From Loxodes magnus (taxonomy: Eukaryota > Ciliophora > Karyorelictea > Loxodida > Loxodidae): a stretch of DNA of 64,000 nucleotides. The notes under the pieces are model-generated. The model was given only the letters and a program-made list of their open reading frames with translations, ran no database searches and was not told the DNA's origin. A program made the position numbers and the translations under genes. The stretch covers positions 1 through 64,000 of the forward strand of contig CAMPDV010002092.1 in assembly GCA_946699065.1 (NCBI GenBank). Direction: 5' to 3'. Positions 1 through 64,000 of this stretch are shown piece after piece (within the stretch, counting starts at the first letter, position 1; every line of letters starts with the position of its first letter).

Positions 1-871
1 TATTAGACTTAATTATTATAATTAAAAAAAAATCTGTCACGTTTTCATATCCATTCCTTTACTTAATAAAAACCTTTAAAATATATTTATCTTTTATATA
101 TAAAGAGATGAAAACAAGATAGAGGTTTCAACTATGATAAATGAGAAAAGAATTGAAAATAAAGGCTGCTTAGAAAAAAAAAACTTGATTCGAGAAAAAT
201 ATAAAAAACCATAGAAATCAAAAAGAGCCATAACATAAAGAAAACAAATTATTTATTTTTTATTTAATTTTAATTTTTTTATGATTTATATTCAAAAAGA
301 ACAGATTAAAAAACTTTTTTTGGATTAATAATAAAAAAATCACTTAAAATATTTTTTTAATATTAGTTAATATGTCTTAAAACGAAAATTCATAAATTAA
401 AGAATAAAAAATCTTACAAATCTATTTGATCAATATTTAAAAGAAAGTCAAACATAAAAAGATTTAAATTTAAAGAAAATTTACCGTTTCTTAAAAATTT
501 GTATATAAGTTAAATATTGTATATGTAAACATAAACATCGAAAAAACAAAAAAAGAAAAGTTAAATTATAATAAAAAATAAAAAAAAAATTAATTAAAAT
601 AATTTTCGAATAAATAAAAATAAGTATCTATCATAAATCTATATATCAAATCACTTACTTTAAAAAAAATTATAATAAAAAAAAATCATTATAAAGCAAT
701 TAGAAAAAAAACAGAAAAAAATATAAAACATAAATCAAAAATTTAAAAATAAGAAAAAATGAAACGAATAAAAATTGATAAAAAAATGATATAAAAGTTT
801 AAAAAATAAAAAAAAATTACAATAATAAAACAAATAAAAATAATTTAAGAAAGATGAGTTATAAAGAATAA

Positions 872-917
872 GCCCGGCTAGCTCAGTCAGACTCTTAATT
901 TGGTGGGTTCGGGCCAT
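872..917 (+). pseudogene. Truncated tRNA-Lys(CUU)-derived sequence
   Basis: The 5' acceptor strand (GCCCGGC), a box-A start, a CTT anticodon loop and the start of the T arm (GGTTCG) of a eukaryotic tRNA-Lys are present. The 3' half of the D arm is missing, and the sequence diverges after GGTTCGGGCC. It cannot fold as a complete tRNA. It matches the first of two right-arm copies at its 3' side and the second at its 5' side, as if produced by recombination between two copies. Confidence 0.7.
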
Positions 918-924
918 TTTGCAT

Positions 925-1258
925 ATCTTATCTTCTAAAAATTTTTATTCTATTTTTTCTTAGAGTTTCTGAAAGATCGATTCTCATTCATTTTTTTAAT
1001 AAATTGTTTGCTGCCTTCTTTATGTTAATAATTTCTTTGTTTATCTTGAGTTATTTTTCCTGTATAATTTACCTTCTTATTTTCAAAAAATCCTCGAGAT
1101 TGTTTCTTATTAGTTCTCTATTTTATTTTTTTTTCATTTGATATGTAAGCAGTTTCTAACTTTTGCTTAGGTTGCTTTAATTTTTAACATCTTTTTGATT
1201 TCCATTCGGGAATATAATCTTCTTTAGGCTTTCTCTTTACAATCATCGGATCATTCAT
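925..1258 (-). CDS. Basic Lys/Arg-rich ORF, second of an overlapping pair
   Basis: With TAA/TAG as Gln this reads from ATG (MNDPMIVKRKPKEDY...) as a highly basic, probably nucleic-acid-binding protein of about 105 residues. The same frame is kept in the right arm (+ strand from 55824) with few substitutions. Its ATG overlaps the TGA of the upstream coiled-coil ORF as ATGA, a layout seen in translationally coupled ORFs of non-LTR elements. Family not recognised; a Gag/ORF1-like role is inference from the LINE context. Confidence 0.4.
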
Positions 1259-1450
1259 CTAAATTTTTGCAGTAATATGCTTTCAGTTAGCTCTACGATT
1301 TGATTAAATTTTGTTTCTAGTTCTTCTATTCTTATAATTCCTAGCTTTTCATTTTCAATGTTTTCTCTTTTGAATTACTCATCAAGTTTTCATTTTTTCT
1401 TTCAATTTCTTGTACAGTTCTTTATAGCTTAAAATTTTTTATTGCATGAT
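1255..1450 (-). CDS. Coiled-coil ORF fragment upstream of the basic ORF
   Basis: The reverse strand encodes a short Glu/Leu/Ile heptad-rich stretch (ENEKLGIIRIEELETKFNQI) ending at a TGA that overlaps the next ORF's ATG. One frame change near 1400 suggests decay or a short intron. The right arm has the same arrangement near 55640-55827. LINE ORF1 proteins usually carry such coiled coils, but this piece is too short to assign. Confidence 0.35.
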
Positions 1451-1659
1451 TTAGAGTTTTTAAATTATTTTTTATTACGCATAACTGTACTAAGATGATT
1501 CCTTTTTAGAAGAGATTTTTTACTAGTAATTTTCCATTTTTTTTATTATTAATAGGTCGTTTTTTCCACTTGGAAAAGCTGATGTGATTTACTGAATGAA
1601 TAGAATGAATAACATGAATAATGAGAACACTTTTATATTAATATTAATATTGAAAAAGT

Positions 1660-2039
1660 TGCATACCAACCTGGTTCTACGCACTCTATAATTAAAATTC
1701 TTTATTATATAAAAAAAATAGATAAATTAACCAAATTAAATGAGATAAACATAGATTATATAGGTTTATTTTATTGTATAAATGGCAACTTTTTTTCATA
1801 TTCATGTTTTTAAAGAAAGAATTTTTAAAAAAATAAATTAACTTTGTCGTTTAATTAATTTAATCTCAAATAAATTTTTTAAATTACTAAAAACTTTATT
1901 TTTACGTAAAGATATGTAGTCGATAGATGCAAAATTTTTTTAATTTAAGATTTAAACAAACTTTGGTAAATTAATTGAGAAAATTTAACTTATAGAAAAA
2001 TTAGTATGTTTTTTCTTTATTTATTTAAAAATTAAAAAT
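1660..2039. other. Gene-poor AT-rich stretch
   Basis: Low-complexity A/T sequence with no coding pattern I can support. It is mirrored in the right arm at about 55030-55440. Confidence 0.6.
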
Positions 2040-2640
2040 AGAATTTTCATATTTTTGTAAAAATTTAAATTTAAATACAGAATTGGATCAAAGGCATAAG
2101 AAAGAGACCTTAACGTATTTTGAAATATTTAGCAAGACTAGAACAGCTAAACTCAAAACTAGCAATAGAAGTTGAAAGAGTTGATTCACAAGTTAGAAAA
2201 ATATTAGAAAATCAGATAAAATTGCTCCGTTAAATGAAACTGAAAGAATAAGAAATAATCTAATAATAATTGAAGACAAAAATTACTCAAGATTTCAACT
2301 AAAAGACAAGTAAAAAGATGTTAATATTGTAATTCTCAAATATATCTGTGAAAAAGCTGCTAGAAGTTTCTCAATTTCAAGAAAGAATATTAAAACTAGT
2401 AGAAGTATTTGGAAAAATAAAAGAAGAGATAGTAACAACTAAAACTATAAAGAGAAAGACTATATAGTAACAAATATGTTAAACTTGCAAGAAAAAATGA
2501 TATCTAGTATCTAGGTGATTTAAGAATTCAAGGACAACAAGCATGGGCAAGGAGAAGAGTTTTAGAGATTTTCAAACTTTTATTTTATGCTTCTAGATCA
2601 ATCTAGAAGTTGGCGGGAAAAAGGTTGAAATATCTCCAAG
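2040..2640 (+). pseudogene. LINE ORF1-like protein, left-arm copy, frame-broken
   Basis: A coiled coil (RLEQLNSKLAIEVE) is followed after a frame change by ETERIRNNLIIIE, which resembles the start of the RRM in L1-type ORF1 proteins (the 'RRNNIII' motif). Further frame changes lead to a C-terminal stretch ending near YLGDLRIQGQQAWARRR. Comparison with the diverged M1 copy shows mostly synonymous changes in the coiled coil (CAG/TAG, CTA/TTA, GAA/GAG), so this frame was under selection. The frame jumps may be mini-introns or decay; I treat the copy as degenerate. ORF1 proteins bind LINE RNA. Confidence 0.55.
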
Positions 2641-2648
2641 ATCGCCAA
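2590..2648. repeat. Palindrome plus TTGGCG/CGCCAA hairpin
   Basis: A near-perfect palindrome (CTTCTAGATcaATCTAGAAG, 2590-2609) is followed directly by TTGGCG (2610-2615) pairing with CGCCAA (2643-2648). Both are kept in the right arm near 54440-54490. It lies at the 3' end of the ORF1-like region, so it may be an RNA structure or LINE 3' element. Confidence 0.4.
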
Positions 2649-2649
2649 A

Positions 2650-3450
2650 CATTTAATTTTGCATTTTTATTTTTATTTATTTTTGCAAAAAGTCTTATAT
2701 TATACCTTTAATTTTCTTTTCATTCATAGTTCCATTTTATATTGAAATAGAGAGTTATAATTACAGCTCTATAAGATAAAATTTGAATTATTTCAAAATT
2801 AAATACTAAAATTTGCTAGAAGTATTCTCAGATTTAAATTAAACAATATCTAAAGTTCAAAGATAAGAAGAAACTGGGTGATTTATGCTATAAAAATTTA
2901 GTGAATTAACAATCTACTAAAAAAGATATTCGAACATTTTTATTTTCGAAACAAATAGGAAATTTAGTAAATGAAAGAGATATTAAACTAAAAAGCTTTT
3001 CATATTCAGTCATAGTTAAAAAAATTTGCACTAACAAGAAATAGTAATGAGGAGTTTTTACTTAAAACGTTTATAATCATGCGAAAATCATAAAATAAAA
3101 TATCGATATTCAATAAGTAAGCTTACGTTGTTTGGTAATATAGAAAGCCAAGCAAAGCTAATTGATATAAAAATAGAAGTCAAAATAAAAATATTGTCTG
3201 AAGGAATCAATAATTTTTAGAATTAAATAATTTCAAAGGTCTCAAATCGTATACAGCTGTGAATCAAACTAAGGAAATATGAAAAAAATTATTAACAAAT
3301 TTTTATGTTGTTTTAAGGAATTAAGTAGTATCTTAATCAAAAAATAAATAAGCATTCTATTTTAAATAAGCTGAGATATGTAAGATCTATTTTATATAAA
3401 TTAAAAGTCAAGATATTCATAATTTAAAATCATAATTTCATATTAATTGC
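2650..3450 (+). CDS. Possible unknown ORF, low support
   Basis: From about 3110 the + strand reads as a Lys/Ile/Gln-rich protein (ISKLTLFGNIESQAKLIDIK...) for about 100 codons, using TAA/TAG as Gln. The sequence is mirrored in the right arm at 53700-54000. No domain is recognised and no start is clear. The first ~450 bases hold nothing I can support. Confidence 0.25.
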
Positions 3451-3453
3451 ATA

Positions 3454-3849
3454 TCACTAGCATTTTGTTCTATGTAATAATTAAATTTTAATATACTACA
3501 TCTAAACAAACGTAGATTTCAGTGCTTCAGTAGTAAAACGACTAATTATAATAATATTTAAAATCTGGTCCTACTATTTTCAATCAAATAAAGATAAAAG
3601 TATCCATTCTTTAAATGCAAATACTTGTGTTACCTCTTTGATATTTTTCATATCTATATCAACCTCAAGTTTTAAAATGTATTTTCTTAAACTCTTTTCC
3701 GTTTTTACCGAAATATAAATCCCAGCTGGTATTTCTACTTTCTTTCTCTATTTTTTAAAAGAGATGACGCCTCGCTACATATCTAAAATTTCAAAACGAT
3801 TCTCTTTATCTAGTTTCCCAGATGAAACAGGTTTACAGAAATTTCACAT
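3454..3849 (-). CDS. Unknown 131-residue protein
   Basis: A continuous frame starts at ATG 3849 (MWNFCKPVSSGKLDKENRFE..., second codon TGA read as Trp) and ends at TGA. It is mixed charged/hydrophobic with no signal peptide or familiar motif. The right-arm copy (52999-53393, + strand) keeps most residues but has a one-base deletion that breaks the frame after about 80 codons, so the left copy is the better one. Function unknown. Confidence 0.45.
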
Positions 3850-3935
3850 TTTAAGAGAAAAATAAAGTAAAATAAAAGTTAAAATAAAGGAAAACAAAAA
3901 GCGTTTATTTTTAAATAAGATTTTATAAAGAGTTA

Positions 3936-4750
3936 TCATTTGTCGTGCTCTTTTTTCTCTTGACTTTAATATGTTCCAAAAATTTTGTCGAAGATTGTTA
4001 TTATTGTTTCATAGTTAGCTATAATCTTATAATGATGATCGAGATGATATTTGTATGGGAACTTATCCCAATGTGACATTACAGCAACCATCATATAACT
4101 TAAAGATATAAATACTTTGGCCCAGTAGTTAATAGGAAATACTAGTATAGGGTAGAATAAAGTTGACATAGAAACATAAGTTTCTACTATGTGATCGAAT
4201 GCAAAATTAGTTATTCCAATCTTATCTTCAGGTTTTTACCATTAGGGATGAAATGAATGCCCATAACGATTTAAAAATTTGATATTATGTGATGCTCTAT
4301 GCTATGTATACCACCAAAGTTCAAAACCTAGCATCCATAACATAATATACGAATGACAGACTAAAAATATGTGCGACCCGTAGTGATTTTCGTTATGTCC
4401 TATAAGATAGTCCAATCGATGAACGTTTGCATCAAAGATAAAACCAACATATTGACTGAAATAGACTTTATCCACTTTTTGAAACTATCGTTAGACATAT
4501 CTTTATCTAAAACTTTAATAATAATATATAGGAAAGCAGTGATAGACGATATTGAAGCTAAGTCAACAATCCAATAAATGAGTCACATTGCCCAAGGTGA
4601 AGTTACTTTAAAAAAGTTGATATTCTGTGCTATCTACTTTATATCTTCTTAATTAGATATTTCTGGATTTTTATAAGTTCCAATAACATACAATGAGAGG
4701 AATACACTTGTGATCCACAGGTAATCAGTCTTCTTCTTCTGAATTTTCAT
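3936..4750 (-). CDS. Fatty-acid hydroxylase / sterol desaturase-family membrane enzyme
   Basis: Starts at ATG 4750 (MKIQKKKTDYLWITSVFLSL) and ends at TGA 3936. Removing a 20 nt GT..AG intron (4456-4475) joins two frames into one protein of about 264 residues. The C-terminal half has the superfamily's histidine clusters in order: HRASH, HSFHP and HLDHH, which bind a di-iron centre; the expected second-box HxxHH is altered to HSFHP. Several hydrophobic stretches, including one at the N-terminus, fit an ER membrane protein. One TGA falls inside (AMWLIYW) and reads as Trp. Family members hydroxylate or desaturate sterols, fatty acids or sphingolipids; the substrate cannot be told. Probably a captured host gene. 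Confidence 0.82.
4456..4475 (-). other. 20 nt spliceosomal intron in the hydroxylase gene
   Basis: Reverse strand reads GTGGATAAAGTCTATTTCAG. Removal restores a single frame across the gene (…FKN/QYVGFIF…). The size matches the 21-22 nt intron of the WD40 genes here. Confidence 0.6.
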
Positions 4751-4869
4751 ATTTAATTATAAATAGAGTTATATACCGATTTAGGTGGATCCACGCTAAT
4801 AAACTTTTTTATTTTATTTCCTCGAAGCTAAATGTAGGTGGATACTCGTTAGAGCTTTTCCTTTTTAAT

Positions 4870-5130
4870 GAAAATAGTTAAATTAATAGTATTTAGTATT
4901 TAAAAAGTCTTCAAAATAAAAATAACAAAATGACAATTAAAAAAATAAACGGCATCATATGCATTAAAGCTATTCAATGCATAAGCATAAAAACCCTTTT
5001 TCCCATCAAATACTATATCATAAACTTATTGATCATATTCAATCATCTTTGCTAGCCTTCTTACTGAAATTATTTTTGATAGCTTAGACCATATAGCATT
5101 CTTTATACCTTTTTAATAATCCAAGGGAAA
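4870..5130 (-). CDS. Short unknown ORF beside the hydroxylase gene
   Basis: The reverse strand reads as a plausible polypeptide (LAKMIEYDQQVYDIVFDGKK then GFYAYALNSFNAYDAVYFFN) of about 70-80 residues, with a hydrophobic end. It lies upstream of and in the same direction as the hydroxylase gene, inside the left-arm-only segment. No family recognised; it could be a gene fragment carried in with it. Confidence 0.3.
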
Positions 5131-5929
5131 ATTTAATTTAATTTGTTTCGTTTCATTTTAATTAAAGTATATATTTAAAGGATTAAAAGTAATAAAAAAC
5201 TGAAAGTAGCAAGTTCAAACGAACCAAAAAACAACTTCAAAGTACTAGCCTCAGAGTTAATAAATCCATTAAAGTATTTAATTGATTATTTATTGGAGCA
5301 TTACTAGTTAAATTAATATATTATTAAGATTACTAGACTCAGTATCTTTAATTAAAGATAGCCTAATTCTGTATAATACTTCTTATTTATGTATCTTAAT
5401 AAACTAACAAGATACATTAAACCTTTAAATATACTATATATTTCATTCTAAGCTTTTATTTACAAGATATTTGCTAATAAGTATATTAAACTAATTTAAA
5501 AATAAAATCTAGCTTTAATGCTTTTTTATGGTAGTTAGTATTTTAGATTTATTTTAGCTTAGAGATATAAGGAAAATCAAAATAGATTAGTATGATCTAA
5601 ATTAAGAAAAGGGAAGTTAAGCAGATAGAGTTTTAAAGGATTAGAATGATAATGTTTTCAAGAGACTAAAGTATGAATGCTTTTGTAGTTTTGGGGTTTA
5701 AATTTATGTTTATTGAATAGTGAAGTGAATGAAGCAGCAAATTCAATCTAAGATATTGCAAAGTTGGAAAAAAGACAGCAATTTTTTATATTCCTTAGAA
5801 AATATTAAATTAAATTAAATAATGTTTGCCTTTCAGCTTAATAAAATAATTTTTATGATATCACTCTCATTCTGAAGCACTTAGGTTCTTTAGAAAATAA
5901 AAAATAAACGCAACTGAAAATTTTTGATT

Positions 5930-6560
5930 TAAGATAATCAAGAAAATGAAAAACTTAAAGAGTGTGTACAATTATGCTACTTTGAGAATTTAAATCTCAA
6001 ACTATTGCATGAATATTTCAATCTAAATTTTATAAAAATCATTGAATATTTGTAGTTCTAGAAGGATTTACACTTTTTTGTTTTTTCAAAAGGACAATTC
6101 TTAGATTTATAAGTTCAAAATAGACATTTTGGCAACCCCTTCGGATATGTACATTTCTCATTTAATAGCAACTTTTTTATTTAAGACTTTGATTTATTAA
6201 ATTTTAGTGACTTCTTTTTTATTCATTTAGAAACACTGGAATTCTATAATTATTTAATTCTTCTGTAAAACTTTTGTTATTCTATTTTATCTATAGAAAA
6301 ACTTGTTAAACCATGCTCAATATCCAATTTGTAACTACTTGCAAACTTAAATATTTTTTAAATATCAAGCATGCATTTTTGTTGTAATTGATTATTTTAT
6401 TTTATTGAGAAAAATTGTAACTTAGCAGCTATTTCATTCTAGTTCGTAAATGATATTCTTGAATCTTTTAATTAATAATATTCAATTTAAGATTTAAAAC
6501 TCTTATCTTGTAGGTTTAATTTTTTTCTCACTTTCATTATGTTTATTTAAATCCTTTCTT
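5930..6560 (+). CDS. Leu/Phe-rich unknown ORF, left-arm copy
   Basis: One frame reads for about 200 codons as a Leu/Phe/Asn-rich protein (NLNLKLLHEYFNLNFIKIIE, then HFGNPFGYVHFSFNSNFFIQ). It is conserved in the right arm (− strand, about 51780-52400). Spacing of Leu/Phe is irregular, so I do not call leucine-rich repeats. Start and end are uncertain because no codon is a dedicated stop. Confidence 0.35.
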
Positions 6561-6599
6561 ATTACTACTAAAGACTGTATTCTTTTTAAATTTTATGAC

Positions 6600-7688
6600 T
6601 AAAACCAACTAGGATTTATTGTGACATTAATTTTAGTTTTAAATAACTTATATTAGCTAATCTAATACTTATATTATCTCATACTACAAAGAAACATATT
6701 ATGTTAAGTTTACTCTTTCTATTAATTCAGAAAATAATAATAGAAGATAGTAAAAATATGCTTTCTTAAAAAAACTTATAATTTTCTAAATATCAAACAA
6801 CTAATTTTAAGAAAGAGAGTATTAATAGTGTTAGCAATATAATATAGATTTGTATATAATAATAGAATTAAGTTTTTATCTTTAAATAATCTAGAATAAT
6901 TTAGGTATTATTAATTAGAAATGATAATTACAAAAATAACATAAATAATAAATATAATATTAGTTTGCTATAAAAGAGAAAGTTATCTAAATGTATTAAT
7001 TATAACTAATCTAATATCTAAATTAAAGAGAAATTAATTAATAACTAATAAAGCTAAAAGGATAAAATATTAAGTATTTAATAGACATAATTAAACATAT
7101 TAAAGCTTATTTTAATAATAAAATTAAATATTACTATTTAATAATTGTAAGATAAAATTAGTGATACACCATTTATAGTTAGATTAAATATTTACTTTCT
7201 ACTACTTATATTTATTAAACTTATATATTTTGCTTAGAATCAACATTATAATAAATTATATTAGTTTATTATTATAAGAGAGACCTTTATAAATAAAAAG
7301 TTTTAATGAAATAGTAGTAAGAAAGTGGGCAATTAAAAGATTTTATCCTATAAATACTAAAAATACTTTGCTTTAAATAATTTGATGTTTTTTAATATTT
7401 ATTCAAACTAATTAATAAGAAACTTGATTTATTTCATTTTTTTAATTAGTAAAAAGCTTAAATAAATAATTTTTTGATTAAATGTAAGTGAAAAATAATA
7501 ATTAATAGTAATAGCTTTTAAAAGAATTGTAATATTTTATTTATAATTTAAATTAATTTACAAAGAAATAAGGTTTTTTTATTAAGAGTCTTTGATTTAA
7601 AGCACAAATAAGTAGTAACTAATAAATGCATACTAAAGTTATTATAATAAGGATATAAATTCTTCGTTATAAGATTTTGATATAATAA
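6600..7688. other. AT-rich non-coding stretch shared by the arm copies
   Basis: Conserved in copy B (about 28800-29890) and the right arm (about 50530-51690), but no coding pattern, tRNA or motif is visible. Confidence 0.55.
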
Positions 7689-7720
7689 TATATCCTTTTA
7701 TTTAAAAATAAAAGGATATA
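7689..7720. repeat. 15 bp perfect hairpin upstream of the WD40 gene
   Basis: TATATCCTTTTATTT and its exact complement are separated by two bases, about 210 bases before the WD40 start. Copies B and C have the same site but with mismatched stems, so only the left copy is perfect. Confidence 0.5.
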
Positions 7721-7932
7721 AAATAATTAAAATTGTAAAAGTTTGTACACTATTAGTTTAATATCTTGTCTTGTTTTAAGACAAAAATAGAAAAATCAAT
7801 GTTTAAGAAATGAGATATTTATAAGTATGCTTAATAAATAATTTAATTGTTTAATTTTATTGAAATTAAGTAAGTAAAATTTATAGAGTTATTTTAATTA
7901 AATATTTATTGAATTAAGTTATAAAAATTAAA

Positions 7933-9015
7933 ATGGTGAAAAAATAAATGGAGAAAAAAGAAAAGCAATTTACTAAAAGTATTTTTTTAAGAAAACTCTT
8001 AAGAGCGAGAAGCCACATACTAGGGAAAATATCTTTACTTCATTTTAAGTATGAAATTCTGCCTAATTTATGTTACTAAAAGTTAATAAATAAGATCAGT
8101 TATGACCAAAGTAAAGGTATTTCTTTAATATTTTTTAACTAAGTCATTAATAGCACTTCAGATGTTTTATCGGTAGCCATATCAAGTGACCTGAATTGGA
8201 TTGTATCAGGTTCAGCATTTCCTGAAAATTCGATAAAGATCTGGAATTTCCAGATAGGTACTCTCCTAAGAACTATAACAGGACATACTTCTCCTATTAC
8301 TTCTGTATTCATCTCCTCAGACTCTAGCTATATAGTATCAGGATCTGATGATAAAACCATAAAGATTTGAAACTTGTAGACTGGTTCTCTCATAAGAACT
8401 ATAACGGATCATACTTCATGTGTTACATCGGTAGTAATTTCCCCAGACTCTAGCTATATAGTATCGGGATCTTATGATAACACTATAAAGATCTGAAATT
8501 TCCACAATGGTGATCTCCAAAGAACTTTGTCTGGACATACTGACTGAATTTGATCGGTAGTAATCTCCTATGACTCTAGATATATTATATCGGGATCTTG
8601 GGATAACACTATAAAGATTTGGAATTTCTAGACAGGTCAGCTTGTGCGAACTCTTACTGGGCATTCAGGTTCTGTTTTATCGGTGATAGTGTCTAAGGAT
8701 ATCAGGTATATAATATCAGGCTCGGATGACAGTACTATTAAGATATGGGAGTTCTCTTCTGGTTAGTGTATTCGTACTCTTTAAGGTCATACAGATGTTG
8801 TATGAAGTATTAAGTTAAGTGTTGATTCAAGTGTTATCTTTTCTGGTTCATGGGATAAAACAATCAAGATTTGGAACTTTGATAAGGGTGAGTGTATCTA
8901 GACTTTATAAGGACATACAAGTTCAATAAATTCTATAGCATTGAGTGTTGATAATAGATGGTTGGTATCGGGAGCGGGTGACAAGACGATAAGAAAGTGG
9001 AGGATTTCGAGTTGA
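7933..9015 (+). CDS. Seven-bladed WD40 repeat protein with variable face (left copy)
   Basis: Continuous 360-codon frame from ATG 7933 to TGA 9013-9015. A basic N-terminal ~70 residues precedes seven repeats of 42 residues (GHT...SVxIS...SGSxD.TIKIWN). Blades are near-identical to each other, typical of recently amplified WD40 arrays. In-frame TGA codons fall on Trp positions (two 'KIWN' motifs, DWIW, VVW); TAA/TAG encode Gln (WNLQTG, TLQGH). The first ATG is chosen because the right-arm copy has ACG at the second ATG. The 21 nt intron remnant has lost its 3' G and is read through in frame. Blade 1 lacks the GH pair. WD40 propellers bind proteins or peptides; the partner is unknown. Confidence 0.9.
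8117..8137 (+). other. Former mini-intron with lost 3' splice site
   Basis: Aligned with the right-arm copy, where the intron is 22 nt (GT...TTTT TTAG), this copy has lost the terminal G, leaving 21 nt ending TTTTTTA. It can no longer be spliced as GT..AG but stays in frame. Confidence 0.6.
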
Positions 9016-9019
9016 GTAA

Positions 9020-9700
9020 CTTGCTATTTGACTTAATTAAATTTTTCGATTAAAGATATAAGATATTGGTAATGTATTTAAATGAATGTTGAATGTTAAT
9101 AATGTTTTTAGTTATATGAAGTTTTTTAATTATTAAATAAAAATTTGTTATATTCTTAAATATTATTAGTTTAAAAAAAAGGTTGAGTGATAGGTTATAG
9201 AAATTAGTGAGGTATGTTGATTTAAAGTGGTAATGTTTAAAAATATTTAAAATATAATTTTGTTAAATGAAAGCATGAAATAAGTTTAAGTTTAAATTTA
9301 TGCTATAAAATTTTATGGATTTATTTTTAGATTTAGTAAAAATTTCAAGTTGAGTATAAATTTTCATTTTTTTTGTGAAGTGGTTAAAATATTATTTATA
9401 AGGTTAAAGTAAGTTTATAATTTTGATTATTAATTGAAAAAATTTAATTAAGTATTTATTTTAAATTAAATTAAATTTTGTTTTTTTATTATTTATTTTT
9501 TATTATTTATTTTTTATGATTGATTATTATTATTTATTAATTATTATTAATTATCATTATTATTAATTATTTATTGATATTATAAAATTTTAATATTTTT
9601 CGTTTCCGATTGGATTATAAAATTTTTTGATATTAAGTTTTTTATTTATCATTATTTTTCAATTTTAGAGTTTAAATTTCATGAAAATAAAAAATTTGTT
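9020..9700. other. WD40 3' flank, AT microsatellite-like
   Basis: No coding pattern. It contains imperfect TTATTATT/TTTATTATT tracts at about 9475-9560. The flank is conserved behind all four WD40 copies. Confidence 0.55.
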
Positions 9701-10265
9701 TTTTTACTCAGCGTTTTACACTACCATAGATATCTGGGACGGAATAAATTTAATTATTTCGGGATGAAAATTTTAAAATAGGAATAAAATTTCAAGAAAA
9801 AATTCCAAATATAAAAGATTTTTGAGAAAAAATAGGAATTAAAAAAATTTTATATTAAAATAGAATTTTGAATTTTTTTTTGTTGAAATGGTTTTTTGTA
9901 AAATTAAAAAAAATTTTTTGTTTTTAAGCAAATTTTTTGAAAAATTTTAAACAAAACTTTTTTTCTTTTTTATTTAAAAGTATATTTTTGATAAGGTTAA
10001 TTATGTTTGAAATTATAAAAAAAATTTATTGTTTATGCTTTGGAAAAAATACAATTTTTAATTTTGAACATCTTTTTGAGTAAATGAAAAAATTTGTTTT
10101 AAAATTTTTAATATTATAAGAATTTACTTAAATGAAAAGGATCTCAAGAAAAAAGGAGATATAATAAAATAACCATGAAATCGTGAAAAAATTATCCTTT
10201 TTTCGCTTCAAAAGATTTTCGGGATGGATAAATCCTTTTCTTAAAGGGATAGAATTTTAAAAGAT
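9700..10265. repeat. Recurring module with TTTCGGGATG motifs behind the WD40 gene
   Basis: Begins with an ACTCAGCGTTTTACACTACC motif followed by GGGACGGAATAAA and TTTCGGGATG, and ends near a second CGGGATGGATAAA. The same module follows every WD40 copy (about 26280-26830, 47510-48045, 61660-62225). The two ends read in the same direction, so it is not a simple inverted-repeat transposon. Confidence 0.6.
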
Positions 10266-11840
10266 TTGAAAAGTTTTTTAAATAACTTTTAAGAAGTAAA
10301 TATAAAAAAATAAATTACAATTTTAGGAAGAAATAAATTAGTTAAAAAATTTTTCTATAAGAGGGCTTAAAACTACCTTTTTAATAGATATTGCGAATTT
10401 TAAAAATAACTAATCTAAAAAGAGCTAAAAAATCTCTTTATAAAAATATGATCAATCAAGTAGAAAAAATGAGGTATAATGCATCTGTAATAATAAATTT
10501 TAGGCCAATTTACAAAGAATCTAAAAAAAGGAATTAAACAAGGATCTAAATAATGTATCTAACCTAACTATATAAAATATAGAAACAAAAATTTATTAAT
10601 CAAGTTTAAAAATATTCTGCTTTATTATAATAATTATAAAAATATTAAAAATTTAAGATTAGTAAAAGAGTTTTGAAAAGAGCTTACTACGACTAACTAT
10701 CTGTTTTTAGTTTGCGAAAAGATGTTAATTTAGAAGAGGAAAACAAGTTTTTAAGAAAAATTGCTATATTAAGTATTTTTTCTCTTTAAAATTTTTCTCA
10801 TTCTGTAATATTAAAAGAAAAGCTTTAAAGATAAACTTTCTGATTATAAGCAACTTGAATATATCTACTATGTATATAGAAAATCGATTTTATTTATTAA
10901 TCTTAAAATTTGAATTTCTAATGAAGCTATTTTATTAAAGTTGAAAGCTTTTTTAAAAAATTGATTGATTATTTATCATATAAAAACATTTGCTAGTAAA
11001 CTATATAAATAATTTGAATATATGGAAAATTATAAAAATCTTCACTTTCTTGTAAATTATCTTATATTTCCATCTAAAATAAGAATAAAATTATATTCTA
11101 ATATTAAATAATAAGAATTAGCAAAATGAAAGTGTAAATAATTAAGAAATCAATATAGTTTTGATTATATCAAAAAAGGTTAAAAGCTTTAATCTTTTGT
11201 ATAATTAAAATAATATACAAAGTGTAAGTTAATAACTATTATAATTATATCTATAAAAAATGGGAAATATTTCGTACAATATAAAAAGAAACATATATAG
11301 CATAATAAAAAGCAAAGTTTCTACTAAGCCGATAATGCTAATAGCCCACAATTTCATAAATAACCTTAATAATGAACTATTTTTGTTATATGCTAAATTA
11401 TTAGACAACTAAATTATAATTTATAATTTAAGCATTCCTTTAATAAATGCTTGCTTTAATATACAATATAGTAATTTTTAATTTAAGATACTAAATATTC
11501 ATAAACATAATAATATTTAAAGTGGTTTAATAAATATAATTTTTAAAAGATTAAACACTTATTTTAATTTAAAATATCTTATCAAGAAATTAAATTAAAA
11601 TGTTTTCATATTCATTTTCTAATTAAATAGTCATTATTTTTTCCTTATTGATCTATTTTATTAATATTTTAAAGATTGTAATTATATTTATTCATAAAGT
11701 ATGATATCAACTGAAAATTGCTAGATTATTTAAAGTTAAAAACTTAATTATTAAAACAATTCTTTTATAAGATAAACAGTGATAAGATGATATTATAGCT
11801 TAAAAAGATAATTTTTCCTGCAAATTGATTTATAAAACAA
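10266..11840. other. AT-rich arm sequence, no confirmed gene
   Basis: Conserved in copies B and C. At about 10440-10830 the + strand can be read as a Lys/Gln-rich polypeptide (FSLRKDVNLEEENKFLRKIA), but support is too weak to call a gene. Confidence 0.45.
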
Positions 11841-11964
11841 AACTTAATTTTATATGAGATTAATTGAAAATGTGCAAGAATTTGAGGAAATATAAAATAA
11901 ATAGGTTATAAGATGCAATAAATCGTCAAAAATATTTAGAATCTTTCCTGCAAACTTATCTCCA

Positions 11965-13085
11965 TCTATTCTAAATGAAGAATTTAGATTTTTGTAAAAC
12001 AACTCTAAGGTTTTTATTAGTCCAAGTGGTAGTTTAACTCTCTTAAATTGATCTAATAAAAGTCTTCTTTCTATTGAGTCAAACATTTTTTCAACATCTA
12101 TCAGTGTTGCTATCAGTTTAGTCTTACTTTTAGCACTTTTCTGATAGTTATCAATTATTTATTATATTATTCAAATTTATTAAGTTTTTTATCTGATTTT
12201 TATAAATCCTATTTATGAAAAACGAATCAAATTTCTCGCAAAATCAGATTGTATTTCTTTTTGTTAAAGCTTTATCATATAGTTTTATAATAATATTAAT
12301 AAGAGAAATAGGTAGTCAGTTTTTCCAGTCATCTTTATTTCCTTTTTTAATATTGGAATTTTTGCCAATGTATTTAATTCCTAAGGGATTCTTCCAAATC
12401 TTAACATATTATTCAGAAAAGAGTGAAGAATTATTAACAAATATTATCCACCATATTTCAGAAATTCACCTTTTATTCAAGCTGAAAAAGCTGCTTTTCC
12501 ATTCATAATTTATTTTATAATTTTTTGTATGGTAAAAAGATAAAATCCTAATAAATATGAGAGTTGATAATCTTTAATTTCCTATATACTATCTTATATT
12601 TTATCTATTTTTTAATTACTGAGAATTATATTATTTAGTTAGATTAAAATTTTTGTTAAAAATAAATTCTTCCATGACTCAATAGATTTATTTTTGATTT
12701 CTTAATTAAAGTTAATTTAATTATTTTTTTAGGGTTTTTAATTTTCTTAGTATTTGAAAATATTTCTTTTGCTTCTTCATTTAGAAGTAAAAGTTTCTTT
12801 TTTGCTTTATTTTCTCAAAATTTCACAAATTAGACTTGAAGTTTTTCCAAATTTGTTTCGCTGTTTCATGAAGATTAGTTACTTATTAGTTTATTCTTCC
12901 AGATATAATATATGCTATTTATATACTGAGTTAGCCCTTTTAGACCTACATAATTCTTAATAAAATCTCGAGGAAATTTTTTATAACTTGAGTCTGGAAT
13001 AAAGAATCCTAATGTTTAATCAGCATAGTATTAGATGTTATTTTTGATAAATTCATATTAAACTTCAAGAATCTTAATCTATCTA
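11965..13085 (-). pseudogene. LINE reverse transcriptase, N-terminal half (inverted piece, left arm)
   Basis: The reverse strand encodes the fingers/palm part of a non-LTR RT: a KAxxP-type region, 'KKGNKDDW' with NW.PIS, and DVEKMFDSIERRLLLDQ, the first catalytic Asp region. It is cut at 'FRIDGDKF', where it runs into unrelated arm sequence. The matching C-terminal half starts at 13090 but on the opposite strand, so this half has been flipped. Copy C (complement 42780-45770) keeps the two halves collinear. Confidence 0.8.
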
Positions 13086-13089
13086 AAAG

Positions 13090-13788
13090 AATTCTAAAGA
13101 ACGCCAGAACATTATAATACAACAATGGAGTTATGTAAGGAAATTTGCATGGACCGGCTTTAGCATTGTTGTATTATGATATAGTAATTAGATATTTGGA
13201 AAGTAAAAGTACCTAATTGAGATTCAAATGCCAGGGTTGGAGTATTAGCTTCGCATGTAGACGATGAGCAGATGATTTGATTCTTCTTTCTAGAACTTAA
13301 AAGTAAATGCAGGAGTTAATAAATGAAACAAGTAAGAATTTTTACATAAACTCACTTAAAGATAAATGTTATCAAATTTGAATGCATCTAAATTTTAAAG
13401 AAACATTAGAAATAATAAAATTAAATTTATGATTAGACAATTAACCAATTATTTAAAAGGAACTTTTAACATATTAAGATGTAATGCTACATTAGAAGAA
13501 GAATTTTAATTCTCATTGTAGAGAAGTCTCGTTCAAATATTTAGTTACAATGAAAAAAGCTGTTTTTTAACTTATAAGATATAAGAATGTGATTTCTTGA
13601 CATTTTAAAATTCTATGCAGGCTTTTTACACTACCTAAAACAGAATATGGAGGAGAGCTAGTACCATGGTGTATTCAGAAAGGAATAACTGGAGTTTTGA
13701 ATAGAATTGAATCAAGTATGAGAATGATTTCAAGAAAAGTATTTTAAGCAGCAACACTTTAAATGAAGCTATTTGATTTTATATTAAT
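13090..13788 (+). pseudogene. LINE reverse transcriptase, palm/thumb half (left arm)
   Basis: Encodes WADDLILLSRTQKQMQELIN, the ADD catalytic box, followed by a thumb/connection region (LPKTEYGGELVPW). Just before the box, an 11 bp near-duplication (13257-13267 versus 13268-13278) doubles the ADD codons and shifts the frame. The end joins module M1. The polymerase cannot be active as it stands. Confidence 0.75.
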
Positions 13789-13869
13789 TTTAGATAAAAC
13801 AGCAAATAATAATTGATTTATTTATAATTATATGAAATTGTTTCTCTGCTATTAAGAAATTTCAAGAAG

Positions 13870-14380
13870 TACAGTGTTTCTAGCTCCTCGCTGTTCGTTA
13901 AGATTTTTGGGGCAACTTTATGATTTCGCGTTCCCATTTGCGATTTTTTTAGATAGTTTTACCTTTCTACATTCCTGTCGGGCTTAGTTATAACTCCATA
14001 TTCTTCCTCTTATACATTCTTCCATTCTCGTGCAAAAAAATTTTGTTCAGCCCAATTGCTTCTGTTCGCTTTGCTTATCACAAATTCCTTTGTTTCTATT
14101 GAAACTTCTTACAGTTCTGATATAGCTTTTATTGGTTTTAGAAGCGAAAGCATCTTTTCTGAATCGGAATTAGTCTCATTTGAGGTTAAGCTTAGGGTTT
14201 GACGAATATTGAGATCGATCTAGTATTAGCTATTCCATTCTTGATTCTTTTAGGAGTTAAATTTCTTATTCTTATTTCACTACTTAATCCCTCAGCTAAG
14301 TTGTGTTTTTATCCTAATGGTTTGGATGCCGAAGAACGCATCCATTTGCGTTCATAGTCATCTATACGATCCCCGTCCAT
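13870..14380 (-). pseudogene. Unknown ORF beta, M1 copy (frameshifted)
   Basis: Begins at ATG 14380 with MDGDRIDDYERKWMRSSAS, as in the intact M2 copy, but small indels soon change the frame. Overlaps the 3' end of ORF alpha. See the M2 copy at 33653-34168. Confidence 0.45.
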
Positions 14381-14764
14381 TTAATTCTTTTCTTTGTGGC
14401 TTGAAAATTAGTTTTTTGTTCTAGTATTTCAACTTTTAAACTTCTTCATTAAAGTTCATCACCCTTAATGCAAACTACGCTACATCAAATTGCTCAGAGT
14501 TAAAGCCAAAGGATGTTCCTAGTCACGCAATACCATCTCCTACTGCCTTCGAGATCTCTCTTCCGTGTTCGGAGTTTACCAAGTTTTTTTCTGTCGTTTA
14601 CCCAGCTTTAAAAGTTGTTAGGTCTATTATTAGTTTTTTTTGCTGATAAAAGGCTGGCCTAATTAAAGAAAAAACGTGAGGTTAGAAGAAATGGCATCTC
14701 GCTTGCTCTCTTCCTTTTTGTCTTTGGAAGAGGTAGTAAAGAAGCCCTATTGGAAGTTTGGCAT
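14358..14764 (-). CDS. Unknown ORF alpha, M1 copy
   Basis: From ATG 14764 (MPNFQQGFFTTSSKDKKEES). One extra T near codon 26 breaks the N-terminal frame, while the C-terminal half is uninterrupted (GTSFGFNSEQFDVAQFALRV) to a TGA at SYR. The M2 copy has the complementary pattern: intact N-terminus, one-base insertion in the middle. Between the two copies a 3-base in-frame indel supports coding. The start (M-x-N-F-x-x-GFF) resembles that of the LINE ORF1-like gene at 19035, so it may be the ORF1 N-terminus of another LINE family; this is inference. Confidence 0.45.
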
Positions 14765-15047
14765 TTTTTAAATTTCATATAAATAGATGTATCTTATAAT
14801 TATCCAAGCTAGAAAAAACTTAAAATTTTATAAAGTTAATAATTTAAAATAATTTAATTATTAGATTTAACCTTTTTAAATAAAATTTAGTTTTCAAATA
14901 AGCTTACTAAATATTATTGCTTTTAAGAAAGCATCTTAAACATTTTTTATTTTAAGTTTTGAAAATTAAATTTTATTTTATTTTAAATTAAATTATTAAA
15001 TATGTTAATGTAAATAATCTTAAATAGGTTTAGCTTTTAATATTGCT

Positions 15048-17130
15048 TCAATAAGAGCTTGCAATATTATTAGAATATAAATATTTAAAAGATAGTTTAA
15101 TTAAAATTGTTTTTAAAGTTTCTATCTATACAGAGGACAAAAAACTCAAACTCTATAGATATATTACACATTTCAAATGACGTGGATCACCATGCAAAGC
15201 AGCCCCCTAAATTTATGAGAATGATGAAAAACATATAGGATATCCTGCCACGTCTTCTATTTGCTGCTATATTCTTTCTTTTTCTTGGTTGAAGATTCCT
15301 ACTACTTAAATAGATTTTTCTGAAGGAATATAGTCAGTTTCCTCTTATGTTTCCTCTTATATTTCTTCCTGCTTTTCTTCACTTTCTTCTACATATTTTT
15401 GTTATACATCCTGATTTGCTCTTATAGTTTATCCAAATTACATTGCTATAAGACTTGCTTATTCTTTACATGATTTTCTTTTTTTTCTCCAATTCATATC
15501 GTAATTGCTAAGCTTGGAAGTTTTTTCTTGAAAACCTCATATACTGCGCTATTTTAAAATACTGTTCTTGCAATTATAAATAAAATAAATTTGACTCCTA
15601 AAGGTGGCGTAGGTTTTTCTTCTTTATAACCATCTAATTTTCTCTTATATAACTCGAGCATTTTCTTCAGTTCAATCTTTTGCTAAACTGAAAATAATAA
15701 TTTTTCATTCTTTGCTATTTTAAGATGTATAAATTTGATTTGAAAAAGGATATCTTAAGATATGATAAATATTTAACATTTATTTAGTTTTATTTACTTT
15801 TTCTTATTCAGTTTATTAAGTACTAAGAACATTTTAAGTATTTTAGTCTATTTTTAGTGGTATGGGAGCATTTTATTATACTAATCTAAGCATTTCCTGT
15901 TCAAACAGCACATCTATTAAACTTACTAGCTCCTAGAATAAATTCAGCAACTCCTGCTTCACTTAAGGAGCTTTTCCCACTTGGACAGATTGCTAAACAT
16001 AGAATAGTAATTCCATTCAAATTTTTACAATTTTACCTTACTAAAAATTAATTCTTCTAAGTAGAATATAAGCTAGACATTCTTCATGGTCTCTAAAATA
16101 CTGTTCTGAAGCAATCTAATTCAAAATTTCAACTTATTGTCTTATTTTGCACTGAACTTCATACTTTTTTGTGTAAATATTCAATCAGTTAATCACTTTC
16201 AAATATGCTTTTCATTTAAAGACTTGGAATATTTCTAGCAAATCTTTCCCAAATCATTCTAAGGATTTAGTCAGATAATCCATCAGCTGTTATATTTTAT
16301 TGATGAGTAAAATATAAACCATAGAAAAAACACCATAAATCGGTTATTTAAGAATGCTTTGCTATTTCAAAATCTCTCATATTATAAAGTATGAAGTCAT
16401 AGTCACTAGGGTCAATAAAATTTTTATAATCTCTATATTTTAAAGCTGCTTCAAGAGAGCTATTTCTCTTCATCATCAATTCTTCCAATAGCTATATTCC
16501 TTACAATTTCTACTAAAAGCTTACCAAGTTAGGAACTTTCACGGATTATTCTCTTAGAATTATTTATACAGTGTTTATCATAGCCAATATATAGATTAAA
16601 AATTTGTCTTCTTCTGATCTATAATAAGCCATTAAAGTACCATAAATACATGCTAGGTAAGACTAAACCATTTCAAGAGCATATATTTTTTATTTCCCCT
16701 CTAATCTTAAAAACTTATTCTATGCATCAGACTCTAGATGTACAAAAGATGATATTAATCAGTTTTAGTTCTCAGGATGTTTCTTTCTCCAAAATGCATT
16801 ATTAATTATACTGCAAGGTAATAATCCTAAAACACCTCGCTAATTTACACGCTTCATTCAGACCCAATTATTAGTTCTAAAATACAAACAGGTACAGTTC
16901 CCGTTTGTAATGTTACATCTGTTTCTGGTAGTTAAAAAACTAGCACTAAATACGCATCAGCTTCAGTTTTTCCATCATGATTTTTAAAGGTATCATTAAG
17001 CATTTCAATTTCTACATTTTATCTCAATAAATTTTATCTCTCTGCAGCTCACTAAGTATGAGATGGTATTTAATAATTAATTATTGGAGTCAGGCAATCT
17101 TAATAAGATATAAAAAGTACAGGGACTGTA
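15048..17130 (-). CDS. Large unknown gene of module M1
   Basis: The reverse strand reads as a protein of roughly 650-690 residues: a hydrophobic N-terminal stretch (TLFIAIKFTVPVLFISYQD), a region with AYLVLVFQLPETDV, a long helical middle (AFWRKKHPENQNWLISSFVH; ITDLWCFFYGLYFTHQQNIT), CPSGKSSLSEAG, and an acidic tail of Glu/Gln repeats near 15310-15400. One frame change near 16860 and another near 15700 may be short introns or errors; exact splicing is not resolved. The M2 copy (34781-36865) is nearly identical with the same reading. CPSGKS is not a proper Walker A motif. No family recognised. Confidence 0.45.
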
Positions 17131-17159
17131 AATTTAATAGCAATAAAAAGTGTTAATTA

Positions 17160-18168
17160 ATATATAATAGATTTTTAGAATATTTATACTACTGAAGACG
17201 CGGTATGGGTCAGAATTAATTACTTGAACTATTCTTCAGAGATAAAAAATAAAATGATATAATCACTAGCTAAAGATAAGTAGCAAGATGTACTTTAAAA
17301 AAGTCTTATCTACTTTTAATGAATCTTAGTTTATTGTCTTTAATTGGTTATTCTTTTAAAATTACATTGCAATGTATTATTTCAAATTCTATATAAAACT
17401 TTACACTGAATCTTAAATGGATCCCAACTCTGATGTAGCATTTATTTTAACAAAGTACAGTAACCTTAAATATTTAAAGAATTCTAAATAAATGAATTAA
17501 CATTTTCAAATAGAACTTTAAGATGCTAGTAGTAGCAAATAATTTTAAATAAAGTTTTAAATAAAATAGAATTAAAATTTTATTCAGATGTAATAGGAAG
17601 GTTGAGTGCAATGCCTACTTCACACCTTTATTTTAAAGATTAAGATAATAACATTGACTAATAGAAATTTCCAACTTATACTTACACAATATTAAACAAG
17701 ACAATGATTAGAGAAATAGTATCAATTTTCAAATTAATGACCTTTAGTTACAATTTTTAGTATTATTTGAAATATATGTACTATTAAATAAAACACTCTT
17801 AAATATAGATTTGCAGAGAATAAGAAACCTATTAACATATTTCTTAATGTGAAGCTCTGCAAGATTTAATGGAAGAATTTAAAGACTTGAAAAATTATGA
17901 TTTGCTTAAACTTATAACTTACAAAAAATTTAAATTAATCCTAACTTCCATACTCCAAGATAACTTTAACAAATTGACAACAGAATTAAATACTTTCATT
18001 CAAAATTGCTTCATAGAAGAATTTAAATTTTAGAGTTAAAAAACGAACAAGTGGAAGAGTTAATGGAATAATTTGGCTTGTGAGCAAGTGCAGAAGAAAA
18101 TGATTAAAGAAAATTAAATCAAGATTATTGAGATGGAAGTTGTAAAACATTTTTTATTATCTATATGA
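17160..18168 (+). pseudogene. LINE ORF2 C-terminus with zinc knuckle (family 2), M1 copy
   Basis: Reads from about TEDAVWVRINYLNYSSEI to a TGA at 18166-18168. Near 17800 it has a degraded Cys/His motif (IQICREQETYQHISQC); the M2 copy keeps CICGEQETYQHISQC, the C-terminal CCHC-like knuckle common in LINE ORF2 proteins. After it come about 110 charged, helical residues. The RT part is absent, so this is a 5'-truncated fragment, lying head-to-head with the large unknown gene. Confidence 0.65.
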
Positions 18169-18169
18169 A

Positions 18170-18519
18170 ATATGGTAAACACATATAAATTTTAATTATT
18201 ATATATATTAATCAATATAAGTAAAAAAAATAACCATTTTTAATTTTTAACTTAGTTTTTAAATTATATATCAAAAAATTTTAATTTAAATTAGAATTAT
18301 AATTGAAAATATTATTAAAGTTAAGGCTTTGAAATGAAAGCTAATGTTTTTATAATTAAATAATTTTTTAAATTAAATTAGTAATTAGTTATCATTTTCA
18401 TATTATATCAAGATTAAAAATTGCTTTGAAAGCGTAACAATCTTTTTGCTTAATTAAAATGCTGCAAAAATTTTAATTAATTATAAATAATAAAAATTAA
18501 AGTTTAGGTTTAAATCTTA
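18170..18519. other. AT-rich gap between LINE fragments
   Basis: Mostly A/T with no coding signal; probably 3' untranslated sequence of the fragment ending at 18168. Confidence 0.4.
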
Positions 18520-19035
18520 AGTTATTGTCACCTTCAATTATCATTGAATCATTTCTTTATTCTTTCAATTCCATTTAAAGATGTAGTTTGTACTGATTTT
18601 CTTCTATTTTTTCTAATTTGCTGATTAGTTCTTTCTGCTTCTATTGCTAGTTTTGAGATTAACTACTCTAGTCTTGTGATATATTTCAAAATGCGTTAAG
18701 GTCTCTTTCTTAGGTCACGAGTCTCGATTCTATTTCCTCTGCAAGTTCAAGTTTTACATTAACTTCTTATTGTCTTTCTTCAACATTTTTACCTCTTCCT
18801 GGAGGTCTACCACCATTTTAACAAGCTAATCATAGTTTATTTACTATTATGTAGCGAGATTCGAGACTTCCGAGCGCATAATATTCTTATCCTATTTTTA
18901 GGCTTTTTTTAGAGGTGGGAGATTCATCCTGATTGATGATTTTTTATTACTCTTTTCCTGGTCCTAACCTTTCTAGGATGTCGTTAACTCCTACTTTTTA
19001 GGAGCCACGAAGAATCCCGGTTTGAATCCTGACAT
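18520..19035 (-). pseudogene. LINE ORF1-like protein, M1 copy
   Basis: Starts at ATG 19035 (MSGFKPGFFVAPKKQELTTS). A basic N-terminus leads into a heptad coiled coil (LVKMVVDLQEEVKMLKKDNK). After a 19 nt GT..AG intron candidate, or a one-base change, it continues as RILKYITRLEQLISKLAIEA and then RNDSMIIEG, matching the left-arm ORF1. An extra A just before RNDS is shared with M2. Only the N-terminal part is present. The protein family coats LINE RNA. Confidence 0.6.
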
Positions 19036-19859
19036 CTTTTAAAAAAATAAGGTTAAAAGATAATAATTAATAAAGATAAAATGTAAGATAAACTTTAGAA
19101 TTTATAATAAATAAAATTAAAAAAAGTAAAATTTCATTCAATTAACAGATAATCCTTATTATTTTTAATTTAGATCCTCTTAAAATAAAATAGATAAAAA
19201 GATATTTTAATTAATGTTATAATCTAAAAATATTAGAAGTAAAAAAAGAGTTAAATCTTAAATGATTCTTTAGTAATAATATTTCTAGATAATCGTTAGT
19301 AAAGAAAAAGAAAATCATAAATTTTAAGATTTTTTATTAAGTTTATGAAGAAAAAATTAATATTAAAATTCATTCCTAAAATGAATTACAATTTAAACAT
19401 ATTTAACTACTAATTATTTAAATTTTACATATTTTTAAAAAGCTAAATTTTTATATAAATTAAAGAACTATTTCTAAAATTAAATAAATATTTTTATTAT
19501 ATATTAAAGAATTAAAAAATTTATAAATGTGCAAGGCAATTACAAATAAACCTTTCTTAAAAAAGAGTTTAGCGTTTAGAAAATTATAAATAAATATATA
19601 ATTACTAAAACATTTAAACTAAAAATTACATTAATATTCTTATTTTTAGCAAATTTTAGCTTTAAATTCTAAAATTAAAAGGTTATCTTAATTTAATAAA
19701 TAGAGCGATAAAGATATCTAATAGTAAAAGATTGAAATTAAAAGAGATAATATTTATAGGATATTAATGAACCTATTAAGTAAAAAAGAATTTCTAAAGT
19801 TTTATTATTATTATTATTATTATTAAATAATTAATTCTTATGCTACATAATTATTTGAT
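19036..19859. other. AT-rich stretch with (TTA)n
   Basis: No gene recognised. A TTA trinucleotide run lies at 19801-19826 (M2: about 39545-39570). Confidence 0.55.
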
Positions 19860-20656
19860 TTAGTATAAACTAGCTAAAATGTAATAAAAATATAATATAA
19901 AATTAGTTGTTTAAGTTTAATAAAATAGATTTAAAATACTTTGATTAATATATAGTTAAATATTCTAAAAGGGATTCCTTGATTATGAAAGTTTTAAATT
20001 AGGCTTTTTAATAAATTGAATATGATTTAGTGATAATTTTAGAATATTTAAAGTAAATTAGGATTATTTAATAAATGATAATTAAATTTGATTAAAAAGG
20101 ATAAAATGATTAGTTAGTATTTTGACTTAAAGTAGTTAATGAATAATAGACTAATGATTTAATGATTATATTGATTTTGAATAATAATGTTTATAGTTTT
20201 AAAATATTAGTAGTATAATCCCTTATAATGCTTTTATATTTTTGATGACTAATTTAAATTAATCTTTTTTGATAAAATAATAATTTAATTAATTAATTTT
20301 ATTATTTTTAAATTAAATATACTAATTATTTATTTATCAATTCATAGTCATTTAACATTATTTAAATAACATTTAACTATATCAACAGTAACTATCAAAA
20401 CTACTATTACTACTATCAAATATACTATTTACATATTTTTACTAACAAACCTAAATAACTCATTTCAAATTACTTCTTTAATAACTTATATAATATCTAT
20501 TTATTATTTAACATACAAATATTACATTCTACTATTATAACAAAAACTATAACCTATTTTACTTCTACTAAATCCAAACCCATACCTAGTTATTAGATTA
20601 TTAGAAACTAAAAAAAACTAAATACCATTTACTTTATTCCTATTAATATCAAACCT
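19860..20656. promoter_or_regulatory. Near-invariant non-coding island with GC-skew reversal (M1)
   Basis: Matches 39608-40404 over 797 bases with no indels and, by my reading, one mismatch (20084), although flanking module sequence differs every few tens of bases. The left half is G-rich and C-poor on the + strand. From about 20330 the + strand is C-rich and nearly G-free, with 20389-20588 containing no G at all. No coding pattern. Such a flip is typical of replication initiation sites or divergent transcription; the role here is inference. Confidence 0.6.
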
Positions 20657-20829
20657 CTACTAAAATTATTTCTATTTCTTAAATAAGAAAAAGAAGCAAT
20701 AGTTTGAAGGGTATTTCTAAAATTAAAATTTAGAAATTTAAAATGTTTGCTTCAAAGTTTCCTCCTTAATAAACCATTATTTGAGTTATTTGCTTTACTA
20801 TAATAAAGCATAATATTATTTCCTAAAAT

Positions 20830-21800
20830 AGTATTTTAACATAAGAACAACATGTATAAGAGAAAGATTTAGATTATTTATCTATAATTCATTAAATATT
20901 GTACAAGTGTTGGGAATAATAGTTTATTTTTACCTTTCATTTTAATATCGACAATGATAGCTCCAATTTAACAAAAATAATTCTACTTAGTAAAAAAGAT
21001 AAAATTACATCATTTAATCTTTATTCTCAAAATCAGAGTAAAGAAATTAATTTTAAGTAAGATAAATATATTTTTTAATTAAGAGTTGTCAAGATAATCA
21101 AAACCTTGCTTACTTATGAATATTTGCAAATAAATATTATAATTGATGATTTCAAAGAGTTTAATAAGCATAGAATTATTAAAAAAAATTTATTATAATA
21201 ATGCCTTTAAAGAAATGCAGTCATATAAACAGCGAAAAGATTTGTTGATTTAATAAGAGATATATAAAACGTTTTCTCTTTAATAATATACGCTAAATAA
21301 AATAGACATCTAATTTAAGAAACTATTTCAATCTAAAAACTAATTACTTATACATATAATTTTTAATATGAACGGAATCATCGATATATCAAAACTCAAT
21401 TAAATAAAGTTTGCTTAAGTAGACAGGAATTTGATACATTTGAGCACATTTTCAAACGTAATCTTTTTACAGATATTCTAAAAAAAATTGTAATAAACTT
21501 AAAATAATTAATGGAAAATAGTGTAAAAGACTGTTTTATATGACTAAAACTATATTAATAAATAGTTTACAAAAGATAAGATAATTAAATTAGATAAGTA
21601 CATAAAAATATTTCATCAATAATATTTAGGAGACCATTAGAGATTTTAAGAACTAGAGTGAAGAGAAAATAAGTTATATTAAAAACCCATAAACAGATTT
21701 AATGAGCTTAAAAATTCTTTATCATGATGAGAGTGAAAGAGAACCATGAATGAAATATGCAAACTTTTAAATTTAGCGTAATTTGCATGGTTAAATGCCA
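20830..21800 (+). pseudogene. LINE ORF2 C-terminal region (family 3), M1 copy
   Basis: One frame runs for about 320 codons (IIDDFKEFNKHRIIKKNL; TAKRFVDLIRDIQ; CLSRQEFDTFEHIFKRN). The last motif is a degraded form of the Cys/His knuckle with conserved 'DTFEHIF', aligned in position with the CMCG...HIFKC of the LINE tail at 22790-23640. RT domain absent. TGA occurs once as Trp (CFIWLKLY). The fragment is repeated in M2 at about 40570-41540. Confidence 0.5.
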
Positions 21801-21809
21801 ATAATTATA

Positions 21810-22785
21810 AAATTATGTCTCAATATTTAAAATATTTAAACTCTTATAGTTTATTATTATTACTTATTATTTAAACTTTTAAATAGTGAATAAGATTTTT
21901 TATTTATTAATTTTTAAAAATTAAAATAAATTATTTTAATAATTATCATTTATTTTATTAATTTAAGCTAAAATATGAAAATTTTATAATATAATTCTTG
22001 ATATATATAAATAATAAAAATGATAGGAAAATAAAATTTAATCATTTAACATTTATAATATTAAAGGATAGTTTTAGTTAAAATATGTTTTTAAATAAAA
22101 GAAATAAAGTAATTTAATTATAGTTAAATATTTTATGTAAGTATAATTTTCTTATTATTAGCAAATTAATAATAATGACTTATATTTAAATTTCTTTAAA
22201 CTGACGATTATAAAATAAATAATTTTACATAATTATATTAAGTTTAATTACATTTTGATATATAAATTAATAATTTATACTTAACTTTAAAATATAATAA
22301 AAGTTAGTTAAGATTATTATTATAATTACTTATATTACTTAGAACTAAAAATCATACATTCATTAAATTTATAATTATTGATAATTCTTTATTAATTTAA
22401 TTTTATACAGTTATCTCTAAAGATACGTTTAACTATATTTATTTTATAATTTACTAAATTATTGTTTTAATTATTGTAGACATTAATTATCAAATGTGAA
22501 CTTTTATATTTTTATATTTTTATAATCTAGTAATCAAATGCTTATTGTTAACCAATTATTTAAAACTCATATCAAAATTATGAAAAGCATCCTCTTTATT
22601 AGTTTTAAATTGATACAAAGATAATTAATTCTAGCTAAGCATATAATTATTGAATTATTTTAGATTTTTGATATAGTATTTTTAATATTAATATCTTAAT
22701 ATTATAAAGGATTATTTTAAACTATATTTTGCTATCATTTAGAATTTATATTATTAAAGTAATAAAGCTAAGGTTCTCTTTAGTT
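21810..22785. other. AT-rich gap in M1
   Basis: No coding or RNA signal visible; repeated in M2 at about 41550-42775. Confidence 0.5.
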
Positions 22786-22789
22786 TACT

Positions 22790-23640
22790 TAGAACTTAAA
22801 TTCCTTTTAGATATTTCTTCCTTTATATTATCTATGTTTTATTAATTGTAGTTAAATAAAGAATTCTTTAAATGGCTTAATTAGCAATTTAATTAGTTTT
22901 TAGAACTTAAATTTTAATATTTATTTATAAAAATAAATGGTATAAATTAAAGCTATTTAGTAATAATATTTCAATTTAATAATAGAGTTATTGTATGAAA
23001 CTGTTTATTTAAATTTTAAATTAAAAGAGTTTTTTGAAATCTATAACTGCATGAATTGCTTCCTTTAATTATAGACATTAGTAAATGTTTTTAATGCTTT
23101 TTAATTATAATCTTGATCTCATCAATTTTAAATTACTCTTGTTATAGTCTCTCTTTATATTTTCCTTTTTTGCTTTTTCCATTTCTAATAATTCTAATCT
23201 TCTTGATATAAGTTTCTTGTGAAATACTTTTATTTATTGATCTAAAAATCTCAAATAAGACTTTGGAAAGAAGTTTATAAGTCCTTAATCATATATTATA
23301 AAGCGGCTTAAGTCATAATTCTCAATCTTTTACGATAGTCAATCTCTTATATTAGAATAGTATATGCATCTAAAAATGTGCTTGAATGCAACATACTCTC
23401 CACACATACAGTAGGGATTATCAATAGGATAATAACAAGCTTAAAGATCTTTTCGAAAACTATAAGATTGGGTTCTAAGCTTATATATACTGATAATTTC
23501 TTGTCTAAATTATTTGTTCAACTTAATGTAAGTGTTTACTGGAAATTTGGCTAAGATTACTGAACTGTTCAGTATATATTTAGCTTTTTTCATTCTCTTA
23601 AAATTTTGATTAGCTGTATTATAAAAATATTATTGTATTT
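22790..23640 (-). pseudogene. LINE ORF2 C-terminus (family 1), M1 copy
   Basis: The reverse strand encodes NPYCMCGEYVAFKHIFRCIY, a Cys/His knuckle, followed by a helical Lys/Gln-rich tail (SNIRDWLSQKIENYD, TGA as Trp). It is the same family as the RT pieces at 11965-13788 and 42780-45770. Here the adjacent RT half (23690 onward) is on the other strand, so the element is rearranged. Confidence 0.65.
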
Positions 23641-23689
23641 TGTCTCTTATATATTTAGTAAAAATTTTTTAATTGAAAGTTTAAAAAAT

Positions 23690-24560
23690 TAAAGCAAAAA
23701 AGAAACTTTTACTTCTAAATGGAGATGCTAAAGAAATATTTTCACATACTAAGAATATTAAAAAGCCTAAAAAATAATTAAATGAACTTTAATTAAGAAA
23801 TCAAAAATAAATCCATTGAATCATGGAAAAATTTATTTTTAACAAAAATTTTAATCTAACTAAATAATATAATTCTCAGTAATTAAAAAATAGATAAAAT
23901 ATAAGATAGTATTTAGGAAATTAAAAATTATCAACTCTCATATTTATAAGGATTTTATCTTTTTACCATACAAGAAATACAAGAAATTATAAAATAAATT
24001 ACGAATGGAAAAGCAGCTGCTTCAGCTTGAATAAAAAGTGAATTTCTGAAATATGGTGGATAATATTTGATAATAATTCTTCACTCTTTTCTGAATAATA
24101 TGTTAAGATTTGGAATAAATCCTTAGGAATTAAATACATTGTCGGTAATTCCAATATTTAAAAAAGGAAATAAAGATGACTGGAAAAACTGAATACCTAT
24201 TTCTCTTATTAATATTATTATAAAATTATATGATAAAGCTTTAACGAGAAGATTATACAATCTGCTTTATTAGAGAAATTTGATTAGTTCTTCATAAATG
24301 GGATCTATGAAAAATAGATAAACAACTTAATAAATTTGAATAATATAATAAATAATTGATAACTATTGGAAAAGTGCTAAAAGTAAGACTAAATTGATAG
24401 CAACACTGATAGATGTTGAAAAAATGTTTGACTCAATAGAAAGAAGACTTTTATTAGATCAATTTAAGAGAGTTAAACTACCACTTGGACTAATAAAAGC
24501 CTTAGAGTTGTTTTACAAAAATCTAAATTCTTCATTTAAAATAGACGGAGATAAGTTTGC
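23690..24560 (+). pseudogene. LINE reverse transcriptase N-terminal half (copy B)
   Basis: Contains KKGNKDDWKNWIPISLINII (TGA as Trp in the NW.PIS motif) and LIATLIDVEKMFDSIERRLL, the RT palm start. It breaks off at 'FKIDGDKF' into arm sequence, exactly the junction seen in the left arm. The ADD box half is missing. Confidence 0.8.
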
Positions 24561-27510
24561 AGAAAAGATTCTAAATATTTTTGACGATATATTGCATCTT
24601 ATAACCTATTTATTTTATATTTCCTCAAATTCTTGCACATTTTCAATTAATCTCTCATAAAATTAAGTTTTGTTTTATAAATCAATTTGCAGGAAAAATT
24701 TTCTTTTTAAGCTATAATATCATCTTATTACTGTTTATCTTATAAAAGAATTGTTTTAAGAATTAAGTTTTTATCTTTAAATAATCTAGCAATTTTCAGT
24801 TGATATCATACTTTATGAATAAATATAATTACAATCTTTAAAATATTAATAAAATAAATAAATGAACAATAAATAATGACTATTTAATTAGAAAATGAAT
24901 ATGAAAACATTTTAATTTAATTTCTTGATAAGATATTTTAAATTTAAATAAGTGTTTAATCTTTTAAAAATTATATTTATTAAACCACTTTAAATATTAT
25001 TATGCTTTGAATATTTAGTATCTTAAATTAAAAATTACTATATTGTATAATAACCAAACATTTATTAAAGGAATGTGAAATTAAAAATTATAATTTAGTT
25101 GTCTAATAATTTAGCATATAACAAAAATAGTTCATTATTAAGGTTATTTATGAAATTGTGTACTATTAGCATTATTGGCTTAGTAGAAACTTTGCTTTTT
25201 ATTATGCTATATATGTTTCTTTTTATATTGTACGAAATATTTCCCATTTTTTATAGATATAATTATAATAGTTATTAACTTACACTTTGTATATTATTTT
25301 AATTAATACAAAAGATTAAAGCTTTTCTTTTAACCTTTTTGATATAATGAAGGTATATTGATTTCTTAATTATTTACACTTTCATTTTGCTAATTCTTAT
25401 TATTTAATATTAGAATATAATTTTATTCTTATTTTAGATGAAATATAAGATAATTTACAAGAAAGTGAAGATTTTTATAATTTTGCATATATTCAAATTA
25501 TTTATATAGTTTACTAGCAAATGTTTTTATATGATAAATAATCAATCTATTTTTTAAAAAAGCTTTCAGCTTTAATAAAATAGCTTCATTAGAAATTCAA
25601 ATTTTAAGATTAATAAATAAAATCGATTTTCTACATGCACAGTAGATATGCTTAAGTTGCTTAAAATCAGAAAGTTTATCTTTAAAGCTTTTCTTTTAAT
25701 ATTACAGAATGAGAAAAATTTTAAAGAGAAAAAATACTTAATATAGCAATTTTTCTTAAAAACTTGTTTTCCTCTTCTAAATTAACATCTTTTCGCAAAC
25801 TAAAAACAGATAGTTAGTCGTAGTAAGCTCTTTTTAAAACTCTTTTACTAATCTTAAATTTTTAATATTTTTATAATTATTATAATAAAGCAGAATATTT
25901 TTAAACTTGATTAATAAATTTTTGTTTCTATATTTTATATAGTTAGGTTAGATACATTATTTAGATCCTTGTTTAATTCCTTTTTTTAGATTCTTTGTAA
26001 ATTGGCATAAAATTTATTATTACAGATGTATTTACCTCATTTTTTTTATTTGATTGATCATATTTTTATAAAGAGATTTTTTAGCTCTTTTTAGATTAGT
26101 TATTTTTTAAAATTCGCAATATCTATTAAAAAGTTAGTTTTAAGCCCTCTTATAAAAAAAAATTTTACTGATTTTGTTTCTTCAAAAATTGTAATTTATT
26201 TTTTTATCTTTACTTCTTAAAAGTCATTTAAAAAACTTTTCAAATCTTTTAAAATTCTATCCTTTAAGAAAAGGATTTATCCACCCGAAATTCTTTTGTA
26301 GCGTATAACTCAGAGCGAAAAAAGGATAATTTTTTCACGATTTCATGGTTATTTTATTATATCTCCTTTTTTCTTGAGATCCTTTTCATTTAAGTAAATT
26401 CATATAATATTAAAAATTTTAAAACAAATTTTTTCATTTACTAGAAAAGATGTTCAAAATTAAAAATTGTATTTTTTCCAAAGCATAAACAATAAATTTT
26501 TTTTATAATTTCAAACATAATTAACCTTATCAAAAATATACTTTTAAATAAAAAAGAAAAAAAGTTTTGTTTAAAATTTTACAATAAATTTTCTTAAAAA
26601 CAAATTTTTTTTTTTAATTTTTACAAAAGACCATTTCTACAAAAAAAATTTCCAAATTCTATTTTAATATAAAATTTTTTTAATTCCTATTTTTTCTCAA
26701 AAATTTTTTATATTTGGAATTTTTTCTTGAAATTTTATTCCTATTTTAAAATTTTTATCCCGAAATAATTGAATTTATTCCGTGCCGAAAATCTTTGGTA
26801 GTGTAAAACGCTGAGTAAAAAAACAAATTTTTTATTTTCATGAAATTTAAACTCTAAAATTGAAAAATAATGATAAATAAAAAACTTAATTTCAGAAAAT
26901 TTTATAATCCAATCGGAAACGAAACATATTAGACTTAAATGTTAAAATTTTATAATATCAATAAATAATTAATAATAAATAATAATTAATAATAATTAAT
27001 AAATAATAATAATCAATCATAAAAAATAAATAATAAAAAAACAAAATTTAATTTAATTTAATTTAAAATAAATACTTAATTAAATTTTTTAATTAATAAT
27101 CAAAATTATAAACTTACTTTAACCTTATAAATAATATTTTAACCACTTCACAAAAAAATGAAAATTTATACTCAACTTGAAATTTTTACTAAATCTAAAA
27201 ATAAATCCATAAAATTTTATAGCATAAATTTAAACTTTAACTTATTTCATGCTTTCATTTAACAAAATTATATTTTAAATATTTTTAAACATTACCACTT
27301 TAAATCAACATACCTCACTAATTTCTATAACCTATCACTCAACCTTTTTTTTAAACTAATAATATTTAAGAATATAACAAATTTTTAATTAATAAATTAA
27401 AAAACTTAATATAACTAAAAACATTATTAACATTAAACATTCATTTAAATACATTACCAATATCTTATATCTTTAATCGTAAAATTAAATTAAGTCAAAT
27501 AGCAAGTTAC

Positions 27511-28593
27511 TCAACTCGAAACTCTCCACTTTCTTATTGTCCTGTCCCATCCTCCCGATACCAACCGTCTATTATCAACACTCAATGCTATAGAATATAT
27601 TGCATATTTATGCCCTTATAAAGTCTATATACACTCACCCTTATCAAAGTTCCAAATCTTGATTGTTTTATCATTTGAACCAGAAAAGATAACACTTGAA
27701 TCAACACTTAACTGAATACTTGATACACCCCTTGTATGACCTTGAAGAGTACGAATACACTAACCAGAAGAGAAGTCCCATATCTTAATAGTACTGTCAA
27801 CAGAACCCGATATTATATACCTATTATCCTTAGACACTTTTATCGATGAAACTTCGCTTGAATGCCCAGTAAGAGTTCGCACAAGCTGACCAGTCTAGAA
27901 ATTCCAAATCTTTATTGTTGTATCCCAAGATCCCGATATAATATATCTAGAGTCATAGGAGATTACTACCGATATAACTACATTAGTATGTCCAGACAAA
28001 GTTCTTTGGAGATCACCATTGAGGAAATTTCAGATCTTTATAGTGTTATCGTAAGATCCCGATACTATATAGCTAGAGTCTGGGGAAATTACTACCGAGT
28101 AAACTGAGGAAGTATGCCCCGTTAAAGTTCTTATGAGAGAACCAGTCTATGAATTTCAGATCTTGATCGTGTTATCAGCAGATCCCGATACGATATAGCT
28201 AGAGTCCTAGGAGATTACTACCGAGTTAACTGAGGAAGTATGTCCTGTTATAGTTCTTATGAGAGCACCTGTCTGGAAATTCCAGATCTTTATAGAATTT
28301 TCAGGAGTTCCTAAACCTGATACAATCCAATTCAGGTCACTTGATATGGCTGCCGATAAAACATCTGAAGTGCTATTAATGACTTAGTCTAAAAATATTA
28401 AAGAAATACCTTTACTTTGGTCATAACTGATCTTATTTATTAACTTTTAGTAGCATAAGTTAGGCAGAATTTCATACTTAAAATGAAGTAGAGATATTTT
28501 CCCTAGTATGTGGCTTCTCACTCTTAGGAGTTTTCTTAAAAAAATACTTTTAGTAAATTGCTTTTCTTTTTTCTCCATTTATTTTTTCTCCAT
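27511..28593 (-). CDS. Seven-bladed WD40 repeat protein (copy B)
   Basis: Uninterrupted frame from ATG 28593 to TGA 27511, same length as the left copy. It differs mainly at one face of the propeller: the tetrapeptides after each GHT read SSVN, SSVY, NVVI, (GHS)SEVS, RGVS and (GHK)YAIY in blades 2-7, versus SPIT, SCVT, DWIW, GSVL, DVVW and SSIN in the left copy. The residue before Asp in SGSxD also differs in most blades. A 21 nt intron (28389-28409, GT..AG) may or may not be spliced; both forms are in frame. Blade 1 lacks its GH pair, as in the left copy. Confidence 0.88.
28389..28409 (-). other. 21 nt intron in WD40 copy B
   Basis: Reverse strand runs GTATTTC...TTTTTAG. Its length is a multiple of three, so retention or removal both keep the frame. 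Confidence 0.5.
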
Positions 28594-29894
28594 TTTAATT
28601 TTATAACTTAATTCAATAAATATTTAATTAAAATAACTCAATGAATTTTACTTACTTAATTTCAATATAATTAAACAATTAAATTATTTATTAAGCATAC
28701 TTTTAAATATCTTCTAAAGCATTGGTTTTTCTATTTTTGTCTTAAAACAAGACAATATATAAAACTAATAGTGTACAAACTTTTACAATTTTAATTATTT
28801 TATATCCTTTTACTTTTAAATGAAAGGATAAGTTATTATATCAAAAGTTTATAATGAAGAATTTATATCCTTATTATAATAACTTTAATATGCATTTATT
28901 AATTATTACTTATTTGTGCTTAAAATAAAAGACTCTTAATAAGAAAACCTTATTTCGTTGTAGATCTTTTAAATGATAAATAAAATATTACAATTCTTTT
29001 AAAAGCTACTGTTATTAATTATTGCTTTTCACTTACATTTAATAAAAAAAATTATTTCTTTAATCTTTTTACTAATTAAAAAAATTAAATAAAATAAGTT
29101 TCTTATTAATTAGTTTGAATATATATTAAAAAACATCAAATTATTTAAAACAAAGCATTTTTAGAATTTATAAGATAAACTCTTTTAATTGTCCACTTTC
29201 TTACTACTATTTCATTAAAACTTTTTATTTATAAAAGTCTCTCTTATAATAATAAACTAATATAATTTATTATAATGTTGATTCTAAGCAAAATATATAA
29301 ATGTAATAAATATAAGTAGTAGAAAGTAAATATTTAAACTAACTATAAATGGTGTATCACTAATTATATCTTACAATTATTAAATAGTAATATTTAATTT
29401 TATTATTAAAATAAGCTTTAATATGTTTAATTATGTCTATTAAATACTTAAAATTTTATCCTTTTAGCTTTATTAGTTATTAATTAATTTCTCTTTAATT
29501 TAGATATTAGATTAGTTATAATTAATACATTTAGATAACTTTCTCTTTTATAGCAAAGTAATATTATATTTATTATTTATGTTATTTTTGTAATTATCAT
29601 TTCTAATTAATAATACCTAAATTATTCTAGATTATTTAAAGATAAAAACTTAATTCTATTATTCTATACAAATAGAAATTATATTGTTACCACTATTAAT
29701 ACTCTCTTTCTTAAAATTATTTGTTTGATATTAAGAAAATTATAAGCTTTTTTAAGAAAGAAAGCATATTTTTAATATCTTCTATTATTATTTTCTGAAT
29801 TAATAGAAAGAGTAAACTTAACATAATATGTTTCTTTGTAGTATGAGATAATATAAGTATTAGATTAGCTAATATAAGTTATTTAAAACTAATC

Positions 29895-32800
29895 TAACAG
29901 ATTATTATTTACTCTTAATACATTTATTAGTCTATTATTATTCTATATCTTTCTGTTCCTAATCAACAATTCTGCATGTTTTGCTTTATAGCACATCCTC
30001 ATTTATTAATCTTATTACAAAAGATTTAAACCTAAAAAGATGATATAGATAGTTATAGAAATATTTGAAGCTGAGACATTAAAATAAGTTTGAATTTTAG
30101 ATTATTTATAATTTTCCTAAATTTAAATTATATTTATGAATTCCTTTTTATTAACTATCTTTTTGTAATTAACTTTTGTTTGGAAAACTGACAAAAAGAT
30201 ACATTTTGTAAAATATTTAGTCTTAATTTATCTAAGTTTATTTTAGTGATTATAAGAATATATTAAATTTAAAGTATTATACTAGTTCTATAAAACATTT
30301 AGGTAATTATATGTACTAAAATAAATAGTAAAGAGAAAACATTATTCTTTTATATAATTAAATAAAGAAAAGCTAATTTAAATCTTCAATAGAGTCAATT
30401 ATTCATATATCTAAAATTCTCTATTTATCTTAAAATCAAGAGTTTAATATATTATAGCCTCCTTTACTAACTTATTTAGTAATACTAATTCATAAAATCT
30501 TAAAAGAAAATTCCTTTTTACTTTAACTGTACTTGCAAATATTCTAAGTCCTTTAACTAGTTAAAGATAGGCTTAATTAGAGACTAATAAGAAATTTTCT
30601 TATCCTCTAGATAAAATATTTAATAAAGCTGTGGTTGCATTTCTTATTAATGAAGAATAATATTTTAAATTAAAATAAGGAAAATTAATATTTTTCTATT
30701 TGTTTAATAAAAATTTAAAATAATTTATTATATAAAATCTATTAATATTTTATAAAAAACCAAAGTAAATGCAAAAACATCAGCTAAATATAATTTAAAA
30801 AATATTAAGAAAATTTATAATTCTAAATGATATTATAAATAAATATTTTAAATATTTACTAATGTTTAGATAAAACATATAATAAATTATGTAATCTCTA
30901 TTTTAACCTTAGAAATGTAGTAAAATATTTTTAAAAGTTAAATGAAAAATTATAAGGGAAACTTAAGAAATTAAATATTTCTATAAAAAATGAATATAAA
31001 ATTTACTAATTATTTAATTGATACTATCAACTTCATTATTATTTAAAATTATTACTAAAAGAAAAAAATAAAGTATTAATTAATTATCTTAAAAATTAAA
31101 AAAATTATAATTAAAAATTTTATATTTAACAATATTTGTGATAAAGATAAATATTAAAGAATATTAAAATCTTACAAATCTAGCATCGATTGACTTTTAA
31201 ATATAGAAATTCAACATAAAAATAATTATTCTTAGAAATTTTCAATTTCAATTTCAATTAAAAAAAATGTTAAAAATGTTAAAAAATTCTCTAACTCTCA
31301 GATTTTTATAATCAGCCTATTCAAAGATAGTTTATTTTTACTATTTTTCACTGATTATGGATGTATATATGGTATAAGTATTAATTATTTTACTAATCTC
31401 AAATTTACTTCTGCTTAAGTGAAAACTTTTAATAAATAAGTAAAAATAATTTAATTTTTTATTTTCTAAACTTAATATGAAATCCCACTAAATGTTTTTA
31501 AAAATAATATAATTTATATCAATATTAAGATTCTAACTTTAAATGTTAAGTAAAGTAGCAAAATAAATTATAATTTTGAATTAAAAACATATTTATTTTT
31601 AATTTTATTGATTCAAATATGCCTATAAATAAAAAAATATGAAATTAGAACCATTTTTTATTAAAAGGAGAGTTAAAGATTGTCTAAGAAGAATAAATAA
31701 AATTAAATTAAAGTTTTTGATAAATTTGTATTAATAAAATATAAACTATATAAATTTGAATATTATTCTTGCTTATTTAAAATTTAATATTATTTAAATA
31801 TTTTAAATATTTCTGGTAATTAAATTTTATAAAAGCTTACTCATTTATAGTTATTAATTATTAGTGAAAATAATATTATTATAATACTATTTATAATTTA
31901 TTTACGTATATTTATTATTTTTATATATTAAATTTCATAGAAAAATAATTAGTAATAATTAGTATTTAATAATTAATGCAATTCTACTAATTATAATTAA
32001 AATCAAAGTTTTCAAATTCTAGGTTTAACAGACTGGAAAATGCTATTTTTTTACTTAAAATAGGTACATAAGGAAATATTATTTATTTATAAAATAAATT
32101 ATATCAATAGAGTATATATCCCTTCTTATTTTTAGTTTAAAATATCCCTTTCTATTAACATTTATTTTTTAAACAATTTTGTCGAAACTAATTATAAAAA
32201 TCTATTTTGTAATAAATTAAAAACTCTATCAAGTTGATAAGTAATATTTATACTTTTATCGAAGAGAATTTCTTTCTAATTATATTATAGCAAGTGGTTA
32301 TCATACTTTCAAATATATATAAAAATTAAAATATAAATGAGAATAGCATTTTAAAGCCTTTACATTATAAAAAGATGTATTTTATAGATAGTAAATTTAA
32401 GCAAAGAAATGATAAAGTAATAAAGAATATAATAAATAATTTTATATAATGAATGGATTCTTTTTATCTATTATAAAAATATTTAATTTCTTATTATATA
32501 TTAAAATAATATATTTTTATATTTATAAAATAGTTTTAATTAATTTCTCATATAACTTTAGTTTAGCAAAATCTTTATAAATTAAAAAGAATTTAGATAT
32601 CAAATTTAAAATATTTAATTTGTAAAATGATTAAAAATTTAATAAAACTATAATATGATTTTAAGATATAATTAGAAATAAAAGAAAGTATAAAATTTAT
32701 GTATCGTATTTAAAAAATATAATTAAACTTATTTAATATATTTAAATAACTTAAAAAATAATTTTCTTTATTTTTAAACATTTTAAGCATAGTTTTAAAT

Positions 32801-33570
32801 AATTTTAAGTTATATATAAATATAAATATTATTATTTTAATAAAAATTATAAATCAAATAGTTTAATTTATATAATTCTTTCACACTATATTTATAGCAT
32901 TTTCATTTCTTATTATTTTTATTATTAGATTCTAAATATTTTTAATAGTGAAATTTTATATTTAGTTTTTATTTGTTTCAATACATTATTCTATGTTATA
33001 ATTTTATTATTAAATTGTATTATTTATAATATTTATCATATTCTTTTTTTGATTAAATATTATCTTATATTTGTTAAATTCTTGTCATAATAACTTATTA
33101 ATATCGTAATTATATTACTTAAAATTTAAGCTCCAATTAATTTAATTCTAGCGAATATCTTCCAATAAATTAAATTTCTTCACTATTAAATTAAATTAAT
33201 CTATTTTTTCTATATTTTTAAATTATTTTATTTCAAATTGTCATATTCTATTAAAAAATTACTCTGATGTTTAATAAAGTTCGAAAAGTTATTTTTGCTC
33301 ATTTTTTCACTTAAATTTTTTTATATCAAGAAAAATTTGACTAAAATCTTAATTCACAGTATCAGGTCAAACTTTTTTCTCAACTAGAATCGAATGATTA
33401 AGTTTAAATGAAATTCATAGTTTATTTAATAGTATTATTTTAATTTTTCATTTGTATTATCGATATCCTTTTTTATATAAAAGCTTCTAACTTTTGGAGT
33501 AAAACAAATATCTTTGGAATTAATGAGGAGAAAATGCATACTTAAAATTAAATCATTTGATACTATAAAG
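29895..33570. other. Spacer U, the largest single-copy part inside the repeat
   Basis: Lies between arm copy B and module M2 and has no second copy in the window. It is extremely AT-rich. One candidate gene is given separately (30020-31010). I see nothing supportable in 31010-33570. Confidence 0.6.
30020..31010 (+). CDS. Candidate unknown gene in the spacer
   Basis: One frame reads for roughly 320 codons as a natural-looking protein: EIFEAETLKQVWILDYLQFS, hydrophobic segments MNSFLLTIFLQLTFVW and FVKYLVLIYLSLF, then FLFTLTVLANILSPLTSQ and NKAVVAFLINEEQYF. No family is recognised. There is no second copy to test the frame, and with no dedicated stop codon long frames arise easily, so confidence is low. 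Confidence 0.3.
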
Positions 33571-33652
33571 TTTTAGATAAAACAGCAAATATTAGGTTTT
33601 GTAATTATTATTATATAAAATTGTTTCTCCATTATTAAGGAGTTTTACCCTC

Positions 33653-34168
33653 TCAAAAGTACAGCGCTTCAAGCTTTTCGCTGTTCGTTAAAATACTTGG
33701 GCAACAGAAAGATTACACGTACCCATCCGCGGGTTTTTTTAATAGGTTTTACGTTATAATTCCCTTAGGACTTGGTTATAGCTCCATTTTCTTCCTCTTG
33801 TTCGTGCTTCCATTCTCGTGCAAAAAATCTTGTTCAGCCCAATTGCTTTTGTTCGCTTTGCTTATCAGAAATTCTATTGTTTCCATTGAAACTTCTTACA
33901 GTTCCGATATAGTTTTTATTGGTTTTAGAAGCGAAAGCATCTCTTCTTGATCGGAATTAGTCTCATTTGAAGTTAAGCTTAGGGTTTGACGATCATTGAG
34001 ATCGATCCATTATTTAGCTATTCCATTCTTGATTCTTTTAGGAGTTGAATTTCATATTCTTATTTCACTACTTAATCCCTCAGCTAAGTTGTGTTTTATC
34101 CTAATGGTGTTGGATGCTGAAGAACGCATCCATTTGCGTTCATAGTCATCTATACGATCCCCGTCCAT
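33653..34168 (-). CDS. Unknown ORF beta, M2 copy (171 residues)
   Basis: Continuous frame from ATG 34168 (MDGDRIDDYERKWMRSSAS) to TGA 33653. It is polar with a helical centre (LLKPIKTISELQEVSMETIE), an Asn/Lys-rich part (HENGSTNKRKKMELQPSP) and a short end EALYF. Two TGA/TGG Trp sites sit in the middle. It overlaps ORF alpha by about 23 bases in another frame. No domain recognised; nothing ties it to a known LINE protein beyond location. Confidence 0.45.
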
Positions 34169-34545
34169 TTAATTTTCTTTGTGGCTTGAAAATTAGTTTT
34201 TTGTTCTAGTATTTAAACTTTTAAACCTCTTCATTGAAGTTCACCACTCTTAATGCAAACTACACTACATCAAATTGCTCAGAGTTAAAGCCAAAGGATC
34301 GTTCCTAGTCACGCAATATCATCTCCTACTGCCTTCGAGGCCTCTCTTCCGTTTTGGAGTTTACCAAGTTTGTTTCTGTCGTTTACGACTTTGGAAGTTG
34401 TTAGGTCTGTTATTAGTTTTTTTGCTGATAAAAGGTTGTTCTAATTAAAGAAAAGACGTGAGGTTAGAAGAATGACATCTCGCTTCCTCTCTTCCTTTTT
34501 GTCTTTTGAAGAGGTGGCAAAGAAGCCCTATCGGATGTTTGACAT
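34146..34545 (-). CDS. Unknown ORF alpha, M2 copy
   Basis: From ATG 34545 (MSNIRQGFFATSSKDKKEER). The N-terminal half is intact (LLSAKKLITDLTTSKVVNDR); a one-base insertion after GTIL/… (GAACGATCC where M1 has GAACATCC) shifts the frame before the conserved FGFNSEQFDVVQFALRV. Ends at TGA overlapping ORF beta. Confidence 0.45.
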
Positions 34546-34780
34546 TTTTTTAATTACATATAAATTGATGTAATTTATAATTATCCAAGCTAGAAAAAAC
34601 TTAAAATTTTATGAAGTTAATAATTTAAAATAATTTAATTATTAGATTTAACCTTTTAAATAAAATTTAGTCTTAAACATTTTTTATTTTAAGTTTTGAA
34701 TATTAAATTATTAAATTAAATTATTAAATTAAATATGTTAAAGTAAATAATTTTAATTATTTTTAGCTTTTAATATTGCT

Positions 34781-36865
34781 TCAATAAGAGCTTGCAATAT
34801 TATTAGAATATAAATATTTAAAGGTAGTTTAATTAAAAGCGTTTTTAAAGTTTCTATCTATATAGAGGACAAAAACTCAAACTCTATAAATATATTTCGC
34901 ATTTCAAATGACGTGGATCACCATGCAAAGCAGCCCCCTAAATTTATGAGAATGATGAAAAACATATAGGATATCCTGCCACGTCTTCTATTTGCTGTTA
35001 TATTCTTTCTTTTTCTTAGTTGAAGATTCCTACTACTTAAATAGATTTTTCTGAAGGAATATAGTCAGTTTCCTCTTATGTTTCCTCTTATATTTCTTCC
35101 TGCTTTTCTTCACTTTCTTCTACATATTTTTGTTATACATCCTGATTTGCTCTTATAGTTTATCCTAATTACATTGCTATAAGACTTGCTTATTCTTTAC
35201 ATGATTTTCTTCTTTTTCTCCAATTCATATCGTAATTGTTAAGCTTGGAAGTTTTTTCTTGAAAACCTCATATACTGCGCTATTTTAAAATACTGTTCTT
35301 GCAATTATAAATAAAATAAATTTGACTCCTAAAGGTGGCGTAGGTTTTTCATCTTTATAACCATCTAATTTTCTCTTATATAACTCGAGCATTTTCTTCA
35401 GTTCGATCTTTTGCTAAACTGAAAATAATAATTTTTCATTCTTTGCTATTTTAAGATGTATAAATTTGATTTGAAAAAGGATATCTTAAGATTTGATAAA
35501 TATTTAACATTTATTTAGTTTTATTTACTTTTTCTTATTCAGTTTATTAAGTACTAAGAACATTTTAAGTATTTTAGTCTATTTTTAGTGGTATGGGACC
35601 ATTTTATTATACTAATCTAAGCATTTCCTGTTCAAACAGCACATCTATTAAACTTACTAGCTCCTAGAATAAATTCAGCAACTCCTGCTTCACTTAAGGA
35701 GCTTTTCCCACTTGGACAGATTGCTAAACATAGAATAGTAATTCCATTCAAATTTTTACAATTTTACCTTACTAAAAATTAATTCTTCTAAGTAGAATAT
35801 AAGCTAGACATTCTTCATGGTCTCTAAAATACTGTTCTGAAGCAATCTAATTCAAAATTTCAACTTATTGTCTTATTTTGCACTGAACTTCATACTTTTT
35901 TGTGTAAATATTCAATCAGTTAATCACTTTCAAGTATGCTTTTCATTTAAAGACTTGGAATATTTCTAGCAAATCTTTCCCAAATCATTCTAAGGATTTA
36001 ATCAGATAATCCATCAGCTGTTATATTTTATTGATGAGTAAAATATAAACCATAGAAAAAACATCATAAATCGGTTATTTAAGAATGCTTTACTATTTCA
36101 AAATATCTCATATTATAAAGTATGAAATCATAGTCACTAGGATCAAGAAAAATTTTATAATCTCTATATTTTAAAGCTGCTTCAAGAGAGCTATTTCTCT
36201 TCATCATCAATTCTTCCAATAGCTATATTCCTTACAATTTCAACTAAAAGCTTACCAAGTTAGGAACTTTCACGGATTATTCTCTTAGAATTATTTATAC
36301 AGTGTTTATCATAGCCAATATATAGATTAAAAATTTGTCTTCTTCTGATCTATAATAAGCCATTAAAGTACCATAAATACATGCTAGGTAAGACTAAACC
36401 ATTTCAAGAGCATATATTTTTTATTTCCCCCTCTAATCTTAAAAACTTATTCTATGCATCAGGCTCTAGATGTACGAAAAATGATATTAATCAGTTTTAG
36501 TTCTCAGGGAGTTTCTTTCTCCAAAATGCATTATTTATTATACTGCAAGGTAATAATCCTAAAACACCTCACTAATTTACACGCTTCATCCAGACCCAAT
36601 TATTAGTTCTAAAATACAAACAGGTACAGTTCCCTTTTGTAATGTTACATCTGTTTCTGGTAGTTAAAAAACTAGCACTAAATACGCATCAGCTTCAGTT
36701 TTTCCATCATGATTTTTAAAGGTATCATTAAGCATTTCAATTTCTACATTTTATCTCAATAAATTTTATCTCTCTGCAGCTCACTAAGTATGAGATGGTA
36801 TTTAATAATTAATTATTGGAGTCAGGCAATCTTAATAAGATATAAAAGTACAGGGACTGTAAATT
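34781..36865 (-). CDS. Large unknown gene of module M2
   Basis: Second copy of the gene at 15048-17130, with the same hydrophobic N-terminus, helical middle and acidic Glu/Gln tail. Sampled differences include both synonymous and conservative amino-acid changes (for example Asn/Ile and Ile/Leu near 36140), and I found no disabling change unique to this copy. Confidence 0.42.
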
Positions 36866-36889
36866 TAATAACAATAAAAAGTGTTAATT

Positions 36890-37897
36890 AATATATAATA
36901 GATTTTTAGAATATTTATACTACTGAAGATGCGGTATGGGTCAGAATTAATTACTTGAACTATTCTTCAGAGATAAAAAATAAAATGATATAATCACTGA
37001 CTAAAGATAAGTAGCAAGATGTGCTTTACAAAGTCTTATCTACTTTTAATGAATCTTACTTTATTGTCTTTAATTGGTTATTCTTTTAAAATTACATTTC
37101 AATGTATTATTTCAAATTCTATATAAAACTTCACACTGAATCTTAAGTGGATCCCAACTCTGATGTAGCATTTATTTTAACAAAGAACAGTAACCTTAAA
37201 TATTTAAAGAATTTAAAATAGATGACTTAACATTTTCAAATAGAACTTTAAGATTCTAGTAGTAGCAAATAATTTTAAATAAAGTTTTAAATAAAATAGA
37301 ATAAACGTTTTATTCAGATGTAATAGGAAGGTTGAGTGCGATGCCTACTTTACGCCTTTATTTTAAAGATTAAGATAATAACATTGAATAATAGAAATTT
37401 CCAACTTTTACTTACACAATATTAAACAAGACAATGATTAAAGAAATAGTATCAATTTTCAAATTAATGACCTTTAGTTACAATTTTTAGTATTATTTGA
37501 GATATATGACTATTAAATAAAACACTCTGAAATTTGCATTTGCGGAGAATAAGAAACCTACTAGCATATTTCTTAATGTGACGCTCTGCAAGATTTAATG
37601 GAAGAATTTAAAAACTTGAAAAATTATGATTTGCTTAAACTTATAACTTACAAAAAATTTAAATTAATCCTAACTTCCATACTCTAAGATAACTTTAACA
37701 AATTGACTACAGAATTAAATACTTTTATTCAAAATTGCTTCAAAGAAGAATTTAAATTTTAGAGTAAAAAAACGAACAAGTGGAAGAGTTAATGGAATAA
37801 TTTGACTAGTGAGCAAGTGCAGAAGAAAATGATTAAAGAAAATTAAACCAAGATTATTGAGACGGAAGTTGTAAAATATTTTTTATTATCTATATGA
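36890..37897 (+). pseudogene. LINE ORF2 C-terminus (family 2), M2 copy
   Basis: Same fragment as 17160-18168 but with the knuckle complete: CICGEQETYQHISQC near 37550, followed by DALQDLMEEFKNLKNYDLLK and a helical tail to TGA 37895-37897. No RT domain attached. Confidence 0.68.
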
Positions 37898-38259
37898 AAT
37901 ATGGTAAACACATATAAATTTTAATTATTATATATATTAATCAATATAAGTAAAAAAAATAACCATTTTTAATATTTAACTTAGTTTTTAAATTATATAT
38001 CAAAAAATTTTAATTTAAATTAGAATTATAATTGAAAATATTATTAAAATTAAGGCTTTAAAAATGAAAGCTAATGTTTTCATATTTAAATTATTTTTTT
38101 AATTAAATTAGTAATTAGTTATCATTTTCATATTATATCAAGATTAAAAATTGCTTTGCAATTACAACAATTTTTCTGTTTAATTAAAATGCTGCAAAAA
38201 TTTTAATTAATTATAAATAATAAAAATTAAAGTTTAGGTTTAAATCTTGAGTTATTGTC

Positions 38260-38762
38260 GCCTTCAATTATCATTGGATCATTTCTTTATTCTTTCAATT
38301 CCATTTAATGCTGCAATTTTTACTGATTTTCTTCTATTTCCTAATTTGCTGATTAGTTCTTTCTGCTTCTATTGTTAGTTTTGAGATTAACAGCTCTAGT
38401 CTTGTGATATATTTCAAAATGCGTTAAGGTCTCTTTCTTAGGTCATGAATCTCGATTCTATTTCCTCTGTAAGTTGAAGTTTTTCCATAAACTTCTTATT
38501 GTCTTTCTTCAACTTTTTAACCTCTTCCTGGAAATCTAGCACCACTTTAATCAGCTAATCTTAGCTTATTTACTATTATGTAGCGAGATTCAAAGACTTC
38601 CGAGCGCATAATATTCTTAGCCTGTTTTAGGCTTTTTTTAGAGCTGGAAGATTCATCTTGATTGATGATTTTTTTATTACTCTTTTCCTGGTCCTAACCT
38701 TTCTAGGATGTCGTTAACTCCTATTTTTAGGAGCCGCGAAGAATCTTTTTGAATCCTGACAT
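38260..38762 (-). pseudogene. LINE ORF1-like protein, M2 copy
   Basis: Second copy of 18520-19035. The N-terminus is altered by a small deletion (MSGFKKIL...). At the candidate intron of M1 this copy has no GT and one extra base, reading KFMEKLQLTEEIESR instead, so the two copies may use different solutions to keep the coiled coil open. Confidence 0.5.
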
Positions 38763-39607
38763 CTTTTAAAAAAAATAAGGTTAAAAGATAATAATTAATA
38801 AAAATAAAATGTAAGATAAACTTTAGAATTTATAATAAATAAAATTAAAAAAAGTAAAATTTCATTCAATTAGCAGATAATCCTTATTATTTTTAATTTA
38901 GATCCTCTTAAAATAAAATAGATAAAAAGATATTTTAATTAATGTTATAATCTAAAAATATTAGAAGTAAAAAATGAGTGAAATCTTAAATGATTCTTTA
39001 GTAATAATATTTCTAGATAATCGTTAGTAAAGAAAAAGAAAAGCATAGATTTTAAGATTTTTTATTAAGTTTATGAAGAAAAAATTAATATTAAAATTCA
39101 TTCCTAAAATGAATTACAATTTAAACATATTTAACTACTAATTATTTAAATTTTACATCTTTTTAAAAAGCTAAATTTTTATATAAAGTAAAGAACTATT
39201 TCTAAAATTAAATAAATATTTTTATTATATTCTAAAGAATTTTAAAATTTATAAAATGTGTAAGACAGTTACAAATAAATCTTTCTTAAAAAAGAGTTTA
39301 GCGTTTAGAAAATTATAAATAAATATACAATTACTAAAACATTTAAACTAAAAATTACATTAATATTCTTATTTTTAGCAAATTTTGGCTTTAAATTCTA
39401 AAATTAAAAGGTTATCTTAATTTAATAAATAGAGCGAAAGATATCTAAAACTTAATAAATTCTAATAGAAAAAAGTTGAAATTAAAAGAGATAATATTTA
39501 TGTGATATTAATGAACCTATTAAGTAAAAATAATTTCTAAAGTTTTATTATTATTATTATTATTATTAAATAATTAATTCTTATGCCACAAAGTTGAATT
39601 ATTTAAT

Positions 39608-40404
39608 TTAGTATAAACTAGCTAAAATGTAATAAAAATATAATATAAAATTAGTTGTTTAAGTTTAATAAAATAGATTTAAAATACTTTGATTAATATA
39701 TAGTTAAATATTCTAAAAGGGATTCCTTGATTATGAAAGTTTTAAATTAGGCTTTTTAATAAATTGAATATGATTTAGTGATAATTTTAGAATATTTAAA
39801 GTAAATTAGGATTATTTAATAAATGATAATTGAATTTGATTAAAAAGGATAAAATGATTAGTTAGTATTTTGACTTAAAGTAGTTAATGAATAATAGACT
39901 AATGATTTAATGATTATATTGATTTTGAATAATAATGTTTATAGTTTTAAAATATTAGTAGTATAATCCCTTATAATGCTTTTATATTTTTGATGACTAA
40001 TTTAAATTAATCTTTTTTGATAAAATAATAATTTAATTAATTAATTTTATTATTTTTAAATTAAATATACTAATTATTTATTTATCAATTCATAGTCATT
40101 TAACATTATTTAAATAACATTTAACTATATCAACAGTAACTATCAAAACTACTATTACTACTATCAAATATACTATTTACATATTTTTACTAACAAACCT
40201 AAATAACTCATTTCAAATTACTTCTTTAATAACTTATATAATATCTATTTATTATTTAACATACAAATATTACATTCTACTATTATAACAAAAACTATAA
40301 CCTATTTTACTTCTACTAAATCCAAACCCATACCTAGTTATTAGATTATTAGAAACTAAAAAAAACTAAATACCATTTACTTTATTCCTATTAATATCAA
40401 ACCT
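39608..40404. promoter_or_regulatory. Near-invariant skewed island, M2 copy
   Basis: Second copy of 19860-20656, same length, one observed mismatch, same GC-skew reversal and G-free run. Confidence 0.6.
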
Positions 40405-40569
40405 TTACTAACATTATTTCTATTTCTTAAATAAGAAAAAGAAGCAATAGTTTAAGGGTTCTTCTAAAATTAAAATTTAGAAATTTAAAATGTTTGCTTT
40501 AAAGTTTCCTCCTTAATAAACCATTATTTGAGTTATTTGCTTTACTATAATAAAGCATAATATTATTTC

Positions 40570-41540
40570 CTAAAATAGAATTTTAACATAAGAACAACAT
40601 GTATAAGAGAAAGATTTAGATTATTTATCTATAATTCATTAAATATTGTACAAGTGTTGGGAATAATAGTTTATTTTTACCTTTCATTTTAATATCGACT
40701 ATGATAGCTCCAATTTAACAAAAATAATTCTACTTAGTAAAAAAGATAAAATTACATCATTTAATCTTTATTCTCAAAATCAGAGTAAAGAAATTAATTT
40801 GAAGTAAGATAAATATATTTTTTAATTAAGAGTTGTCAAGATAATCAAAACCTTGCTTACTTATGAATATTTGCAAATAGATATTATAATTGATGATTTC
40901 AAAGAGTTTAATAAGCATAGAATTATTAAAAAAAATTTATTCTAATAATGCCTTTAAAGAAATGCAGTCATATAAACAGCGAAAAGATTTGTTGATTTAA
41001 TAAGAGATATATAAAAAGTTTTCTCTTTAATAATATACGCTAAATACAATAAACATATAATTTAAGAAACTATTTCAATTTAAAAATTAATTACTTATCT
41101 TATAACCTTTAATATGAACGGAATCGTCGATATATTAAAACTCAATTCAATAAAGTTTGCTTAAGTAGATAGGAATTTGATACGTTTGAGTACATTTTCA
41201 AACGTAATCTTTTTGCAGATATTAAAAAAATTGTAATAAACTTAAAATAATTAATGGAAAATAGTGTAAAAGACTTTTTTTATATGACTAAAACTATATT
41301 AATAAATAATTTACAAAAGATAAGATAATTAAATTAGATAAGTACATAAAATTATTTCATCAATAATATTTAGGAGACCATTTAAGATTTTAAGAACTAG
41401 AGTGAAGAGAAAATAAGTTATATTAAAAACCCATAAACAGATTTAATGAGCTTAAAAATTCTTTATCATGATGAGAGTGAAAGAGAACCATGAATGAAAT
41501 ATAGAAACTTTTAAATTTAGCGTAATTTACATGGTTAAAT
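40570..41540 (+). pseudogene. LINE ORF2 C-terminal region (family 3), M2 copy
   Basis: Repeats 20830-21800 with small changes, including extra T bases near 41278 that disturb the frame after the DTFEHIF-equivalent (here RLSTF in another frame). Degenerate. Confidence 0.42.
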
Positions 41541-42779
41541 GCCAATAATTATACAATTCTGTCTCAATATTTAAAATATTTAAACTCTTATAGTTTATTA
41601 TTATTACTTATTATTTAAACTTTAAATAGTGAATAAGATTTTTCAATTATTAATTTAAAAAATTAAAATAAATTATTTTAATAATTATCATTTATTTTAT
41701 TAATTTAAGCTAAAATATGAAAATTTTATAATATAATTCTTGATATATATAAATAATAAAAATGATAGGAAAATAAAATTTAATCATTTAGCATTTATAA
41801 TATTAAAGGATAGTTTTAGTTAAAATATGTTTTTAAATAAAAGAAATAAAGTAATTTAATTATAGTTAAATATTTTATGTAAGTATAATTTTCTTATTAT
41901 TAGCAAATTAATAATAATGACTTATATTTAAATTTCTTTAAACTGACAATTATAAAATAATTAATTTTACATAATTATAATAAGTTTAATTAAATTTGAT
42001 ATAGAAATTAATAATTTATACTTAACTTTAAAATATAATAAAAGTTAGTTAAGATTATTATTATAATTACTTATATTACTTAGAACTAAAAATTATATAT
42101 TCATTAAATTTATAATTATTGATAATTCTTTATTAATTTTATTTTATACAGTTATCTCTAAAGATACGTTTAACTATATTTATTTTATAATTTACTAAAT
42201 TATTGTTTTAATTATTGTAGATATTAATTATCAAATGTGAACTTTTATATTTTTATAATCTAGTAATCAAATGCTTATTCTTAACCAATTATTTAAAACT
42301 CTTATCAAAATTATGAAAAGCATCCTCTTTATTAGTTTTAAATTGATACAAAGATAATTAATTCTAGCATATAATTATTTAATTATTTTAGATTTTTGAT
42401 ATAGTATTTTTAATATTAATATCTTACTATTATAAAGGATTATTTTAAACTATATTTTGCTATCATTTAGAATTTATATTATTAAAGTAATAAAGCTAAA
42501 GTTCTCTTTAGTTTACTTAGAACTTAAATTCCTTTTAGATATTTCTTCCTTTATATTATCTATGTTTTATTAATTGTAGTTAAATAAAGAATTCTTTAAA
42601 TGGCTTAATTAGCAATTTAATTAGTTTTTAGAACTTAAATTTTAATATTTATTTATAAAAATAAATGGTATAAATTAAAGCTATTTAGTAATAATATTTC
42701 ACTTTAATGAAAGAGTTATTGTATGAAACTGTTTATTTAAATTTTAAATTAAAATAATTTTTTACATCTATAACTGCAT

Positions 42780-45770
42780 GAATTGCTTCCTTCAATTAGA
42801 CATTAGTAAATGTTTTTAATGCTTTTTAATATAATCTTGATCTCATCAATTTTTAATTACTCTTGTTATAGTCTCTCTTTTATGTCTTCCTTTTTACTTT
42901 TTCCATTTCTAATAATTCTAATCTTCTTGATATAAGTTTCTAGTGAAATATTTTTATTTATAAATCTAAATATCCCAAATAAGACTTTGGAAAGAAGTTT
43001 ATAAGTCCTTAATCATATATTATAAAGCGTCTCAAGTTATAATACCCAATCTTTTACGATAGTCAATCTCTTATATTAGAATAGTATATGCATTTAAAAA
43101 TGTGCTAAAATGTACCATACTCTCCACACATACAGTAGGGATTATCAATAGGATAATGATAAACTTAAAGATCTTTTCAAAAACTATAAGATTGGGTTCT
43201 AAGTTTATATATACTGATAATTTATTGTCTAAATTATTTGTTCAACTTAGTGTAAGTAATTACTAGAAATTGGTTAAGTTAAGATTACTAAACTGCTTAG
43301 TATATTAATTAATTTCAACTAAAAAAGTTTTTGGACCGGAAACTCCTTTCCGATTGCACGACCCGACGCTCTCTTTTTATGGGATAACGGGGATATCCTG
43401 TTGTGCTCCAGGCACAGCTGCTAGGGAGCTCCATCGCTATGAGCAGCCAGGCTTCAAGCTCCTACCAAGAGCGGATAATTTCAAAGATAGTGTTCTCTTC
43501 AGAAAATGACTCTGACCAGGGACTTTCTCAGCGACAGGAAAGGAACTTGCTCCTAGCCATAAAACCAGAAAGTGTTGTCACGAAGGTCTTTCTCAGCTCC
43601 CACCATCTTTTCAATTATAACTGTTTAGTATATATTTTAGCTTTTTTCATTCTCTTAAACTTTTGAGTAGCTGCATTATAAAAATATTATTGTATTTTGT
43701 CTCTTATATATTTTTAAAAAAAAATTTAATTTGTAATAATCTTGGAATTCTACAGGTAGATACTATAGAGGTCTGATAATTGCTAAACTAAATCATAGCA
43801 TTGATATCCTTTTATTCAGTTGGTAATGAAAAGAGAGCCTATTGTTGATGTTGAAAAATCAATACTTTCTTATTTCATTTTATAATAGAATTTAAAAAAC
43901 TTTATTGCCATAATGTGTTTGAAAGATAACCAGTTTAAATATATGAAACATAACTTATTAATGTTGAAGTTGTTGCCTAAAGTGCTTTTCTTGAAATCAT
44001 TCTCATATTTGATTCAATTCTATTCAAAACTCCAGTTATTCCTTTTTGAATACACCATGGTACTAGTTCTCTCCATATTCTGCTTTAGGTAATGTAAAAA
44101 GTCTGCATAAAGTTTTAAAATGTCAAGAAATCACATTCTTATATCTTATAAGTTAAAAAAAAACTTTTTTCATTGCAGTTAAATACTTGAACGCGACTTC
44201 TTTACAATGGGAATTAAAATTCTTCTTCTAATGAAGCATTACATCTAAATGTGTTACTAGTTCCTTTTAAATAATTGGTTAATTATCTAATCATAAATTT
44301 AAATTTTATTATTTATAATGTTTCTTTAAAATTTAGATACATTCAGATTTGATAACATTTATCTTTAAGTGAGTTTATGTAAAATACTTACTTGTTTCAT
44401 TTATTAACTCCTGCATTTACTTTGAAGTTCTGAAAAAAGAATCAAATCATCTGCTCATCATCTGCATGCAAAGCTAATACTCCAACCCTGGCATTTGAAT
44501 TCCGATTAAGTACTTTTACTTTCAAAATATCTAATTACTATGTCATAATACAACAATGCTAAAATTAGTCCATACTAACTTCCTTACATAACTACATTGT
44601 TGCATTATAATGTTCTGGTGTTCTTTCCTTTATTTTAAATGAAGAATTTAGGTTTATGTAAAAAGATTCTAAGGCTATTATTATTCCAAGTGGTAGTTTA
44701 ACTCTCTTTAATTTATCTAATAAAAGTCTTCTTTCTATTGAGTCAAACATTTTTTCAACATCTATCAGTGTTGCTATCAATTTAGTCTTACTTTTAGCAC
44801 TTTTCCAATAGTTATCAATTATTTGTTATATTATTCAAATTTATTAAGTTGTTTATCTATTTTTCATAAATCCCATTTATGAAAAACGAATCAAATTTCT
44901 CTAATAAATTAGATTGTATAGTCTTTTTGTTAAAGTTTTATCATATAGTTTTATAATGATATTAATCAGAGAAATAGGTAGTCAGTTTTTCCAGTCATCT
45001 TTATTTCCTTTTTAAATATTGGAATTACCGACAATGTATTTAAATTCCTAAGGGATTCTTCTAAATCTTAACATATTATTCAGAAAAGAGTGAAGAATTA
45101 TTAACTAATATTTTCCACCTCATTTCAGAAGTTCACTTTTTATTCTGTCTGGACCAGCTGCTTTTCCATTCGTAATTTCTTTTATAATTTTTTGTATTTC
45201 TTGTATGGTAAAAAGATAAAATCCTTATAAATATGAGAGTTGATCATCTTTAATTTCTTAAATACTATCTTATATTCTATCTATTTTTTAATTACTAAGA
45301 TTTATTTATTATTTAGTTAGATTAGAATGTTTGTTAAAAGTGCAATGCTCCCATGAATCAATGGATTCATTTTTGATTTCTTAATTAAAGTTCATTTATT
45401 TTATTTTTTAGGGTTTTTAATTTTCTTAGTATTTGAAAATATTTCTTTAGCATTTCCATTTAGAAGTAAAAATTTCTTTTTTGCTTTGTTTTTTCAAACT
45501 TTCACAAATTAGAATTGAAGTCATTCAGAATGTCGTTTCACTTTTTCATGAATATTAGTTACTTATTAGTTTATTCTTCCAGATATAATGTATGCTTCTT
45601 ATATAATGAGTTAGCTCTTTTAGGCCTACATATTTCTTAGTAAGATCTTGAGGAAATTTGTTATAACTTGAGTCTGGAATAAAGAATCCTAATGTTTAAT
45701 CAGCATTGTATTAGATGTTATTTTTGATAAATTCATATTAAACTTCAAGATTATCTTAATCTATCTAAAA
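42780..45770 (-). pseudogene. Longest LINE ORF2 copy: RT to C-terminal knuckle, collinear
   Basis: Read on the reverse strand in order: a possible endonuclease end (GFFIPDSSYNKFPQDLTKKY), ITNGKAAGPDRIKSELLKWG (RT entry motif), NW.PIS, DVEKMFDSIERRLLLDK, PEHYNATM, the ADD box region (44451-44469), thumb, and CMCGEYGTFQHIFKC near 43120. The upstream endonuclease is mostly absent. The ADD codons are doubled by an 11 bp near-repeat that shifts the frame, and the 3' part is interrupted by the GC-rich insertion at 43306-43619. It shows the ancestral order that is inverted in the left arm and copy B. Confidence 0.8.
43306..43619. mobile_element. 314 bp GC-rich insertion with 14 bp target duplication
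   Basis: Flanked by ACTGCTTAGTATAT (43292-43305) and ACTGTTTAGTATAT (43620-43633); M1 has the single uninterrupted site near 23560-23575. The core (about 43330-43610) is far richer in G+C than anything else in the window. One frame reads as a normal-looking polypeptide (LLGSSIAMSSQASSSYQERI ... SQRQERNLLLAIKPESVV) with CAG/CAA for Gln instead of TAA/TAG. No terminal inverted repeats or poly(A) are obvious. The target duplication suggests LINE-like or transposon insertion; source unknown. Confidence 0.7.
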
Positions 45771-45879
45771 GAATTCTAGATAAGTTTGCAGAAAAAATTC
45801 TAAATATTTTTGACGATATATTGCATCTTATAACCTATTTATTTTATATTTCCTCAAATTCTTGCACATCTTCAATTAA

Positions 45880-47500
45880 TCTCATATAAAATTAAGTTTT
45901 GTTTTATAAATCAATTTGCAGGAAAAAAATTTTCTTTTTAAGCTATAATATCATCTTATCACTGTTTATCTTATAAAAGAATTGTTTTAATAATTAAGTT
46001 TTTATCTTTAAATAATCTAGCAATTTTCAGTTGATATCATACTTTATGAATAAATATAATTACAATCTTTAAAACATTAATAAAATAGATCAATAAGGAA
46101 AAAATAATGACTATTTAATTAGAAAATGAATATGAAAACATTTTAATTTAATTTCTTGATAAAATATTTTAAATTAAAATAAGTGTTTAATCTTTTAAAA
46201 ATTATATTTATTAAACCACTTTAAATATTTTTATGTTTATGAATATTTAGTATCTTAAATTAAAAATTACTATATTGTATATTAAAGCAAACATTTATTA
46301 AAGGAATGTGAAATTATAAATTATAATTTAGTTGTCTAATAATTTAGCATATAACAAAAATAGTTCATTATTAAGGTTGTTTATGAAATTGTGTACTATT
46401 AGCATTATTGGCTTAATAGAAACTTTGCTTTTTATTATGCTATATATGTTTCTTTTTATATTGTACGAAATATTTCCCATTTTTTATAGATATAATTATA
46501 ATAGTTATTAACTTACACTTTGTATATTATTTTAATTATACAAAAGATTAAAGCTTTTAACCTTTTTTGATATAATCAAAACTATATTGATTTCTTAATT
46601 ATTTACACTTTCATTTTGCTAATTCTTATTATTTAATATTAGAATATAATTTTATTCTTATTTTAGATGGAATATAAGATAATTTACAAGAAAGTGAAGA
46701 TTTTTATAATTTTCCATATATTCAAATTATTTATATAGTTTACTAGCAAATGCTTTTTATATGATAAATAATCAATCTATTTTTTAAAAAAGCTTTCAGC
46801 TTTAATAAAATAGCTTCATTAGAAATTCAAATTTTAAGATTAATAAATAAAATCGATTTTCTACATGCACAGTAGATATGCTTAAGTTGCTTAAAATCAG
46901 ACAGTTTATCTTTAAAGCTTTTCTTTTAATATTACAGAATGAGAAAAATTTTAAAGAGAAAAAATACTTAATATAGCAATTTTTCTTAAAAACTTGTTTT
47001 CCTCTTCTAAATTAACATCTTTTCGCAAACTAAAAACAGATAGTTAGTCGTAGTAAGCTCTTTTCAAAACTCTTTTACTCATCTTTTCAATTTTTATCAT
47101 TTTTATAATTATTATAATAAAGCAGAATATTTTTAAACTTGATTAATAAATTTTTGTTTCTTTATTTTATATAGTTAGGTTAGATACATTATTTAGATCC
47201 TTGTTTAATTCCTTTTTTTAGATTCTTTGTAAATTGGCCTAAAATTTATTATTACAGATGTATTTACCTCATTTTTTCTACTTGATTGATCATATTTTTA
47301 TAAATAGATTTTTTAGCTCTTTTTAGATTAGTTATTTTTAAAAATTTACAATATAGATTAAAAAAATAGTTTTAAGCCCTCTTATAAAAAAAATTTTATT
47401 TATTTTGTTTCTTCTAAAATTGTCATTTATTTTTTTATCTTTACTTCTTAAAAGTCATTTAAAAAACTTTTCAAATCTTTTAAAATTCTATCCTTTAAGA
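45880..47500. other. AT-rich arm sequence, no confirmed gene
   Basis: Counterpart of 10266-11840; nothing beyond the weak + strand candidate noted there. Confidence 0.45.
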
Positions 47501-47509
47501 AAAGGATTT

Positions 47510-48780
47510 ATCCACCCGAAATTCTTTTGTAGCGTATAACTCAGAGCGAAAAAAGGATAATTTTTTCACGATTTCATGGTTATTTTATTATATCTCCTTT
47601 TTTCTTGAGATCCTTTTCATTTAAGTAAATTCTAATAATATTAAAAAATTATAAAACAAATTTTTTCATTTACTCAAAAAGAAGTTCAAAATTAAAAATT
47701 GTATTTTTTCCAAAACATAAACAATAAATTTTTTTTATAATTTCAAACATAATTAACCTTATCAAAAATATACTTTTAAATAAAAAAGAAAAAAAGTTTT
47801 GATGAAAATTTTTCAAAAAATTTTCTTAAAAACAAAAATTTTTTTTTAATTTTTACAAAAAACCATTTCAACAAAAAAGATTTCCAAATTCTATTTTAAT
47901 ATAAAATTTTTTTAATTCCTATTTTTTCTCAAAAATCTTTTATATTTGGAATTTTTTCTTGAAATTTTATTCCTATTTTAAATTTTTTATCCCGAAATAA
48001 TTAAATTTATTCCGTGCCGAAAATCTTTGGTAGTGTAAAACGCTGAGCAAAAAAACAAAATTTTTATTTTCATGAAATTTAAACTCTAAAATTGAAAGAT
48101 AATGATAAATAAAAAACTTAATATCAAAAAATTTTATAATCCAATCGGAAACGAAACATATTAAAATAAAAATAAAAATTTATTATTGAACTTAAACACA
48201 AGAATAAACAAATTTAAATAAATTTATTAACATATAACTTAAAAAATTAAATTACCATCCCAAAATTCAAAATTTTTTTAGTTTTAAGTCTATTTAAAAA
48301 AAAAACCTTTTTTACATATTAAAAAAATGTATCCCGTCCCAGAAATATTTATCAAAAAAATTCCTTAAAAAAAATTTAAAGATTTTTAAAATTAATTTCC
48401 AAATTTAATTTCAAAAACGATTTTAGATAATTATTTTAGAAACGCTTTTCTAAGAAATTTTAAAAACTTTTTTTAAAATTACTTTCAAAATTTTTATTCC
48501 TATTTAGAATTTTTTATCCCAAAATCAAAAAATTTATTCCTATTTAGAATTTTTTATCCCGAAATCAAAAAATTTATTCCTATTTAGAATTTTTTATCCC
48601 AAAATAAAAAAATTTATTCCGTCCCAGATATCTTTGGTAGTGTAAAACGCTGAGCAAAAAAACAAATTTTTTATTTTCATGAAATTTAAACTCTAAAATC
48701 GAAAGATAATGATAAATAAAAAACTTAATTTCAGAAAATTTTATAATCCAATCAAAAACAAAACATATTAAACTTAAATA
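47510..48780. repeat. WD40 3' module, internally duplicated in the right arm
   Basis: A ~165 bp block containing TTTGGTAGTGTAAAACGCTG and TTCCG..CCCAGA/CCGAAA motifs occurs at about 48000-48165 and again at 48610-48775. The left arm and copy B have it once. Confidence 0.65.
48491..48620. repeat. 40 bp tandem repeat, about three units
   Basis: TATTTAGAATTTTTTATCCC recurs at 48501, 48541 and 48581, exactly 40 bases apart, with A/G variation after the CCC. Confidence 0.85.
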
Positions 48781-49306
48781 TTAAAATTTTATAATATCAA
48801 TAAATATAATAATCAATCATAAAAAATAAATAATAAAAAAACAAAATTTAATTTAATTTAAAATAAATACTTAATTAAATTTTTTAATTAATAATCAAAA
48901 TTATAAACTTACTTTAACCTTATAAATAATATTTTAACCACTTCACAAAAAAAATGATAATTTATGCTCAACTTGAAATTTTTACTAAATCTAAAAATTA
49001 ATCCATAAAATTTTATAGCATAAATTTAAACTTTAACTTATTTCATTCTTTCATTTTACAAAATTATATTTTAAATATTTTTAAACATTACCACTTTAAA
49101 TCAACATACCTCACTAATTTCAATAACCTATATTACTCAAACTTTATTTTAAGCCAAGAATATTTATCAATATACAAATTTTAAATAAATATAAAGCAAA
49201 CACTTCATATAACAAAAAACATAATTAACATTAAACATTCATTTAAATACATTACCAATAACTTATATTTAATCGTAAAATTTAATTAAGTCAAATCATA
49301 AGTTAC

Positions 49307-50393
49307 TCAACTCGAAATCCTCCACTTTCTCACAGTATTGTCCCATCCTCCCGATACCAACCATCTATTATCAACACTCAATGCTATAGATTATATTAAA
49401 CTTGTATGTCCTTACAAAGTCTATATACACTCACCCTTATCAAAGTTCCAGATCTTGATTGTTCTGTCATCAGAACCAGAAAATATAACACTTGAATCAA
49501 CACTTAACTGAATACTTCATACAACATCTGTATGACCTTAAAGAGTACGAATACACTAACCAGAAGAGAACTCCCATATCTTAATAGTCCTGTCACCAGA
49601 ACCCGATATTATATACCTATTATCCTTAGACACTATCACCGAATAAACAGAACCTGAATGCCCAGTAAGAGTTCGCACAAGCTGACCAGTCTAGAAATCC
49701 CAAATCTTTATAGTTGTATCAGAAGATCCCGATATAATATATCTAGATTCATAGGAAATTACTACCGATATAACTGTATTAGTATGCTCAGACAAAGTTC
49801 TTTGGAGAGCACCATTGAGGAAATTTCAGATCTTTATGGTTGCATCGTAAGATCCTGATACTATATAGCTAGAGTCATAGGAGATTACTACCGATCTAAC
49901 GAAGGAAGTATGTCCCGTTATAGTTCTTTGAAGAGCACCAGTCTATGAATTTCAGATCTTGATCGTGTTATCAGCAGATCCTGATACGATATAGCTAGAG
50001 TCATAGGAGATTACTACCGAATTAACTTAATCAGTATGTCCCGTTAAAGTTCTTATGAGAGAACCTGTCTGGAAATTCCAGATCTTTATCAAATTTTCAG
50101 GATAGTCCGAACCTGATACAATTCAATTCATATCACTTGATATGGCTACCGATAACACAGCTGAAGAGTGACCAGTGAGGGCTTAGTCTAAAAAATATTA
50201 AAGAAATACCTTTACTTTGGTCATAACTGATCTTGTTTATTAACTTTTAGTAGCATAAGTTAGGCAGAATTTCATACTTAAAATGAAGTAGAGATATTTT
50301 CCCTAGGATGTGGCTTCTCGCTCTTAGGAGTTTTCTTAAAAAAATACTTTTAGTAAATTGCTTTTCTTTTTTCTCCGTTTCTTTTTTCTCCAT
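49307..50393 (-). CDS. Seven-bladed WD40 repeat protein with 22 nt intron (right-arm copy)
   Basis: ATG 50393 to TGA 49307. Splicing the 22 nt intron (50188-50209) gives 354 codons in one frame and a complete blade 1 (LTGHSSAVLSVAIS), which the other copies have lost. Variable tetrapeptides in blades 2-7 are DQVN, SFVR, NTVI, (GHS)GSVY, DVVW and SLIQ, and the x of SGSxD is A, Y, S, G, D, with GGWD in blade 7. Blade 4 starts EHT. This copy best shows the ancestral gene structure. TGA encodes Trp in several KIWN motifs. Confidence 0.9.
50188..50209 (-). other. 22 nt intron in WD40 right-arm copy
   Basis: Reverse strand GTATTTCTTTAATATTTTTTAG (22 nt; GT..AG). Needed to keep blade 1 in frame. 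Confidence 0.75.
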
Positions 50394-51779
50394 TTTAGTT
50401 TTTATAACTTATTTCAATAAATATTTAAATAAAATAACTCAATAAATTTTACTTACTTAATTTCAATATAATTAAACTATTAAATTATTTATTAAACATA
50501 CTTATAAATATCTTATTAAACATTGATTTTTCTATTTTTGTCTTAAAACGAGACAAGATATTAAACTAATAGTGTACAAACTTTTAAGATTTTAATTATT
50601 TTATATCCTTTTACTTTTAAATAAAAGGATAAATTATTATTTCAAAAGTTTTATAACGAAGAATTTATATCCCTATTATAATAACTTTAATATGCATTTA
50701 TTAATTACAACTTATTCGTGCTTTAAATCAAAGACTCTTAATAAAAAAACCTTATTTCTTTATAGATCCTTTTAAATTATAAATAAAATATTACAATTCT
50801 TTTAAATCTACTGTTATTAATTATTATTTTTCACTTACATTTAATCAAAAAATTATTTATTTAATCTTTTTACTAATTAAAAAAATGAAATAAAATAAGT
50901 TTCTTATTAATTAGTTTGAATAAATATTAAAAAACATCAAATTATTTTAAAAAAGCATTTTTAGAATCTATAATATAAACTCTTTTAATTGTCCACTTTT
51001 TTACTACTATTTAATTAAAACTTTTTATTTATAAAGGTCTCTCTTATAATAATAAACTAATATAATTTATTTTAATGTTGATTTTAAGCAAAATATATAA
51101 ATGTAATAAATATAAGTAGTAGAAAGTAAATATTTAAACTAGCTATAAATGGTGTATCACTAATTTTATCTTACAATTATTAAATAGTAATATTTAATTT
51201 TATTATTAAAATAAGCTTTAATATGTTTAATTATGTCTATTAAATACTTAATATTTTATCCTTTTAGCTTTATTAATTATTAATTAATTTCTCTTTAATT
51301 TAGATATTAGATTAGTTATAATTAATACATTTAGATAACTTTCTATTTTTATAGCAAACTAATATTATATTTATTATTTATGTTATTTTTGTAATTATCA
51401 TTTCTAATTAATAATACCTAAATTATTCTAGATTATTTAAAGATAAAAACTTAATTCTATTATTCTATACTTATCCAAAAAACATAGTTATCACTATTAA
51501 TACTCTCTTTCTTAAAATTAGTTGTTTGCTCTTAAGAAAATTATAAGTTTTTTTAAGAAAGCATATTTTTAATATCTTCTATTATTATTTTCTGAATTAA
51601 TAGAAAGAGTAAACTTAACATAATATATTTCTTTGTAGTATTAGATAATATAAGTATTAGATTAGCTAGTATAAGATATTTAAAACTAAAATTAAAGCCA
51701 TAATAAATTCTAGTTGGTTTTAGTCATAAAATTTAAAAAGAATACAGTCTTTAGTAGTAATAAGAAAGTATTTAAATAA

Positions 51780-52400
51780 ACATAATGGAAGTGAGAAAAA
51801 AATTAAACCTACAAGATAAGAGTTTTAAATCTTAAATTGAATATTATTAATTAAAAAATTCAAGAATATCATTTACGAACTAGAATGAAATAGCTGCTAA
51901 GTTACAATTTTTCTCAATAAAATAAAATAATCAATTACAACAAAAATGCATGCTTGATATTTAAAAAATATTTAAGCTTTTAAGTAGTAATAGATTGGAT
52001 ATTGAGCATGGTTTAACAAGTGTTTCTATAGATAAAATAGAGTAACAAAAGTTTTACAGAAGAATCAAATAATTATAGAATTCCAGTGTTTCTAAATGAA
52101 TAAAAAAGAAGTCACTAAAATTTAATTAATCAAAGTCTTAAATAAAAAAGTTGCTATTAAATGAGAAATGTACATATCCAAAGGGGTTGCCAAAATGTCT
52201 ATTTTGAACTTATAAATCTAAGAATTGTCCTTTTGAAAAAACAAAAAAGTGTAAATCCTTCTAGAACTACAAATATTCAATGATTTTTATAAAATTTAGA
52301 TTGAAATATTCATGCAATAGTTTGAGATTTAAATTCTCAAAGTAGCATAATTGTACACACTCTTTAAGTTTTTCATTTTCTTGATTATCTTAAATCAAAA
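51780..52400 (-). CDS. Leu/Phe-rich unknown ORF, right-arm copy
   Basis: Counterpart of 5930-6560; the same frame remains readable with few replacements. Function unknown. Confidence 0.33.
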
Positions 52401-52998
52401 ATTTTCAGTTGCATTTATTTTTTATTTTCTAAAGAACCTAAGTGCTTCAGAATGAGAGTGATATCCTAAAAATTATTTTATTAAGCTGAAAGGCAAACAT
52501 TATTTAATTTAATTTAATATTTTCTAAGGAATATAAAAAATTGCTGTTTTTTTCTCCAACTTTGCAATATCTTAGATTGAATTTGCTACTTCATTCACTA
52601 CACTATTCAATAGGCATAAATTTAAATCCCAAAATTACAAAAGCATTCATACTTTAGTCTCTTGAAAACATTATCATTCTAATCCTTTAAAACTCTATCT
52701 GCTTAACTTCCCTTTTCTTAATTTAGATCATACTAATCTATTTTGATTTTCCTTATATCTCTAAGCTAAAATAAATCTAAAATACTAACTACCATAAAAA
52801 GCATTAAAGCTAGATTTTATTTTTAAATTAGTTTAATATACTTATTAGCAAATATCTTGTAAATAAAAGCTTAGAATGAAATATATAGTATATTTAAAGG
52901 TTTAATGTATCTTGTTAGTTTATTAAATCTTATTTAAAAATAAACGTTTTTTGTTTTCCTTTATTTTAACTTTTATTTTATTTTATTTTTCTCTTAAA

Positions 52999-53393
52999 AT
53001 GTGAAATTTCTGTAAACCTGTTTCATATGGGAAACTAGATAAAGAGAATCGTTTTGAAATTTTAGATATGTAGCGAGGCGTCATCTCTTTTAAAAAATAG
53101 AGAAAGAAAGTAGAAATACCAGCTGGGATTTATATTTCGGTAAAAACGGAAAAGAGTTTAAGAAAATACATTTTAAAACTTGAGGTTGATATAGATATGA
53201 AAAATATCAAAAGGTAACACAAGTATTTGCATTTAAAGAATGGATACTTTTATCTTTATTTGATTGAAAATAGTAGGACCAGATTTTAAATATTATTATA
53301 ATTAGTCGTTTTACTACTGAAGCACTGAAATTTACGTTTGTTTAGATGTAGTATATTAAAATTTAATTATTACATAGAACAAAATGCTAGTGA
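52999..53393 (+). pseudogene. Unknown 131-residue protein, right-arm copy (one-base deletion)
   Basis: Begins MWNFCKPVSYGKLDKENRFE. A base missing in the codons for NIK(E)V, near 53210, shifts the frame relative to the left copy at 3454-3849. Confidence 0.45.
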
Positions 53394-54439
53394 TATGCAA
53401 TTAATATGAGTTGAACGATTGATAATCGAATTACTTTATAAAAGCATTGTAATGATTTAAATATCAGAAATATCTGAGATATAAAAAAATCGAAAGAGAA
53501 GTTACTTTTAAATCAATGATAGATTTAAAAAATAACACCAGAGAAAACAAAGGTAAAGAAAATGTCTACTCTATGCTAGGTAAAGTTAAAAAAATAAAGA
53601 GCTGTAATAATTTAAATATCTTAGTCGTAATTTCGATCTATATAGCAGAGATCTTAAATTATGAATATCTTGACTTTTAATTTATATAAAATAGATCTTA
53701 CATATATCAGCTTATTTAAAATAGAATGCTTATTTATTTTTTGATTAAGATACTACTTATTTCCTTAAAGCAACATAAAAATTTGTTAATAATTTTTTTC
53801 ATATTTCCTTAGTTTGATTCACAGCTGTATACGATTTGAGACCTTTGAAATTATTTAATTCTAAAAATTATTGATTCCTTCAGACAATATTTTTATTTTG
53901 ACTTCTATTTTTATATCAATTAGCTTTGCTTGGCTTTCTATATTACCAAACAACGTAAGCTTACTTATTGAATATCGATATTTTATTTTATGATTTTCGC
54001 ATGATTATAAACGTTTTAAGTAAAAACTCCTCATTACTATTTCTTGTTAGTGCAAATTTTTTTAACTATGACTGAATATGAAAAGCTTTTTAGTTTAATA
54101 TCTCTTTCATTTACTAAATTTCCTATTTGTTTCGGAAAATAAAAATGTTCGAATATCTTTTTTAGTAGATTGTTAATTCACTAAAATTTTATAGCATAAA
54201 TCACCCAGTTTCTTCTTATCTTTGAACTTTAGATATTGTTTAATTTAAATCTGAGAATACTTCTAGCAAATTTTAGTATTTAATTTTGAAATAATTCAAA
54301 TTTTATCTTATAGAGCTGTAATTATAACTCTCTATTTCAATATAAAATGGAACTATGAATGAAAAGAAAATTAAAGGTATAATATAAGATTTTTTGCAAA
54401 AATAAATAAAAATAAAAATGCAAAATTAAATGTTTGGCG

Positions 54440-55030
54440 ATCTTGGAGATATTTCAACCTTTTTCCCGCCAACTTCTAGATTGATCTAGAAACATAAAAT
54501 AAAAGTTTGAAAATCTCTAAAACTCTTCTCCTTGTCCATGCTTGTTGTCCTTGAATTCTTAAATCACCTAGATACTAGATATCATTTTTTCTTGCAAGTT
54601 TAACATATTTGCTACTATATAGTCTTTCTCTTTATAGTTTTAGTTGTTACTATCTCTTCTTTTATTTTTCCAAATACTTCTACCAGTTTTAATATTCTTT
54701 CTTGAAATTGAGAAACTTCTAGCAGCTTTTTCACAGATATATTTGAGAATTACAATATTAACATCTTTTTACTTGTCTTTTAGTTGAAATCTTGAGTAAT
54801 TTTTGTCTTCAATTATTATTAGATTATTTCTTATTCTTTCAGTTTCATTTAACGGAGCAATTTTATCTGATTTTCTAATATTTTTCTAACTTGTGAATCA
54901 ACTCTTTCTACTTCTATTGCTAGTTTTGAGTTTAGCTGTTCTAGTCTTGCTAAATATTTCAAAATACGTTAAGGTCTCTTTCTTATGCCTTTGATCCAAT
55001 TCTGTATTTAAATTTAAATTTTTACAAAAA
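54440..55030 (-). pseudogene. LINE ORF1-like protein, right-arm copy
   Basis: Counterpart of 2040-2640 with the same coiled coil, RNNLIIIE motif and frame changes. Confidence 0.5.
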
Positions 55031-55639
55031 TATGAAAATTCTATTTTTAATTTTTAAATAAATAAAGAAAAAACATACTAATTTTTCTATAATTTAAATT
55101 TTCTCAATTAATTTACCAAAGTTTGTTTAAATCTTAAATTAAAAAAATTTTGCATCTATCGACTACATATCTTTACGTAAAAATAAAGTTTTTAGTAATT
55201 TAAAAAATTTATTTGAGATTAAATTAATTAAACGACAAAGTTAATTTATTTTTTTAAAAATTCTTTCTTTAAAAACATTAATATGAAAAAAAGTTGCCAT
55301 TTATACAATAAAATAAACTTATATAATCTATGTTTATCTCATTTAATTTGGCTAATTTATCTATTTTTTTTATATAATAAAGAATTTTAATTATAGAGTG
55401 CGTAGAACCAGGTTGGTATGCAACTTTTTCAATATTAATATTAATATAAAAGTGTTCTCATTATTAATGTTATTCATTCTATTCATTCAGTAAATCACAT
55501 CAGCTTTTCCAAGTGGAAAAAACGACCTATTAATAATTAAAAAAATGGAAAATTACTAGTAAAAAATCTCTTCTAAAAAGGAATCATCTTAGTACAGTTA
55601 TGCGTAATAAAAAATAATTAAAAAACTCTAAATCATGCA

Positions 55640-55827
55640 ATAAAAAATTTTAAGCTATAAAGAACTATACAAGAAATTGAAAGAAAAAATGAAAACTTGA
55701 TGAGTAATTCAAAAGAGAGAACATTGAAAATGAAAAGCTAGGAATTATAAGAATAGAATAACTAGAAACAAAATTTAATCAAATCGTAGAGCTAACTGAA
55801 AGCATATTACTGCAAAAATTTAGATGA
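55640..55827 (+). CDS. Coiled-coil ORF fragment, right-arm copy
   Basis: Same heptad-rich stretch as 1255-1450 (LETKFNQIVELTESILLQKF), ending at TGA 55825-55827, which overlaps the next ATG. Confidence 0.35.
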
Positions 55828-56160
55828 ATGATCCGATGATTGTAAAGAGAAAGCCTAAAGAAGATTATATTCCCAAATGGAAATCAAAAAGATGTTAAAA
55901 ATTAAAGCAACCTAAGCAAAAGTTAGAAACTGCTTACATATCAAATAAAAAAAAAATAAAATAGAGAACTAATAAGAAACAATCTCGAGGATTTTTTGAA
56001 AATAAGAAGGTAAATTATACAGGAAAAATAACTCAAGATAAACAAAGAAATTATTAACATAAAGAAGGCAGCAAACAGTTTATTAAAAAAATGAATGAGA
56101 ATCGATCTTTCAGAAACTCTAAGAAAAAATAGAATAAAAATTTTTAGAAGATAAGATATG
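55824..56160 (+). CDS. Basic Lys/Arg-rich ORF, right-arm copy
   Basis: From ATG 55824 (MNDPMIVKRKPKEDYIPKWK) through QRTNKKQSRGFFENKKVNY to a Lys-rich end near the tRNA-Lys remnant. Only scattered replacements from the left arm (for example Glu/Lys in IPEWK/IPKWK). Confidence 0.4.
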
Positions 56161-56164
56161 TAAA

Positions 56165-56210
56165 ATGGCCCGAACCCACCAAATTAAGAGTCTGACTGAG
56201 CTAGCCGGGC
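56165..56210 (-). pseudogene. tRNA-Lys-derived remnant 1
   Basis: Identical in form to 872-917: acceptor GCCCGGC, CTT anticodon loop, T arm cut at GGTTCGGGCC. Confidence 0.65.
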
Positions 56211-56239
56211 TTATTCTTTATAACTCATCTTTCTTAAAT

Positions 56240-56826
56240 AATTTTTATTTGCTTTATTCTCAATATAAATGTAAATATAATGTGCGTTTTTTTCGAACTT
56301 AGAAATAACTCTTTTATGATTGATTTTCATTACTCAAGTATATTCACATATTTTTCAAACTAAATTGTATCTATTTTAACCAGTTTTTAAAACTTAAACA
56401 TCGTAATAGTTATATCAAAAGAAAACGGGCCATAAAGATGTGCTTATTTTTAACTATATTAAACTTTTTTACTTTTTAGGAAGTTAAAGATGACTGTATA
56501 TGGCAGGAAATATTCTGAGATTAAATCTCTTTTTTACAAATTTATTTTTAGACCAAAATCTTAAATAAATGTTATTTGAAAATATTTAAAAAAATATTAG
56601 AGCATTTTAAATATGCCTTCAAAACTTATGATTTCAAGTTTATAGCAACTACTAAAATGACTAATTTGCTGTTTTTAAAAATAACATCCTTATAGATACT
56701 CATATGAAATAATTTTGCACTAAAAAGATTCAAATGTCCAGTGGTTAGAATATTCTACTATAACTCGAAAGCCCCGAGTTCAAATCCTGATATTATCTTT
56801 TTATTAATTAATAAAAATAAAAACGC
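56240..56826. other. Right-arm-only segment between tRNA-Lys copies
   Basis: Flanked by ~80 bp direct repeats made of tRNA-Lys sequence plus TTATTCTTTATAACTCATC. Absent from the left arm, where a single hybrid repeat remains. Contains a weak tRNA-like stretch but no protein gene I recognise. Confidence 0.6.
56732..56800 (+). pseudogene. Weak tRNA-like sequence
   Basis: Box-A-like (GTCCAGTGGTTAGAA) and box-B-like (GAGTTCAAATCC) elements at normal spacing, with a possible anticodon stem TTCTA/TCGAA. Acceptor and T stems pair poorly. Probably a decayed tRNA or tRNA-derived repeat. Confidence 0.3.
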
Positions 56827-56879
56827 CCAACGTGGAGCTCGAACCCACCAAATTAAGAGTCTGACTGAGCTAGCCGGGC
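56825..56879 (-). pseudogene. tRNA-Lys(CUU) missing the D arm
   Basis: The acceptor stem GCCCGGC/GTTGGGC pairs fully (G-T allowed), the anticodon loop CTCTTAA gives CUU, and the T arm GTGGG-TTCGAGC-TCCAC is complete. About 17 bases of the D arm and upper anticodon stem are deleted, leaving 55 nt. Box B is perfect, box A partial. It could be a tRNA relic or a tRNA-derived repeat head. Confidence 0.75.
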
Positions 56880-57778
56880 TTATTCTTTATAACTCATCTT
56901 TCTTAAATAATTTTTATTTGTTTTATTATTGTAATTTTTTTTTACTTCATTTTTTTTTACTTTTTAAACTTTTATATCATTTTTTTATCAATTTTTATTC
57001 GTTTCATTTTTTCTTATTTTTAAAGTTTTGATTTATGTTTTATATTTTTTTCTGCTTTTTTTCTAATTGCTTTATAATGATTTTTTTTTTATTATAATTT
57101 TTTTTAAAGTAAGTGATTTGATATATAGATTTATGATAGATACTCATTTTTATTTATTCGAAAATTATTTTAATTAATTTTTTTAAATTTTTTATTATAA
57201 TTTAACTTTTTTTTTTTTTTCGATGTTTATGTTTACATATACAATATTTAACTTATATACAAATTTTTAAGAAACGGTAAATTTTCTTTAAATTTAAATC
57301 TTTTTATGTTTGACTTTCTTTTAAATATTGATCAAATAGATTTGTAAGATTTTTTATTCTTTAATTTATGAATTTTCGTTTTAAGACATATTAACTAATA
57401 TTAAAAAAATATTTTAAGTGATTTTTTTATTATTAATCCAAAAAAAGTTTTTTAATCTATTCTTTTTGAATATAAATCATAAAAAAATTAAAATTAAATA
57501 AAAAATAAATAATTTGTTTTCTTTATGTTATGGCTCTTTTTGATTTCTAAGGTTTTTATATTTTTCTCGAATCAAGTTTTTTTTTCTTCCAAAAATTTCT
57601 TTTTTCTAAGCAGCCTTTATTTTCAATTCTTTTCTCATTAGTCATAGTTGAAACCTCTATCTTGTTTTCATCTCTTTATATATAAAAGATAAATTTATTT
57701 TAAAGGCTTTTATTAAGTAAAGGAATGGATATGAAAACGTGACAGATTTTTTTTAAATTATAATAATTAAGTCTAATA

Positions 57779-59119
57779 AATAGGTTTGAAATGTTTACAT
57801 TCTTTAGTTTATATTTACTTTCTTAATTTAAAAAAAAATTCATTTTTCGAATGTTTTTTAGAATTTTTATTCTCTTTATAGGTGATTTTTTTATTATCAT
57901 GCTTTTAAACTTTCTTAGTTAATAAAGTATCTTAACTTCTATTAAGATTTAGTTTTTTAATTTTTTAATTTAGTAAATAGTTTCTTATTATTTTTATCTT
58001 TTGTTAATTATTAAGTTTTATTTTACTTTTATATTGTAAAAGCTCTGTTTTTGGTAAATTTTTCTTTGTATTTAGCTCATATAAAGAATTTCTAAAGGAA
58101 AGTTCTGTTTAGGATTTAAACGTTCTAATTTTATATTTTCGAAAAATTTTTAATTTTACTATCTTTTTAGTGTAAATGTTAGAGACTTTGAGTATGAATT
58201 AAAAAATTGGCTTATCAAAGATATAAATGTAATAGTGCTAGTGATGAGGTTTTTTTGGTATTTATGTCCAAATTAAAGTACAACTAAGCTAAAAAAGATT
58301 AAAGCCATCTGTCCAGTTATTAAAATTGTTAATAAGAAATATAAGATATAAACCTTAAACTAGGGAAACATTTTTTAGATCATATAAAAACAAATTAAAG
58401 TTTTACATTTTTCTGACCTAAATCATTAGATAATAATTAGAAGTTTGAAATCAAATTAAGAAGATAACTTGAAATTTTTAGTTAAACATGAAGCGCTTTC
58501 TGTAATTTATAAACAGTTTCAATGAAATAGAATTAATTCCAATTAAAGAAATAAATAAAAATAAAAAGAAACAAAGAAAGGCAAATATCTTGGAACAAGT
58601 TATAGATTAAACAACAATTTTTGGCTTTACGTGTATTTAGATAATTTTATCTTAACATTCTTCACATTAAAAGCCTTAATTACAAATATTTTTGCTAGTT
58701 TATTGACTCTTTTAATTTAAAATCTTAAAAGCAAAATGGTATTATGATTATTAAAATAGTGATGAAAAGAAGTTAATGTAAGAAGTAGCTATAATAATAA
58801 TTAATAAAGAGATTGTTCAAAGAACTATAAATAAAGCAAAATAATAATAAGTAAAATAATGTTTAATTAAACATAGTTAACTATACTGCTTATATCATTT
58901 AATACTTTGAAGATTATTAATAAATTTAATTTTAATTAAAAGAGTTCTTATTTAATAAGCAAATAAAATATTCTATTTTAAAAGAAATGTTTGGAATACT
59001 TAAAAAACCTTATCTAAAATCATATTTCTACAAATACAAGCTGAGTAACAGCATAAAAAAATAAATAATAAGTAATAGCTAGTAAAATAGAATAACTTAG
59101 AACAATAATCATTAGGGGA
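57779..59119. other. Flank right of the inverted repeat
   Basis: AT-rich, not repeated elsewhere in the window, with no gene recognised. Confidence 0.5.
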
Positions 59120-59610
59120 GATATTCTATATAACAAAAATTAAATTTTTATGTTAAAATAATCTATTTAAGCTGAATCACTAGTGAGGAATTAAGAACAC
59201 TTGAAATCGAACTTGTTAAAAGAAAATCTTCTTTTCTAATGTCTATTAATAGATACTTAAGTCACTGAAATAGTTCTGCTCGGATTTGAATATTCGGACC
59301 TTATCACCTTTTTTCCATACTTATTTTTGATTGAAAGGTAGTCAGAATCCATTTCTTTTACGCTCTGAATACTGTAAATGTCGTGCTTTTAAGAATATTC
59401 TTTTTAGGATTAAAAAGGTAATTTTCATTCTTGATTAATCAGAAGTAGATACGTTAAAGACATCTCTTGATTTCTTCTTTCTATTTTAGCTATAGATCTT
59501 TTTACACAGATAAATCCCTTCTAGTGTTTTTTTCCGAGCAAAAGAATCAAATGTGCTATAGAATAAGAATCTTCTATCAATTTGATTATTTTAAATAGAA
59601 AGATTCATCT
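59120..59610 (-). CDS. Candidate unknown ORF right of the element
   Basis: The reverse strand reads RRFLFYSTFDSFARKKTLEG ... KKGDKVRIFKSEQNYFSDLS as a basic polypeptide of about 150 residues. Single copy, no motif recognised, boundaries unclear. Confidence 0.25.
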
Positions 59611-59944
59611 TTCATCTCTTCTTTATTTTCTAAATATTTGTTAGTTTTTTATTTTTAATATAGATAAGTGTTTTTTAGTTGTGGCTGAATATTTTCCATT
59701 TTGTTTGGCTTTAAAATTTTAAGATTAACTAAAAATTAAAAAAATTATTAAGCTAGATTACATCTAAAGCATTTAAAGAGTTAAAGTTAAAGTTAAAAGA
59801 TAATTAAAGTGCTTTAGTTAAGCTACTACATATAAGTATGCTTAATAAATTATTTATTAGTTTAATTGTATTTAAATTAAGTAAGTAAAATTTTATTGAC
59901 TTATTTTAATTAAATATTTATTAAAGTAAGTTATAAAAATTAAA

Positions 59945-61017
59945 ATGGAGAAAAAAGAAAAGCAATTTACTAAAATTATTTTTTAAAGAAAACTCTTAAG
60001 AGCGAGAAGCCACATTCTAGGGAAAGTATCTCTACTTCATTTTAAGTATGAAATTCTGCCTAACTTATGCTACTAAAAGTTAATAAATAAGATCAGTTAT
60101 GACCAAAGTAAAGGTATTTCTTTACTATTTTTTAGACTAAGTCATTAATAGCACTTCAGATGTTTTATCGGCAGCCATATCAAGTGACCTGAATTGAATT
60201 GTATCAGGTTCAGGATATCATGAATTTCCAATAAAAATCTGGAATTTTCCAGACTGGTTCTCTCATAAGAACTATAACAGGACATACTGATTATGTTAAT
60301 TCGGTAGTAATCTCCTATGACTCTAGATATATTATATCGGGATATGCTGATAACACGGTCAAGATCTGAAATTCATAGACTGGTTCTCTCATAAGAACTT
60401 TAACGGGGCATACTTCCTCAGTTAGATCAGTAGTAATCTCCTATGACTCGAGCTATATTATATCAGGATCTTACGATAACACCATAAAGATCTGAAATTT
60501 CCACAATGGTGCTCTCCAAAGAACTTTAACGGGATATACTTCTGATGTTATATCGGTAGTACTCTCCTATGACGCTAGATATATTATATCGGGATCTTCT
60601 GATAAAAACTATAAAGATTTGGGATTTCTAGATTGGTCAGCCTGTGCGAACTCTTACTGGGCATTCAGGTTCTGTTTATTCGGTGATAGTGTCTAAAGAT
60701 AATAGGTATATAATATCAGGTTTCGGATGACAATACTATTAAGATATGGGATTTCTCTTCTGGTTAGTGTATTCGTACTCTTTAAGGTCATACAGATGTT
60801 GTATGAAGTATTAAGTTAAGTGTTGATTCAAGTGTTATCTTTTCTGGTTCAAGGGATAAAACAATCAAGATATGGAACTTTGATAAGGGTGAGTGTATAT
60901 AGACCTTTATAAGGGCATACAGGATGAATATGGTATATAGCATTGAGTGTTGATAATAGATGGTTGATATCGGGAGGACTTGACAAGATGATAAGAAAGT
61001 GGAGAGTTTCGAGTTGA
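59945..61017 (+). pseudogene. WD40 repeat gene, copy D, frameshifted
   Basis: Starts ATG 59945 with the usual N-terminus and ends with KWRVSS-TGA. The 22 nt intron (60114-60135) is intact. Several one-base insertions, mostly in short runs (AATTTTCC near 60245, GATAAAAAC near 60600, GGTTTCGG near 60720, ACCTTTAT near 60902), break the frame. Variable tetrapeptides are DYVN, SSVR, SDVI (GYT), GSVY (GHS), DVVW, GWIW. No other copy has exactly this set. Confidence 0.8.
60114..60135 (+). other. 22 nt intron in WD40 copy D
   Basis: GTATTTCTTTACTATTTTTTAG (22 nt), same position as in the other copies. Confidence 0.65.
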
Positions 61018-62264
61018 GTAACTTGCTATTTGACTTAATTTAATTTTACGATTAAAGATATAAGATATTGGTAATGCATTTAAATGAATGTTTAATGTTA
61101 ATAATGTTTTTAGTTATATGAAGTTTTTTTAATTATTAATTAAAAATTTGTTATATTGTTAAATATTATTAGTTTAAAAAAAAGGTTGAGTGATAGGTTA
61201 TAGAAATTAGTGAGGTATGTTGATTTAAAGTGGTAATGTTTAAAAATATTTAAAATATAATTTTATTAAAAGAAGACGTATAATAAATTTAAGTTTTATT
61301 TTATTCGATAAAATTTTATAGATTTATTTTTAGATTTTGTAAAAATTTCAAGTTAAGTATAAATTTTAATTTTTTTGTGGAGTAGTTAAAATATTATTTA
61401 TAAGGTTAAAGTTGGTTTATAATCTTGATTATTAATTAAAAAATTTAATTATTTCGGGATAAAAATTCTGAATAGGAATAAAAAATACCTAAATAGGAAT
61501 AAAAAATTTCAAAAATATTTTTATAAAATATTTTTGAAAGCGATTTTTGAAAATATTTGTTGGAAAATTTTAAAAAAATTTGTTTTTTTTTAGGAAAATG
61601 AATTTTTATAGCTTCCTTTGATTAAAAATTTTTTCGAAAAATTACAAATTTGTTATTTGCTCAGTGATTTATACTACCATAGATTTCTGGGACGGAATAA
61701 ATTTAATTATTTCGGGATGAAAAAAGTTAAAAGGGAATAAAATTTCAAATATAACAGATTTTTGAAAAAAATAGGAATTAAAAAATTTTTTTAGTATAAT
61801 TAGAATTTGTAAATCTTCTTTTTAAAATGGTATTTTGTAAAAATGAAAACACTTATTTTTGTTTTAAGGAAAAATATTTGATTTTTTTTAATTTTAGCAA
61901 ATTTTTTGTTGCTTTTTTATTTCAAGAAAAAAAATTTGATAAGTTTAATTTTTTTGAAATTGAAAAAAAAGCTATTGTTTATGTTTTTGATAAAAATGAA
62001 TTTTTTTTGACTTGAACTAAAATTTAAAAAATTTAATTTCTTTTCAAGTAAATGAAAAACTAGTGATAAAATTTTTTAATTTTATAAGAATTTACTTAAT
62101 TGAGAAGGATCTCAATTAAAAAGAGAGAAAAGAAAGTAAAGAATGAAATTGGGAAAAATTATTTTTTATTTTTTAGCTCTGAGTCTTACACTTAAAAAGA
62201 TTTTCGGGATGGATAAATTAAAAAAAAAGGGTTAAATTTTTGATAGATATAAAAATTGTTAACA

Positions 62265-64000
62265 ATGGTTTTTAAATTAAGATATCAAAGATTAAGCTAT
62301 GAACTTCTTGACACATTACTAAATAAGTTTGATGAGAATCCACATATACTGAAGGGGAAATTTCAACACTCTTTTATAAGGTTTTGCATACAATCCTGAA
62401 AATAATTTGATAATACATATAAATTATAAGAATTTCTCCTACAAAATGATCTTGAAATAATGAATGATAGTAAAGTTAAATACATGTATACAAAGAAACT
62501 GTATAATTGTGGTGTAATAATTATATCATTATAAGCACCAATTTAAAGTAAAATAAATGAAAATACTTAAAATTCACTAGTTTTAACTAGCGACTCTTCT
62601 TTAATTGATTATAAAAAAGCTTCAAACTCGTAGATAAATCACAGGCAGGCGCATAAAAACCTCCAAATAAAAGAATTAGAGTTGCTAAAAATCAAATAAG
62701 TAAACATAATAATGGATTTATTAAGAAAATTACTAAGTATCTGTAGTTAAAAACTAGAAAATGAGTTTCTTACGCGTTCCACTGAAATCACTTCGAAATT
62801 CTCTTCATCATGGACATAAATTTTAGCATCTATTGAAAGAAAAATAAACCTATAGGTAGAAAACTAGCTTAACCGCCTAAAATACTTACGCCGAATATTT
62901 AAAAAGATCATCCAAAAAATCTTCTCAAAATTAAGATATTATCTAAGACACTCCGATCTCTTAAGATATGCTTTCAAATCTGAATTAAATATTAAATAAA
63001 AATATACTTTTACAATAGTCAAAAAGTACGTAAAATTTGATTTATTTTTGAATAATAGTAACCAGTAATTCGATTAAATTGAATGTAATAAAAACAGTTA
63101 AAAGTAAGACAATAATATTAATTCTGTTAATTCAAAGTATCACTATTTATCTGATCTTAAGAATTAAAAATAAACAACTTTAATAAAATGTTGACCCAAT
63201 AAATGCAATATAAAATTAAGCAATTAATAATTAATTTAATGAAAATTAGTTTATTTAATAAATAAAAGTACTTAAATATGATATATAAAGACTAATAGAT
63301 AAGAACTTTTTATTAAATGAAAAATTAGATAGTACAGAAACAAAATACGAACTAGAAAAATAAGCCTTGATAAATAACTAAGAATCATCAAAAGCATATT
63401 ATAAAGCATATATTAATAAAATTAATTAGAAATTAAAAAAAAATTAGTTACTAAAATTTGACTTATAATATTATTAGGAAAAGTTATTGAAAAATAATTA
63501 AATATTATAACAGATAAATAATAACCTATTAATAATTTTAAAGTAGAAGATTAAATTGAACAATTTCATTAGATAATATTACTTATAAATAATATCTTTC
63601 TTTAGTAAAACATAATTAATAACTACTTTTAGAAAATTTTTCAATAAAAATTTGAGAGGAATTAGTTTTAATTTTAATCCAAAGAGTAAATAAGAATTCA
63701 TGAATAATCAGTATAAACAACTTATGTTAATTCTAAAGAGATAACTGTTTAAACAGATTTTATAATAAAATGTATTGAATAAAGAACTTAAACTAACAAT
63801 AGAGTTTTTATAAATTAAGAAGCGTAAACGCAATAGATAAAATTAGAAATGGATCAAACATAAACTGAAGAATCATTATTATATTCAAAATAGGAATATT
63901 TAAAATAATAAATTTCTCTCTACTAATAGTAATTTTCTGGACAACAACACATTTGGTAACTACTTTAAGAAGTTTGATAATAAAAGGCTAATATTGAACT
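62265..64000 (+). CDS. Large coiled-coil protein, 3' end outside window
   Basis: Starts at ATG 62265 (MVFKLRYQRLSYELLDTLLN), only about 25 bases after repeat D ends. About 290 codons read without a TGA and with natural composition (ELELLKIKQVNIIMDLLRKL; RRIFKKIIQKIFSKLRYYLR). A 25 nt GT..AG intron (63137-63161) joins this to a long heptad region (KVLKYDIQRLIDKNFLLNEK, ESSKAYYKAYINKINQKLKK). A further frame change near 63490-63540 leads to a Gln/Thr-rich part (EAQTQQIKLEMDQTQTEE) running off the window. Likely a host structural or cytoskeletal-type protein; family not recognised. Confidence 0.6.
63137..63161 (+). other. 25 nt intron candidate in the coiled-coil gene
   Basis: GTATC...CTTAAG; removal fuses the N-terminal helical region to the coiled coil in one frame. 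Confidence 0.45.

Follow-up and report, generated by a model that had tools for sequence, protein, structure and literature searches.

Does a ciliate carry a repeat-borne recognition family, in which near-identical WD40 blades are diversified at one face of the propeller in the manner of the fungal HET-E/HNWD proteins? The question is raised by a sequence-only reading of the window studied here, the initial 64,000 nucleotides of contig C2092 of Loxodes magnus, which described four WD40 gene copies (A to D) and a fungus-like pattern of differences between them. The four copies are present where that reading had placed them, with B and C on the minus strand (Table 1), and both its blade-4 motifs (DWIW, NVVI, NTVI and SDVI in the four copies) and its residues at the x of SGSxD in blade 6 (W, N, D and R) were recovered. 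The accessible text of the genome report gives the macronuclear assembly of this species as 706 Mbp, with code table 27 (PMC11441545); the assembly searched here comprises 705.7 Mb in 7,843 contigs. Frames were read with TAA/TAG as glutamine and in-frame TGA as tryptophan, and over blades 2–6 of 32 representatives tryptophan is encoded by 85 TGA and 123 TGG codons and glutamine by 189 TAA/TAG and 112 CAA/CAG codons.

Table 1. Features of the four WD40 gene copies and of the homologous stretches around them (window coordinates)
Feature	Positions	Strand	Remarks
Copy A, exon 1	7948..8116	+	N-terminal region of 56 constant residues, MEKKEKQFTK...ISYDQSK, and the base that opens the next codon; spliced reading
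Copy A, intron	8117..8143	+	27 nt, GT...AG; predicted from sequence
Copy A, exon 2	8144..9015	+	Seven WD40 blades; stop is the TGA at 9013-9015
Copy B, exon 1	28410..28578	-	
Copy B, intron	28389..28409	-	21 nt (27 nt, to 28383, with downstream AG)
Copy B, exon 2	27511..28388	-	Seven WD40 blades, open; copy B is locus L012
Copy C, exon 1	50210..50378	-	Upstream in-frame ATG at 50393
Copy C, intron	50188..50209	-	22 nt (28 nt with downstream AG)
Copy C, exon 2	49307..50187	-	Seven WD40 blades, open after intron removal; blade 1 is LTGHSSAVLSVAISSD
Copy D	59945..61017	+	Exon 1 at 59945-60113; intron starting at 60114; exon 2 disrupted by several insertions of one base each
Duplicated blocks around copy A	5396..12825		Self-BLAST
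Stretch that copy D has in common with other copies	59831..61745	+	Self-BLAST

The genes follow one plan, comprising a 56-residue first exon, a putative intron of 21–28 nt (depending on the choice of AG) and seven 42-residue WD40 blades closed by a TGA stop; an in-frame ATG at 7933 may add five residues to copy A. Splicing is predicted from the genomic letters and is supported by segments whose length is not a multiple of three and which still leave exon 2 open. In six of eight further members that have the longer segment, exon 2 is cleanly open (in L065 just a short patch departs from an otherwise open frame, L060 is frame-shifted), and removal of a 22-nt intron leaves all of 14 additional loci open. 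A frameshift after KGISL in copy C, and at the first break in copy D, was considered and rejected, since both reflect the difference in intron length. Copies A, B and C are open, whereas copy D switches frame three times across its blades and may be either a pseudogene or an assembly error. Spliced copy A matches Pfam WD40 at 1.2e-77 in seven stretches, and the best 25 of 54 families are all WD40 or propeller models. Exon 1 is nearly constant, with 98% mean column identity in an alignment of 19 members. Submitted alone to Pfam, it returned just a sub-threshold zinc knuckle and, at E up to 10, no SOCS box; a loose LxxxCxxxL motif, which we take to be the consensus of SOCS/BC-box adaptors, is visible by eye. 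A PDB sequence search with exon 1 gave a best E of only 0.026, and AlphaFold2 returned one long helix at a pTM (0.53) too low for trust.

Copies A, B and C lie inside large inverted duplications of 90–94% identity, 5396–9823 matching 48528–52926 (inverted, 92.2%) and 6633–12825 matching 23674–29892 (inverted, 93.8%), and the homology of copy D extends over 1.6–1.9 kb only (about 1.6 kb with A at 89.5% and with B at 89.7%, about 1.9 kb with C at 83.9%). By self-BLAST the window is a mosaic of duplications at 90–99%. Homology beyond the gene is also seen between members elsewhere: with loci cut at a flank of 1.5 kb, it runs upstream for about 450 nt or more in 191 of 231 pairs, and in at least 209 of 231 it continues downstream to 1450 nt or further, the stop lying near 1070.

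First-exon matches were found at no fewer than 189 places in the genome. The protein search scored 150 of 3602 first-look candidates, and the DNA search gave 40 places at 99–100% identity out of 1571 first-look candidates, 39 of them new and one (C1643:49200) common to both lists. This figure, a lower bound, counts some haplotypes and identical copies as separate places, and we infer a family of about a thousand members. The starting set held 52 loci (L009–L058 with copies C and D; L011 is copy A), of which 13 were dropped for want of the end motif and six more failed an anchor or framework filter, leaving 33 loci in 22 clusters at 96%. Five of L059–L066 were added for a set of 27 representatives (L060 had no usable frame, L065 was filtered out and L062 was redundant) and five of L073–L086 for a set of 32. 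Nine of the 13 dropped loci (L031, L034, L043–L047, L051 and L053) were later found unbroken, so that the filter was stricter than needed. Of 60 loci (L009–L066 with copies C and D) 52 read through the blades without a break and eight, copy D included, have frame switches, a share of open genes that is biased upwards because loci from the protein search were picked by their match to an in-frame first exon. Seven blades are present in 46 of the 52 unbroken loci and 5, 6, 8 or at least 11 in the others, and the spacing after the first blade is 126 nt in nearly all of the 60.

We then asked where the blades differ, numbering each from GHT (positions 1–3). Variation is far from evenly spread: over 22 representatives entropy peaks at positions 23 (2.78 bits), 5 (2.62), 7 (2.43), 25 (1.78) and 4 (1.72), all others staying at or below 1.03. 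The sequence-only reading had named the residues after GHT, the residue two later and the x of SGSxD; the concentration it described is real, and its list of positions is slightly off. In the pairs A/B, A/C and B/C, 17–18 of 25 face residues differ against 12–16 of 185 others (Fisher p 1.3e-12 to 1.3e-11). The A/B pair differs at 37 of 75 nucleotides of the face against 34 of 555 (6.1%) in the remainder of blades 2–6, and this non-face divergence is about that of the 6.2-kb duplicated block as a whole (93.8% identity with the gene counted in). The 135 blades of 27 representatives hold 125 distinct four-residue combinations, and all 27 of the 25-residue faces differ, partly by construction, as representatives were picked to be less than 96% identical. 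In the fungal HNWD repeats codons 7, 9, 25 and 27 are hypervariable and flank the conserved codons 8 and 26, according to the accessible text of that study (PMC1805685). Aligned by us on the conserved V and D, positions 5, 7, 23 and 25 of the Loxodes blade fall on these four codons with an offset of two, which bears out the correspondence that the reading had drawn.

Substitution rates over blades 2–6 (blades 1 and 7 were left out) were obtained from NG86 counts under this genetic code. With the caution that NG86 is rough for recombining, saturated codons, dN at the four HNWD-equivalent codons is 3.69 times the framework dS (bootstrap 3.03–4.47) and 1.85 times their own dS (1.53–2.28) in 22 representatives, where dN/dS is 0.32 in the framework and 0.09 in exon 1; with 27 representatives the first ratio is 3.80. 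Codon by codon, the ratio in the larger set is 4.99 at position 5, 4.75 at 23, 4.52 at 7, 2.94 at 4 and 2.09 at 25, and at most 1.28 elsewhere. The a-b and c-d loops, which by the usual propeller convention we take to be the bottom face, stand at 0.53 and 0.51 times the framework dS (27 representatives). Second positions of the four codons, compared with framework fourfold sites in 32 representatives, give 4.16 (3.68–4.68), and bottom-loop second positions give 1.36 (1.16–1.61) times the fourfold rate, so that the bottom face is not inert. The p-distances of flanks and intron are 0.10, 0.06 and 0.10 in 22 representatives, against a pN of 0.53 at the four codons. The sequence-only reading had named two outcomes that would count against it, an even spread of variation along the blade and no rise of dN/dS at the face, and neither was obtained.

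AlphaFold2, run on copy A (8146–9012) with 21 aligned members, returned a propeller at pLDDT 97.1 and pTM 0.92, with seven four-stranded blades and the WD40 signature. Assigned by secondary structure rather than by mapped coordinates, the variable residues fall in the d-a loop and start of strand a and in the b-c turn, sites that the fungal paper, in its accessible part, places on top of the propeller (PMC1805685). The top solved structure in Foldseek is 5yzv, the WD40 domain of PkwA (rmsd 1.1, 34% identity).

Differences between closely related members are confined to tracts. L080 and L082 differ within the gene at 20 sites, all inside 124 nt of blade 6; within the gene L082 and L083 differ at nt 343, 344 and 347 only, in codons 4 and 5 of blade 2; L081 and L085 are identical up to nt 443 and differ at 71 sites thereafter. 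In 14 loci that agree over 166 nt of the first exon, exon 2 is open in every case and has seven blades, and nine distinct proteins are encoded. For 123 of 135 blades, the closest blade of another gene is the one at the same index, and framework distances between different blades correlate at −0.19 to 0.32, those within one blade at 0.29–0.38 for interleaved halves and 0.04–0.32 for first against second halves. Same-index neighbours and blade correlations thus point to exchange mostly between blades at matching positions, perhaps in units smaller than a blade, by a reassortment test of limited power, given that even interleaved halves correlate at just 0.29–0.38.

Blades of this kind also occur in tandem arrays. 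Six WD40 stretches on six contigs (7–15 units) each have four of their six top-entropy positions among 4, 5, 7, 23 and 25; in some stretches positions 41, 42, 36, 30 and 2, outside the face, vary as well, and in five of the six the units match the majority unit at 0.96–0.97 of nucleotides. That these arrays are plain satellites was rejected, the same codons being variable. Long arrays of WD40-coding 126-nt units, read in part, were seen on C119 (704200 to the contig end at 737544) and C1503 (matches from about 12600 to 104600); they have about 45% GC where read, against about 22% in the window, reach the contig ends, may be coding satellites and may not be genes. Stretches of the C1503 array yielded 103 near-identical 126-nt units (103 of 106 passed the filter, each place counted once), with frequent amino-acid differences at codons 5, 7, 23, 25 and 41–42, in array copies that are not mutually independent. 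At codons 41–42, just before GH and outside the face, these units show a linked FT/WI alternation (TTT ACG versus TGA ATT), in which TGA stands at the tryptophan position.

The reading had noted that no effector domain is attached, which holds for the window genes, with Pfam run on spliced copy A and six-frame scans on the DNA beside it, but fails for a homologous relative. At C512:155600–160100 (L092/L093) a protein kinase domain (PK_Tyr_Ser-Thr, 4e-56), with HRD, DFG and APE motifs, is joined to seven WD40 blades by a linker ending LQYDKSQ and a 20-nt putative intron, a junction that resembles the one ahead of the propeller in the window genes, and this propeller is 50% identical to that of copy A, last blade included. 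When its kinase tail and linker served as the query, 61 matches were obtained, several of them on array-bearing contigs. Four such loci were fetched, of which L094, L096 and L097 run openly into seven blades and L095 is frame-shifted; they show the kinase tail, the kinase domain itself being seen only in L093. Neither NACHT nor HET was found in spliced copy A or in six-frame scans of 5400–7940 and 9015–13700, and membership of the HNWD/NWD (STAND NLR) group was rejected on the grounds that neither domain was found in or beside the gene. Genome-wide there are 31 weak NACHT matches, and no WD40 blade was found in the 4–5 kb around the three inspected. The match at L070 also fits nephrocystin NPHP3_N, L072 looks alike by eye, and L071 (C256, five matches) is a different NACHT protein.

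The systems closest to this family each share a part of its design. A likeness of the 42-residue, high-identity blades to HNWD had been proposed and is borne out by the 126-nt spacing and by an internal identity of 0.55–0.66 (mean 0.58; a simple count rather than the program of Hu et al., blades 2–6 of 32 representatives), which is lower than in fungal HNWD repeats. In Podospora anserina the HNWD/NWD genes (het-d, het-e and relatives) exchange WD40 repeats and show diversifying selection on the modelled top face, as far as the accessible texts describe (PMC1805685, PMC2873952). The Loxodes family resembles them in repeat exchange (tract-limited differences) and variable repeat number (5, 6, 7, 8 or at least 11 blades), in two hypervariable codon pairs around conserved residues on the top face, with selection at the equivalent codons 5, 7, 23 and 25, and in its many face combinations (125 in 135 blades, against 55 in 69 repeats in the accessible fungal data). 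It differs in what precedes the propeller (a short constant exon, or a kinase in the case of one relative), in its size (at least 189 matching places against a family of 10), in its mostly single seven-bladed propellers, and in its host, a ciliate rather than a fungus. Hu et al. (2017) describe, in the accessible text, highly repetitive WD40 proteins from bacteria, fungi and protists that share with this family recent repeat duplication, a conserved framework and diversity at predicted interaction hotspots; on their scale it lies above the line for "moderately repetitive" (0.4) and below that for "highly repetitive" (0.7), to which the array stretches come closer, and the part of the survey that we could consult describes no single family with position-matched exchange (PMC5587647). 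The kinase-bearing L092/L093 gene resembles bacterial PkwA (5yzv), which likewise joins a kinase to a WD40 propeller, and in this the window genes, having no kinase, differ. We know of no report of PkwA as a hypervariable family. With no SOCS match in exon 1, the window genes do not group with the SOCS/BC-box ubiquitin adaptors. No report of such a ciliate WD40 family was found in the literature, searches for Loxodes with WD40 included, subscription papers being mostly outside the search.

The face excess might in principle arise without any selection for binding. WD40 blades generally conserve their strands better than their loops, and eight of 60 loci are broken, as would suit a face made of free loop positions that drift neutrally around a conserved core; yet neutral drift caps dN near dS, whereas face dN is 3.7–3.8 times the framework dS and roughly double the dS of the face codons themselves, pN of 0.53 is some five times the flank divergence, and the bottom loops stay near 0.5. 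Neutral loop drift is largely refuted by this excess, and we consider relaxed constraint extremely improbable. Programmed or local hypermutation of the face codons would help to explain why synonymous change is raised at the four codons (pS 0.34 in 27 representatives against a framework value of 0.21 in 22) and third-position change at the face codons too (0.456, 32 representatives), from which it follows that whole-codon copying or local mutation contributes; in the L082/L083 pair, the three changes span five bases, and the sampled loci, a small part of the family, yielded no donor for the L083 form. A mutator would, however, need to skip codons 6 and 24, which lie between the variable pairs, keep their amino acid and have a near-ordinary pS of 0.257. 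Moreover, seven very close pairs have only four of 23 differences in the five face codons, which indicates that the excess accrues over longer times or via tract copying, and a blade-sized replaced tract is observed. Hypermutation with no selection for binding we regard as very unlikely. Collapsed haplotypes or chimeras could also yield false blade combinations, and L073/L074 and L081/L084, on separate contigs, are identical over the compared length; against this, a gene of about 1.1 kb is short relative to PacBio consensus reads, all 14 loci with the same exon 1 keep exon 2 open in nine forms, and assembly errors would not pick face codons. We judge such an artefact highly improbable, even for a highly repetitive genome treated with a diploid-aware assembler at a 96% setting, as the accessible report has it (PMC11441545).

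Two further readings accept that the face diversifies and assign it another cause. The extended homology of the flanks and the 90–99% mosaic of the window would suit a multicopy gene that is a passenger or selfish, has spread through segmental duplication or as an unclassified interspersed repeat, and is diversified by conflict with its host, and the assembly is described in its accessible text as rich in unclassified interspersed repeats (PMC11441545). Pfam found no transposon domain in the parts of the window that were scanned (13700–18400, 5400–13700 minus the gene, 57700–63990 on the plus strand, 61000–63990 on the minus strand, and 1–6000 in five of six frames), the intron argues against retrocopies, and exon 1 is under strong purifying selection; this explanation we regard as decidedly unlikely. 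WD40 proteins are commonly scaffolds, and a kinase fusion is compatible with ordinary signalling, so that an adaptor family with many intracellular partners (trafficking, axonemal or ubiquitin-type), rather than non-self recognition, deserves some weight. For ordinary scaffolds, however, dN above dS at the face, many distinct faces and blade exchange over many copies are unexpected, and we think this rather unlikely.

What we prefer, and believe to be probably correct, is that these genes form a large germline WD40 family acting as a putative recognition repertoire, its face diversified by positive selection with an HNWD-like logic on another chassis; the proposed HET-E/HNWD-like character of one diversified face is supported. 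In such a repertoire the constant N-terminal exon would couple each protein identically to the cell, and purifying selection would hold the propeller framework. Positive selection would diversify the d-a loop and b-c turn residues of the top binding face, and new faces would come mainly from the copying of blades or short tracts between members, which makes the genes different combinations. The homologous kinase-WD40 gene suggests that binding may be turned into phosphorylation, the kinase-less window genes serving perhaps as sensors, decoys or donors for the same repertoire. The face would then bind varied ligands, these would be non-self, and the kinase would signal; a role in allorecognition is conceivable on this basis. 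More speculatively, and as a possibility towards which we do not lean, the family could be an anticipatory, germline-encoded repertoire of around a thousand propellers with combinatorial, position-matched blade exchange and a branch that bears a kinase. It would then be a receptor system of immune or allorecognition type in an organism that is neither animal, plant nor fungus, and might be reshuffled further on the way from the germline to the somatic nucleus. The ascomycete and ciliate proteins, which differ in architecture, are diversified at the same four codons of the blade, and this points to convergent use of the repetitive WD40 top face as an evolvable binding surface. Germline and somatic genomes of Loxodes magnus are both reported in the accessible text (PMC11441545), so that it can be tested directly whether the repertoire is purely inherited or is rebuilt in the somatic nucleus as well.

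Around the WD40 genes, Rfam and tRNA scans gave no matches, and a periodicity scan for other genes was unproductive. The sole Pfam match in the neighbouring DNA scanned is a fatty acid hydroxylase domain at about 3972–4343 on the minus strand (E 2.6e-8). A duplicated stretch with the common reading frame EEIQEETQEETDYIPSEKSIQVVGIFNQEKERIQQQIEDVAGYPICFSSFSQ, whose region (13700–18400) gave no Pfam match, occurs on the minus strand at 14951–15550 and again at 34901–35350.
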